Assembly: GCA_949317995.1 (NCBI GenBank)
Contig: OX439035.1
Span: forward strand, 3,648,181-3,712,180
Length of the DNA stretch: 64,000 nt
Reading direction: 5' to 3'
Source: Acholoe squamosa
Lineage: Eukaryota > Annelida > Polychaeta > Phyllodocida > Polynoidae
Shown: positions 1 to 64,000 of the stretch, one piece after another
Layout: every line of letters starts with the position of its first letter
How positions within the stretch are numbered: position 1 is the first letter of the stretch
Program-made: the position numbers and the translations under genes
Notes under the pieces: generated by a model
The model's database searches: none
Seen by the model: the letters and a program-made list of their open reading frames with translations, nothing else
Told to the model about the DNA's origin: nothing

Positions 1-582
1 CAGGAGGAAAGGGAGGGAAATTTAAAATGGACCAATCAGAACACAGAATACTATGTAGTGTGTCACCTTGCGTGAAGTTGTGTCATAATGAGTGAGAGTT
101 GACAGAAGTTGACACAGGTTGATGCATGCTGACAGAGTCTGTTATACCCATATTGGATACATCTACCTACTCAATACAGACCATTTTTACCATCATATTA
201 AAAAGTCCTATTTATTTCCCCTAATCATATGTGACCTAGCTGATCACTAGACATCAAACTTTTTATATTCTGCTAAACCAGGCCCAACAGATGCATAGAT
301 CACATGTAAAATGCAGATAAGTCCAACTCAGTGCTAAGTCCCATAGACAAAACAAATCATCTTTTTTGTCTTATATATGCACCGAATTCCATATTCTTCA
401 GTATCATTATGTTCCTGATTTATGTATATTTCATATCATGTAAGAAAGAAAACGGCTATATGCAACATAATCTATCATATTGACATTCAATCAATTGGCC
501 CATTCTGTAAAGTACAAGCAGTTAGAATTTGTACAGATTCCATAGTCTCTCATTGTGAATTTGAGTCATGCTGAGTGAGAGC
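1..582. other. Gene-free flank with degenerate GAGTGAGAGTTGACA repeats
   Basis: No coding region recognised. Bases about 60-140 belong to the same degenerate minisatellite as 855-1260. The rest is unremarkable AT-rich sequence. Confidence 0.5.
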
Positions 583-853
583 TACTGTAATCTCCCGCGT
601 ATAAGGCGCAGCCCGCGTATAAGGCGCACCTAGAGTTTTGGAAAATTCACAAAAAAACTGAAAAATTCATAACTTTGGTTCTACTGAATGAATTTTCAAA
701 ATTCAAAAAACTATGTGTAGCTTGGACCACCCTGGACCCTCCTGGGCCCCCTTATGTTCTTTTATGACCAAGAGGGCATGTAAGATATCAAAAGAAAGGT
801 CTTGGTGCCCCCCTTGTGGATCCAATGAGAACTATACGCGGGAGATTACGGTA
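583..853. mobile_element. TACCGTAA-family MITE, long-tail subfamily
   Basis: Ends TACTGTAATCTCCCGCGTAT and ...TACGCGGGAGATTACGGTA are inverted repeats bounded by TA. The internal part (CACCTAGAGTTTTGGAAAA, CTTGGTGTCCCCCTTGTGGA-like) is shared with the copies at 56161, 58734 and 61902. It splits the minisatellite on either side. Confidence 0.8.
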
Positions 854-869
854 GCAATTATTGATGCAT

Positions 870-1260
870 GCTGACAATTGTTCAGCAAGTCGTCCCTCAC
901 ATCTTTATGGAAGTGAGTGATTATTTGTCAAGCTGTGTGGGAGTGGGTGACTATTGACACATGTTGGCGTATGCTTTAAGAATAATAATACCCAATCTTC
1001 CCCCACATCTTTATCACAGTGAGTGATTGTTCGTCAAACTGAGTGAAAGTTGACAAGTTTAGACACTTGCAGACGCATGCTCACGTAGTCTCCCCTACCA
1101 TCTGTATCAAAGTGAGTGTTCGTTCGTCAAGCTCAGTGAGACTTGACCAGTATTGACACATGCTGACGAACATTCACCAAAACTTTCCTACCACCATTAT
1201 TGAAGTAAGTGATGGTTTGTCAAGCTGAGTGAGAGTTGACTCAGTATGACACAAGACAAC
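870..1260. repeat. Degenerate minisatellite, about 95-110 bp period
   Basis: Four units aligned on GTGAGTGATTnTTnGTCAAGCTG at about 911, 1020, 1111 and 1207, each followed by a GTTGACA-type stretch and an ACATGCTGAC-type stretch. Confidence 0.6.
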
Positions 1261-1488
1261 ACAGTTGGTTGTCACACAAAAGTTATCGCACATCATCACT
1301 CACCATGACTCATCTTCACTCAGATTTACTGGGATATGACCACTCCCTTAGCGGGAATCCGGAATTTGGCGCGCATTTGGCGCCACCGCATAAAGGAATC
1401 CCACGTGACGTCACACCGCGTCACGGCGGCCATATTGGAAATACAGGGACTCCCCCCCCACCCACATGAAAGCACTGTTTACTGTAGC

Positions 1489-1650
1489 AGGGCTGTCAAG
1501 TCTCACGCCCTGGGCGTGAGACTCACGCATTTTGACACTTTCTCACGTTCTCACGCATAGACAAAGCATTCTCACGCATTCCTGGCATTTTGAGCTTTCC
1601 AAAACTGAAAGAATTTTTCAAATATTCCAACTAGAAGCAAAGTTATGAGT
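1489..1650. repeat. Interspersed repeat rich in CTCACGC, inverted copy at 24745-24910
   Basis: TCTCACGCCCTGGGCGTGAG palindrome followed by TTCTCACGCA repeats and TTCCAACTAGAAGCAAAGTT. Nearly the same 160 bp occurs in reverse at 24745-24910. Confidence 0.75.
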
Positions 1651-1663
1651 AGTTGGATCGGCG

Positions 1664-3260
1664 CCATGTTGGAAATACCAAACGTAAACAATGCCACTCC
1701 CCCTCACTGCACTGCAGTTAAGCAGCCTGAAATGGCTCAACATTTTTGCAAATAACTTCTGAACAAAATGTCTCCCATACTATCCAGGGGTATGCTTAGA
1801 AAGCCCAGACATTGGGGAATCTGCGGATATCCAAACATCTGATTTCTGATGAGTATGATGGATGTAGGAATAGTTTTTCTCAGGTTTTCCATTTTTCGGA
1901 AATGCCTGTCACTGTCACTAGTGTCAGTGCATGGGTAAATGAGAAAGTTAATTTCCCTTGGCCACATTCTTAGCCCCATAACTTAGGGAGTGATCATTTT
2001 TCAACAACAGGGGGGGGGGCGGTGGGTTTGAGGGGGTCAGAATTTTTTCAACCCCTTGACAGGGGGGGCAGAATTTTTTCAATACCTCTGATGGGGGGGG
2101 TCAAAATAATTTCACCTGTTTTCAGTGGAAAACCCCGCGCGTTTCTATAGGCTAAAGGGGACGTCCGCGCGCGATTTTTGTCCATTATAGGGGGGGGTCG
2201 AAAAAATTTTTCCCCCTCAAGGGGGGGGTCGAAATTTTTTTCGCGCGTCCGCGCGCAAACCCACCAGCCCCCCCCCTGTTGTTAAAAAATGATCACTCCC
2301 TTAGAACAAAACTTCCACCAGGCTATTCCATGATATGACAGGAAAAATATTGGGGGATCCATGTAATGAATTTTTGAAGGTCCTGGATGATTAAGGAATC
2401 AATTCTTTTAGGATTGTCATTTTCGGAAATAGTTGTCAGTGCATGGGCAAATCAGAGAGTAAGAAAGGGGCTGTATTTTCCCTGATCACATTCTTCTTGA
2501 CCCCACAATTTTAGAATAAAACTTCCCCACATTATTTGATGGTATCAGTAAGGAGATATAGACCCTTTTAAGTGGGCTAGGGAAGCCCACAGTTTTATAG
2601 GGCAAGATCCAAGACCTTGTAGGCATAGCAGCCCCTTCATTCACATACCTACCTAATTTCCTGAGGAAATTTTGAAAGTTTTGATATCCAAATATGCATT
2701 CTGGTGACTTCTGGAAATCACCTCATAACTTAGTCACAGATCAGAGCCCCTAATGACACTACGTTTTAGGGTCTCAGTGATCCCTCAGGACCCTCTAAAA
2801 TTGACCCCACAATTATTTTGACCCCCCCATCAGAGGTATTGAAAAAATTCTGCCCCCCCCCTGTCAAGGGGTTGAAAAAATTCTGACCCCCTCAAACCCA
2901 CCGGCCCCCCCCCCTGTTGTTGAAAAATGATCACTCCCTAAGTTATGGGGCTAAGAATGTGGCCAAGGGAAATTAACTTTCTCATTTACCCATGCACTGA
3001 CACTAGTGACAGTGACAGGCATTTCCGAAAAATGGAAAACCTGAGAAAAACTATTCCTACATCCATCATTCTCATCAGAAATCAGATGTTTGGATATCCG
3101 CAGATTCCCCAATGTCTGGGCTTTCTAAGCATACCCCTGGATAGTATGGGAGACATTTTGTTCAGAAGTTATTTGCAAAAATGTTGAGCCATTTCAGGCT
3201 GCTTAACTGCAGTGCAGTGAGGGGGAGTGGCATTGTTTACGTTTGGTATTTCCAACATGG
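1664..3260. repeat. Large inverted repeat, arms about 440 bp, spacer about 700 bp
   Basis: The left arm (about 1664-2107) starts CGGCGCCATGTTGGAAATACC. The right arm (about 2815-3260) ends GGTATTTCCAACATGGCCGCCG. Each arm contains the same 80-codon open frame (1979-1737 minus, 2945-3187 plus) with identical translation and only about one base difference noticed. Nothing like a protein family is seen in it; the identity reflects arm similarity. The spacer includes a 40-bp piece of the SINE head (2550-2590) and the right half of a poly-G palindromic element. Confidence 0.8.
1984..2302. mobile_element. Poly-G palindromic element (GAGTGRTCATT family)
   Basis: Begins TAGGGAGTGATCATTTTTCA and ends TGATCACTCCCTTA, with CAACAGGGGGGG and CCCCCCCTGTTG inside. 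Related elements at 5057-5371, 14077-14260, 17126-17290, 17716-17840, 34545-34855 and 37581-37813. Confidence 0.65.
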
Positions 3261-3261
3261 C

Positions 3262-4580
3262 CGCCGGCGCTATATAGGTCACGCGGTGGGCACGGTCTAT
3301 TCGGACGTTGCGCATATCCCATAATGCCCTGCGCGAGGAGGGTGCGCGCCGTCATGACGGCGCGCCAAAAACAACAACAAACAGCTGGAAGGTGCCAGAT
3401 ACGTAGGTGTTTTCTGTTTCCCTTGTCGGCAATTTTTTTTAAAAAGTTGAGGAATGGGTGTCATCTGAACGCCCTGATACTCAGGATCTTAGAAATCCAC
3501 ACAAGTTTTCATGACAGTCAGTGGTTACTTTGTAAACAGCAAAAGCCTACTGCGTTAGTTGGACAACCCAACGCAAATCAATGTGTTTTGAGTTGGGCTG
3601 CACTGTAGTGTCAGTCTGTGAGTCTACCAAAGAGGAGGTAATACCGATTACAGCATGTCCTAGCGGTCGTCATCAGAACTAGGCCAAATCCCACATTGTC
3701 GCCCAACCGTTCACGGACGGAATGCTTTAATAGTGTAATACAATGTCAATGGGAGTAGGCCTATGTTCACAGATATATTTCTAAAATAAAACATGAGTCT
3801 CTTCAAGTCTCTAGGAATGAATTGAGTGCATAAAATCCCAGTGTATTGAGTCTTTAACATCAAATAATTTTACTTTGCCATATCTTTGTATAAACTTGAC
3901 TTTGGAATGGCTAATTAGTGGATTTTAGAGAAGCCATTTTTGTGACTGACAAAACACTGCTTTCATATTATTTAGGCATTGTCAGTGACATGATAAGTCT
4001 TAGACATATGGTGGGAATGGTTGATAACATGGCTGCAATCATATAAACTTTGCATGGTTTTTGCCTTTGTCAATACCATTGGAATTTATCAGGGACACAG
4101 CAATGTCCGTTACCGCGTGAGCGCCATGTTTACATACTGAGACGCAAACAATCCCGAGACGCTTTGCAGCGCCGGTTCAACCTCCTCTTAGTCTACCATA
4201 GAGGGATTGCCGGTTGTCGCGCATGCGCGAGTTCCACCAGAGTTCCGGTCCCCGGCGCAGCTGTGAAAGCACTGCAATATAAACTTGAATTTATGCTATA
4301 TCTAGATAATAGGGAGAGGTTTAAGTGTGGCATTTTTATTATTATTATTCATTCCTGAGTACAAAAAGCTATGGATGTTTGCTGGAAATTCACTAAATCC
4401 ATGTGGATTGAGTGTCAATTGTGTTGTGCTTCAACCTGTGCCAAGGAAGCCACTCTACTCCCCACAGACCATCTTTGACCCCTCCCTCCCCCCCTTGTCA
4501 CGTTTTTTTTTGCCAATTTTCGATATTATTTTGGAATGTTGACTTACCATATAGAAAATTAATTCCGTCATTCCAGGCCA
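3262..4580. other. Gene-free stretch with a CpG/NRF1-like motif
   Basis: No coding region supported. The 121-codon frame at 3243-3608 has no recognisable domain. CGCGCATGCGCGAG at about 4219 resembles the motif module at 12725-12860 and 25072-25195. Confidence 0.4.
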
Positions 4581-5056
4581 ATCCCCCCTCCTGCATGACA
4601 TCATTTGTACCCCCTTGTGCATAGACATACTGGTGAGCTACCCAGGTAATAGGCCTCCAAAACCATAGGGTCCAATGACTTTCTAATAATATGATGATCT
4701 AAATGAAATTTTGAAAGGTCATTTTTTAACAAAACGGGGTTGGCGAAATTCCACACGTGCATGGCGAAATGTTTTCCGCCCCCCCTCATTACATGTACAC
4801 CAGGGGGGGTGAAGCTGGTGGGTTTGAGGGGGGGGTGGAACATTTTCAGACCCCTCCCGAGGGGGGGGCTAAAAAAATTTTGACTGCTGTCGAGGGCGGG
4901 GGCATAAAACATTTTGACGGCTTTTGGTCGGCAAACATCAACATTGGCAAATGGTCGACCAGCCAACGTCAGGCCAATGTTGGCATTTGGTTGGCACTGT
5001 CGGGCCTACGTAGGCAGGATGGGCAGCCTATGTAAAGGCGATGGTTGGGCCAACGT

Positions 5057-5371
5057 TAGGGAGTGGTCATTATTTATCAACAGGGGGGTGGTGGGTTTTC
5101 GCGTGGACGCGTGGACGCGTAGAAATTTTTTACGCCCCCGCCCTCGACAGCAGTCAAAATTTTTTTGCGCCCCCCCCCGTGCCGGAGGTGTGGAGAGTTT
5201 TCACGCCCCTCTTTGATCTATAGTAGCGCGAGGGCTTTTTTGCTAAAAAGCATAAAAGGGGGGACGGAAAAATTTCAGACCCCTCGGAGGGGGGGAGACG
5301 GAAAAAAATTTCGCCGCGCATGTGCGGAATTTCACCGACCCCCCCCCCTTTTAAAAAATGACCAATCCCTA
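5057..5371. mobile_element. Poly-G palindromic element
   Basis: Begins TAGGGAGTGGTCATTATTTA and ends AAAATGACCAATCCCTA, with an interior of GCCCCC and AAATTTTTT runs, typical of this family. Confidence 0.65.
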
Positions 5372-5580
5372 AAAACATTAACCACACACACTGACACAAG
5401 CTGAGAGAGGGATCCTCGGATGAGAGAGAGTGGCTTCATTGAATGTGGTACCTGAGGTGTGGGTCCAATATTATGATGCAACATATTCATCTTCGGTTAA
5501 TATTGGTCTCTCTAAAATTCAAACATCAGATGAAATTTATTTTAGACATTCTATGAGAGACCATACCCTATGGTTTTGGA

Positions 5581-5764
5581 GGCCTATTGATTGATTGATT
5601 TGTGTTTTACAGCACTTTAGCGGCACTAAGTGGCTATCCCGTGCTTCACAGGTTGATGATTTAACAGAGGAATGTGTCAGTGCCCGCGCATATGTGCACC
5701 ACACACATCCTGAGGGGATAGGAAAGAGGAGATATAGACCCTTTTAAGTGGGCTAGGGAAGCCC
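5581..5764 (-). mobile_element. SINE, shared-head family, (AATC)n-tail version
   Basis: On the - strand it reads GGCTTCCCTAGCCCACTT..., GGATGTGTGTGGTGCACATA, then a tail ending in AATC/GATT repeats. It is flanked by the 11-bp duplication GGAGGCCTATT (about 5569-5579 and 5765-5775). The first ~110 bp match the copies at 44290 and 49713, but the 3' part is entirely different. Confidence 0.8.
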
Positions 5765-5919
5765 GTTGGAGGCCTATTACCTGGGTAGCTCACCAGTATG
5801 TCTATGCACAAGGGGGTAAAAATGATGTCATGCAGGAGGGGGGATTTTGGACATCCCTAGTGGTCCTCATAGGGAATGCACCATTGGCAGTGAACTTAGT
5901 AAGGTTATTGTATTTATGT

Positions 5920-6190
5920 CCATCCCACCCCTACTGTAACCCAGGTACACATCCCACCCCTACTGTACCCCAGGTACACATTACACCCCTACTGTACCCC
6001 AGGTACACATTTCACCCCTACTATACCCCAGGTACACATCCCACCCCTATACTGTACCCCAGGTACATATCCCGTCCCTACTGTACCCCAGGTACACATC
6101 CCACCCCTACTGTGCCCCAGGTACACATTACACCCCTACTGTACCCCAGGTACACATCCCACCCTTACTGTACGCCAGGTACACAGGTAC
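5920..6190. repeat. 29-bp minisatellite
   Basis: About nine copies of CCCACCCCTACTGTACCCCA plus GGTACACAT. It is open in several frames only because 29 bp cycles frames without stops. Confidence 0.85.
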
Positions 6191-6425
6191 CCTCCACCAA
6201 CCCTGCGTGAGTCCCGGACCCTCCGCCAACCCCGCCTGTGAGTCCCGCACCCTCCGCCAACCCCGCCTGTGAGTCCCGCACCCTCCACCAACCCCGCCTG
6301 TGAGTCCCACACCCTCCGCCAACCCCGCATGGGAGTCCCGCACCCTCCGCCAACCCCGCATGGGAGTCCTGCACCCTCTGCCAACCCTGCATGTGAGTCC
6401 CGCACCCTCCGCCTACCCTGCATGT
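6190..6425. repeat. 31-bp GC-rich minisatellite
   Basis: Unit TGAGTCCCGCACCCTCCGCC plus AACCCCGCCTG, period 31 measured between successive AGTCCCGCA. Further arrays at 8020-8140, 11878-12165 (reverse) and 20155-20310. The repeated Ser-Pro-Ala-Pro and Gly-Val-Gly-Gly frames over it are not genes. Confidence 0.85.
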
Positions 6426-8137
6426 TAAGCCACAGACATGAATTACATGATCAAGAAGTGCAACGAATATACAGCCATCAAAACATTAAAATTCAAGTTT
6501 CTAGATGTGTCCAAATTTCTGGCAGCTGGTTGGCCCAATGTTGCCAAATGTTTGTGTGCTACCTGGGTAGACGTAAGTAGGTCACCTCACCCAAAGCAGG
6601 TAAAAAATGTTCGGACACATTGTCCCGACCCTCCCAGATGATTTACTTGGACACTTGACCCATTGGAACCCCCCCCCCCTTCCCGCCAGACATAGAAGTC
6701 TAGACCTACCATAGAAAGGAAAATGGTTTAAAATCCGTTTTCTCTTGATTTTGCTGAAAAATTACCATCGCCAAACCTACATATACACTCTATGTGTATC
6801 TCCAATCCTGGGGGGTGCACATTCCAAAAAGTCCTCCCACTCTCCTCCCCCGCCCCTCCCCACCAAATTTGGCCATCCCCAACATCCCTCCATTATATCA
6901 TTTCCCTGTGCCCCCATACCATGATAGGCCTACTGCCCTTATCTTGCACCCCTCTGTTACACCATTCCCCTGGGCCCCTGTACCATGATAGGCCTACTGC
7001 CCCACCTCACTCCCTTCTGTTACACCATTCCCCTGTGCCCCTGGACCATGATAGGCCTACTACTCCGAGATACACTTCCCCATCCCCCTGTGCCATTCTA
7101 GGCCTACTCGGACTCGTATACATGTAATATGCCATTTCAAATGACACAGCACCCTGTTAGGCTTCCTGCCCCATCATGAACCCATCCGAGACTCCTTCCC
7201 CCATATTTTCTATGTTATTGATGGATATGATAATCCATCTCTATACAGTTTCCAGCCCTGTGTTGAACCCATTAAAATTTTTGTCAGAAATTCCCCTCCA
7301 AGAAATCCTAGAGTATGCCCTAGGTACCCTCAGCATTAACGTGTATATTATATATGCAGTAACACCCTAAACAACTGTATTCCTGTAGCAGTCCCTAATA
7401 TCTAGGTTCGTAACCTAGGCTGGCCAAATGGATATGTTATTCAACATATTCAACTACTATCTGACAGGACAATATGGGCCAGTGTCCTGATTAGGAACTG
7501 CTGGGAATACAAGTGCAATGAAGTCAAAGTATAATGATATTGGTTCACATACATAAGCAAATGTCAATGACCATGGAATAGTTTTGCATCGTATTCACCA
7601 GTATGAGCATCCTAAATTGTCACATGGAAAAACCATTTGCCTAGTGAATGGAATTTTGAGCATTTCAGACCGAAGTAAACCTTTGCTACTTTAACACATG
7701 GGATCCCCCCCCAATGGTTTACTGCATAATGTATAATATATTTACTCCTTTTTATTGCACTACAATAAAAAAAAAAAATTTATTGCAGTACAGATGGGTA
7801 TCAAGAACTGAACAGGCTCTGGAGTTGGAAGGGGAGTCTGGAGCAGCAGCAGCCACGTTCCAGCACAGGTTGTGCCAATCATCCCCTCGCTCCCCTCGAC
7901 AGCTTTTATCGACACACCTGGAAGGAGTACCTGTGATGACGGCACCCCATGAGGACGGGGAGAGTCTAGCCTCTACAGTCTGTACACAACAAGATAAGAA
8001 GCCCCTAGTTGACATCATCCCTGCGTGAGTCCCGGACCCTCTGCCAACCCTGCCTGTGAGTCCCGCACCCTGCGCCAACCCCGCCTGTGAGTCCCGCACC
8101 CTCCACCAACCCCGCCCGTGAGTCCCGCACCCTCAGC
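6190..8137 (+). repeat. Composite repeat, copy 1 (reference orientation)
   Basis: In order: 31-bp GC-rich minisatellite (6190-6425); a module starting CACAGACATGAATTACATGA and containing TAGACGTAAGTAGGTCACCT; the GCCTACTGCCC cluster (6890-7070); AGCATTAACGTGTATATTAT (about 7335); a unique part to 7790; then a stretch (7790-8025) open on the - strand in both full copies; then the 31-bp minisatellite again. Inverted copies at 9575-12165 and 21935-23400, partial direct copy at 20155-20690. It is free of the insertions found in copies 2 and 3, so it serves as the empty site for them. Confidence 0.75.
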
Positions 8138-8540
8138 CTTGGAGTCACACTAGATTTTTTTTACATAGTATAAGGGGGAGGAGTCCACCGACACATCGTT
8201 TTAGGGGGGTGAAGCCTAAACGGGTAAAACAAAAATAAAGCATTTTCATGTCTGGCCGAATCAGTCATTTCCATATACTTTCAATGCTAAAGTAGGTCTA
8301 TGACGACCAAAACTAAATCTCCTATAAAAAATAAGTCCTCCTTATCTCAAGTTGAATACGAGAGCCCCATAGGCTTAACCAAGAAACTCTGTATCACACC
8401 CCAGAGTGCGATAACCCTTCCCCGTATCACACTCCCTGGGAAAACATCCAAAACGGTCAAATAACTGATGATAAAATCATTTCTAATGCCAAATAAATCG
8501 AAATTTTGAACATATCTGACTAAATTAACTTGAGATAAAT

Positions 8541-8614
8541 ACAAAGGAGCACTTGAATTGGTCAGCACTGAGGGTTATCACCCTCAGTGCTGACCAATTC
8601 TCGTGCACCTTTGT
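8541..8614. repeat. Near-perfect 35-bp hairpin with 4-base loop
   Basis: AATTGGTCAGCACTGAGGGT, loop TATC, then its exact reverse complement. Pairing extends outward through GCAC and ACAAAGG with a few mismatches. Confidence 0.8.
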
Positions 8615-8774
8615 CTATATATTTTTTAATGGGAGTATGATGGCAAAGAAGTAAAATAACTCAAGTTTATTATGTATTAACCTCAGTGCTGAGAATTTAG
8701 GCCTAAGCCCCCAATACAAAAATTTAGAGATTTGACCAGGTGCGCCTTATAGCTGTTTCCCTCTATATTCTATA

Positions 8775-8950
8775 CAGTCAGCCCTCACTTCCTCGACCCT
8801 TTAGTTCCTCAGATCCCTCACTACCTCAGACAAAAATTTTGCACATTTCTCTATGTGTTCTATTATATTTGGACTTGAATTCTCGAATATTTTGCTTCCT
8901 CAGATATTTTTCCTTGCATTTTCCAAATTCGAGGAAGCAAGGGCTGACTG
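8775..8950. mobile_element. MITE with pogo/Tigger-like ends
   Basis: CAGTCAGCCCTCACTTCCTC at the left and GAGGAAGCAAGGGCTGACTG at the right, flanked by TA on both sides. TA duplication and a CAGT... terminus fit the Tc1/mariner-pogo group. Confidence 0.75.
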
Positions 8951-9261
8951 TAGTATAATAAGCTGAACAAAGCGAAAACTCAAGCATTTATACTGACCCT
9001 AATATTTCAAATTTTTTAATGAAATCCCAGTATGTGTATCTACAATATGTCTACTTTGTCCCCAAAAAGGGGGGGGGGAATTTAGGAAGCCCTAAATATG
9101 TAAAATCTAAAAAAAAGCAAATTGATGTCAGGTCTACTACCGGTAAAGTCCCCATAGACTTATCATTAAGTGAACAAACCTAAAACTCAAAAATGCCTCC
9201 TGGACTTAATAATTCGAACTTCCTCATGGGACCAATGCCATAAATTAGTTGAGTGTCTTTA

Positions 9262-9560
9262 CTTTTTAGCCTCCTAAACATTTTTAGGGGGGTGAAGCCT
9301 AAACAGGTAAAACAAAAATAAAGCATTCTGACATCTGGCTGAATCAGTCATTTTCATTTTCCGTAATCTCCCGCGTATAAGCGAACCCCGCCTATAAGGT
9401 GCACCTAGAGTTTAGAGATTTGACCAGAAAAGTAATAAATTCATAACTTTTGGTCTACTGAATGGAAAAAAAGCATCTTGGTGTCTGGCCGTATCAGTGA
9501 TTTCCCTATACGTTCAATGCTAAAATTGACCTATGTCGACCAAAACTAAAAGGCTAATAA
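9262..9560. repeat. Interspersed repeat related to 8190-8330, with a partial TACCGTAA MITE
   Basis: TTTTAGGGGGGTGAAGCCTA and TAAAACAAAAATAAAGCATT occur in both places. 9360-9470 is a left-end fragment of the TACCGTAA family. Confidence 0.6.
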
Positions 9561-9902
9561 AAGATTAACCCCTGAATATCGATGCAAAACTATTCCATGG
9601 TCATTGACATTTGCTTATGTATGTGAACCAATATCATTATACTTTGACTTCATTGCACTTGCATTCCCAGCAGTTCCTAATCAGGACACTGGCCCATATT
9701 GTCCTGTCAGATAGTAGTTGAATATGTTGAATAACATATCCACTTGGCCAGCCTAGGTTACGAACCTAGATATTAGGGACTGCTACAGGAATACAGTTGT
9801 TTAGGGTGTTACTGCATATATAATATACATGTTAATGCTGAGGGTACCTAGGGCATACTCTAGGATTTCTTGGAGAGGAATTTCTGACAAAAATTTTAAT
9901 GG

Positions 9903-10277
9903 TGTAAAGGTACGTTTTATACTTAACCATAGCGTTGGGTACCATCTGGCGTGGCGGGTGAGTCGAGTCGTTGGATGTTCCTCAGGTTCCGGATAGGTGG
10001 CAGCACCGATCCGGGTCTGTGGGGACATCTGACGGCGAACACCTAGGTTCTTATATAAAGACCAGGACTCAGCCGCTACGCCAGAGGCCCTTCTGGCCTC
10101 CGATCATGTAAGACCATTTTCTAATAGCTAATAGCTGCCCTATCACCAACTACCGGGTAGCCATGAGTGTGTTTATAATAAACTATCCGTTGGCATACAC
10201 TTGAATCACCGTCTTACTCTTTCTTTCCCGAATAGTAAGGCCCGAACCACCAGGTCCGTAAGAATAAAACCATTACA
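9903..10277. mobile_element. Solo LTR, 375 bp, 4-bp target duplication
   Basis: Starts TGTAAAGG and ends CCATTACA (TG...CA with TGTAA/TTACA inverted ends). ATGG lies on both sides (9899-9902 and 10278-10281) where copy 3 has a single ATGG. The interior has TTATATAAAG and AATAAA-type signals in LTR order on the + strand. Confidence 0.8.
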
Positions 10278-10581
10278 ATGGGTTTAACCCAGGGCTGGAA
10301 ACCATATAGAGATGGATTATCATATCCATCAATAATATAGAAAATATGGGGGAAGGAGTCTCGGATGGGTTCATGATGGGGCAGGAAGTCTAACAGGGTG
10401 CTGTGTAATTTGAAATGGCATATTACATGTATACGAGTCCGAGTAGGCCTAGAATGGCACAGGGGGATGGGGAAGTGTATCTCGGAGTAGTAGGCCTATC
10501 ATGGTCCAGGGGCACAGGGGAATGGTGTAACAGAAGGGAGTGAGATGGGGCAGTAGGCCTATCATGGTCCAGGGGCCCAGG

Positions 10582-11163
10582 CGTACTGTTCACAGCACCA
10601 CCCTCTCCTGGAGTGCGTCACTGTCTTAGTGTCGGCCATGGCGTACAACTGTACGCATATCCTTACGCGGTGATAAGGCAGAGTGCTTTGGTCATGTATA
10701 CTGCTGCAAGATATAGTACGCTGTATTTCCATCCTAAAACTCATCAAAACACTTGAGTATTTATACATTTGAGTATAGGATTGAACTTAAGGCCCAAATA
10801 CAATGAATCCTTTCATTGCATTACCATCATTTTAGAGGAAAAAAAAATATTTGCCAACACTGTCAGTCACTGCTCTCCCAACCTCATCGCCTATAGAAAA
10901 CCATTGTTTTGGTCTGGAAGAAAATAAGTGCTACGAAGGTATAAATATAGTTATCCTCTAGTCATTTGCAAAATATTACAACGTATCTTTGATTAGATTA
11001 TCAGATATTTAGTCTCAAACTTTAATGTAGTGCACAGGGTAAGGCATCATCGCGGCCATGACAGGGTGTTGACATACTTCACTTTCATTGGTCAGTTTAG
11101 ACTTCCCAGGGGTGCACAGCTTCAGAGACGCATTCTACGTAATGTGGAGCTGATGTCAGAACG
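10582..11163. mobile_element. DNA-transposon-like insert with about 9-bp target duplication
   Basis: GGGCCCAGG flanks both sides (10573-10581, 11164-11172). Copy 3 has it once in GGGGCCCAGGGGAATGG. Termini CGTACTG and CAGAACG are imperfect inverted repeats. The duplication length suggests a Mutator-like (9 bp) or hAT-like (8 bp) source. No transposase frame is present, so it is non-autonomous. Confidence 0.6.
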
Positions 11164-12477
11164 GGGCCCAGGGGAATGGTGTAACAGAGGGGTGCAAGAT
11201 AAGGGCAGTAGGCCTATCATGGTATGGGGTCACAGGGAAATGATGTAATGGAGGGATGTTAGGGATGGCCAAATTTGGTGGGGAGGAGAGTGGGAGGACT
11301 TTTTGGAATGTGCACCCCCCAGGATTGGAGATACACATAGTGTATATGTCGTTTGGCGAGGGTAATTTTTCAGCAAAATCAAGAGAAAACGGATTTCAAA
11401 CCATTTTCCTATCTATGGTAGGTCTAGACTTCTATGTCTGGCAGGGAGGTGGGGGGGTTCCAATGGGTCAAGTGTCCAAGTAAATCATCTGGGAGGGTCG
11501 GGACAATGTGTCCGAACATTTTTGACCTGCTTTGGGTAAGGTGACCTACTTACGTCTATATGAGCCTGCGAAAATTTCCCCATATAGATAGATCTATGGT
11601 AGGTCTGGGCTTCTATGTCTGGTGGGGGTGGGGGTCCAATGGGTCCGGTGTCCAAGTAAATCATCTGGAAGGGTCGGGACAATGTGTCCGAACATTTTTT
11701 ACCCGCTTTGGGTGAGGTGACCTACTTACGTCTACCCAGGTAGCACACAAAAATTTGGCAACGTTGGGCCAACCAGCTGCCAGAAATTTGGACACATCTA
11801 GAAACTTGAATTTTGATGTTTTTATGGCTGTATATTCGTTGCACTTCTTGATCATGTAATTCATGTCTGTGGCTAAACATGCGGGGTTGGTGGAGGGTGC
11901 AGGACTCACAGGCGGGGTTGGCGGAGGGTGCGGGACTCACACACGGGGTTGGCGGAGGGTGCGGGACTCACAGGCGGGGTTGGTGGAGGGTGCGGGACTC
12001 ACGGGCGTGGTTGGCGGAGGGTGCGGGACTCATGGCCCTTTTGTCATGGGCGTGGTTGGCGGAGGGTGCGGGACTCATGGGCGGGGTTGGTGCAGGGTGC
12101 GGGACTCACGGGCGGGGTTGGAGGAGGGTGCGGGACTCACAGGCGGGGTTGGCGCAGGGTGCCTATAAGGCCTCGTTGAGTCGTTGAATACGGCAGACTC
12201 ACTTCGGGGAATACGATGCAAAAATATTCCATGGTCGTTGACATTTGCTTATGTATATACAAGAATAACCCTCCGATCCAGGCCAGTGTGGTACGATTTG
12301 GCAGTGGCCTAAACTTAGCGACTGAGAAATGACTTCCTGAGACTACAACAAGTATGTGAGTTGGGCGCCGATGATGCGCGCTACGCTGCACGCACTACCT
12401 GGGACTACCCTCCTGAGCGCGGGCGATAATAGGGGCTCCGCGGGATGCGCAATTTCCGAATTACCTGAGGGGAATTC

Positions 12478-12723
12478 ATTAGCCGCACGCCAGCCACGCG
12501 GCGGGCGCCAGAGGCGCACCTCCTCTCTAGCCGAGGGGAATTCAATAGGCGGCACGCCCAGCCATCGGCGCGCGCCCGGACCTGAACGTGCTCGCACTCC
12601 AGCTAGAGAGGAGGTGCGCCTGTGGCGCCCGCCGCGTGGCAGGCGTGCGGCTAATGAATACCGTGCTGGAGTGCGAGCACGTTCAGGTCCGGGCGCGCGC
12701 CGATGGCTAGGCGTGCCGCCTAT
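12478..12723. repeat. Interleaved inverted repeats X-Y-X'-Y'
   Basis: X 12478-12530 pairs with X' 12603-12655 (2 mismatches in 53). Y 12545-12602 pairs with Y' 12666-12723 (1 mismatch in 58). The order is X, Y, X', Y', so the two hairpins overlap. Very GC-rich. Open frames on both strands here are by-products of GC content. Confidence 0.88.
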
Positions 12724-12724
12724 A

Positions 12725-12870
12725 GACCTATTGCCAATTGTTGCGCATGCGCGAGTGAAAAGGAATTCCGGTCGGGAGCGTATGGACGTAAACAAACCAG
12801 CCCGTGCGTTCATGGATACTCGAAGACGTCCAGATTTCTAGCAATTTACAACAGGTAATATATAAAGGAA
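12725..12870 (+). repeat. Degenerate copy of the NRF1-like module found at 25072-25195
   Basis: TTGCGCATGCGCGAGTGAAA then GGAATTCCGGTCGG, GTAAACAAACC and ACAACAGGTAA align with the reverse complement of 25195-25072. The NRF1 consensus TGCGCATGCGCG is perfect here. Confidence 0.65.
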
Positions 12871-14076
12871 AAGGATAAAAACTGTGGGGAAAGAAAAATC
12901 GAATCCATGTTTGTGATAAAGTGGCTTCTTTTTGGGTTGCTGTAGTGTCCATTGCGAAAGAGCAGTATTTACAATTTGACAGTCACAGATCAGTGCCATA
13001 CGCTGTCGTCTATTGAGTCCTACGAAGTTGCGCTGCAGTGGCGCGCACGGTGGTTCAGCTGGGAACTAATACACAGGGGGGTCACTCCCAACTTAAAATG
13101 GTGAACGTCAGGGACTATCTGCGCAATACAGACGTACCTGTACCCTCGGTACCAACAGGGGGTATTGGGTGTATAGAAATTCAGTTGTTTCACAATTGGA
13201 AAGTCTACGTTTTTGCAAAAAGGGGAAGTATTTGGAAAGCATTGACATGAATGGTCATGGTGTTAGTAGGCCTACAGTTAGGTATGTGACTAAAATTTTC
13301 AAATACATCAGATCTATTTCAATCCAACAGTGCATGAAGAGCCACATTTTAGAAACATCATGCTTTTGGAATTTTTATTCTAACCTGATTATTGGCTGAG
13401 CTAGAAGGAATTTAGTAAGGCGAGGTTGGGCATTTTTTGGTCAGAATATTAAACTATACAAAGAGGATTGACATGTGACCTTTCCCATAATTTCTACTAA
13501 TATTTCATATCATATTTGTTCAATAGAACTTTATGCTTTCTGAAAGCCAGTAATCTTATGGACGTAATGCAACTCAAATGAAGCTTATCCAACCTCTAGA
13601 AGCAGAGATATGATTTTTTGAAAATTAAAAAGCTAGGAAACCCCTCAAAATTGCTCAAAATTAAGTAATAACTTTAATTTCCGGGTCCTATAAACCTATG
13701 TTCGCAATGATAGATTTGTTTCATATTTGGTACACATAATGTTTAGACAATACTCTAACACTTCCATTGGTTTTTGAGTAACTTGTAATATTCCTTCATG
13801 GAAAAGATAGCATATTAATTAGTCACTGACCTAATTAATTAACCCTAATTAATTAACCAATTAGAATTTTTCCGAAATCCAAAAACAAGATGAAAGGAAA
13901 TCTTGTATACTTGATATAAAAATTATAAGAGGCATTATTCAATTAATATTAATCCCATTTCAAAGCTCCTAAAAGAGAACTGCCCCTGCACACCCCCTCT
14001 CATAGTGGCACAGTTTTCTAGGACATGGTCTGCAGCCCTTACCAGGCTTACGTTCACGTACCTACTACAGTATGTA
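12870..14076. other. Gene-free, AT-rich stretch
   Basis: No coding region or repeat family recognised apart from short AATTAATTAA runs at 13830-13860. Confidence 0.4.
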
Positions 14077-14281
14077 TTAGGGAGTGTTATTTTTATATCA
14101 ACAGAGTGGGGGGGGGGCGGGTTGAGGGAGGCGGGAATAAAATTTTCAGACCACTCCTGGGGGGGGGCATGAAAATTGGATGAAAAATTTAGGTCCCTCT
14201 TTGGGGGGGGGGGTAGAAAATTTTCCTTCCTTTTTCTGAGCGCTGCTATAGATCTAGTGCGGTAGGTCAAAAGTGTTCGTC

Positions 14282-15610
14282 AACATTGCCCCGACCCCTT
14301 CAGGTCATTTTTTTTTCGGACACCGGACCCATTGGACCCCCCAGCGATAGATAGATGTCTAGATCAACCTACCATTGGTACCCCAAACCAGACATAGAAG
14401 CCTAGACCTACCCTAGATATACCTATGGAGAGAAAACTTCGTAGGCTCATATAGACTTATGTAGGTCACTTCACCCATACTGGGTCAAAAATATTCAGAT
14501 ACATTGTCCTCATCCCCCCAGGTGATTTTATCCGACCCCGGACCCATTGGACCCCCCCAGCCAGAGATATTGCTAATCCTCGCAGCTATATACCTATGGA
14601 GAGAAAACTTCGTAGGCTCATATACACGGAAGTAGGTCACCTCACCCAGACTGGGTCAAAAATATTCGGATACATTGTCCTGACCCCCCCAGGTAGACCC
14701 CCCCAACCAGATATAGAAGCCTAGACCTTCAATAGATCTACCTATGGAGAGAAAACTTTGTAGGCTCATATAGACTTATGTAGGTCACTTCACCCAGACT
14801 GGGTCAAAAATATTCAGATACATTGTCCTCACCCCCCCCCAGGTGATTTTATCCGACCCCGGACCCATTGGACCCCCAGCCATAGATAGAAGCCTAGACC
14901 TTCAATAAATCTATCTATGGAGAGAAAACTTCGTAGGCTCATATACATGGAAGTAGGCCACCTCACCCAAACCTGGTCAAAAATATTCTGATATATGCTC
15001 CTCATCCACCCATGTGATTTTGTCTGACCCCGGACCCATTGGACCCCCCCAACCAGACATAGAAGCCTAGACCTTCAATAGATCTACCTATGGAGAGAAA
15101 ACTTCGTAGGCTCATATAGACTTAAGTAGGTCACTTCACCCAGACTGGGTCAAAAATATTCAGATACATTGTCCTCATCCCCCTAGGTGATTTTATCCGA
15201 CCCCGGACCCATTGGACCCCCAGAGATAGATTGCTATCCCATGCAGCTATATACCTATGGAGAGAAAACTTTGTAGGCTCATATACACGGAAGTAGGTCA
15301 CCTCACCCAGACTGGGTCAAAAATATTCGGATACATTGTCCTGACCCCCCCAGGTGATTTTGTCCGACCCCGGACCCATTGGACCCCCAGCCATAGATAG
15401 AAGCCTAGACCTTCAATAGATCTACCTATGGAGAGAAAACTTTGTAGGCTCATATACACGGAAGTAGGTCACCTCACCCAGACTGGGTCAAAAATATTCA
15501 GATACATTGTCCTCACCCCCCCAGGTGATTGTCTCCGACCCCAGACCCATTGGACCCCCCAGCCTGAGATAGAAGCCTAGACCTTCAATAGATCTACCTA
15601 AGGAGAGTGT
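14282..15610 (+). repeat. Satellite, about 172-bp monomers, forward half
   Basis: Monomers aligned on CTATGGAGAGAAAACTT at about 14422, 14593, 14741, 14914, 15089, 15252, 15427 and 15598. Each has TAGGTCACTTCACCCAGACT and GACCCCGGACCCATTGGACC. The 148-bp step reflects an internal deletion. Confidence 0.85.
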
Positions 15611-16470
15611 TTGATTATTTTTGACCCGCTTTGGGTGAGGTGACCTACTTAGATCTATATGAGCCTATGAAGTTTTCGCTCCATAGATAGAGCTATGGTA
15701 GGTGTAGGTTTGTATTTCTGGCTGGGGGGTCCAATGGGTCCGGTGTCCGAAAAAATCATCTGGGAGGGTCGGGACAATGTGTCCAAACATTTTTGACCCG
15801 CTTTGGATGAGGTGACCTACCTATGTTTATATGAGCCTACAAAGTTTTCGCTCCATAGATAGAGCTATGGTAGGTGTAGGTTTGTATTTCTGGCTGGGGG
15901 GTCCAATGGGTCCGGTGTCTGAAAAAATCAGCTGGGGGGGTTGGGGCAATGTGTCTGAACATTTTTGACTCGCTTTAGGTGAGGTGACCTACTTACGACT
16001 ATATGAGCCTGCGAAGTTTCCCCCCCCCCCCACATAGATAGATCTATGGTAGGTCTAGGCTTCTATCTCTGGCTGGGGGTCCAATGGGTCTGGTGTCCGA
16101 ATAAATCATCTGTGAGGGTTGGGACAAAGTGTTTGAACATTTTTGACCCGCTTTGGGTGAGGTGACCTACTTAGATCTATATGAGCCTACAAAGTTTTCG
16201 CTCCATAGATAGAGCTATGGTAGGTGTAGGTTTGTATTTCTGGCTGGGGGTCCAATGGGTCCGGTGTCCGAATAAATCATCAGGGAGGGTCGGGACAATG
16301 TTTCCCAACATTTTTGACCCGCTTTGGGCGAGGTGACCTACTTACGTCTATATGAGCCTACGAAGTTTCCCCCATATAGATAGATCTATATGGTAGGTGT
16401 AGGCTTCTATCTCTGGTGGGGGGTCCAATGGGTCCGTTGTCCAAAAAAATCATATGGGAGGGTCGGGACA
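15611..16470 (-). repeat. Same satellite, inverted half
   Basis: From about 15611 the monomers read in reverse (GGTCCAATGGGTCCGGTGTC, TTGACCCGCTTTGGGTGAGG), about 176-bp spacing, five units. The orientation switches within a few bases of 15610. Confidence 0.85.
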
Positions 16471-17125
16471 ATGTGACCAATTTGCCTTTAAACAAACGTA
16501 AATCAGGAATTAATAATTTGCAATTCAGCAAGCCACATGTCTTTCCTTGCTGTTTAGCAAATAACAAGTCTGTGTAGGCCTTTCTTAGTTTTTCTATGCT
16601 GTTTTGCAATTAAACAAACCTAAATCAGGAATCAACAATTTGCCCATACCATTCAGCAAGATGCATGTCTTTCCATGCAATTTTCCTATACTTAAACAAT
16701 GGTTTACTGTGAATTTTCAAACTATAACTGTTCTGTGTAGCCTGTAGGCCTTCCTTAGTTTAGATGTAGCAATGTGCAAGTCCATCCAGGCCTACCATTT
16801 GCCTTCGGGGCTGTAACTAAATTGTCTGTGCTTAAACATTGTTTGTGCTTAAACACTGTGACTCACAGCCTGCTCATAAATGTTTGGAGTGGCCCCCCTG
16901 GCTTAGTTCCAGACTCAACTACAGAGGGCAGCAGGGGCGCCAGAGGCTCTGCAGTGATTATGTAAGCGGCATCTTCTTAGGACTCTCTAGCTTGTACCGT
17001 GCCGCACCTTCGTGGCGTCACCACTGTCCTATAGGATGGAGTTTAGAAAAGACCAAGGGGTAGCATTCACTGTGCCGCTCGAACGGCACGGTGGACGAGG
17101 GGGGCCACTCACCACTTAATTGGTA
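16470..17125. other. Gene-free stretch with a degenerate tandem duplication
   Basis: AAATCAGGAATTAATAATTT... and AAATCAGGAATCAACAATTT... mark two copies of about 130 bp (16480-16740). Nothing else recognised. Confidence 0.45.
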
Positions 17126-18215
17126 AGGGAGTAGTCATTATTTATCAACAGGGGGGCGGTGGGTTTGTTGGCGCGGACACGCAGAAATTTTTTACGCCCC
17201 CCCCTCAACGGCAGTCACAATTTTTTTGCGCTCGCCCCGCGCCTCAGGCGCGGAGAGCTTTCGCACCCCTCTTTGATCTATTAAAAGGGGCTGTGTACAA
17301 ATGACGTCATGCATTTTTGGACCATTTTTGACCCCCCCTCCCCCCTTGTCATGTTTTGTCATACAATACTTGACCCCCCCTCAGCATGACGTCATGCAGA
17401 GAGGGCCAAATATAAGATTAGATGTGGTACACCTAGCCTAGCCCCTATGGAGATGGACCTCCGAAATATTTGCGAGTATGAAAAACTCAGCCCTCAAACT
17501 CAAGTCAGGGGGGAGGGTGTAGACTAGGTCGAAAAACCTGCCTGCTTACAGACAGGGTCCAAGATGTATACAAGTCTATAGTGGCACAAACACATGGCCA
17601 GACGAGGGGGGGGGGGTCCCATATCACTTGTCTATTATAAGAATTAGTTGTCCATACCAAAAATCACCTGTCCTTTGTCACTATTAAGCAAAATCGTGGG
17701 GGTGGAGGGGCAGCCCTTTCAGGGAGTGGTCATTATTTATCAATGGGGGGGTGGTGGATTTTCGCACGGACACACAGACATTTTTACGCCCCCCTTCACG
17801 GCAGTCAAAACTTTTTTGCGCCCCCCCCGTGCCAGTGGTAGGTCTAGTGGGTCAAATACTACTGTAATCTCTCCCGTATAAGACACATCTTATACACTCC
17901 CTGGATCTGCAAGGGGGACACCAAGAGTTTTCTTTTAATATTTATCTACACGGAGATATAGTCAGCAGAGGTGTGTGAGTGATGTATAAGATGTATAGAG
18001 TTATCTACAAGGAGATACAAGCAGCTGAGGTGTGTGAGTGATGTATGAGGTGTAGGGAGCTATCGCGCTGACGTGCGGAAAACTTTTACGCCCCCCCCTC
18101 GACAACAGGCAAATTTTTTTGCGCCCCCCCTCGCGCCGGGGGCACGGACAGTTTTCGCGCCCCTATTTGATCTATAGTAGCACACGACCTTTTATGCTAT
18201 AAAGAGGGTGAATTT
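17126..18215. repeat. Cluster of partial poly-G palindromic elements and a TACCGTAA fragment
   Basis: GGGAGTGGTCATTATTTATC at about 17128 and 17721, GCCCCCCCCTCGACA-type interiors at 18090, and ACTGTAATCTCTCCCGTATA at 17871. Confidence 0.55.
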
Positions 18216-18238
18216 TTTTAGCCCCCCCCTCAGGAGGG

Positions 18239-18758
18239 GTCAAAATGTTTTTAGAGGGGTGTTACATGTACTATATAGGCCTTATATACCGGGTAGTGGG
18301 ACCCTGAGGCACGAATATAAGGTTGTGGGGGTGTTACATGTACTATATAGGCCTTATATACCGGGTAATGGGACCCTGAGGCTTATATAAGGTTATGGGG
18401 GTGTTACATGTACTATACAGGCCTTATATACCGTTAGTGGGACCCTGAGGCTTATATAATTTGTGGGGGTGTTACATGTACTATATAGGCCTTATATACC
18501 GGGTAGTGGGACCCTGAGGCTTATATAAGGTTATGGGGGTGTTACATGTACTATATAGGCCTTATATACCGGGTAGTGGGACCCTGAGGCTTATATAAGG
18601 TTATGGGGTGTTACATGTACTATATGCCTTATATACCGGGTAGTGGGACCCTGAGGCTTATATAAGGTTGTGGGGGTGTTACATGTACTATATAGGCCTT
18701 ATATACCGGGTAATGGGACCCTGAGGCTTATATAAGGTTATGGGGGTGTTACATGTAC
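18239..18758. repeat. 70-bp tandem array, left part
   Basis: Seven to eight units of GTTACATGTACTATATAGGC ... CCGGGTAGTGGGACCCTGAG GCTTATATAAGGTT. It continues at 19628-20070 after an 869-bp insert. Confidence 0.85.
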
Positions 18759-19627
18759 TGTCATACTAGTAATTGTGCATGATCAAGTTGTCATATGAGA
18801 AATATCATATGACTAGTGGTATAAAGAGTGTAAGATCATCAAGCTCTCATAAATAGTGTTATTTCCAGTTATCACTGGTTTATTCAGCTTTAGGCAACAT
18901 ATAGGAAATATCAATCACACATATGTTAATATGCAGGTAATTTCCACATACAGTAAATATACAATTGCTCATAAAGTATAATGTTCTGTTCCACTCCACC
19001 TGTGAGATAATAATAATGATACAATGTCCAGTATACTTCTAGGTGGGTTCCCACACCTAGCTCCTGACCTGCTGCTTAGAGGAATAATATAATAGTGTTC
19101 AACTTTACCCTCTGGTAGGTGTCTTGTAGCAGGTATACTCTGGCCACTAGTGGTTCAGACCCATGCCTGTTCTGGCATAGCCTAACCCAGCATAGTGTAG
19201 AGCTATAGCAGGTAGCAGGAGTGATGACTGGAGATGTTACCTCTAGAGTGGTGCTGGAGATTCTGAGATGGATGGACCTCCTACTGGGGGCCTTATATCC
19301 CTACTCTGGGGCTGATTGCCCCAGACAAATTAGGTCCTGCATCCAACTGTTATGTCTCCACTACAATGGAGTTACATGTTTGTTAAGGGATGCTTCCTTT
19401 GAACAGTGCAGGTAATTGGCTGGTATCCCTGTCTGTGTGTGTCTTCCCCTATTGTGGTCTAGGCCTTATACAGCCATCCCACATATCCAGTACAGACTGG
19501 CATTAAGGACACTATTGTTAGGCTGCTTAGTGGCAGATGGGGGTCTGCTGAGGGCGGTTGCCTCCGGTATGCGGGATGCAGACAGCACTGAGTGTGGGTC
19601 TTGAAGGTGTTTCATATACATGTGACA
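18759..19627. mobile_element. LTR-like insert (869 bp) inside the 70-bp array
   Basis: Starts TGTCATACTA and ends ACATGTGACA (TGTCA/TGACA), with GTAC on both sides where the array has one GTAC. This fits a solo LTR with a 4-bp duplication. No convincing polyadenylation signal was seen, so the class is tentative. Confidence 0.5.
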
Positions 19628-20070
19628 GTACTATATAGGCCTTATATACCGGGTAGTGGGACCCTGAGGCACGAATATAAGGTTGTGGGGGTGGTACCTG
19701 TTCTATACAGGCCTTATATACCAGGTAGTGGGACCCTGAGGCTTATATAAGGTTGTGGGGGTGTTACATGTACTATATAGGCCTTATATACCGGGTAGTG
19801 GGACCCTGAGGCTTATATAAGGTTGTGGGGGTGTTACATGTGCTATATAGGCCTTATATACCGGGTAGTTGGACCCTGAGGCTTATATAAGGTTAAGGGG
19901 GTGTTACATGTGCTATATAGGCCTTATATACCGGGTAGTTGGACCCTGAGGCTTATATAAGGTTATGGGGGTGTTACATGTACTATACAGGCCTTATATA
20001 CCGGGTAGTGGGACCCTGAGGCTTATATAAGGTTGTGGGGGTGTTACATGTACTATATAGGCCTTATGCA
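19628..20070. repeat. 70-bp tandem array, right part
   Basis: Six to seven further units in the same orientation and register. Confidence 0.85.
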
Positions 20071-20154
20071 CATTTTTTTTTCCTACGACGATTTGCTGGA
20101 AAGTTATGGCCATTTTTGTGATGTCATAGCTTTACTATACTAATATTCCTCGAT

Positions 20155-20710
20155 GGTCCCCGGACCATCCGCCAACCCCGTGTGTGAGTCCCACACCCTG
20201 CGCCAACCCCGCGTGTGAGTCCCGCACCCTGCGCCAACCCTGCCTGTGAGTCCCGCACCCTCCGCCAACCCCGTGTGTGAGTCCTGCACCCTCCGCCAAC
20301 CCTGCATGTTCAGCCACAGACATGAATTACATGATCAAGAAGTGCAACGAATATACAGCCATCAAAACATTAAAATTCAAGTTTCTAGATGTGTCCAAAT
20401 TTCTGGCAGCTGGTTTGCCCAACGTTGCCAAATGTTTTGTGCTACCTGGGTAGACGTAAGTAGGTCACCTCACCCAAAGCAGGTCAAAAATGTTCGGACA
20501 CATTGTCCCGACCCTCCCAGATGATTTACTTGGACACTTGACCCATTGGAACCCCCCCCCCTCCCTGCCAGACATAGAAGTCTAGACCTACCATAGAAAG
20601 CAAATTTGCCATCCCCAACATCCCTCCATTACATCATTTCCCTGTGCCCCCATACCATGATAGGCCTACTGCCCTTATCTATGTAAAAAAATCTAATGTG
20701 ACTCCAAGGC
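20155..20710 (+). repeat. Partial direct copy of the composite repeat
   Basis: The 31-bp minisatellite, the CACAGACATGAATTACATGA module and the satellite-like GTCACCTCACCCAAAGCAGG, then a jump to the GATAGGCCTACTGCCC part. It ends CTATGTAAAAAAATCTAATG, whose complement occurs at 8150-8167. Confidence 0.65.
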
Positions 20711-21934
20711 CAACCCTGAGGTGAAATAAGTGAAGTAATTTATCCTCTTTTAGAATCATTTGCATTTGATAACACAAATCAATTAGATTCCCATTGCATC
20801 ACTTTGCACTGTGGTATTCCATTGATGTTTTCCTGTTATCTGGGGTCGTACCCCAGGCTGGTTACAATACATGCACTTACATGTGTTTACATGTTATGAA
20901 GGATATGTAAACTAATACTATTGTGAAGGAACAGATTGACCAGTGTTCCAACAGGAAAATGTTGATGGAAAATGGTAAAGGTGAACGATGATCAGTTTGA
21001 GCCGACAGTTTCTTCACGAGTGGGTCCGGGCCGTTCCGCATGAGTGAAGAAACAGGAGGCTTAAGCTAATCAGAGTTCATCTTTACATTTATGTCAAGGT
21101 GTCTGGGTTGATAATTAATCGATATTTCATCAAAAAGATTGAAATTAAACCCTTATTTACCCGTCTTCATCGCGAATCCTGACCGCTGCCATCTTTGATG
21201 TTTACATTTCAAAAAGGCTGCACACGCGCGGTGGACCTATGACGTCACCGTGCGGAATTCCTGCGGGTTATTTAACGCAGGGGTGCAATACGGGGGTTTA
21301 GTGCATTGTCAATGGAGCATTGATATTCACCTTGACACAATGTTTAATATTATGCTGTAATGAAATATTTTTGTGTCCTGCGCACTGGATACAGAGATTT
21401 GTTGAGCCCTGAGAATGCAATCTTTGCACTCCATAATAATCTCCATAACCTACAACACATTTATATCATCAATGACATTGATTTCAAGTACACTATAGCC
21501 CAAACACAGGTTATCGAGATGGCAACAAGGGGCCAGGATAAAAATATCCAGTGATACCAATAGAGGAGAGGTGCCCTGACAGCATCGCAGTTCCACTGAA
21601 TAGCCAAGTTTGACCTTATCTTACCAGTCACTGTAGGAGCAGTAAAGGGCCTGGCCCTTGGAGGAGGCAAAGACTCTGGAGGCGGACCCTGGGAGTGCCC
21701 TGGCACTTCTACCAAGGTGTGTTCAACATGCCCCCCCCCCCACTTTGCAGTCTCCTTAGACCAATGAGCCATTTGTTGAGCTCTATGTCCTCCAATGCTC
21801 TTATCTCCTCCAATGACGTAAGTCTCTCTGCTAAATTCTAATTACTATTAGTGGAGGTAAAAGCAACCAAACCAATACAATGACGTAAACCTGATCGCCC
21901 ACCCAGTCCCATACATGTGACAGTCTGCACAGGA
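20711..21934. other. Gene-free stretch
   Basis: Nothing coding is supported. TGACGTCA-like CRE core TATGACGTCACC at about 21238 next to CACGCGCGG is the only motif noted. Confidence 0.4.
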
Positions 21935-23400
21935 GGGTGGCTGGGATGATGTCAACTAGGGGCTTCTTATCTTGTTGTGTACAGACCGTAGAGGCTAGAC
22001 TCCCATCCTCATGGGGTGCCGTATTCACAGGTACTCCTTCCAGGTGTGTCGATAAAAGCTGTCGAGGGGAGCGAGGGGATGATTGGCACAACCTGTGCTG
22101 GAACGTGACTGCTGCTGCTCAAGACTCCCCTTCCAACTCCAGAGCCTGTTCAGTTCTTGATACCCATCTGTAGTGCAATAAAATGAGTAAATATATTATA
22201 CATTATTCAGTAAACCATTGGGGGGAGATCCCATGTGTTAAAGGGGCCCTGGCATGGTAATGCATGCCAGCATTAAAAAGTCACGTGACCACCCCTTGAC
22301 CCATCAGAGCAACACGATTTTTCCGCTGGTTCCCGCGATTTTATGATCACTCTTTGAACCGGTACCCATGTTGTTAGTTTGTGGTGCTAGCCCCCCTTTA
22401 AAGAAGCAAAGGTTTACTTCGGTCTGAAATGCTCAAAATTCCATTCACTAGGCAAATGGTTTTTCCATGTGACAATTTAGGATGCTCATACTGGTGAATA
22501 CGATGCAAAACTATTCCATGGTCATTGACATTTGCTTATATATGTGAACCAATATCATTATACTTTTACTTCATTGCACTTGTATTCCCAGCAGTTCCTA
22601 ATCAGGACACTGGCCCATATTGTCCTGTCAGATAGTAGTTGAATATGTTGAATAACATATCCATTTGGCCAGCCTAGGTTACGAACCTAGATATTAGGGA
22701 CTGCTACAGGAATACAGTTGTTTAGGGTGTTACTGAATATATAATATACATGTTAATGCTGAGGGTACCTAGGGCATACTCTAGGATTTCTTGGAGAGGA
22801 ATTTCTGACAAAAATTTTAATGGGTTCAACCCAGGGCTGGAAACCGTATAGAGATGGATTATCATATCCATCAATAATATAGAAAATATGGGGAAAGGAG
22901 TCTCGGATGGGTTCATGATGGGGCAGGAAGCCTAACAGGGTGTTGTGTCATTTGAAATGGCATTTTATGCGAGTCCGAGTAGGCCTAAAATGGCACAGGG
23001 GGATGGGGAAGTGTATCTCGGAGTAGTAGGCCTATCATGGTCCAGGCCTAACACAATAATGGTCCAGGGACACAGGGGAATGGTGTAACAGAGGTGAGTG
23101 AGGTGGGGCAGTAGGCCTACCATGGTACTGGGGCACAGGGGAATGGTGTAACAGAAGGGAGTGAGATGGGGCAGTAGGCCTATCATGGTACAGGGGCCCA
23201 GGGGAATGGTGTAACAGAGGGGTGCAAGATAAGGGCAGTAGGCCTATCATGGTATGGGGGCACAGGGAAATGATGTAATGGAGGGATGTTGGGGATGGCC
23301 AAATTTGGTAGGGAGGGGTGGGGAGGGGTGGGGGAGGAGAGTGGGAGGACTGTACGGAATGTGCACCCCCTAGGATTGGAGATACACATAGAGTGTATAT
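21935..23400 (-). repeat. Composite repeat, copy 3 (inverted)
   Basis: Matches copy 1 from 8025 back to 6800 in reverse, including the stretch open on this strand (21937-22173) and AATAAAATG after it. It carries a TTAA-flanked MITE at 22242-22397. Confidence 0.75.
22242..22397. mobile_element. piggyBac-like MITE, TTAA target duplication
   Basis: TTAA|AGGGGCCCTGGCAT ... GCTAGCCCCCCT|TTAA. Copy 1 has a single TTAA at the matching place (about 7693). A diverged inverted relative is at 24044-24198. Confidence 0.75.
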
Positions 23401-23636
23401 GTTCATTTGGCGAGGGTAATTTTGCCCCAACCTATTTTGATGTAAATCTAGTACTTGCTGGACACAAAATTTTAAAATTACACATACATCTGAAAGATAC
23501 TAACTAAAACTCAAACTAATGATAGTCATTTCTCCAATACTTGCACTCCTATCATGCTAATTTTTTTGGAAATATCCAAAAAGTGGGCCAAAGTATCCCC
23601 GTTTTACGGTACATCTTGGATCCTGCCTGTGAGCAG

Positions 23637-24727
23637 GGAATGTGGGACCGATGGCCCTAGAGACCGATGGCCCCGGGGACCGATGGCCCCAAGTGGGACC
23701 GATGGCCCTAGAAAATGAGACTGATGGCCCCAACTTTTAAACCAGGGTCCATCCCACATCTATCACCTATCTTCATTAATAATGCATATCTATGACACTT
23801 TCCATGTTACACTTGATTGAAAATTATATGAAAAAAAAAGAAAATTATTAAGAAAAAATGTTGAAAAAAATCAACAACGACAAAATTTCAGATTTGCTTT
23901 CTATATTGAATCCATACATAAACACAATTAAATCACATGTCTTACAAATGTTTTAACCATATATTCTATGATTTATTTGCTATTCTAATAAAATAGAAGA
24001 ATTCAGTATTGTTGAGCCCCGTACACACGGCTTTCTATATTAAAGGGGGGCTGGCATAGAAAATTAACAACATGGGTACCGATTCAAACAGCGATCATGA
24101 AATCGCGGGAACCAGCGGAAAAATCGCTATGCCCTGATTGGTCAAGGGGTGATCATGTGACTTTTTAATGCGGGCATGCATTACCATGCCAGGGCCCCTT
24201 AATGACATAGCAATCACATACCGGTACAATAACATTAATGGTGATGTTACGGTGTTTTTTTCAATTTCTATTTAATTTCCTTTATTTTTAATCTGTTTTT
24301 TTTTTCAATTTCATTTTTTAATAATCCATTTTTCTTTGTTTTCTCTTAGTCACTATGTAGTCTCTACAGTGTGCCCAGTCAGTGCTGCAAGCTGAAAGGT
24401 GTTATAGCTAATCCCCAGGCACCCACCCCACAGGGCTACACACACTGCCTCAGTGGGTAGGCATTGGTTATTGTGGCTCTAACACATCTAAACTTGTGCT
24501 AAAATACACCAAACATGCTCCATAAGCAGTCAACATCATGTAAACATTCATTCTATAACAAATATATGTGAATTATTTGATCATATTATACACAGGGGCG
24601 TCAATTTAATTTGAAAGTGGGGCCATCAGTCCCAAAAGTGGGGCCATCAGTCTCATTTTCTGGGGCCATCAGTCCAGGGCCAACTGTCCCTAGGGCCATG
24701 GGTCCCGGTACCGTGAGCAGGCAGGTA
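23637..24727. repeat. GGACCGATGGCCC repeat element enclosing a second TTAA MITE
   Basis: Tandem GGGACCGATGGCCC motifs at 23645-23735 and inverted GGGGCCATCAGTC motifs at 24620-24710. The 23740-23880 part (CCAGGGTCCATCCCACATCT) recurs in reverse at 37225-37480. The MITE at 24044-24198 is inside. Confidence 0.6.
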
Positions 24728-24744
24728 TTTCGACCTACTGGAAA

Positions 24745-24910
24745 TCACCTCATAACTTTGCTTCTAGTTGGAATATTTGAAAAATTCTTTCAGTTTTGGA
24801 AAGCTCAAAATGCCAGGAATGCGTGAGAATGCTTTGTCTATGCGTGAGAACGTGAGAAAGTGTCCAAATGCGTGAGTCTCACGCCCAGGGCGTGAGACTT
24901 GACAGCCCTG
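24745..24910 (-). repeat. Inverted copy of the CTCACGC repeat
   Basis: Reverse complement of 1489-1650, from AACTTTGCTTCTAGTTGG to CGTGAGACTTGACAGCCC. Confidence 0.75.
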
Positions 24911-25140
24911 GCCTGTACTAGTACTACTGGACTGGAGTGGGCTCACGCGACCTGTCAAAATCGTGAGACTGCTCAGCCTCACAAAACTTCCTAACACGTC
25001 CAAAATATTACATGAATTCGTAGATAAGGGTTTTTCTTCTTTAACTGACACAAATTAATATATCTGGAATAAGATTTACCTGTTGTAAACGATGAAATTT
25101 CTTGATGTCCATGAACGCTCTGGCCGGTTTGTTTACGCTC

Positions 25141-25294
25141 TGACGTTGCCGACCGGAATTCCTTTTCACTCGCGCATGCGTCACAATTGGCAATCCCACT
25201 ATTGAATACCCCTCTGGTGAGTAAATCCAGAACTCCTGCTGAAGCTGGTTTTCGGTCTGTGGCACTCTCACTATCAGGACCAGCAAAAAGCAGC
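25141..25294 (+). promoter_or_regulatory. PNPT1: Probable ancestral PNPT1 promoter and 5' leader, NRF1-like palindrome
   Basis: CGCGCATGCG at 25171-25180 matches the core of the NRF1 site (GCGCATGCG), a regulator typical of nuclear genes for mitochondrial proteins. An inverted CCAAT (ATTGG) follows at about 25186. Both lie about 110-125 bp upstream of the ATG at 25295. A strong donor-like CTG|GTGAGTAA sits at 25216|25217, between promoter and ATG. No transcript evidence is available; this is inference from motif and position. Confidence 0.45.
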
Positions 25295-25336
25295 ATGGCG
25301 GCCACAGTCCATGTGTTTTCTCCTACTTCTATTTCC
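25295..25336 (+). pseudogene. PNPT1: PNPT1 exon 1, upstream fragment cut off by the retrotransposon
   Basis: ATG in good context (AGCATGG) followed by 14 codons, [14 protein letters not shown], ending exactly where the retrotransposon repeat B2 begins. If the 6.3 kb insert is removed, the next codon is the ATG at 31646 and the frame continues into [12 protein letters not shown], giving a presequence of about the same length as the vertebrate one, which also begins MAA. In the present sequence this frame runs into B2 and stops at 25367-25369 after ten foreign codons. The alternative is that this is chance non-coding sequence. The exact frame match and the crossover at a shared CCAT argue against that. 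Confidence 0.75.
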
Positions 25337-28300
25337 ATTAACCCATCCCTTCCCAGTAACGAGTTCTAGTTCATTTGGGTGAATAAAATTTATTTATAAA
25401 TTTTATGAGTATTTAAAATGGAATATCACATGAGATTTTAAATCACATCACAGAACATCGCACAATGGTAAAACTGATGAAACATAGCAGTAAAAGAATA
25501 AATATGTAGGCACCTATGTGGTTGCTTACTGAGTCCAGATAAAAGCACTGTCCTGTGTGGTCAGACCAACTATGACGATATACTCACAATATACTAGGTG
25601 TGGGTGGGTGGGAAGAAAGTTCTGTTCTCCTCAGGTCGTCTGGAAGTAAACTGACCGGTGTTATGAATATTTTGAATCACCCGGGGAAGGTAGTTCCGGT
25701 ATCTTCCGGTTGGGTGGTCAATGACTGCGCCTGGGCCGAATACCGACCAATGCGCACACCATTAACCCATCCCTTCCCAGTAACGAGTTCTAGTTCATTT
25801 GGGTGAATAAAATTTATTTATAAATTTTATGAGTATTTAAAATGGAATATCACATGAGATTTTAAATCACATCACAGAACATCGCACAATGGTAAAACTG
25901 ATGAAACATAGCCAGGGTATATTTTGGGTTTTAATGTTGTGTGTTTGCCAGTGCATTGGTAATGGCTGAGTTTACAGAACTGTGGTTCTGTGATCTAATA
26001 TAGTCCCTGTGGGTATTTGACAACCATGCCCCATATCTCTGGACGTCCAACTCATTACATCCAGCGTCATACGCTTGAGTCGCCGCGGCGGCTCTCAGCG
26101 AATGTAGAGAGAATTTTCGGGGGGGTTGACCCAGTTCTTTCAGAATTTTTCTCCATTCCGCCTCTACTAGTGTTACCGGGATGGGGGAGGCGTCTGTGTT
26201 CATAAGGAATGGTTGTGCTGGGTCTGTCGTGGGCATTACTGTTAGTACAAGGCTTACTGCATGCACTGGGCATACTGCAGAGTCCTCTGAGCTCTGCAAT
26301 AGGACTGTTTTTTCCTGGTCGTACAGTTGCATGTTCTTTGCTGCTTTGACTCTGACTGTCACGTGATCGTCGTATAGGACCACATCCCCTCTGGTCAGAT
26401 GCCACCATGGCTTGAAGCCCCCTTTTGATGGCGGGAGGACCTCTGATTTGCGGAGAGCTGCCAGATATATAATTAAAATTGCTGTTCTTATCATTAGACC
26501 CATGAATGTATGTGGGGTGTGCATGATGACGGCCTTTAGCATAGTCATGGGTATTGCTGGTTTCTGGTTCTTTTTGATTTTCTTGTTTCGACGCAGCGCC
26601 TGCTTTGCACGAGAGACTCGTGGGTGTTGGAAAGCAGCTACGTCTGCTCCGGCCAGGATCAGGTGCTGCGTCACGTGGGACAAGTTGTTGGCAATTGTCC
26701 GCGGGTGTTGTGTAGACATTGTCATGAACTCTATGAAAGCGCATATTGACTGGTAGGTAGGTGACATGGGGTCCAGGCCCATTTCTCTTGTGAATAGGTG
26801 GTACAGGCCGGCTGCTGAATGTCTGTTCCGGTCGGTACCCTCTGCTCGCGCCTGTAGCTGCCTTGCAGCCGCTCTGGCCTGAAAGTAATTGAATGCCTCC
26901 CCTAGAGGTGAGGCCAGGTGTTAGGACATCAAAGAAATACAAACAGGAGTCTATCAGGTACAACTTGTTAATAGCTAACTGGTGGATGGCCGCCTTTCTA
27001 TCAGCACTACTTATATGGGCGCGACTAAGTGCATCTGCAACTGTGTTAGATTTTCCGGGCACATGGTCAAAGATAATGGATATGTCGAATGCGGCCTGCA
27101 TCATCCAGATTGCCCGGGCACAGTCAGTGAGTATGCGGTCCTTGCCTCTTCCAGTTCTGAACACCGTGACGGCAGCCTGATTATCACATTTTATATTTAT
27201 CACAGAGCCACGGTCTGAGGAGCCAATAAATGTGTGTAATGCAATCACAATATTTGCAGCCTCCAAATGTGTGATATTTTCCACCTTGTCCTCCAGTGGG
27301 GTGACCTGGGTGGCGTATGCCAGTTTTCCATCGGAGGCCCCAATGCCAGATCCCGAGGCATCCACATATATAGTTCTGGACGGGGGGGATGGGTCTGTGA
27401 TCATGCCTACCCCGTTCCATGAGGAGCTGAACTCCTCGAACCATCTTAGATCTGCCCTCATTTCCGCTGACACATTAAGATACTTTCCCCTCATCGACCT
27501 GAGGCTGTCTAGGAGTCTAGCCACGAAGACTCTAGCTGACTGGATACACTTCGCGACATGTAACAAGACACCTAGGAGGGACTGCAGCTGTTTCTTACTC
27601 ATTGATCGTCTCTTGGCGTAATAGCGCACTTTTCCCTGTACCTCCTGTAGCTTGTCACGTGGTACTGACACTGTCATAGATGCTGCATCAATGACCACCC
27701 CAAGCCACTGGACCGACTTGGCTGGTGGCTGCAACTTGTCTATAGCTTCTGGGAGGCCGAGTTGTTGTAGAAGCGCTCTTGCGGTGTTGTAGTCTGAGTG
27801 TGCTCTGAAATAATCAACAGAGATTATGAGCAAGTCATCTAAGTACATTCGTGAGAATATGCCTTTTGTGGCCAATATCTCCACAATTGAGTCAGCTACT
27901 GCCTGCATGTGCGAAGCACTTGCCCTGGACCCGAATGGGACACTCAAGTCCAGGTAGAACTTGTCTCTCCATACTGAGCACAGGAGTGGATAGTCTAATG
28001 GGCAGGACATAAGATTTTTATATGCACGGCTGATATCTATTGTGCTGAGGTAAGCTCCATTTCCAACCTTAGCAATGTAATCTACGGCCTCTTTAACAGT
28101 AGGGAGGCTGTGATTGCGTGTAACCCCGTTAACTGTATTCTTAAGTATATATGCATTTACAGAGGAGTCAGGTGGGTAAGTCATGTCAGAAATAATCCTG
28201 CGAGCTTCCGTGTCCCTCTTAGGTCTAGTCATAAGGGGGGACACATGGACCCATGGGTCAAATGGATTGTTATGGAATGGGCCCTTTAATGCCCCTATAC

Positions 28301-31300
28301 CAAGTTCTTTTTTCACGAATTTATCCACCTCAGCCTTGTATGCCTCTGCACTAGGGTGATTGTGGACAGCCTGTGTATCAGATATTGGGCCCATGTAGCC
28401 GATTGGGAACCCGTATTTCATGAAATCTAGGAGGACCCTTTTTTCAGGTATGTGGCCCAGGTATGCTTCCCAAGCATCCAATTTTAACTCACTTTTTACT
28501 GGGACACGAGCCGCCAAAGCGTTTGGAAGACCGGTCTGCCGTACAATATCATATAATTTGGCTAGCTCTGGGTGAGTATCAGAGAATGCGAAGTTCGGCC
28601 AGTAGTCCAGTCTATATTGTTGGAAAGCATATGGGGAAATATCAACAGTACCATCGATCACATTTGTTTCGCACATTTTTCTGATAGTGTCAAAGTTGGG
28701 GGCCGTACCTGTTTTGCTTTGGTCCTGTTGTTGGCGTTGTATGTTTGGTGGAAGTTCCGATGTGGGGTGCACATAGTCGTTCTTGTGTGCCCCTGTGTGC
28801 GGTGGTTGGTGTAGGTTGTACAAGTCATCATGAATATGAACTGCAGACCGACCATTTCCGACAATGTCCACCGCTAATTCTGTACTTTGTTGTTGTGGCG
28901 GCGAGTGATGGAGGCCGCCATGTTTGTTGTCGGTGTGCATGCTGGGAGCAACTAGACATGTTGCGGTGACGTCACCAATTCCGTGGTTCTGCAGGCGCGC
29001 GTCCTTGTATTGGTCAGCGTCTGTCTTGACGTCATGGTTCTGTGTGTGGGCGGGGCCTCGTGAGGGCGCACGTGCGTTCTTGTTTACAGACACAGAGTGG
29101 GCGGAGTTACTGTAGTACGTTATACTGTCGTGTGTATGTATGTTGCGTTCTGGCGCCTCGAGCTGGGCTGTATTTACTGAGGCGCCTGAGTACCGTTTTT
29201 TGAATGATATATTTGTTGCTGATTGTGAGCGTAGCCCTGTGATTGTTGCTGTGTGTTCGGGCGGGGGTTCTGCTGCTGGCTCCAGTGGGGCTGCTGTTGG
29301 AATCCATTATTGTACCACGTGTTATGGTGTGGTGCGTGCCGCCATGTGGCATTGTTTTCGCCTTGTGGAGGGGCATCTCTGAACTTTTGATTACAGGCCA
29401 GAACGGAATGGTTGGATTGTTTTCCTTTTCCGTAGCAGTAGAGGCAGAAATGTACCCTTCTGGCTCTGTTCTCGCCGTGGTGAGCGTTGAATGCACATCC
29501 GCGGGTTGAGTTGAAGTCCAGGCAAATCTGTTCTGATGATGTTTGGTTATTATTACCATTACCATTGCTCTGATGCACGCTACGGTTTTGCTGGTTACCC
29601 TGTTGTGTACGGCGGCCACCACCAGTGAATGAGATTTCAACACGTGAATTTTGAATAGCCTGCAAATCTGACCATTTATACGTGCCCTTCTCAACGTCAT
29701 CAAAGACACTGTCCGACCACCTGCGCACGTCGGGCCAATGGCGGGACATGGAATCCCTAGAGACGTTATTTACGTGCTTAAGGATCCACTGGCGCTCCTG
29801 TGCCGTCCAGGCACTGTCAGGGTCGTGGACAAGGCGTAACGCCGCATCCAAGTATTCCATGGGAGATAATTCATTTCTTACGTCAAGCTTTTGCTTCAGA
29901 GTATAACACGATTCACGGTCCATATACATGTATGGTTTTGGCTTGGTTTTTGCTGGTATGATGGATGTAATGAAATTGAGCTTACCATCGGCCTCCTGAA
30001 CCTGGTACCTCTCCTTTGCAAGTTGCTCCAGTATATAATCCCTTGCTCCCGGTTCCCTCCTGAGATCCGTGGGAGTGGGGATATGTGACGGATGGTTGTT
30101 GTTGTCAAGCTCTATTATCTGTTCCGGGGGCGGGGCTACCCGACTGTTGTGAAGTGCGGCCTGTCCGGGGGCAGGGCCGGGTGCTTGTCGTTGGGCCGCG
30201 GGTGGCGCCTGTGTCGCCGCGGGTGGCATGACGCTGACCGCGGGCTGTTGTGTGGCCGCGGGTGGCGTGTTGTCTGTGTGAAGTGGAGCAATCCCGGCGG
30301 GGGCTGCGGCCTCGGCGGCGGCTGCAGCGTCCTTCTTCTCCTGGCGGCGCTGGCGCTTCCTTTCCTTTCGCTGCTTCCTTGCCTGCTCTGCTAGGCACTG
30401 CTGCTCCTCGAGGCGGGCACGCTGTTCGTCAGCCATCTTGCGCTGTTCCTCCAGGTTTCTCTTCTGCTGCTCTACAAGCTCGAGGCGTTCCTTCTCAAGC
30501 TGGGCGGCATGTTGTGCCTTCTCCTTCTCTAGTCGCTCTGTATCTGCCTTGAGGCGGAGTGCCTGCTGGCGAAGGTCATGTTCATCGTGCTTTTCCTGTA
30601 CCCGTTGCTGTCGCGTCTCTTTTGCCTGGTCTACAAGAAATTTAATGTTCGCGGACATTCCGGTCATGTCAGACTGCACTCTATGTAGCTTACTCTCCAG
30701 GTCTGCGACGCGCTGCTCCAGGATGTCAGCCCTGGAGCGTGGAGAATTGTACACGGCTCCGGACTGTGACGCGCGGCTGGTATGACTGACAGCTGACCTG
30801 TTTGACACTGCCGAGTCATGGCGACTACGGGGCCTCACAGCGTGTGGCGTGTTGGGAGCAATGTGCTGTTCCCGTCGGGTGTTGGGGTATGAAATACCAT
30901 TGGTGGAGTCACTACAATCGCTTGCTTCCACCTCGAGGGAGGCCTCGAGGGCAGCTACCTCTTGGCGTATCCTATCCAATTGGCTGTTGTACTCCATTTT
31001 TTGGTTGTCGGCATCCACGCGGGCTCTATGCCTCGTGTTATGTGGTGACACACGAGACGCTGTTGGCATGTTTACCGGACCGGAGTGGAGGTAAATGTTT
31101 ATGCGGGCGATATGTATTATAATATTGCACAAACTTACTTGAAGTGTAAAATGTTCGTGTGAGGGATGGATGTGCAACAAAGGATGGATGTACCGGCTAT
31201 GGTACTTACCCCAGGGGCCGAGAAGAAAGTTCTGTTCTCCACACAATCTGAATGTCTCTAGAAGCAGACAGTAAAATGAACAGTGTGCTTCTCTAAACCA

Positions 31301-34300
31301 TACAGCACAACATCATAGACACTGACCCAGCTGTCACTTCACTCTATCCAGCTGTCAATGTTCAATGTACCATCAAACAAGAGTAAGTTTTATCCAGATT
31401 TCAAGCCAGCTTGGTAGGTAATCCACTGTGACTGTCACTGACTGTCAGAAAGGAATCTAAATCCTTGTGTTTTCAAGGAAAGCAGGTAACTTCCAGGAAG
31501 AAAGTTCTGTTCTCCTCAGGTCGTCTGGAAGTAAACTGACCGGTGTTATGAATATTTTGAATCACCCGGGGAAGGTAGTTCCGGTATCTTCCGGTTGGGT
31601 GGTCAATGACTGCGCCTGGGCCGAATACCGACCAATGCGCACACCATGGCTTTGTCGTTCTGTGGCCGGTGTTTGCGGCGGCAGATGTCGGGGAGGAGAC
31701 ATTGTGTACGTTGGACGGCGGTACGATTCACGCATCACAACCCGTGGTCTGCTGACAACGCGGGACATGAAGTTTCTGTGCCGGTCGGCCACAGGTAGGT
31801 TTAGGCCGAAATACCTGCCTGCTCACAGGCAGGATCCAAGATGTATACAAGCCTATACGTACCTATACGGCACATGGCTATTGTATTATTGACCAATGGG
31901 AGGCATCCCTGGCATAAACTGCGGAGTCGGGGGCTGAAGGTGTTAGTCATAGTGCCATCGGGGTCTAATGGCGGCCCCCAGCTGATGATAATGGCTATGT
32001 GAGCTATAGTGGCACAAACACATGGCTAGTCTGAACTAAGTACTCACTGTCAGTTCCTGGAAATTGTCCCTCCTATTCACAAACATGTAGTTTCCATGTA
32101 CATCAGCTTATATCAACTGAAACATGAGATATATCCAATAAATCTGACATGTTTTATCTTGAGCTTAGATATCACTACCTCAATGGCCTCCATTGTCAAC
32201 ATGCTGGGGATGCCACCTGGTGTTAGCCTCCTTTTGAAACATAGGGCTGTAGTATCCCGAAAGTCGGACCATCCCAGAAGTCGGCCGGAATTTTCAAATA
32301 ATTAATATGAACTTTAACCGTTTCATAATTCTACGGCGTAGGGACAGTATCATTAGGGTTGTTGTCCTTTCAAGTTCTATAAGACGAGAGGGATGTTATC
32401 ATGGTTTTTATGTTTTCAAAAAATTATTTATTTTCATTGATTTTTGTGGCCCATGAGCGATAATAGGCTTAAAACATGGATTGCGCATGCGCAGCCAACT
32501 TCTGGGATGCGCCAACTTCTGGGATACGACAGGGCTAACCAACCAAGAATAGTGTAGTCTTTTTGGCACTAGGTGGCTACACCTGGCTTCAAGATGGCCG
32601 ACAATGATTTGGAGTTAGGGAGGGAGATTTGAAAATCACCTGGATTATTAATTATTACAAGTATTTCAAGTGCTTTGTGTATTGTGAATCTTTGGATATA
32701 CATTGAGGGAAGTGTTGATGGAAGCATTGGACCTGACATAGGCACTGACGTAACTCCCGTTCGCGGTTCTGGCCGCCACAGCCACTCATAGTGTGATTAA
32801 CCCTTTGAGGGACACTTTTTACCTCGACCCTCCTCATAGATTCGGTCATTCATCTCATAGATTCGGTCATTCATAGATTCGGTCACTGCTGTGTCGGGCA
32901 AGCAGCATATAAATACCTGTCCAAAAAGAAAAGAAAGGACTTAATGTCCCAGAAACCTTGAATGTCTGAGTTCCTCGATGGCCCCCGGACGTAAAACTAA
33001 ACAAACAAACAAAAAAATCACCTATCTTCAAAAGTCGATTCTGAAGCTATTTATTGGAATATCAAGACAATTAGGGTGTCATATTAACGGGCTTGGTGAG
33101 ATCTATCACATGCATATAAGTTATCAATGATTGGTTGAGAAAAAAATAAGGGTTTGGTCAAGTGAAATTAAAGCCCAACTTTGTAGGCATTTTATTGTAT
33201 GAAGATCAAGTTGCTCATAAAAATAACTAGTTTGCACGTGTTCTACGGTTAAAAATGTTATAGAATATGCCTTAACATTTCCATTTAGACATGGACCACT
33301 ATGTTTTATAAGCAACCCCAACATCCTCACCTACAAGCTCTGAGAGGGGTAGGCTGGGACCACCTCCCACACCTCCCACCCCCCCCCCACACCCCCACTG
33401 CATCACTACTCTAGCCTAGGTCCTTCACTCCAGGGGCTACATGGTTTTTCTTCTGTAGTACTGACCAGTAGGTCCTTTTAGTGAACATCTTAAGAGAGGA
33501 CTGACTAGCAGGATTTCTCTATGAAGTAGAGGGGAGGCCAGTACACAAACAGGGGACTTCTTCTGAGAGGGAGGGTGATGCAGAGGCAGAGGACTTCTTA
33601 ACAGCACATGGGGGCTAGGTGTGAACCCATCTAGTCAGGTGAATACCCCACCAGGCCAAGTGACTAAGATAAACACTATATTTTGCTTTTCAAAACTCAT
33701 GATCCTTTGCTGACCAAGGATATTCCATAACTAAAGATATTAAATTTTTTTCAACGGAAGTAGTCATTTATCTAATTTCGCAATATTGACCTTTGACCTT
33801 AAAATGACCTTGACCTTAGACAAGGTCACCATATGCAAGGTCTTTTGGTGAGCTTAGACCCATTCTTTATCTCAAATTTCTAGTCTTGATATATCATGAG
33901 ATGTGTCAATTTTACTCCAATCTCATAACATTGACCTTAGAATGACCTTGACCTTGGGCAAGGTCACCACATGCCTGTTCACACTAATCACTGAAAAAGC
34001 CTTCAACTATGTTTTATATCAAGTTTCTAGCTTTAGTTTTTCATAGGAAGTAGTCATTTACCTAATTTCACAACATTGACCTTTGACCTTAAAATGACCT
34101 TGACCTTGTCCAAGGTCACCACATGCACAATTACATCCGCCTCGTGATGACCTTCGATCTACTTTTTATATCATAATTCTAGCTGTAATAGTTCATGAGA
34201 AATGGGCATTTAACTGATTAAATGACTCCTGATGCCAGCTAGAATGATCACGAAATCTGGATCACAATTAAACTCTTAACTATGGTTAATTGTGGCAGAA

Positions 34301-37300
34301 TGATAGACAGAATTTCAGATCTTTGAATGGCCATAACTTTGCTTCAAATTAACATAAAGACTTCATTCAAAAAGCAAAATCAATCAGTTTTGTGAGATCT
34401 ATCCATAGATCATTAGCTAGAGTACATAGAACCAAGTCCTAAAAATTAGGTAAGTGCCTACCTGACAGTAAGTCAGGTAAGGTAGTAAGGTAGGTAAGGT
34501 AGTCTGGCCCTGGCCTAGGTAGGTACATCACATGAAAATTAAGATAAGGGAGTGGTCATTTATTATCAACAGGGGGGGTGGTGGGTTTGAGGGGGGGGCG
34601 TAAAAAATTCTGACCCCTCTCGAGGGGGGGGGCTAAAAAAATATTGACCCCTCTTGAGGGGGGGGGCCAAAAAACATTTACCCTCTTTTTAGCAAAAAAG
34701 CCCGCGTGCTACTATAGATCAAAGAGGGTGCGCGAAAACTCTCCGGCGCGGGGGCGCAAAATTTTTTTACTGCTGTCGAGTGGGGGGCTTAAAAAATTTT
34801 TGCGCGTCTGTGCGAAAACCCACCACCACCCCTGTTGATAAATAATGACCCCTAAGGAGTTAGAGCTAAACCCCTGTGTCTTAGTTGTGTAGGAGAGTGC
34901 AAGGATTTCAAATCTTTTGGAATCATGTTGATATCTCAATTCGTTCTCACAGAATCGCAGAATTAGTATTTAGAAATCTGACATTTTTGTCCTATTAGTA
35001 TTCAGGCAATTTGTTGTGACCTTCTGGATCCCAATAATGGGCCAATTAGCCATAATAAATGAAGAAATGAAAGGGAGGTAAGTTAGTAAAATGTCAATTC
35101 AATTGGAATGAACCATAATATCAGCATGAAATAAAAAGCTATCTGACCCGGATGTTTACCTGTACGAAATTTTACCTTGACCTAATTTTCCCGTGACCTA
35201 TATATCGGACCTATATTAGTTCATGACCTAGATTCTGATATGATCAAATATATAGGAACAGACGCTGTAAAATATGAAGAAGTAGACATTCTGATAACCT
35301 AACCACTGGTATTTGACCCTAACATTAACATCTAATGGGTTTCCTATTGACCTAGTTTCAGGCCACCCTATATGTTTGACCAACATTAGCTCATGACCTA
35401 GATTTTGATGACACAATCAAATAATTTTTTCCTGTGTGGTAGCAAGTTCACATGGTCGGGAAAACGTAAAAAATCAGTTAATTGCTCCCAAACTCAGGGA
35501 GCCTGTGAAACAAGTTTATCTTAGCAGGTATTGTAAGTGTCACACCTGTATGATGTACATGTGTCATGCAGTGACGGTTTTAAAACTGCCAAATCACCAT
35601 TTCGCACCTTCACACAGGAAAATGTGATTTTTCGAATTTCTTTTGCAGTCACCAGCTGTACTATTCAGTCCACATGCACAAACTAGACCTTATATGAAAC
35701 GCCATGAAACATACTATTACTTTCTTTTAGTTTCATTCTACTTTTTCATTTTGGACAACTTGATTTAGATGACCTTTTCAGTCATCCACTTCAGAAATCT
35801 ACAAAAATGTCTAGAAATGCACCAATTTCCCCGAAAAATTTTCATATAGGTAAAATAAGCCATGAAATACCAAGATAATTTCTTATATGTGTTCATTTAT
35901 TCTTTGTTCTGTAAGAATATATGCCAATTTCAGTGCAGTTTAATTTCCAGTGCAGCAATTTGTTGGGTCACAAAAAATGCGTCACAAATGATGGACACTC
36001 CCAGTGGAGTGGTGCAGGCACTGTGTGATGTACCTACCCTAGGCCTAGGCTGGGGCTGGCTGGCCTGACTCAGTGAGTGTCATAATACTAAATCATAGTA
36101 AATGAGGATGACATTTATTACTATGGGTTTCATGTTTTATTGGACAAGGAGAGGATGAGTAGAATCTGGATTAAGCCATGTGCTCCAGATCGTCAAACCT
36201 GAAGTGCCGGAAGTTACCGAGTACTCGCCGAACATCGACAGACACAAACAATACGACACCTCCCGGGCTCCCCCTTCAAGTTTTATATACACCAACATAA
36301 AATTGATATTACCTGTGACAAAAGAGTAATAGCTATTTTGGCAATAACAAACAATCGTTAAAATGAATTACCGTAATCTCCCGCGTATAAGACGCGTCCT
36401 CTATGCCAAACAAATGCCTGGTGCGTCTTATAGGATTTTTTCAAGTTGGGTGTGCGTCTTATACGAGGGGTACTTTTACTATAGAAATGTACTAATCTTA
36501 CAAATTTCAACCTTAAAATGTGCGTCTTATACGCAAAAATGCCTCTGCTGTGTTTGGGGTGCGTCCTATACGCGCAGCGCGTCTTCTACGCGGGAGAATA
36601 CGGTACTTATAACAAATAATGTATACTCCATTCATGTACAACTATCAGTTTGTAATGGTCATAATAAAGTCTATCAATCATTGAGTCAATGTCTATAATA
36701 AAGTCTCTTAATGTCTTTTGTTTTTCAGTGCATGGGCGTGGAAAGCAGGGGGGGACATGCCCCCCCCCCCACTTTTGGCCAACTCCTCAAAAGGTCAAAA
36801 CTAAAAGGTCAAGCAAAGGGAGGTCAAAAATTGCAGCAACCCCCCCTGGTCCCACCCACTCTGAAACTGCTTCCCACGCCCCTGCAGTGACTCTGTGTTT
36901 GTTAAAATAACCTTAAGGACAAGGGCCCCAGGTGACCCAAAAAATAATTGACAAAGGATTTCCTTGTAACCTAAAATATTTGTTCTTTAGATGATGTGTA
37001 ATTGAAATGTGAAATAAAAACAGTGACACCGACTCATATTTACTTGATAAAAAAATAATGGTAAAAAAGTTATTTAAAAATAAAACTGTCGAAAAGTGAC
37101 GGAAATTCGTCGAAACAGCTAATTAAAACCCAATATCAAATACCAGATGCATAAGAAAAGATCAAGGACTTGATAGAGACATAATTTGGAAATTGTACCA
37201 TCATTCCTTCTTGATGATACCATCGTTCCTAAAAACATGGTACCATCGTTCCTTTTTTTTTCAACATTTTTTCTTAATAATTATCTTTTTTTCATATAAT

Positions 37301-40300
37301 TTTCAATCAAGTGTAACATGGAAAGTGTCATAGATATGCATGATTAATGAAGATAGGTGATAGATGTGGGATGGACCCTGGTTTAAAAGTTGGGGCCATC
37401 AGTCTCATTTTCTAGGGCCATCGGTCCCACTTGGGGCCATGGGTCCCCGGGGCCATCGGTCTCTAGGGCCATGGGTCCCGGTACCGTTCCTTGGTACTGT
37501 GAGTCTGACTCGAGAGTCAGTCAGTCACGCAATCACTGTCACTGTTCAGCCACTGTAGTGATTGTTCAGTGTCAGTGATATAAGGGAGTGGTCAGTATTT
37601 ATCAACAGGGGAGGGGGGCGTAAAAGGTTTTGACCCTTCTTGAGGGGGGGGGGGCGAAATATTTACTGCCTTAAAGAGGGGCGCAAATTCGGGGGCGCAA
37701 AAATCTTGACTAAAATCGACGCTACCAAGGGGGGGGGCATAAAAAATGTCTGCACATCCGCATGAAAACCCACCACCACCCCCCTGTTCAAGGCTGTTGA
37801 TAATGACCACTCTGATAATGATTACTCATACACTCTTCAAGCACAGTGAGTGCCGTTAAGAGTGCCAGTAGTTGTTGTTTAATGTCAGACCAATATTTTT
37901 ATTCTTTACGGAAGTCAATAATGGAAACGTGTTTGGAGTGTTGGTCCCTGAAAACCCACTTTACTTGGGCTTGGCCGCTGTGCATCCCAGGGCCAGGCAT
38001 TCTCACAGGCTTGAGGCTTGGTCAGGGACCAACAGGCCACCCTTAAAAATATGTCCGTTTCCTGTCCACAGGGTGGGATTTTTCAGACCCATGAGGGAGG
38101 GAGGAAAAAGTTTTTTTTTAGGAAAATATTTTTATTTATTATGAACGTCGAAAGGGGGACAGCATGAATTACATTTTAAGATTTTGTGATTGGAAACCTA
38201 GTTTCTTGTGCTGAAGGCGAAAAAAATAAATCTTTTTTCCATTCTCACAAAAAATTTCACCAGGCCTCTGGGCAGAAAACGAACATTTTTAAGGGTGGCC
38301 ACACTAAAAAAACACATTTGCGTCCACAGATGTGGAAATTTACAATCACTGTCAATTTTGTTATTTAGAATTTTAAAAAAAATCTACCTGTAGTACCTAT
38401 CCTTTGTTTGGTCCTGTTACCCGATTGATTCTTTTTGTAGGCCCAGGCCTATACCTAGCGTAGGTCCATTATTAACGATTTATGCTAGCCAACTAAAATT
38501 ATTCTAGTTCTAGTTCTATGGCAATACTATTGGTTAGATACTGTGTGTCTTTGCTTATTTGATTTTGCTTCATCGATTTTGCTCTTCATCCGCAGACACT
38601 TGAAGATCAAAACAGGTCACCTTGCGCGGTTTGCTGATGGGTGTGCTGTTGCACAGGTAAAAGAAATTGTCACCCTGCCAAGAGTCACAAATTTTAAAAG
38701 TTTATCAATACATAATTAGGCCACACCAAATAAAAAAAATTGGTCTATGGATTTTCATTTTGAGAATATGGTGCGGGAGGGCGAAATTTTTATTTTTATT
38801 TTCTAGAAATTAATTATTGTCTATGGATTCTGAACATCATAAATATGGAGAGGGCGATTTTTTTTATTTTTTTTTGCCATTGCATATTTATGCCTATCCA
38901 ATGAGGGGTCTGCCATTCCTGTACCTTTATTATTAATCATATATTTATTGCTTGATCAAAAAAAAAAATGAAAATCCCTGCAAATGAGGCGGGCGGGATC
39001 CATAGACATGTTATTTTTCAAATAAAAATAAAATTTTAATTTCTGAAAAACAGGGGCGGGAAATCCATAGACCAATCTTTTAATTTGGTGTGGCCTTACC
39101 GTAATCTCCCGCGTATAAGACGCACCTCACGTATAAGACCCACCCTGAGTTGAAGAAAAACCTGTAAGGCTTATCTAAGGGCAAATTTTTGAAGGTTCAG
39201 TACTGTTCTATAGTAAAAATACCTTGCCTATAAGACGCACCCAGACTTTGAGATGGCTGTACAAGGAGCTAGGAGCTTCTGATTCACGTATAAGATGCGT
39301 CTTATACACGGGAGATTACGGTAGTGTGCTTCTAATGTGATCTGAATTCATCATGTCCTTCAGTTAGGCCAAAAAAAAATAAATTGTTTCAGGTAACCCG
39401 ACCCTACCTAGCAAAACACGGCCGACCCTAACTTTTTCTCATTTTTGAAGAAATCATAGGTTTTAGGCAAGTTTTCAGTCAATTTAGTTGTCCATGAGTC
39501 GATTAGACTTGTTGGTGAGTGACTGTGACTTGTTGCAAGTCTTTGTGCCAGTTTAAAAAAAATTTACAAAATTAAAAAAAAAGAAAAGAAATCTGTCCTA
39601 CCCTACCTAATTTTTTTCAGCATGTTACCTGAAATAAATGATTAATTTTTTTTGGCCTTTTTGCTCAAAGTGCGCCAATATGGGAACTGCAATAAAACAA
39701 ATAAAGCACCATAATTTACAGAGACCTAATAGATTTGATGTTCGCCAAAGCATTAATCTCTCGGACATATTGATGTTCCGTGTACACACAGATCGGTGAC
39801 TTGTCGGTGATGGTGACGGCTGTGAGTCGAGAACAGACATCGTCTCTGCACTTCCTACCTCTAACAGTGAGTATACATGGGGGTGGGGGAGGGGAGAATG
39901 AATCCAAACTCAATCTTCCATTAGCAATTTGATTCAATGATCAGTCAGGTCTAGAAAAAAATGATGGAAAAAAATACCATGTTCAAGTAAGATTTGTAGG
40001 TAGGAAAGCCTTTTTAAAGAATTTTTTAAGGCGGGCTGTAAATCTGTGTGTCCTTAGGTATGCAATTTTGACTCACAGGTTTCCCAAATATACTTCCCAT
40101 GTCACAATAACTGCCAAAAAATCTTTTTTCTTCATAATGTCCATAAAAAACTTTAATTAGGGTAGATAGCGTTACCTGAACACTCATTTTAGGCCTCTTG
40201 TATAATTCGAAAGAAATTGGATTACCCTAATTGGGTGCCATTATAGTCGGCTTATTCAGTAGTACTCTTTGACCAAATATCCTATTCACAAATTCCATAT

Positions 40301-43300
40301 CACTAAAACTTCACAGGTAGATTACAGACAGAAGGCTGCAGCAGCTGGACGGATACCGACAAACTACCTACGGAGGGAACTAGGGGCATCAGATAAGGAA
40401 ATACTGACAAGCCGTGTGATAGGTAGATATACAACGATACGCTATAAGCCGAATCTGAGTTTACAGTTGAAGATTTGGCTTAGGCCACTTAAAATCGATT
40501 ATCAGCTTTGCAGACACCGCCGCACCCTTCAAAGAGGGCCGCATGGACCCTTTTTTATCTGCTTTTTTAAGAAAAAAGGGCCGCATCCATGAAAATGTCC
40601 AAGAAAATAACATGAAAATATACCAATGAATTCACTGTAAACAAAAGCCCTTTTGGTATTGATTTATAGAAAATTATGAACGGATGTGAAGTAAAAAATT
40701 AAAAAGGGCCGCCCTCATTGCACAGAAATGGTATAAAAAATAAAATAAAAAGCCTCCCGCCCTCACTACTAGTTTTCAAAAAGTGTCTGCAAAGCTGATA
40801 ATCAATTTTAAGCGGCCTTATAGGAGAAGCTTCAACGTCATTTCCTCTATATTCTGTTATAAAAAAAACCTGACCTATAAGCCGAATTTGAGTTTCAGAG
40901 AAAAGATGCGGCTTATATGAAAAATAAATAACAAAATAAATTGGGCTTATAGGTGAGGTTTTACGGTAAGTCTATTAGCTACCTTAAAATCTTTGAAACT
41001 TGCAGAGTGTACTATTCTGTTGTAGATCGTTCAATCCGGCCGCTCTTCCCCGCGGGCTTCCACTCAGAGACACAGGTTGGTACTTACTTACTCCATGCCG
41101 TAATAATGCAGGAGTGCATCATGCCCATTGGTCGGCATGATGCACCAATGAAGTGCTGGTCTAACTGCCCGCCTGCACTTCATTGGAGCATCATGCTGAC
41201 CCTCCAAGAGTTCAAATCGCAAATCAAGGCCTTGATACATGAATGTAGCCCTGGTGAGTTACTCACCTTGGTGAGTATCTCACCCTGGTGAGTTACTCAC
41301 CCTGGTAAGTTACTCACCAGGGTGAGTAACTCACCAAGCTGTCATACATCCTGACGACCGATGCACTAAATTCGCGCTAGAATGCATTTTTCTCTCGCCA
41401 AATTGGCGAAAATTGTCTACTTTTCTTTCGCCAATTTAAATGCGAAATCGCCAGATAATTTTCTTTCTGGTCTTGATACATAAGGGCACTTTAATATAAA
41501 CGGTGTTACATAGTCAGATAGAATTCAAAATGTGTTATGTACATGATATAGGGTTCCCAGTCTAACGATTCTTTGTCTAATTACTTGTCAATTGGGATTT
41601 TACTGTTACCGTAAACTCCCGCGTATAAGACGCATTGCGCGTATAGGACGCACCCCAAACTCAGCAGGATCATTTTCGCGTATAAGACGCACATTTTAAG
41701 GGTGATTTTTGTCAAACCAGTACTGTTCTATAGTAAAATTACCCCTCGTATAAGACGCACCCCCAATTTCAGTGCATCCTATAAGACCCACAAGGCATTT
41801 GTTTGGCGTAGAGGAAGGTCTTATACGCGGGAGTTTACGGTAATAGCATTGAACCGTTAACTAGACTTATAATAAAAAAAAGTCATGCCTAGGTCTGGCC
41901 ATTTTATTTTCACCAGCAGGGTGACATCTGGTGAAAATTAGAGCTGTTTTTCCAAAAGATTTCCGCCAGTTTTACCTTTCTATCGTCCCAGGCGAATGGC
42001 TAGCGCAAGCGTAGACATTGCACATGATGCATTGATGCGGTATTAATACTTCATATCTATTAGTTAGTGAATTAGTGATTATCATGTCATGATTTTCTAA
42101 TAATTTTATAGAATAAACAGATTCATTACCTTTTGTAGCTGGTCTGCAATCTGTTGGCGGTGGACGGAGTCAACGATCCTGAAGTTACAAGTATAAACGC
42201 CGGTAAGTGACATTTTACCGCTTTTTTTATGCACCACACTGCACTGTGGAGTAAGTCACCACAGCTACTACATGTATCCCTGCTTCCTACAGGGTAAATA
42301 ACAGTGTTTATGGCTATGTAATGCTGCATGCTTGCATCAAATGCCGACCTCTGAAGCCCATTTAAATACTTGACATAGTTCGTAAATATGTTTCATTGCA
42401 CTGGCCCTATTTACATTGAATATGGTTTGGAGATGGTTTGTTATGTTTGCAATATATTCTCCCCTCACAGCGTCCGCGGCCCTGTGCCTGTCTGACATTC
42501 CGTGGAATGGACCCGTAGGTAAGAACCTTAGTGTAATATAGTCTGTAGCTTGCCTATAAAGACGCATACTGAGAAGAAGGAAAAATTGTTTAAGATTATC
42601 TTGGGGTTGATATTTATTGGATTCTTTCACTTGTACATTTCTCAAGCTATCTTAAAATCATCAATTACGTATTAAAGATACAGTATTCGTTAATCTTAAA
42701 TAGATAAATTTTCAACTTATTCAAACCTTCCTAAAAAATAGTAAACATGCGCCTCCTTGTCTTTCATAATACAAAAACGTTCATGTTTCTAGGCGCAGTG
42801 CGTGTTGGTCTGATTGATGGAGATGTCATCATTAATCCGACGCGACGAGAGATGGTGAACAGCACGTTAAACCTGGTCGTCAGTGCTACTAGCGGAAAGA
42901 AAGTCGGTAAGTATGATTCTTGAGACCATGTGCTCTAGTTATGCTGTAATTTCTTCCAAATAGATAACATACAGATGTTTAAACGATTAACCCCTAGGTG
43001 CCCAAGCGCGCCTTAAAGCGCGGTTTTGGGCTTAAATGGGGCTTAAATAAATGTATATTGAAGGAAACTATCATCCAAGTACTTCTACTGGTCCAATCTG
43101 CAAAGTTAGACCCTCTAAAGAACGGCCATGACCTCCCCATCACAATACAACCATCCATTTTTCTCTATCACCAATATACCTAACACAGGGAGTCAAAATT
43201 TGAAAATGATTCATTAGAGGGCCACCCTCCAGGGGGCTAAGACCAGACATGACACAATTATTACGCTAGATCATATACATCCAATGTCCCATACTCCCAT

Positions 43301-46300
43301 TAGATTCCAAAAGAAATGTTCATATCCAGAGAGATAATCCATGCATTGTTACTAGCACATTATGTCTCCTGAGTGGTAGTACACATATATATGCAGAATT
43401 GAATGAGGCCTCAGAATTACAGGTATTATGGATGGGGGGGGTCTATATTGTACACAAGAGAGACCAAATGCTACCGATGATAACAAATGGAATGTTTTGG
43501 TAACTATGGTTACCAAACATGACCAATAAATTTTATGTCGTTAACTGAAAGTGTTCACTGAGTTATGAGTATTCAGGAAATGCAATACAGAGACAATATC
43601 AAAAGATAAGATCAAAATAACACATGGGCTTATCAACTAAGTAATATAATTGTGAAATAATGTAAAATCTTCAAATAATTCTGGGCACCAAAAGGTTAAA
43701 GAATTAAAAAAAAAATAAAAAGAGCATGTTGTGTGACTGGTGGTGTAAAGAAATGCTGCTTGACCAAAAACAAAATTCCTTAAAATCTAAAAATTCTGAT
43801 TATGAACACGCAAAATCAAGACACCCGTGCACTTCTGGGTGCATATCTAAATTTAAAACTATTATCAGGAATTAATTATACTTGCATCAAGGGATGTTCT
43901 AAAAATTATCAATCAGAGAAAAATAAAACAAAGTTTTTCCTCGCAGTGATGTTGGAGGGGGGTGCTGAGAACGTGACTCAGTCAAACATGATGAAATCCA
44001 TCAAGGAAGGCGTCAAACATGCGCAGCACATCGTCCGCGCCCTGACTGACCTACAGGCGCAGCACGGCCGGCCTAAACGTACACTACCTGAACAGGAGCC
44101 GGAGGACGCGGCACTCAGAGACGCCATAGTCAGGTAGGTGCTGTAAGTGTATAAGCTGTACCTGGACTTAAAGTAGTGAATATACATGTGTATGAAGGGC
44201 GTTAATGCATCGTGCCCATTGGTCGTCATATTGCATGAATGCAGCCCTCGCGACTAACTCAGCTACATTCAAGCATCATACCCGGAGGATCGGCATGATG
44301 CTCCAATAGGGCTTCCCTAGCCCACTTAAAAGGGTCTACTTCTCATCTTTCCTATCCCCTCAGGATGTGTGTGGTGCACATATGCGCCGGCACTGACACA
44401 TTCCTCTGTGAAATTGTGTAATGTAGTTCTCGCCATGAATATGACCTTAGCTGTCAAAATGGCGTTAAACATCTATTACTCACTCACTCACTCGATGCTC
44501 CAATAAGCTACTGGCAAGCAGTTTCGCCAGCACTGAATTAGTGCATTCTACGACCAATGGGCGTGTTGCACTCCTGCATCTGCAGCCTTAAAGGGATAAG
44601 CATGACCTACAATTTGTCGTTGATATCTGAGGCTTAGTGCAAAGAGGGGGTACACCTTATACTTGGGGTATAATTAACTTGGAAAGATTACTTTTCCAAG
44701 TTTTGAGAGACAGGTGGGTTCCATGGTGAAAATTAAGAACTCAAAATGTAAGGGACTGTCACTTTGCCCTCATATAACATCAAAATGCTAAAATATGAGA
44801 GAAAATGAAACATGTCATGAGATAGTGTACATATTCAGGATCCTAGATGTGTAATTGTTACCTGTTATCTGGTCCTTATCTTTCTGATATTAAGGTTTCA
44901 AAAAGTATGTCTCCTCAAAATGGGTGCAAGATGATTTGTGCACTCAATGCTTTTCTATGGAGTTGTCAGCTTAGGGTGTCAGCTCTGGGCGGATCGGGTG
45001 TCATATACTTTTTTTCTTATTATTTGCAAATAATATAACATTAATTTTTATGATATTTGTTACATTACGTTCTTGCATTAGATATTCGCTGTGGCTATGC
45101 TGTGTTTAGATGTAAAGATATGAATTAGGAATTGACCTTAGAAATCAAACATGGTCATTACACATAAATATGTATACTACGCTTATTACTTGACAAATAT
45201 ACCATAAATGGATAATTCATGTAAATAGCAGTGTTTGCCAGGTACTGCTGAGCAATTCTACTGGTGATACAGTGTGATGAATGAGGTGAGATGATTTGTT
45301 AAAGAGGTCATTGAAACTTGCCACTGATTTGGCCTGTTGAATGGCTGGAATGAGCCGATCCCAGAGCTTCACACCGCGGTATTGCGGGGACTTTTTTAAC
45401 TTTTGTTTTTTGCGCTTATAGGATGGGAATCTTACCTTGAGATCACCTCTAGTCCTTGCGTTTCTGGTAGGCAAAGCCCTAAGCTGATGGATTGCTTATA
45501 CATGAAGGAAGCAAGTTGCTTGACCCTTCTAGCATTGAGCTTTTCAATTTTACACTGCTCATGGAGTTAGTGGGTTAGTACGTGAGTGTATACTATATTT
45601 CTTAGTACAGATGCGGAATGCTCTATTCTGGAGGGTTTGGAGCTGATCTACTTTGTTTTTCTTTGCGCCATCCATTAAAAAACTGCAGTAGTCCAGGGTT
45701 GGGAGTACGGTCTGTTTGTATACAGTGAGGTGCGAAATTCTCAATTTTCTCGCGCTGTTGGACCGGAGTGGTACAAATAATTGATGAATTTGCCGTAATT
45801 CGATCAGCACGCGCATATCCATTGTCGTAAAATGGTCGTTATTATTTTTTTTTTTTTAATTATTTAGTGTTATAATATAGAAATATGATAAAGAATGGCA
45901 AGAGGATATCATTTGAATCGATATGTATTATTAAAAAGATAAAAAAAAAATTACGTCTTCGCCCTGTCATTAATTCGCATCCCAAGGCCTGGGGTGGTCA
46001 AAATTGACCCAAATACCCATGGAAATTGGGTTGCGCAAGCGCAAACATAACCAAAATCCAAAATGGCGGACAGCGAGACGATCGAGTTGTGGGGCTATAA
46101 CTGCTGGATTATGCTTAACTCGCCAAGAGAGAAGTTATTCACCAATGAAAAAAACGAGCGATAATGGGTGCATTCTCCAAAGGCTTAACCATTGACAGTG
46201 ATAACGCTCGAAGAAAACATGAGGTTAGTATCAGAAGGGGCATAAAAGAAGAGATTAAGTGCCCTTTCGGATTACATGCATTGCAAATTGCTATCTTATA

Positions 46301-49300
46301 TTTTAAAAACATAACAATAAAATCATTCTAGTAGCATAAATGTCAATGAAACGATTTGCGTTCGTCTCAGAGTTCGACATTGCGAGTGTGTGTCACTTTG
46401 AAACAAACATGGCGGATGTTAAAGAAATCATAATAATATATTATAGTTTATGAAGAAGAAGATGGATCCATGCAAACCAGGCCTAATAACAATGATTTGC
46501 GAAAATTTGTTACGGATAGGACAACATACCTAGCCAGTTGACGGCAAAATCCAAAATGGCGGGTGCACAATACGTATGGAGTACGTCTCTTCTTTGTTTG
46601 GGATATTTTTTAATATTAACAACTACTACAGCTCTATATAATTGTTGGTAAGTGTTCCGCATTGCTGTCACTATAGTGCCAAAATGGCCAGACCTGTACT
46701 TTCCAAGTTACTTGCGAGTTCAATAGCTTCAACACTCGTTATATTAAGAATATACTGGTATTTAACTGCTTAAAAACAAGCCTCATGTACATTATACACA
46801 AGGGTCTATGGTCCAAACTTACATTATTTATCATTATTTTCTCCATGGCAGTCTGACAGAAACACGGATACGTGATGTCTTCACCGACCACACGCACCAC
46901 AAGGTACGCTATATTATACTAAAACCGATGTAAGAGTCTTAAAGACCCTGCGTATAAGCTGCACCTTTAAGGGTTAATAGATTACCGTAAAACCCCGGCT
47001 ATAAGTCGATTTTTAAAAATTATTTTATTTTCATGTAAGTCGAATTTATTGCCCAAAAGGGGTTGACTTATAGCTGGGGTTTTGCTTTTTTGAATAATCT
47101 TTTGGTATAAGTTGATTTGAAATTAAAAGCTGGGGGTAATCACCAATAAAAGCGTGACTGAGTACATTATGTGATCTTTTTCACACAGGTATCTCGAGAT
47201 AGGGCGCAGTTTGGGATACGAGACGACGTCCTACTAAAACTCAAAGGTGAGCACCACATGCCAGTTTTTGGTACCTTGGGCCCAAAATAACCTGCCAAGA
47301 ATATTTTATAAACTTAGATATTTTCGCGCTGTACATATTTTCGCGGAAGTTAAAAATTCACGACATCGTGAATATTTGTCCCTTCTAGGTTGTCATATTC
47401 ACATAAAAATAGATACTATAAGTTGACCTCATCTATAAGTTGACCTCATCTATAAGTTGACCTTATCTATATGTTGACCTCATCTATAAGTTGACCCACT
47501 CAAGTCCCTGATCCTTACCAAACTGTAATTTTCCAACTTTTTACAATGAGTTTTTGAACTTTTTTTCGTGTATAGAAAATGCTAATTATACATGTAAGAA
47601 AAGAGGATGTTTTGAAATCAGTTATAAAGGTGATTAAATACGTTAAAAATGTTATATCATCGCTTTGGAGAAGTTAAGCTTAAAGAATCTATTGGGACCA
47701 CTTGCGTTCAGATATTCAAAACCTCACCTATAAGTCGACCCCCTAACTTGGGAGCCAAAAATTCCACTTTTACAAAAGGAAAAAAAAACAGAAAAAAACA
47801 AGGAAAAAAAACGACTTATAGATGAGGTTTTCCATTATACATTTTCACCAGCAGACACTAATTATAAGGTACCGTAAATTCCCGGTCACAAGCCGGCCCC
47901 GGTCATAAGCCGGGGGGTGAGTTCAGGAAAAAAATAAAAGCCGGTTTTTGGGTCAAATTTTTACCATTTTCTCTTTAATCTTTAGTCATAAGCCGGGGGG
48001 CAGTTTGGGAAAAAAATAGAAGCCGGTTTGGGCCCAAAATAGAAAAAAAAAACCGGCTTATGACCGGGGATTTACGGTACTGGTTTCGGCAGAGGTGGAT
48101 GGGGGAGGGAGTCTTGGATCCTGTTCTGAAAAGCTTGTGGATTATTATTGATTTTTGAAAATTGGAAATTCGCGAATTTAGATACACGCGAAAATGCATT
48201 TCAATGCGAATATTAATACACGCGAAAATATCTACGTTTACAGTATACGGTATTTATTCATTCCTATGTAAAGAGCGTTAGTGGTAGGTCTGCAATTAAT
48301 TTCCTCAGGGTATATTTTGCCCACAGTTAAGTTGGATTTAAGGAATCAATACTCCCACAGAGTTTTTGGCAAAAGAATATTTGGCCTAAAAAAAAAAAGT
48401 GTTCAGGTAATGTTACCTACCCTTATTTTTTGGCCCTACCCTAACTTTTTTTATGGGCATTTCGGGGGGGGGGGAATCTGATATTTTGGCACTTATCAAG
48501 ACATGAAAATTTTTTTCAATGATCTTGCACATCAAATTCACGTGGCATAGGCACGCCTAGAAAAAAAATTCCCCGTCCTACCTACCCTGTTTTTTTATGG
48601 CTTAAAGAGAGCTCTACGAAATATTAACATCAGCATCTTATGCACCTTCCCATTTTTCTGTGATACAGAGAACTTCCCGGACACCCGTGAGGACGTCCTG
48701 AGCCGAGAGCTGAACGCTTACATACGTCAAGTCTTTAGGGACCTCATCCTGGACACCGGAGTCAGGTAGCATAATGATAAATAGCTTCTATAACAAAACT
48801 TCATTATCTATTTCATTACTTTGACCTTTTGCTTGTCTTAAAAGCATGATAGTTCTTTGTATTAAGTCGCTTGAAGCCAGTGATTTTGTCTTTTTTTATT
48901 ACTTTATTTTTGTGTTAAAAATCAAAAGAAAACTTTGGATCAATAATTTGGATGTAGGATGACTATTTCTAGAAGATATATATCAGAGAATGCTGAGATT
49001 TGAATATTCATTGAGGTAGATGACTGAAAAGTAAACATCACAAACTGGGGTAAATGCTGGAAACCTGACTGGGCTGTGTAAATCCGCGAGATGAGGCACA
49101 GGATTTGCAGTCGGAGAAGACTATACGCTGGAGGCGGGAGACCTTGTGGGGCAGCCATTGCTTGATCTGGTACTGGTTGTGATAACCACTGATAACAACC
49201 AGCATGATGGGGACCAGTTGTTATATAACATACCCAAAACGTCTGCAGTTAATAGAGAGAATTGTCTGATTTGTTGATAATGTATTCCGCTTACTTCCTA

Positions 49301-52300
49301 TTATAGGTGTGATGGGCGTGGGGTGGCCGACCTCCGACCAATCAGCTGTCAGGTTAACATGTACTCGCCTCTACACGGGTCGGCCATGTTCCAACGTGGA
49401 CAAACACAGGTATGTGCATCATGGATGCTGATACAGGAGTGCATCATTCCCAATGGTAGGCATGATGCACCAATGAAGTAATGGCGACTGCTCACCAGCA
49501 CCTCATTAACCGCACAGCATTTTTTACCTGTCAACTAACATTAGGCTGGCGGGAGCATTTTTTTAACATGTGATTGAAAATTATTATGCCCCAGCTGATA
49601 GACCTGATATTCACATTTACTAAACATACTGTAGGGAGTTGATGAGAGTGATTGCAGCCTCACCGCTTAATCCCTTCTGACAGATGTCCACCTCCACATG
49701 TCCCATACACCCCCAGGGCTTCCCTAGCCCACTTAAAAGGGTCTATATCTCCTCTTTACTATCCCCTCAGGATGTGTGTGGTGCACATATGCGCGGGCAC
49801 TGACACATTCCTCTGTGAAATTGTGTAATGTAGTTCTCGCCATGAATATGACCTTAGCTGTCAAAATGGCGTTAAACATCTATTACTCACTCACTCACTC
49901 CCATACACCCCTACTGTGGCGCAGGTCTACCATCTAGTTATTGATAAAGCTACCAATGTGCCAAGAACTTCCCAGCTAAAATAATACATTATCTTACTTC
50001 CAAATAATATTTTTAACATTTTATAATATTGGACCATAATACAGAGCCATAGAGAGATGTTGTGAAATATTGTACAATGTTTTGTAATGTGTTTTGTTGA
50101 CATTGATATGCGTGTTGTATCATGTCCAGCTGGTGGGGCCCTCTACTGATATTTCATTGCAGGGGGAATAGGCCCCAAACAAGCCCCCCAAACCTTTTCT
50201 GACGATAGGGTCCTTTGATTTGCTTTCAAATGCATTATTTTAAGCTTCTTTGGGTCTACTCCTGGTAATTTCGTTGTTTTTTTTCCCAAATGATAATTTA
50301 TATATAAAAATCAACTTTCAAAAAATCAAAATATAAAGTGCCACTCCTAAAAAGTAAAGAAAGATTTCAGCAACATTTCAGACATCCTGGTGGGTAGGTG
50401 TATTCAATGTGGTTCAAAGGAAAAAAGAATCTCATTAAAATATGGATTTGCCTTCAAGTAATGCACATTCTCCCAAACGTCAGTTTGCAGGGAGCACACA
50501 GAAATATGACTTGGAACAGGAGTAAAATACCAAGGTATGATAACATTGCCCTTAGATTACCATATGTGGTACGGTAACCTACCCCTAGCAGGAGATACCG
50601 TAATCTCCCGTGTATAAGACGCATCTTATACATGAATCAGAAGCTCCTAGCACCTTGTACAGCCATCTCAAAGTCTGGGTGCGTCTTATAGGCGAGGTAT
50701 TTTTACTATAGAACAGTACTGAACCTTCAAAAAATTGCCCTTAGATGAGCCTTACAGGTTTTTCTTCAACTCAGGGTGCGTCTTATAATGAGGTGCGTCT
50801 TATACGCGGGAGATTACGGTACATATGTATATACCTTTCGCTTCCAAGTGACCAGTGGTTCCTAGCCTGTATGAGGGGATGAACAAAAGTGCTGTTTTAC
50901 ATAGCGTCAGATAAGGGTACCGGGCACGGCGTGACCCTCCGACCAGCCTACTAACATGGCCAATGAACGTAGGGGTTGACGAGGGATCCCTTCACAATTG
51001 GTCATGTTAAAATGTGTACAGAAGCCATCCGCCCATAAATCATAGCAGAATATGAGGGGAAACGATGTGGCATAAGGTTAGAATGATTATTTTTACCAAA
51101 GGTAACATAGGTTAGCTGTTATTCTCCATTAAAGTTTCAAATCCTGGCTGACAGATCGCCTTTTGTTCAATTCGGTCAGTCTCGGCGAGTGTAGAAGCCA
51201 CTGCAATTTCAGTCATTTTGGTGGTGCGAATAAGTTTTAAAAAAGATGGAAATGTTGTATATAAGAGGCAGATATACTTAATGAATTTGTAGTGCCATTA
51301 AAGGAGGAGATGTAGGGGTCTTGTAGGAAAAGGTATTTCATTACAAAATTTTCTAAATTTTGAGAAATTGTCAATATTGTACAGACTCAGTTGGTTGGCA
51401 GCCATAAGATGCTTTTTGCCTCCAATGGTAAAGGTATATGATGTTGATCCATGTATCAGCTTTCCCGCATTTTTTGGGCAATGTGGTGCGAATAGCACAG
51501 TTTTGGCGAATAGTGACTTGGTGGTGCAAATAATCTGGGTAAGGTTAATTACAGGTTAGTGGAGGAGGTGTAGCCTCTGTTACTCCATTTACTGATAGTA
51601 TACGTCCTTATACAAGGGTTAATTACAGGTTAGTGGAGGAGGTGTAGCCTCTGTTACTCCATTTACTGATAGTATACGTCCTTATACAAGGGTTAATTAC
51701 AGGTTAGTGGAGGAGGTGTAGCCTCTGTTACTCCATTTACTGATAGTATACGTCCTTATACAAGGGTTAATTACAGGTTAGTGGAGGAGGTGTAGCCTCT
51801 GTTACTCCATTTACTGATAGTATACGTCCTTATACAAGGGTTAATTACAGGTTAGTGGAGGAGGTGTAGCCTCTGTTACTCCATTTACTGATAGTATACG
51901 TCCTTATACAAGGGTTAATTACAGGTTAGTGGAGGAGGTGTAGTCTCTGTTACTCCATTTACTGATAGTATACGTCCTTATACAAGGGTTAATTACAGGT
52001 TAGTGGAGGAGGTGTAGCCTCTGTTACTCCATTTACTGATAGTTTAGGTCCTTATACAAGGGTTAATTACAGGTTAGTGGAGGAGGTGTAGCCTCTGTTA
52101 CTCCATTTACTGATAGTATACGTCCTTATACAAGGGTTAATTACAGGTTAGTGGAGAAGGTGTAGCCTCTGTTACTCCATTTACTGATAGTATACGTCCT
52201 TATACAAGGGTTAATTACAGGTTAGTGGAGGAGGTGTAGTCTCTGTTACTCCATTTACTGATAGTTTAGGTCCTTATACAAGGGTTAATTACAGGTTAGT

Positions 52301-55300
52301 GGAGAAGGTGTAGCCTCTGTTACTCCATTTACTGATAGTATACGTCCTTATACAAGGGTTAATTACAGGTTAGTGGAGGAGGTGTAGTCTCTGTTACTCC
52401 ATTTACTGATAGTATACGTCCTTATACAAGGGTTAATTACAGGTTAGTGGAGGAGGTGTAGCCTCTGTTACTCCATTTACTGATAGTATACGTCCTTATA
52501 CAAGGGTTAATTACAGGTTAGTGGAGGAGGTGTAGCCTCTGTTACTCCATTTACTGATAGTATACGTCCTTATACAAGGGTTAATTACAGGTTAGTGGAG
52601 AAGGTGTGGCCTCTGTTACTCCATTTACTGATAGTATACGTCCTTATACAAGGGTTAATTACAGGTTAGTGGAGGAGGTCTGGCCTCTGTTACTCCATTT
52701 ACTGATAGTATACGTCCTTATACAAGGGTTAATTACAGGTTAGTGGAGGAGGTGTAGTCTCTGTTACTCCATTTACTGATAGTATACGTCCTTATACAAG
52801 GGTTAATTACAGGTTAGTGGAGGAGGTGTAGCCTCTGTTACTCCATTTACTGATAGTTTAGGTCCTTATACAAGGGTTAATTACAGGTTAGTGGAGGAGG
52901 TGTAGCCTCTGTTACTCCATTTACTGATAGTATACGTCCTTATACAAGGGTTAATTACAGGTTAGTGGAGGAGGTGTAGCCTCTGTTACTCCATTTACTG
53001 ATAGTTTAGGTCCTTATACAAGGGTTAATTACAGGTTAGTGGAGGAGGTGTAGCCTCTGTTACTCCATTTACTGATAGTATACGTCCTTATACAAGGGTT
53101 AATTACAGGTTAGTGGAGGAGGTGTAGCCTCTGTTACTCCATTTACTGATAGTATACGTCCTTATACAAGGGTTAATTACAGGTTAGTGGAGGAGGTGTA
53201 GCCTCTGTTACTCCATTTACTGATAGTATACGTCCTTATACAAGGGTTAATTACAGGTTAGTGGAGGAGGTGTAGCCTCTGTTACTCCATTTACTGATAG
53301 TATAGGTCCTTATACAAGGTAATTACAGGTTAGTGGAGGAGGTGTAGTCTCTGTTACTCCATTTACTGATAGTATACGTCCTTATACAAGGGTTAATTAC
53401 AGGTTAGTGGAGGAGGTGTAGCCTCTGTTACTCCATTTACTGATAGTATACGTCCTTATACAAGGGTTAATTACAGGTTAGTGGAGGAGGTGTAGCCTCT
53501 GTTACTCCATTTACTGATAGTATACGTCCTTATACAAGGGTTAATTACAGGTTAGTGGAGGAGGTGTAGCCTCTGTTACTCCATTTACTGATAGTATACG
53601 TCCTTATACAAGGGTTAATTACAGGTTAGTGGAGGAGGTGTAGCCTCTGTTACTCCATTTACTGATAGTATACGTCCTTATACAAGGGTTAATTACAGGT
53701 TAGTGGAGGAGGTGTAGCCTCTGTTACTCCATTTACTGATAGTATACGTCCTTATACAAGGGTTAATTACAGGTTAGTGGAGGAGGTGTAGCCTCTGTTA
53801 CTCCATTTACTGATAGTATAGGTCCTTATACAAGGTAATTACAGGTTAGTGGAGGAGGTGTAGTCTCTGTTACTCCATTTACTGATAGTATACGTCCTTA
53901 TACAAGGGTTAATTACAGGTTAGTGGAGGAGGTGTAGCCTCTGTTACTCCATTTACTGATAGTATACGTCCTTATACAAGGGTTAATTACAGGTTAGTGG
54001 AGGAGGTGTAGCCTCTGTTACTCCATTTACTGATAGTATACGTCCTTATACAAGGGTTAATTACAGGTTAGTGGAGGAGGTGTAGCCTCTGTTACTCCAT
54101 TTACTGATAGTATACGTCCTTATACAAGGGTTAATTACAGGTTAGTGGAGGAGGTGTAGCCTCTGTTACTCCATTTACTGATAGTATAGGTCCTTATACA
54201 AGGGTTAATTACAGGTTAGTGGAGGAGGTGTAGTCTCTGTTACTCCATTTACTGATAGTATACGTCCTTATACAAGGGTTAATTACAGGTTAGTGGAGGA
54301 GGTGTAGCCTCTGTTACTCCATTTACTGATAGTTTAGGTCCTTATACAAGGGTTAATTACAGGTTAGTGGAGGAGGTGTAGCCTCTGTTACTCCATTTAC
54401 TGATAGTTTAGGTCCTTATACAAGGGTTAATTACAGGTTAGTGGAGGAGGTGTAGCCTCTGTTACTCCATTTACTGATAGTATACGTCCTTATACAAGGG
54501 TTAATTACAGGTTAGTGGAGGAGGTGTAGTCTCTGTTACTTCATTTACTGATAGTATACGTCCTTATACAAGGGTTAATTACAGGTTAGTGGAGGAGGTG
54601 TAGTCTCTGTTACTCCATTTACTGATAGTATACGTCCTTATACAAGGGTTAATTACAGGTTAATGGAGGAGGTGTAGCCTCTGTTACTCCATTTACTGAT
54701 AGTATAGGTCCTTATACAAGGGTTAATTACAGGTTAGTGGAGGAGGTGTAGCCTCTGTTACTCCATTTACTGATAGTATACGTCCTTATACAAGGGTTAA
54801 TTACAGGTTAGTGGAGGAGGTCTGGCCTCTGTTACTCCATTTACTGATAGTATACGTCCTTATACAAGGTAATTACAGGTTAGTGGAGGAGGTGTAGCCT
54901 CTGTTACTCCATTTACTGATAGTATACGTCCTTATACAAGGGTTAATTACAGGTTAATGGAGGAGGTGTAGCCTCTGTTACTCCATTTACTGATAGTATA
55001 GGTCCTTATACAAGGGTTAATTACAGGTTAGTGGAGGAGGTGTAGCCTCTGTTACTCCATTTACTGATAGTATACGTCCTTATACAAGGGTTAATTACAG
55101 GTTAGTGGAGGAGGTGTAGCCTCTGTTACTCCATGTACTGAGAGTATAGGTCCTTATACAAGGTAATTACAGGTTAGTGGAGGAGGTGTAGCCTCTGTTA
55201 CTCCATGTACTGAGAGTATAGGTCCTTATACAAGACCTGCTGCTATTCTTTTTACCACTAATGGTGAGATAATTTTAATGGGGAACGTTCTGAGCAAAAG

Positions 55301-58300
55301 GCAGACGAGACATGGCGGGCAGTGCCGGGGAGGAAGACCGACCTGGCAAAGAGGTGTTGACAGAAAATGCTCGCAGGGACCCCCGCCCAAGCAGATCGTT
55401 GCAGGCAGTGTGCCAACTATGTCTGCGCAGTTATTAGCGCTACATCCTTTATTTCATGCGAATAACTTCTTCCCATAGAGTTAACGTTGAACCGCCGATC
55501 CGCACACCCCCAGTGGCGTAATATGCGCCGATCCACCACTGTGGCTGATCATCCTCGTTTTGGGTGCATGTAAACATTCAAAATGGCAGATTATGGCTCC
55601 TACGGTGAGCAACAGTAACAGATTTTGTTAATTTTCATTGAATTAAACCTTCTAAAAGCATAAAATAAATAGAGAACTGAACTCCCTGGTGTACTCGGTG
55701 GCTGATCCGCTCGTGAGGATGACACCCACCTCGTGGTGTATTGGCCACCTCGTACACCATGGTCTCTCTCTTTCTATTTGGTGCATCATGTCGACCTTCT
55801 GGGGGTGTATCAAACCCGGGTATATATGATGCAGAGGTAAACACTGTTGCTGGCCTTATGACCATTGGCCCGTAGTTGGGCCCACAACCTTTTCAAGAAT
55901 TACCTGCAGGGGGACCCTCAAGAGTATAGTGTAGGGGAACGTGACTATGTGAGTCCCCGTGCCCAGGGTGGCCGACCTGAAGAGGCGGGTCACTGGGTAG
56001 TCACATGTCCCCTGTCGGTATCACACCGATCCAGGCGTGGGTGGAAGGCAGAAAACGTTGTACGGGGAAGTAGCTCAGTGGTAGAGCAATTGTCTGAAGG
56101 CTGAGAGGTCCCGGGTTCGAATCCCGGTTTCCCTAAAGGTTTTGCCGACCCCTACAATAGTACCGTAATCTCCGGCGTATAAGGCGAATCCCACCTATAA
56201 AGATGCACCTAGAGTGTTAGTAAATTGTCAAAAAATTGTAAACTTTGTGGATTTTGAAAATTCAAAAAGCTATGTGTAGCTAGCCCCCCCCCCCCGGATC
56301 CTACCTGACCCCCTCTGTCATATTATGACTTGCGGGGAGTGTAACATAACGGATCGGGAGAACTAAAACCCCATGTATAAAGCGTGTCTTATATGCAAGA
56401 GATTACGGTAGTATAGAAAAACTTTAACGAAAACTCTGTTGCCATGTCATACACATGTTCACAAAATTTTCAAAGGCTAAGTTTGAGTCCTGATTATGCC
56501 CATGACTGGAAAAGTTTAACGTCTCCCCTTTCGTGTGTACAAATACACATTGTCATATTAACTCCATTAAATACTGTTTGTTTACACCTTCCCTATATGG
56601 TAACTAGAGTAGCACATGTCCTTTTTTATCGTCAGGTGATGAGCACGGTGACGTTTGATTCTCCGGCCTCCGCAGCTAAAGTAGACACCATGACCGCCAT
56701 CGCTGAGTGAGTCACTCTTAACAAGAAAAACGCTTAAATTGAATTTTGAAAACAAAAATGTAAAATATACTCTCTAATATTGCACCAAGATCATAATAAA
56801 AACAATTAAATTTTTGGGGAAAATGTTATGAATATACGCCATAAGTATAAGTTGATATCCGGTGCATCACTGACAGTAACTAGCTCTGCGTGGAGATTTC
56901 CTGGTTTTGTACAGAGATTTCTATATGGAATCAGGGTTATTATGGGTTTTATCGGCCAGCGTGTAGAATCTCTGCTATGTTGCATGAGTTGTCAATAATC
57001 TTATTATTTTCATGTTTTTTTTTTTATTGCAGTGGGGTCAAGGAAAAGAACTTCTTCCTGCATTATGAGGTAAATATTTTTCATTATTTGATGAGGTAAA
57101 TTAAGCAAACTTGTCGCTCTCCCAGGTCTACTATTTGAAATCCCATTTGATCCTATTTTCTTATGGAAAATATTTTTTTGCCGGAAGGTGGTAGGGTGCC
57201 TGCTATAGGGTGAGCAGGATACAAGGGTTAAATTCATGTATCATGACCACAGAATGTGAAAGTGCATCAATGATTGCATCACAATGTACCCGGTACCCAC
57301 TTTGTAGCGCTGAATGTCTTTCTACTCCATCAGTTCCCACCGTATGCCACAAACGAGACGGGTCGACCTGGGGCCATTGGACGCCGCGAACTTGGACATG
57401 GTACGTAGACAAATACCATAAGATTCAGTTCACCATATGTACCCACAAAGTGTGAGGCTTACTTATATATGGGCCAGAAATAAACAGAGCTTGAGAAAAA
57501 TGAAAGAAAATTGCTTCTTTTAAAAAATCAGAGCATTTGAAAATTTATGCTCTGTCCCTGTACAAGATACAAACAGGATTTCAGATCAACGCCATCTTAG
57601 GCGGATATTGCCGGCTGTCCCGTTGTTTTTTGTATACCCCAAAACCCTGCTCACAATCTGACCTCAGTCATAAGCCGGGATGTTGAGAAAATGCTCTAAG
57701 CTAATTCATGGCCTACTTTGCTGTTTTCTCTGTAATCTATTTCAATAAAATCCCACCTATGAGGCAGTGGTAGACTTTAAGCATATCTTAGAAACTGATT
57801 CTGGGCCTAAAAATTCCAAAATGAAATTGGCTTAAGACCAGGGTTTTATGAGACTATATGTACTTACACATTGTTGATACAGGTGCGTTAGCAGAGAAGG
57901 GTTTACGTCCTGTGGTACCGTCAGACTTCCCCTTCACAATACGACTTACTGCGGAAGTCCTTGAGTCCAACGGTTCATCGTCGATGGCGTCTGTGTGCAG
58001 TGGGAGTCTGGCCCTCATGGATGCCGGTAAGTCACTTCATGAATAGTGACACTATTTCTATATAGAGAAAAGTCAATCATTTGTTGTTGTTTTTCTCACT
58101 CCTCGAGGCTATCTTCCGAGTTTTAGAAAAGCTATTTTCCGGTAAGAGGTTGTTGACATTTGGCCCGAAAAGGTGACTCATGAATTTGTCGGATCTCTGA
58201 ATATCTCCCCAAATAAGTTATCTAATTCCTTACTCAATGCAAAAAAAAAAATGAAATGAAATCCCTGAAAGCATAATTTTCAGATGGTTTCTAGGTTTGT

Positions 58301-61300
58301 CTAAAGCTAATCTTGTACCTCTAGGGGTACCTCTGAGTGAGGGCGCGGCTGGCATCGCTATCGGTCTCGTCTCACGAACCGACCCTGAATCAGGTGAACT
58401 GACAGACTACAAGATCATCACAGACCTACTCGTAAGGATTAAACTGCAGCTTTTATTTATTTTAGACAGTGCAAGTGAGATCTGTCCATCTTAAGTGGTC
58501 AATTACTAAATATGTATGGGTAAACTACACATAGAATGTCCTCATTAACCCTTTAAAGGCTGTTGTGCCGTGCCCGCTGGTCGCATGAATGCATCACTGT
58601 ACTGGTGTATCATGCAGACGTTGTTGGAGAATATCACTATTAGATCTCCACCATGATGCATTTCTTTTTGATTAGACTACGGCATTTATTCACATAGGTG
58701 ATTTTCTATGTCTGCATAAAAACTGGTATATATACCGTAATCTCCCGTGTATAAGGCGCGTCTTATACGGGGGGTTTAGTTCTCATTGGATCCACAAGGG
58801 GGACACCAAGACCTTTCTTTTGATATCTTACATGCCCCCTGGGTCAAATTAGGACAAAATGGGGCCCAGGAGGGCCAAAGGTGGCCCAAGCTACCCATAG
58901 GTTTTTGAATTTTGAAAATTCATTCAGTAGAACCAAAGTTATGAATTTTTCATTTTTTTGAGAATTTTCCAAAACTCTAGGTGCGCCTTATACGCGGGCT
59001 GCGCTTTATACGCGGGAGATTACGGTAGTTGGATTGCTGGCATATGGTTGTAGGGTACATGAAATACGTGTGATGTTCCTGTTACAGATTATAGAAACAT
59101 AAGAAAAAATAAAATGTGATACTTGTTTAAAGTGGGTTAGGATATGGCCGTAATTTGCCCTTGCCAACCGGTTAGTTACGGTTGGTGAAGGTTCTGATAC
59201 AGAGATGTAAGTTGTCAGGGAATTCCCTGAAAATAGGGATTTCAAAAATCTTTAGATTGAGTCAAAATAGGGATATGTAAGGTCTTCAGGGCCAGATTTG
59301 ATTCTCATATTCATAACAGTCAGTGTGAATATCCATGTTCATCAAAATGAAGAGAAATATGTGTTCTTGCCCTAATGATAACCCCCTGCTATACACATAC
59401 CCAGGCCTGTGTTGGCTGCTTTAACCAGTGACTCCACTGTGGAACAGGAAGGCCCCCTGGTGTAAGCAGAGAGACTGAACTGGGCAGGGGAAGGCCTGGA
59501 CAGGGGATCTCAGGGCATACTCTACTATGGGAGGTGAAGGGAATGCTGCTATCTGATTGGTCTAAAATACTCAGTCTCAAGACTAGTCTACAGTTGCCCT
59601 CCATACAGCCATTTGGGGAAACCCCTTCAGAAGTGACATGTGAAACTCACACCCCAATCACCATATACTACTCAATGTCTGAACACCACACTCACCCTCA
59701 GCCACCCTTAATTCTGAAGCATTATAGGTTGAAAGAGATTAGGGGTAGGGTTGGTTGGGGAGGGGGGTATACTAAACTCATAGTTCCATATACATGTATT
59801 GTGGGGAAGGACATTAATTGTATACATGCACATTGCATATATAGACTTTAACACCCCCCCCCACCCCCCACCCCCACCCCCACCCTGCGATAATAGCTTT
59901 TCAGGGATTTTCTCAATACCCGACTTACATCTCTGCTGATAAAACTGCGAGATGAAATGATGAGAGGACGGTACAGGCTGCCATTTACTGCCCAAGGCTG
60001 GAGGGGGCAGCGGTAGGAAAAGCAAAGGGGAAGGAAAAAAGATAGAGATGCCCTATCCCATCATTATGTTATTGACTACACGTCAATCACATACTTATAT
60101 ATACATAGACCGCTGCACAAAATCACATTGAAACTAAGAGAGATTCTGACAGACATAGGAACAAAGAGGGAAATTTGGCCCATACTCTGTCTCTGTACAA
60201 ATTGGTATTGGTGTATATGTTTTTGGTATATAATATAGTTGAAGGTAGCCCATAGGCCATGTATATGGTACAGTTAGCATTTACACCTTAGAGACAGAGA
60301 ATACTGTAATCTCCCGCGTATAAGGCGCAGCTCACGTATAAGGCGCACCCCCAACTCAGAGAATGCAAGTCCACATATAAGGCGCACCTCTAAGAGCATA
60401 TTTTTGTTATTTAGTACTGTTCTATATTAAAAATACCCCCCCTATAAGGCGCACCCCAAACTCAAGGCAATTTTCCTCCCACGTTTAAGACCCAGCAGCC
60501 TTTTGTTTGGCCTATAAGACGCGCCTTATATGCGGGAGATTACGGTAGCCTCCGTTCTGGGGTGGTCACAGGTCAGCAGCAAAGAACAATAGGGGATTAA
60601 GGTATTTCTTCAAGCCTGCATGCACCAGTGGTCATTAACCCCCTCAGTGCCACATAGCAGCAGTAAGATTATTAACCCTACAAGGGCATTGAACATAGAA
60701 CATAGGACTCAATCACACGTAGACCTAAGGCCTGGACTTAACCATTTTAAAATTCATCAGGAGAACAAGCTTGACTTAAGAAGAAGCCAAAAGCAATGCC
60801 GAATAGATGACTGGAGAGAAAGTAGCTACAGGTATGGGAATGATTGAAGTGGTTGTTGTGAATGCAGCCCCACTGTCTTATTGACCAGGCTTCGACTCAT
60901 GCATCATGGCATTAGACAGTGACTTGTTAAAAGTAATGTGCAGTTAGCAGGTTGATATTATTTCTGTGACAGGGGATAGCAGTTAGCAGGTTGATATTAT
61001 TTCTGTGACAGGGGATAGCAGTTAGCAGGTTGATATTATTTCTGTGACAGGGGATAGCAGTTAGCAGGTTGATATTATTTCTGTGACAGGGGATAGAGGA
61101 CTATTTAGGAGACATGGACTTTAAGGTGGCGGGTACCAAGTCGGGGATTACAGCGCTACAGGCGGATGTCAAACTACCCGGTCTGCCACTAGGGGTCGTC
61201 ATGGACGCCATACAACACGCTACAGGTCGGTCTGAGTTTATGTTTATGGAATTAAAGAAATTTTCCTCACTGGAAAAATGGATGAACCGTCCACACCTCA

Positions 61301-63629
61301 AAACTACCTTCTTTTTTTTTTTCATGTCTGAGTTTCTCGATGGCCCCCGGACGTAAAAATAAACAAACAAACAAACCTTTTTTTTTTCTAATACTGAAGA
61401 AATCTTTGCTTCTTAGGCATTGTAAATCAGTTTTACAGTTATAGAAAATTGTAGCATAATATACAACATGTATCGTCATTCCTAAGGTAAAGATGAGTGT
61501 CAGAGCCTGTTGTTGCGGTGGAGTATGCACTGTACAAAACTTGCTTCTTCTGGTATTGTTGCCAGTAGGAAAATATAAAACAAAATAAAATTTAGCCTCT
61601 AAAATAGAAGAAAAAAAAAGAGGAAAATAGAAACATTTGCCCTCCCTCCCCCAAGAAATTTTAGCCTCGAAAATAGAATTCAAAAAAAAAATTTAAAAAG
61701 GAAACGTTCGACCTCCCAAAAAAGAAATTTTAGCAACAAAGATTGAATAAAAAAGAAAAAAGTTTGCCTTCCCCCCCCCCCCTCCAAAAAATGATTAAAA
61801 TAACAGGGGTGTGAAATCTCCGCCTAAAGGCGGAATTCAGCCTTTTTTGTGTTCACCAGGACCATTCATGGGATCAATGTAAATCCACTGAGAAAATGAA
61901 ATACCGTAATCTCCCGCGTATAAGACGCGTCTTATACGAGGGGTTTTAGTTCTCCTTGGATCCACAAGGGGGACACCAAGACCTTTCTTTTGATATGTTG
62001 CATGCCATAATGGTCATAATAGGGCATAAGGGGGCCCAGGGGGGGTCCAGGGGCCCCAAGCTACACAAAGGTTTTTTAAATTTTGAAAAATCACTCAGTA
62101 GAACCAAAGTTATGAATTTTTCATTTTTTCGAGAATTTTCCAAAACTCTAGGTGCGTCTTATATGTGCACTGCGTCTTATGCACGGGAGATTACGGTACC
62201 ATTTATATGGGGGGGGGGGGAGGGGTGACTGAAACTACATGGTCTCACAATGTTTTGATATCTTCCAAACTGGTTTCTGCTATCATCTAAATCTTACCTC
62301 ATCCCCAAAAAGCTGGGGTGATACATTTAATTAGCTGTTTGAACAACTTTTATCAAATGTGAAATTGACTGTAAATCATCACAGTATATACTTCAGCCTA
62401 AACCAGTTTTAACGTTTTACACCCCTGAAATAAGATGTGAAGAAAAGAGGAATCAAACGAATGGTTGATAGCAGGATGTCATTAATTCATTTCAGTTGGT
62501 AAATCTAAGATCCTAAACATCATGAACCAGACACAGAGTGTGTCACGTGACACAAGGAAGGAGAATGCTCCCGTCACCGAGCGTCTCGAGGTACCCCTCG
62601 CTAAACGTGGCAGCTTCCTGGGACCAGGCGGGCTCAACCTACGCCGACTTACCGCAGACACAGGTCAGTGAGAATGCTATCAGAGATGGAACAATTTTGT
62701 CCGATTTTAGAATTTTTGTCAGGTTACCGTAAATTCTCTTGTATAAGCCGCAGCTTCTACCAGACCCCAAATCAAAGAGTGGCATATAGGTGCCACCCGA
62801 AGTCTGGGCCATAAGCCGACTGAAGTCATAAGCCGGGGGTAGAGTTTTGGAAAAAGTTAATTACCGATTTTGGGGCCAATTTTTCAACACTCTCTCTTTA
62901 ATCTATTGTAATTAAAAGAAAAACTGGTCATCTATTGTAATAAAAAAATAACTGGTCGTGGACTTTAGGAAGAATTTAGATTTTGATCAGAAATAGCATA
63001 AAAAAATCGGCTTATGGCTGGGGGTTTGGAAGTTCAGAAGACCAATACATTAGGACTTGACTGTATCTAAAACACATTTCTTGGAAATCTATTTCCTTGT
63101 ACAGGAGTGTCAATCAGTCCGTCAGACGACACCACGTACGACATCTTTGCACCCAATCAGGCGGCCATGGACGAGGCCTGGGAGAAAATAGACGAACTAC
63201 TTGCTGACGATGTAAGACAATGTCTTGTCTCTCTTCTTTTTTTGCGCATCCATCAATTTCTACTTTTTCCTTGGAGATTTTGTACTGAATTTATGCATGG
63301 CAAAGCTGTATGATCAAAAGAACTTCTCCATTTTCATTTTCTATTAATTTAAAACCCTTTAGAATATTTATCATGTTTGGGTTTTTATAAGTGCATGGAT
63401 TTACATAAGGCCTCTAGATGTTCATTTCTCTCGTTGATAACCACCAGAGGCTTCAACATGCTATCAATAATTCCCCTTTCTCATTTTTCAAGTTTTCCAA
63501 ATTAAATTTTCATAATTCACTAGCTATTTTAAAATTCAAAAAATATAAATCAAATTAAATTTTGTCCATACAGAAGGAGCCGGTACTGGAGTTTGGGGGC
63601 ATCTACAAAGCCAAGATTGTAGAAATTAG
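25295..63629 (+). CDS. PNPT1: PNPT1, mitochondrial polyribonucleotide nucleotidyltransferase (exon 1 split by a transposon; 3' end outside window)
   Basis: PNPase is a phosphate-dependent 3'-5' exoribonuclease of mitochondria (intermembrane space and matrix), a trimer that also works with the SUV3 helicase and in RNA import. Using the ATG at 31646 as residue 1, 685 codons are visible over 22 exons: presequence (about 1-45), first RNase PH core (about 50-250), all-helical linker (about 255-350), second core (about 353-575), KH domain (about 605-665) and the beginning of S1. Family hallmarks are present: [11 protein letters not shown] in core 1, RRELGHG at 441-447, the phosphate-binding NGSSS at 476-480, the metal aspartates D534 and D540 (E. 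coli D486/D492), and the KH loop GPGG at 618-621. Every intron has GT-AG ends and phases match. The first exon is interrupted by a YR retrotransposon after 14 codons. What is lost and what replaces it is described with the exon entries. Confidence 0.97.
25337..25488 (-). repeat. Split direct repeat B2 (element 3' end)
   Basis: 152 bp, identical to B1 by eye. It starts ATTAACCC directly after host ...TATTTCC of PNPT1 exon 1. Confidence 0.93.
25489..25610 (-). other. 122-bp spacer between A2 and B2
   Basis: Sequence not matched to either repeat or to the region next to A1. It ends in a short GT-rich run (GTGTGGGTGGGTGG). Canonical drawings of Ngaro elements place A2 and B2 directly together, so the spacer is a departure that needs comparison with other copies. 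Confidence 0.6.
25611..25762 (-). repeat. Split direct repeat A2
   Basis: 152 bp, identical to A1 by eye. It lies between B1 and B2 as the split-repeat model requires. Confidence 0.92.
25761..25912 (-). repeat. Split direct repeat B1
   Basis: 152 bp, same sequence as B2. It directly abuts A2, sharing the AT of CACCATTAACCC. This junction reproduces what a circle joining the two element ends would contain. It carries an AATAAA on the element's strand, a likely 3'-end signal. Confidence 0.92.
25931..26920 (-). CDS. Tyrosine recombinase of the Ngaro-like element
   Basis: Frame open from just after TAA at 26921-26923; first ATG at 26782 (283 residues from there). About 45 residues of apparently real sequence precede it ([20 protein letters not shown]...), so translation probably enters from the overlapping RT frame. 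Catalytic residues, numbered from that ATG, are R111 (AALRKSEV), H227 and R230 (HSLRAAAA), W253 (YGAW) and the nucleophile Y261 (HRDYIRSQ). That is the R-H-R-W-Y set of phage-integrase-type recombinases. It integrates the circular cDNA without target duplication. Ends 18 bp before B1. Confidence 0.92.
   Translation of the reverse strand, partial: HLASPLGEAFNYFQARAAARQLQARAEGTDRNRHSAAGLYHLFTREMGLDPMSPTYQSICAFIEFMTMSTQHPRTIANNLSHVTQHLILAGADVAAFQHPRVSRAKQALRRNKKIKKNQKPAIPMTMLKAVIMHTPHTFMGLMIRTAILIIYLAALRKSEVLPPSKGGFKPWWHLTRGDVVLYDDHVTVRVKAAKNMQLYDQEKTVLLQSSEDSAVCPVHAVSLVLTVMPTTDPAQPFLMNTDASPIPVTLVEAEWRKILKELGQPPRKFSLHSLRAAAATQAYDAGCNELDVQRYGAWLSNTHRDYIRSQNHSSVNSAITNALANTQH
26067..29093 (-). CDS. 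Reverse transcriptase-RNase H of the Ngaro-like element
   Basis: The frame is open over 1008 codons; its first codon in the open interval is GTG and the first ATG is at 28940 (residue 52). RT spans about residues 270-480: [32 protein letters not shown] and the catalytic YLDD at 417-420. RNase H spans about 573-690: YVDAS (D578), E611, CDNQ (D637) and ADALS (D687). Real coding probably ends near 26920. Beyond about residue 730 the frame is the out-of-register shadow of the tyrosine recombinase, whose frame is shifted by one base. Expression of the recombinase therefore needs a frameshift, splice or separate start. RT and RNase H copy the element's RNA into DNA. Confidence 0.92.
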   Translation of the reverse strand: MSVNKNARAPSRGPAHTQNHDVKTDADQYKDARLQNHGIGDVTATCLVAPSMHTDNKHGGLHHSPPQQQSTELAVDIVGNGRSAVHIHDDLYNLHQPPHTGAHKNDYVHPTSELPPNIQRQQQDQSKTGTAPNFDTIRKMCETNVIDGTVDISPYAFQQYRLDYWPNFAFSDTHPELAKLYDIVRQTGLPNALAARVPVKSELKLDAWEAYLGHIPEKRVLLDFMKYGFPIGYMGPISDTQAVHNHPSAEAYKAEVDKFVKKELGIGALKGPFHNNPFDPWVHVSPLMTRPKRDTEARRIISDMTYPPDSSVNAYILKNTVNGVTRNHSLPTVKEAVDYIAKVGNGAYLSTIDISRAYKNLMSCPLDYPLLCSVWRDKFYLDLSVPFGSRASASHMQAVADSIVEILATKGIFSRMYLDDLLIISVDYFRAHSDYNTARALLQQLGLPEAIDKLQPPAKSVQWLGVVIDAASMTVSVPRDKLQEVQGKVRYYAKRRSMSKKQLQSLLGVLLHVAKCIQSARVFVARLLDSLRSMRGKYLNVSAEMRADLRWFEEFSSSWNGVGMITDPSPPSRTIYVDASGSGIGASDGKLAYATQVTPLEDKVENITHLEAANIVIALHTFIGSSDRGSVINIKCDNQAAVTVFRTGRGKDRILTDCARAIWMMQAAFDISIIFDHVPGKSNTVADALSRAHISSADRKAAIHQLAINKLYLIDSCLYFFDVLTPGLTSRGGIQLLSGQSGCKAATGASRGYRPEQTFSSRPVPPIHKRNGPGPHVTYLPVNMRFHRVHDNVYTTPADNCQQLVPRDAAPDPGRSRRSCFPTPTSLSCKAGAASKQENQKEPETSNTHDYAKGRHHAHPTYIHGSNDKNSNFNYISGSSPQIRGPPAIKRGLQAMVASDQRGCGPIRRSRDSQSQSSKEHATVRPGKNSPIAELRGLCSMPSACSKPCTNSNAHDRPSTTIPYEHRRLPHPGNTSRGGMEKNSERTGSTPPKILSTFAESRRGDSSV
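29174..31069 (-). CDS. Gag-like protein of the Ngaro-like element
   Basis: The first true ATG of the frame is at 31069, giving about 631 residues. The frame itself is open from 31246. The N-terminal third is a long charged coiled coil ([14 protein letters not shown], then [19 protein letters not shown]) ending in a basic run [16 protein letters not shown] Pro/Ala/Gln-rich middle follows. The C-terminal part has a Cys/His cluster: [10 protein letters not shown], then [20 protein letters not shown], a C-x2-C-x8-H-x4-C knuckle as in YR-element Gag. The tail is Asn/Gln-rich. It would form the particle and bind the element RNA. The gag stop at 29174 lies just upstream of the RT frame, which is in another register. 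Confidence 0.8.
   Translation of the reverse strand: MPTASRVSPHNTRHRARVDADNQKMEYNSQLDRIRQEVAALEASLEVEASDCSDSTNGISYPNTRREQHIAPNTPHAVRPRSRHDSAVSNRSAVSHTSRASQSGAVYNSPRSRADILEQRVADLESKLHRVQSDMTGMSANIKFLVDQAKETRQQRVQEKHDEHDLRQQALRLKADTERLEKEKAQHAAQLEKERLELVEQQKRNLEEQRKMADEQRARLEEQQCLAEQARKQRKERKRQRRQEKKDAAAAAEAAAPAGIAPLHTDNTPPAATQQPAVSVMPPAATQAPPAAQRQAPGPAPGQAALHNSRVAPPPEQIIELDNNNHPSHIPTPTDLRREPGARDYILEQLAKERYQVQEADGKLNFITSIIPAKTKPKPYMYMDRESCYTLKQKLDVRNELSPMEYLDAALRLVHDPDSAWTAQERQWILKHVNNVSRDSMSRHWPDVRRWSDSVFDDVEKGTYKWSDLQAIQNSRVEISFTGGGRRTQQGNQQNRSVHQSNGNGNNNQTSSEQICLDFNSTRGCAFNAHHGENRARRVHFCLYCYGKGKQSNHSVLACNQKFRDAPPQGENNATWRHAPHHNTWYNNGFQQQPHWSQQQNPRPNTQQQSQGYAHNQQQIYHSKNGTQAPQ
31496..31645 (+). 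promoter_or_regulatory. Retrotransposon repeat A1 as the new 5' leader of PNPT1
   Basis: Read on the PNPT1 strand, A1 holds a pyrimidine-rich 3' splice site, TTCTGTTCTCCTCAG| at 31505-31519. It also has two ETS-type cores (TTCCGGT at 31579 and CTTCCGGT at 31588) and a CCAAT box at 31632, and it runs straight into CACCATGG of PNPT1. Three out-of-frame ATGs (31548, 31606, 31635) precede that start and would be expected to depress translation. Whether A1 acts as promoter or only as a spliced leader cannot be decided here. Confidence 0.4.
31496..31647 (-). repeat. Split direct repeat A1 (element 5' end)
   Basis: 152 bp, base-for-base the same as A2 at 25611-25762 by eye. Its outer end is the PNPT1 junction. 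A further 18-bp piece of its inner edge (AAGAAAGTTCTGTTCTCC on the + strand) recurs at about 31223-31240 near the open start of the gag frame. Confidence 0.93.
31646..31794 (+). CDS. PNPT1: PNPT1 exon 1, downstream part with the new first ATG
   Basis: Codons 1-49 plus two bases (AG). Starts ATGGCTTTG at the retrotransposon junction, context CACCATGG. It encodes an Arg-rich, acid-poor leader ([15 protein letters not shown]) typical of a mitochondrial presequence, then EVSVPVGHR, which aligns with the start of mature PNPase. Donor is ACAG|GTAGGT. The AG left over plus the first A of exon 2 completes Arg50. Confidence 0.92.
32243..32536. mobile_element. MITE with 42-bp inverted ends built of ATCCCAGAAGTCGG units
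   Basis: Left AGGGCTGTAGTATCCCGAAA..., right (reverse complement) AGCCCTGTCGTATCCCAGAA.... Each end holds two ATCCC-AAGT-GG units. TTGCGCATGCGCAG (NRF1-like) lies inside at about 32483. Confidence 0.7.
32940..33020 (+). repeat. Short retrosequence 3' end with (AAAC)n tail
   Basis: CTCGATGGCCCCCGGACGTA followed by AAACAAACAAAC. The same 3' end occurs at 61324-61378. Both look 5'-truncated, as expected for LINE/SINE copies. Confidence 0.55.
33775..34130. repeat. Degenerate repeats of TGACCTTGACCTT
   Basis: Three units of about 140 bp, each with TTGACCTTTGACCTTAAAAT, GACCTTGACCTT and CAAGGTCACC. Confidence 0.65.
34545..34855. mobile_element. Poly-G palindromic element, near complete
   Basis: ATAAGGGAGTGGTCATTTAT at the left, AACCCACCACCACCCCTGTT then GATAAATAATGACC at the right. 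The interior has TATAGATCAAAGAGGG. Confidence 0.7.
36369..36605. mobile_element. TACCGTAA-family MITE, short subfamily
   Basis: TACCGTAATCTCCCGCGTAT ... CTACGCGGGAGAATACGGTA. The interior has GTGCGTCTTATACG repeats and TTTTACTATAGAAATGTACT. Confidence 0.85.
37581..37813. mobile_element. Poly-G palindromic element
   Basis: TAAGGGAGTGGTCAGTATTT at the left and AACCCACCACCACCCCCCTG then TGATAATGACCACT at the right. Confidence 0.65.
38035..38300. mobile_element. MITE with GGCCACCCTTAAAAAT ends
   Basis: GGCCACCCTTAAAAATATGT and ACATTTTTAAGGGTGGCC are inverted. It lies about 300 bp before exon 2. Confidence 0.75.
38596..38656 (+). CDS. PNPT1: PNPT1 exon 2
   Basis: Residues 51-70, [20 protein letters not shown], the first beta strands of RNase PH core 1. 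Acceptor ATCCGCAG|, donor |GTAAAA, ends in phase 0. Confidence 0.95.
38717..39098. mobile_element. MITE with AGGCCACACCAAAT ends
   Basis: TAGGCCACACCAAATAAAAA and ATTTGGTGTGGCCTTA are inverted, followed inward by TTGGTCTATGGAT on both sides. Its right end directly abuts the next MITE. Confidence 0.75.
39097..39323. mobile_element. TACCGTAA-family MITE, short subfamily
   Basis: TACCGTAATCTCCCGCGTAT ... TACACGGGAGATTACGGTA, with GTATAAGACGCACC repeats inside. Confidence 0.85.
39366..39660. mobile_element. MITE with AGGCCAAAAAAAAAT ends
   Basis: TTAGGCCAAAAAAAAATAAA and ATTTTTTTTGGCCT are inverted; TTTCAGGTAACCCGACCCTA and GTTACCTGAAA lie inside them. A relative is at about 48385-48605. Confidence 0.7.
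39792..39866 (+). CDS. PNPT1: PNPT1 exon 3
   Basis: Residues 71-95, including [11 protein letters not shown] and HFLPLT of core 1. Acceptor ACACACAG|, donor |GTGAGT, phase 0 at both ends. Confidence 0.95.
40317..40422 (+). CDS. PNPT1: PNPT1 exon 4
   Basis: Residues 96-130, [20 protein letters not shown] and then [11 protein letters not shown], one of the most conserved stretches of PNPase core 1. Acceptor CTTCACAG|, donor G|GTAGAT. The last G opens the Asp131 codon finished by exon 5. Confidence 0.97.
40441..40968. mobile_element. Long palindromic element of the ATAAGCCG group in intron 4
   Basis: CTATAAGCCGAATCTGAGTT near the left end and CTTATAGGTGAGGTTTTACG ending GGTA at the right. GTCTGCAAAGCTGATAATC (about 40785) is the inverse of GATTATCAGCTTTGCAGAC (about 40497). 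Confidence 0.7.
41026..41075 (+). CDS. PNPT1: PNPT1 exon 5
   Basis: Residues 131-147, [17 protein letters not shown], the RPLFP signature of core 1. Acceptor TTGTAG|, donor CAG|GTTGGT. Confidence 0.97.
41100..41195. repeat. Palindromic GCATCATGCCCATTGGTCGG repeat
   Basis: TGCAGGAGTGCATCATGCCC, then CTTCATTGGAGCATCATG. Further members at 44195-44290 with 44493-44590, at 49430-49520 and near 58590. Confidence 0.6.
41251..41335. repeat. Array of GGTGAGTTACTCACC palindromes in intron 5
   Basis: Five tandem or near-tandem GTGAGT/ACTCAC units, each also a good 5' splice-site core on either strand. Confidence 0.75.
41607..41842. mobile_element. TACCGTAA-family MITE, short subfamily
   Basis: TACCGTAAACTCCCGCGTAT ... 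TACGCGGGAGTTTACGGTA. Both ends share the variant GTAAACTCCC, so the ends co-vary. Confidence 0.85.
42139..42202 (+). CDS. PNPT1: PNPT1 exon 6
   Basis: Residues 148-168, [20 protein letters not shown] and Ala. Acceptor TTTTGTAG|, donor G|GTAAGT, phase 1 out. Confidence 0.95.
42471..42518 (+). CDS. PNPT1: PNPT1 exon 7
   Basis: Residues 169-184, [16 protein letters not shown], the core 1 segment ending in the conserved IPWNGP. Acceptor CCTCACAG|, donor G|GTAAGA. Confidence 0.96.
   Translation, partial: RPRPCACLTFRGMDP
42793..42906 (+). CDS. PNPT1: PNPT1 exon 8
   Basis: Residues 185-222, beginning [20 protein letters not shown] and including [10 protein letters not shown], the end of core 1. 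Acceptor TTTCTAG|, donor G|GTAAGT. Confidence 0.96.
42907..43946 (+). other. PNPT1: PNPT1 intron 8, no element recognised
   Basis: 1.04 kb of AT-rich sequence. I see no repeat family, RNA gene or extra exon. Confidence 0.5.
43947..44133 (+). CDS. PNPT1: PNPT1 exon 9
   Basis: Residues 223-284 plus two bases. Starts [12 protein letters not shown] (core 1 end), then the helical linker with [19 protein letters not shown]. Acceptor CCTCGCAG|, donor AG|GTAGGT. The longest exon seen here. Confidence 0.95.
44290..44492 (+). mobile_element. SINE, shared-head family, (ACTC)n-tail version
   Basis: GGCTTCCCTAGCCCACTTAA at the 5' end and ATTACTCACTCACTCACTC at the 3' end, flanked by the 12-bp duplication GATGCTCCAATA (about 44278-44289 and 44493-44504). 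It is inserted in a GCATCATGCC repeat in intron 9. Confidence 0.88.
45217..45822 (-). pseudogene. 3' remnant of a non-LTR retrotransposon reverse transcriptase (LINE)
   Basis: In - strand order: [31 protein letters not shown], then after a frame change [18 protein letters not shown], then after another [40 protein letters not shown] and SFNDLFNK. These are the conserved C-terminal landmarks of Jockey/CR1/L2-type LINE ORF2 proteins. At least two frame changes (near 45550 and 45497) and the absence of everything upstream show a dead, 5'-truncated copy. Confidence 0.75.
45980..46760 (+). other. Intron 9 segment with clustered AAnATGGCG motifs
   Basis: CCAAAATGGCGGAC (46058), AAACATGGCGGATG (46405), CCAAAATGGCGGGTG (46549) and CCAAAATGGCCAG (46678) resemble YY1 sites. 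GGTTGCGCAAGCGCAA (46029) resembles NRF1. The short frames after these ATGs match nothing. Confidence 0.35.
46852..46903 (+). CDS. PNPT1: PNPT1 exon 10
   Basis: Residues 285-302, [18 protein letters not shown], helical linker. Acceptor CATGGCAG|, donor AAG|GTACGC, phase 0 out. It follows the 2.7 kb intron 9, which holds a LINE remnant and a SINE. Confidence 0.9.
46983..47086. mobile_element. TACCGTAAAACCCCGGCTATAAG element
   Basis: The left end TACCGTAAAACCCCGGCTAT answers TTGACTTATAGCTGGGGTTTTG at the right. Related by its ends to the TACCGTAA family. It lies between exons 10 and 11. Confidence 0.6.
47189..47246 (+). CDS. PNPT1: PNPT1 exon 11
   Basis: Residues 303-321, [23 protein letters not shown] matches the same position in vertebrate PNPT1. 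Acceptor TCACACAG|, donor G|GTGAGC. Confidence 0.93.
47397..47850. repeat. CTATAAGTTGACCTCAT repeat element
   Basis: Five tandem TATAAGTTGACC(T)CATC units at 47405-47500. ACCTCACCTATAAGTCGACC lies at about 47724 and its inverse CGACTTATAGATGAGGTTTT at 47812. Confidence 0.6.
47870..48079. mobile_element. TACCGTAAATTCCCGGTCATAAGCCGG element, complete palindrome
   Basis: TACCGTAAATTCCCGGTCAT ... ATGACCGGGGATTTACGGTA. The interior is CATAAGCCGGGGGG repeats with AAAAAATA(G)AAGCCGG. Confidence 0.8.
48669..48765 (+). CDS. PNPT1: PNPT1 exon 12
   Basis: Residues 322-353, [10 protein letters not shown] then [15 protein letters not shown], the last linker helix leading into core 2. Acceptor GATACAG|, donor AG|GTAGCA. 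Confidence 0.94.
49307..49409 (+). CDS. PNPT1: PNPT1 exon 13
   Basis: Residues 354-388, opening core 2: [15 protein letters not shown], then [14 protein letters not shown]. The R-DGR, RPI and HGSA-FxRGQTQ motifs are diagnostic of PNPase/RNase PH. Acceptor CTATTATAG|, donor CAG|GTATGT. It is followed by the 7.2 kb intron 13 with the 74-bp satellite. Confidence 0.97.
49713..49904 (+). mobile_element. SINE, shared-head family, (ACTC)n-tail version
   Basis: Same head and tail as at 44290, with a 12-bp flanking duplication CCCATACACCCC. It lies in intron 13 close to exon 13. Confidence 0.88.
50596..50821. mobile_element. TACCGTAA-family MITE, short subfamily
   Basis: TACCGTAATCTCCCGTGTAT ... TACGCGGGAGATTACGGTA; interior TTTTTACTATAGAACAGTAC as in the copy at 39097, inverted. 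Confidence 0.85.
51541..55234. repeat. 74-bp satellite, about 50 copies, in PNPT1 intron 13
   Basis: Unit GGGTTAATTACAGGTTAGTG, GAGGAGGTGTAGCCTCTGTT, ACTCCATTTACTGATAGTAT, ACGTCCTTATACAA (74 bp, measured 51616 to 51690). Recurrent variants are TAGTTTAGG for TAGTATACG, GTAGTCTC for GTAGCCTC, and 72-bp units lacking GT. The variants recur at intervals, suggesting amplification of multi-unit blocks. Each unit contains TTACAG|GTTAGT. The last two units (CCATGTACTGAGAG) are the most diverged. Confidence 0.95.
55235..56063. other. Gene-free part of intron 13
   Basis: No coding region recognised. AAAATGGCAGATTATGGCTC at about 55580 has a start-like context followed by a donor-like GGTGAGC, without further support. 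Confidence 0.35.
56064..56135 (+). tRNA. tRNA-Phe(GAA)-like gene, probably a pseudogene or SINE head
   Basis: Acceptor stem GGGGAAG/TTTCCCT, D arm GCTC-AGTGGTA-GAGC, loop CTGAAGG with anticodon GAA at 56096-56098, T arm CCGGG-TTCGAAT-CCCGG, discriminator A. Polymerase III boxes A (TAGCTCAGTGG) and B (GGTTCGAATCC) are perfect. The anticodon stem (ATTGT/CTGAG) has only one Watson-Crick pair and two wobbles, so decoding function is doubtful. It lies within PNPT1 intron 13, 26 bp from a MITE. Confidence 0.5.
56161..56410. mobile_element. TACCGTAA-family MITE, long-tail subfamily, decayed
   Basis: TACCGTAATCTCCGGCGTAT ... GAGATTACGGTA; interior CACCTAGAGTGTTAG and AGCTATGTGTAGCTAG as in 583-853. 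Confidence 0.8.
56636..56706 (+). CDS. PNPT1: PNPT1 exon 14
   Basis: Residues 389-411 plus two bases, [16 protein letters not shown] and MTAIA. Acceptor TATCGTCAG|, donor GA|GTGAGT. Confidence 0.95.
57033..57069 (+). CDS. PNPT1: PNPT1 exon 15
   Basis: Residues 412-424, [13 protein letters not shown]. Only 37 bases. Long T tract then ATTGCAG|, donor GAG|GTAAAT. Joins exon 16 to form LHYEFPPYA, a core 2 signature. Confidence 0.97.
57334..57400 (+). CDS. PNPT1: PNPT1 exon 16
   Basis: Residues 425-446, [10 protein letters not shown] and then GRRELGH. This is the RNA and phosphate side of the core 2 active site. Acceptor CCATCAG|, donor G|GTACGT. Confidence 0.97.
57650..57850. repeat. Decayed CATAAGCCGG element in intron 16
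   Basis: ACCTCAGTCATAAGCCGGGA at the left and GGCTTAAGACCAGGGTTTTA at the right. It resembles the element at 47870 without intact ends. Confidence 0.45.
57883..58026 (+). CDS. PNPT1: PNPT1 exon 17
   Basis: Residues 447-494, [20 protein letters not shown], then [25 protein letters not shown] (476-480) binds phosphate. Acceptor GATACAG|, donor G|GTAAGT. Confidence 0.98.
58325..58431 (+). CDS. PNPT1: PNPT1 exon 18
   Basis: Residues 495-530, [20 protein letters not shown] then YKIITDLL. Acceptor CCTCTAG|, donor CTC|GTAAGG, phase 0 out. Confidence 0.97.
58734..59027. mobile_element. TACCGTAA-family MITE, long-tail subfamily
   Basis: TACCGTAATCTCCCGTGTAT ... TACGCGGGAGATTACGGTA; interior in the opposite orientation to 583-853 (CAAGGGGGACACCAAGACCT). 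Confidence 0.85.
59028..60301. other. Gene-free part of intron 18
   Basis: C-rich run at 59850-59885 (CACCCCCC repeats). No exon, RNA gene or transposon end recognised. Confidence 0.45.
60302..60547. mobile_element. TACCGTAA-family MITE, short subfamily
   Basis: TACTGTAATCTCCCGCGTAT ... TATGCGGGAGATTACGGTA; GTATAAGGCGCACC repeats inside. Confidence 0.85.
60941..61096 (+). repeat. PNPT1: Four tandem 39-bp copies of the exon 19 splice acceptor
   Basis: Unit CAGTTAGCAGGTTGATATTA then TTTCTGTGACAGGGGATAG, starting at 60941, 60980, 61019 and 61058 (exact 39-bp spacing). Each unit includes the complete acceptor TTTCTGTGACAG and the first bases of exon 19. The copies look identical. Confidence 0.95.
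61090..61225 (+). CDS. PNPT1: PNPT1 exon 19 (catalytic aspartates)
   Basis: Residues 531-575, [16 protein letters not shown] then [16 protein letters not shown]534 and D540 correspond to the metal-binding aspartates of core 2. The start is set by phase: GTGACAG|GGGATAGAG gives Gly-Ile-Glu after the phase-0 end of exon 18. The 39 bp holding this acceptor and the first seven exon bases are repeated three more times upstream. Donor is the weak-looking ACAG|GTCGGT; the alternative GT four bases later would create a stop in exon 20. Confidence 0.96.
61324..61378 (+). repeat. Short retrosequence 3' end with (AAAC)n tail
   Basis: CTCGATGGCCCCCGGACGTA and AAACAAACAAAC as at 32940-33020, flanked by T runs that may be the target duplication. 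Confidence 0.5.
61902..62198. mobile_element. TACCGTAA-family MITE, long-tail subfamily
   Basis: TACCGTAATCTCCCGCGTAT ... CACGGGAGATTACGGTA; interior very close to the copy at 58734. Confidence 0.85.
62496..62663 (+). CDS. PNPT1: PNPT1 exon 20 (KH domain start)
   Basis: Residues 576-631, [34 protein letters not shown] and [19 protein letters not shown] at 618-621 is the KH-domain GxxG RNA-binding loop. Acceptor CATTTCAG|, donor G|GTCAGT. Confidence 0.97.
62725..63030. repeat. TACCGTAAATTCTCTTGTATAAGCCG element, right end decayed
   Basis: The left end TACCGTAAATTCTCTTGTAT is followed by CATAAGCCGACTGAAGTCAT and, at the right, CGGCTTATGGCTGGGGGTTT. Same group as 47870. Confidence 0.55.
63105..63211 (+). 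CDS. PNPT1: PNPT1 exon 21 (KH domain end)
   Basis: Residues 632-667, [19 protein letters not shown] then [15 protein letters not shown]. Acceptor TGTACAG|, donor GAT|GTAAGA, phase 0 out. Confidence 0.96.
63574..63629 (+). CDS. PNPT1: PNPT1 exon 22 (start of S1 domain)
   Basis: Residues 668-685 plus two bases, [18 protein letters not shown]. This is the EFG-IY-A-I-EIR entry into the S1 RNA-binding domain. Acceptor CATACAG|, donor AG|GTAAGT. The remaining S1 exon(s) and stop codon are outside the window. Confidence 0.95.
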
Positions 63630-63810
63630 GTAAGTTGCTACACACTCCTACACCTCAACGATTATTTAAAAGTCTTATTCTCTGCGAGAGAAAAAGTGGT
63701 AAGGTGTTTTTTGAAATGGCGGTAAGCGACAGGTTCTCTCTACCGGGTAGGGTGGGTGACTTCCCAGTTGTGTATCATTCCTATACAAAATGTCGAAATG
63801 TCAGACAAAG

Positions 63811-63890
63811 GGCTTTGGTTTAGTGGTAAGATACGTGTACCTATCGTACTTACAGATGTGAAGGTCCGGGTTTAAATTCTGGAAGATCCA
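63811..63890 (+). repeat. Degenerate tRNA-like sequence (possible SINE head)
   Basis: TTTGGTTTAGTGGTAAGA resembles a box A and GGTCCGGGTTTAAATTCTGG a box B. Stems do not close well. Downstream of exon 22. Confidence 0.25.
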
Positions 63891-64000
63891 AGACAGTTTT
63901 GCCATCTGTTAAAATAATAATGAAATAAACAGATCGGGTTGACACATTCCTCACGATGCACCAAAGTAGTGCTAGATAGTGTGCTTGTAAGTATGGGCCT

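Follow-up and report, generated by a model that had tools for sequence, protein, structure and literature searches.

Ngaro retroelements, known from zebrafish, sea urchin, fungi and Cafeteria, are about 6 kb long, carry split direct repeats in the arrangement A1-ORFs-B1-A2-B2, encode a reverse transcriptase/RNase H (RT/RNase H) and a tyrosine recombinase, lack a methyltransferase and typically insert without duplication of the target. A methyltransferase domain is carried by DIRS-group elements. PAT, a member of this group, also has split direct repeats and a tyrosine recombinase, as described in PMC4157794. According to PMC9210276, amphibian Ngaro elements have an SGNH hydrolase, and Ngaro types 1 and 2a of Cafeteria are reported to insert in endogenous virophages, with ORF1 implicated (PMC8547959).

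We analysed 64,000 nucleotides of the polychaete Acholoe squamosa (GenBank assembly GCA_949317995.1, contig OX439035.1, positions 3,648,181 to 3,712,180, forward strand), hereafter the window, which contain an element sharing with described Ngaro elements the repeat arrangement, the RT (with a putative RNase H) and recombinase ORFs and the size. Its three ORFs gave no Pfam match at E values up to 1 to a methyltransferase domain, which sets it apart from PAT and other DIRS-group elements, or to an SGNH hydrolase, which sets it apart from the amphibian elements. It differs from described Ngaro elements in an explicit junction rule with a CAT core and in a CpG-rich setting. Non-random insertion sites are a likeness to the Cafeteria elements; the latter target virophage DNA, whereas CpG-rich and sometimes gene-start-proximal host DNA is suggested here. 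The element is of a known kind, and its placement in PNPT1 is unusual and testable.

The insertion at the 5' end of PNPT1 had been proposed by a sequence-only reading of the window and is borne out by the repeats, the ORFs, the exon matches to TIGR03591 and the two open frames, which are as it had described them (Table 1). In the main reading, to which we assign a probability of about 85%, a full-length Ngaro-type element integrated recently, antisense to PNPT1, in the 5' part of exon 1 by recombination of a presumed DNA circle at a CAT core.

Table 1. Features of the element and of PNPT1, in window coordinates.
Feature	Position	Strand	Basis
Ngaro-type tyrosine-recombinase retroelement (6309 bp)	25336..31644	-	Repeats, Pfam, sister-copy junction rule, empty sites
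154-bp repeat, outer copy; element 3' end, CAT core at 25336-25338	25335..25488		100% identity to 25759-25912
154-bp repeat, inner copy	25759..25912		Repeat comparison
152-bp repeat, inner copy; overlaps 154-bp inner copy at CCAT (internal junction)	25611..25762		Repeat comparison
152-bp repeat, outer copy; element 5' end, final CAT 31645-31647 assigned to the target by the family rule	31496..31647		Repeats and sister copies
Tyrosine recombinase ORF (329 codons stop to stop)	25931..26782	-	Phage_integrase E=1.2e-5, 25.6 bits vs cut-off 27.1
RT/RNase H ORF; overlaps recombinase ORF in a different frame	26067..29093	-	RVT_1 E=1.3e-9; RVT_3 E=0.006
ORF1, presumed Gag-like by position	29174..31246	-	No convincing Pfam match
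Split open frame, left part; ATG with A at -3, G at +4; candidate coding	25295..25335	+	ORF reading, start context
PNPT1 exon 1, remainder; ATG 31646 in CACACCATGG; donor GT 31795	31645..31794	+	ORF, exon join, context
PNPT1 exon 2; donor GT 38657	38596..38656	+	In-frame GT-AG join
PNPT1 exon match	40314..40430	+	TIGR03591 positions 51-89
PNPT1 exon match	49296..49424	+	TIGR03591 positions 308-350
PNPT1 exon match	57882..58040	+	TIGR03591 positions 400-454
PNPT1 exon match	61081..61230	+	TIGR03591 positions 477-527
Predicted strong 5' splice site ctg/GTGAGTAA, left of element	25217..25224	+	Score 10.21, top 0.38% of 3989 GT sites (approximate matrices)
Predicted strong 3' splice site TTCTGTTCTCCTCAG/G in terminal repeat; identical in inner copy, 25635	31505..31520	+	Score 12.24, two best of 3808 AG sites
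AATAAA on PNPT1 strand, just within element; second at 25497	25382..25387	+	Motif scan

The split direct repeats are present in minus-strand order. Pairwise comparison showed 100% identity between the copies of both pairs, 154 bp and 152 bp, and only three differences from a sister copy (L014) were found over 5583 internal bases. The element is young and has moved recently, in agreement with the age that the sequence-only reading had derived from the repeats. The RVT_1 match of the RT/RNase H ORF (38.5 bits) exceeds the Pfam cut-off of 29.6, while RVT_3, indicative of RNase H, remains under its cut-off (16.9 vs 21.6 bits). In the recombinase ORF, for which the Phage_integrase score is just under the cut-off, an HSLR motif (HxxR) and a later tyrosine are both visible.

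Joining position 25335 to 31645 yields a single open frame, which through donor 31795 and the acceptor before 38596 leads into a PNPase-like N-terminus. The gene was identified as PNPT1 because four further exons in the window match TIGR03591; a comparison of the leader with solved structures returned no PNPase match. The insertion separated the 5' flank, together with an optional 14-codon leader, from the remainder of exon 1. The in-frame ATG 31646 was retained; its context, TTTCCATGG in the empty site, became CACACCATGG, with A replacing T at -3.

Sister copies provided the integration rule of the family. Left ends carry CAT in 32 of 32 copies and the triplet at the right junction is variable, being CAT in 12 of 35; by this rule the element comprises 25336-31644, and the target contributes the triplet 31645-31647. 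Excision of 25337-31647, which had previously been proposed to restore an open exon, gives the same empty site, predicted as ..TATTTCCATGGCTTTG... Paralogous empty sites lacking a target duplication were found at L017 (AAT), L032/L046 (AGG) and L034/L048 (CAT, 1-nt gap), with short alignments of 48, 45 and 33 columns at the three loci. Judged by these three short empty paralogues, insertion without target duplication applies here as well, and the CAT/CCAT core without duplication that had been read from the single locus agrees with the sister-copy junctions. One locus (L025) holds a head-to-tail fusion of two copies with the same core. A repeat at another, L038, measures 333 bp. The integrating form may be a circular DNA copy with the repeat junction ..CACAC-CAT-TAACCC.., which the tyrosine recombinase would recombine with the genomic CAT in ..TATTTC-CAT-GGCTTTG... 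The CAT of the element would be kept at the left junction and that of the target at the right, so that no duplication would arise.

A misjoining of the element into PNPT1 during assembly is highly improbable: both junctions follow the sister-copy rule, the two flanks restore an open frame when rejoined, and each of them adjoins the element at one place only. Much more evenly balanced is the position of the insertion relative to the coding sequence. There is close to an even chance that the element lies in the 5' UTR, that ATG 31646 is the native start, that the protein is intact and that the 14 upstream codons are open by chance. When the 200-bp left flank was randomised with a first-order Markov model, 22% of the versions had an in-frame open ATG at least 14 codons upstream, so that such a frame is not beyond chance; of the earlier claim that these codons are coding, the open frame from ATG 25295 stands and the coding status is not supported. 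All seven of the leader arginines (7/7) lie right of the element. The exact alignment of the leader to human PNPT1 is assumed here. From MALSF to VPVGHR we counted 44 residues, and 58 from the upstream start, and the proposed match of the restored exon to the length in vertebrates is not supported in the form given; the mitochondrial leader of human PNPT1 comprises residues 1-45 (PMC8836086). The 44 residues and the chance frequency of the frame indicate that the insertion may be a 5' UTR one, immediately ahead of the start codon. The better context of the upstream ATG (A at -3, G at +4), compared with T at -3 for ATG 31646 in the empty site, argues against this, as does the fact that a scanning ribosome would reach the upstream ATG first, if it is transcribed.

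As to the effect on the gene, a null allele is plausible, at somewhat less than even odds: native transcripts would terminate within the element, and the animal would rely on an intact second allele absent from the assembly. This would be in line with the AATAAA motifs and three out-of-frame ATGs (31548, 31606 and 31635) preceding ATG 31646 in the predicted spliced leader, with the youth of the element and with the embryonic lethality of Pnpt1 loss reported in mouse (PMC8836086). Against a null allele, no empty PNPT1 site was found in the assembly, where a query of the joined flanks matched only as two halves, both at the PNPT1 locus on C1, although the assembly may carry one haplotype only. 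Also against it, the ATG, the frame and the leader peptide are retained right of the element, and candidate splice sites to remove it exist. The acceptor in the terminal repeat, together with its inner copy, has the top plus-strand score in the window, on approximate matrices, and lies 126 bases before ATG 31646; its strength makes it possible that the element is spliced out. PNPT1 could be translated from this ATG if a transcript reached it, either from a transcription start within the end of the element or by splicing from 25216 to 31520, whereby almost all of the element would be lost as an intron. That PNPT1 is still expressed by such a bypass appears rather doubtful to us. The identical inner acceptor is closer to the donor, and the element contains further acceptors and donors that score strongly on the plus strand; together with the out-of-frame ATGs and AATAAA these competing sites could cause a spliced message to fail.

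A PNPT1 promoter left of the element, with CCGGAA at 25153, an inverted CCAAT at 25186 and what we take to be an NRF1-like site, was rejected, as ten further genomic places match 25140-25207, and 24735-24910 is part of a many-copy family with at least 40 matches. The left flank is repeat-derived up to about 25207. Likewise rejected was a single transposon holding exon 1 between the inverted repeats 24713-24735 and 31803-31825, since their 23-mer occurs 665 times.

CpG was higher near than far from the insertion at 28 of 36 sister sites (p=5e-5), which suggests that the family favours CpG-rich spots. Motif counts at the 36 sites within 300 bp and at 400-1000 bp (19.6 vs 38.5 kb) were not convincing, some pointing the opposite way: NRF1 0 vs 1, ETS 1 vs 4, ETS core 7 vs 7, CRE 14 vs 23 and YY1 9 vs 8. 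A search by eye of at most four open frames of at least 75 aa per site at the 36 other sites, without a control set, revealed two first exons near an insertion that are supported by homology, one MCCC2-like (PDB matches, no Pfam match) and one of PSMD1/RPN2. Five more frames (two at L033, one each at L044, L017 and L018) had no significant Pfam match, and one of them no PDB match either. About 0.5 of 36 sites would be expected no farther than 325 bp from a start codon by simple arithmetic assuming 30,000 genes, so the two exons alone are not significant. It is unlikely that the family targets CpG-rich start-proximal DNA and is tolerated because a very strong antisense acceptor in its terminal repeat splices the element from the 5' UTR and leaves the host ATG in good context, PNPT1 being one of several such cases.

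Little appears to have been published on the insertion sites of tyrosine-recombinase retroelements. The recombination step can be viewed directly in a young family such as this one, with its clear three-base core, its empty paralogues and about three dozen insertions that can be read. PNPT1, a gene that is essential in mouse, allows a clean test of the splicing-out of an insertion at the start codon. If the bias towards CpG and gene starts holds, the family would represent another case of targeted Ngaro integration beside the virophage-targeting elements of Cafeteria.

The element at 25336–31644 (minus strand) in the 5′ end of PNPT1 is laid out as repeat B, ORFs, repeat A, repeat B and repeat A, the same arrangement of split direct repeats that excerpts of PMC4157794 and PMC9210276 describe for Ngaro. 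Among its ORFs, Pfam searches detected a reverse transcriptase (E=1.3e-9), a tyrosine recombinase (E=1.2e-5) and, weakly, an RNase H (E=0.006), and no match to a methyltransferase. The 154-bp and 152-bp repeat pairs are each 100% identical, which confirms the identity proposed by the sequence-only reading. Its 5583-bp interior differs by 3 and 5 bases from those of L014 and L016, sister copies elsewhere in the 1.48 Gb genome. The stop-to-stop ORFs of 712, 1079 and 329 codons are unchanged as a set in 6 of the 19 longer fetched loci, the last two of them in 12, and an exact right-end pattern has 26 genomic matches, counted at ends with a fourth flanking base other than T.

Insertion junctions were compared at 37 sites drawn among the genome matches listed, namely 19 longer stretches, short flanks of 14 more sites, three further, late sites and the window itself. 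All 32 left ends found read flank-CAT-TAACCC with a search motif that starts after CAT and thus did not impose it; a 33rd (L107) was recovered with a motif including CAT, and none was found for L022, L029, L103 and L105, the latter two belonging to the late sites. At right ends, CACAC precedes a triplet that varies (12 CAT, 4 AAT, 3 CAA and others; n=35, with none for L030 and L041 and the outer end used for L028 and L029, which have two each), and the middle base of the target triplet is A in 23 of 28 sites with both flanks. Short empty paralogues in the fetched DNA contain the triplet once each for L017 and L032/L046 (48 and 45 columns), and the one for L034/L048 shows a 1-nt gap (33 columns). 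Together, junction triplets and empty paralogues indicate that the element supplies the left CAT and that the right-hand triplet is the target's own, with nothing duplicated. At PNPT1 this triplet is CAT and is preceded by C, which accounts for the CCAT noted earlier at the crossover; the claimed lack of a target duplication is likewise borne out by the sister copies and short empty paralogues. At L025 (1077–9801), two Ngaro copies lie head to tail with a common CACAC-CAT-TAACCC junction, apparently because the element inserted at its own core. At L038/L080, the left flank's last 100 bases recur on the right, 333 bp beyond the element; this insertion therefore lies in, or caused, a local duplication.

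The exon 1 donor at 31795 joins in frame to the acceptor before 38596, which makes the open frame on the element's right side the PNPT1 N-terminus, and its earlier identification as the start of PNPase holds. TIGR03591, the profile used to recognise PNPT1 exons, has seven matches genome-wide, four of them exons inside the window. Because the three others are single, no second PNPT1 was seen in this whole-genome search; the match on C4 may be a fragment of another one.

Repeat features beside PNPT1 and TIGR03591 matches outside the window
Feature	Location	Setting	Match
Repeat-family end	24713-24735 and 31803-31825	left and right of exon 1	exact 23-mer found 665 times in the genome
Inverted segment pair	12730-12816 and 25108-25194		87% identical
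TIGR03591 match	C11	outside window	profile positions 614-687, E=5.5e-11
TIGR03591 match	C1:104.9M	outside window	profile positions 614-687, E=1.6e-6
TIGR03591 match	C4	outside window	profile positions 306-376, E=7e-4

The insertion may lie inside the coding exon, if translation begins at ATG 25295, or in the 5′ UTR before ATG 31646, which opens MALSF. VPVGHR lies 44 residues from MALSF and 58 from the upstream start; the human protein has a leader of residues 1–45 and its transcript a 5′ UTR of 21 nt, according to an excerpt of PMC8836086. At the empty site, the upstream ATG has a better context than ATG 31646. Among Markov versions of the left flank, 22% offered an open frame from an in-frame ATG 14 or more codons upstream, and 32% any in-frame ATG.

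Within the element, AATAAA occurs on the PNPT1 strand at 25382 and 25497, so native PNPT1 transcripts may end there. Splicing 25216^31520 would take out all but 125 bases of the element and leave ATG 31646 in CACACCATGG. By approximate matrices, the predicted donor ctg/GTGAGTAA at 25217, left of the element, scores 10.21 (top 0.38% of GT sites; 10.14 for the exon 1 donor), and the predicted acceptor TTCTGTTCTCCTCAG/G at 31520 in the terminal repeat shares the top score among 3808 AG sites with its inner copy at 25635. However, that equal inner acceptor is closer to the donor, the element holds further strong sites, and the spliced leader would carry three out-of-frame ATGs.

Repeats reach to about 25207, leaving just some 285 bp of apparently unique sequence around exon 1; the right-hand repeat-family end lies 8 bp past the exon 1 donor. 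The core of the inverted pair matches nine places outside the window, including three opposite-strand pairs with spacings of about 11, 13 and 36 kb; the pair in the window may mark where a large transposon next to PNPT1 ends on either side.

A literature search found no publication on Ngaro with PNPT1. The titles and abstract starts listed for Ngaro/DIRS papers (tyrosine recombinase, insertion, target) contained no report of a PNPT1 insertion and none of a preference of Ngaro/DIRS for CpG or gene starts. Two sister insertions are close to presumed start codons: one is 87 bp ahead of the ATG in an MCCC2-like first exon, which matches carboxylase beta subunits in the PDB (E down to 7e-7), and the other (L044/L058) is 323 bp from the ATG in a PSMD1/RPN2 first exon (RPN2_N, E=7e-26). 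By eye, the insertions at L033/L047 and L044/L058 lie between two divergent open frames resembling first exons, as in bidirectional promoters, with PSMD1 on one side at L044. At the 36 other sites, mean CpG observed/expected was 0.70 within 300 bp vs 0.50 at 500–1000 bp and higher near than far in 28 (one-sided Wilcoxon p=4.6e-5); an earlier version on 27 sites, using 250 bp, gave 20/27 (p=8e-4). This signal could instead stem from CpG-rich repeats nearby, and transcription-factor motifs at the 36 sister sites gave no clear support for a gene-start preference. Non-random Ngaro integration has a precedent in the Cafeteria work (excerpt of PMC8547959). Judged mainly by CpG, our data suggest that this element family may prefer gene starts.
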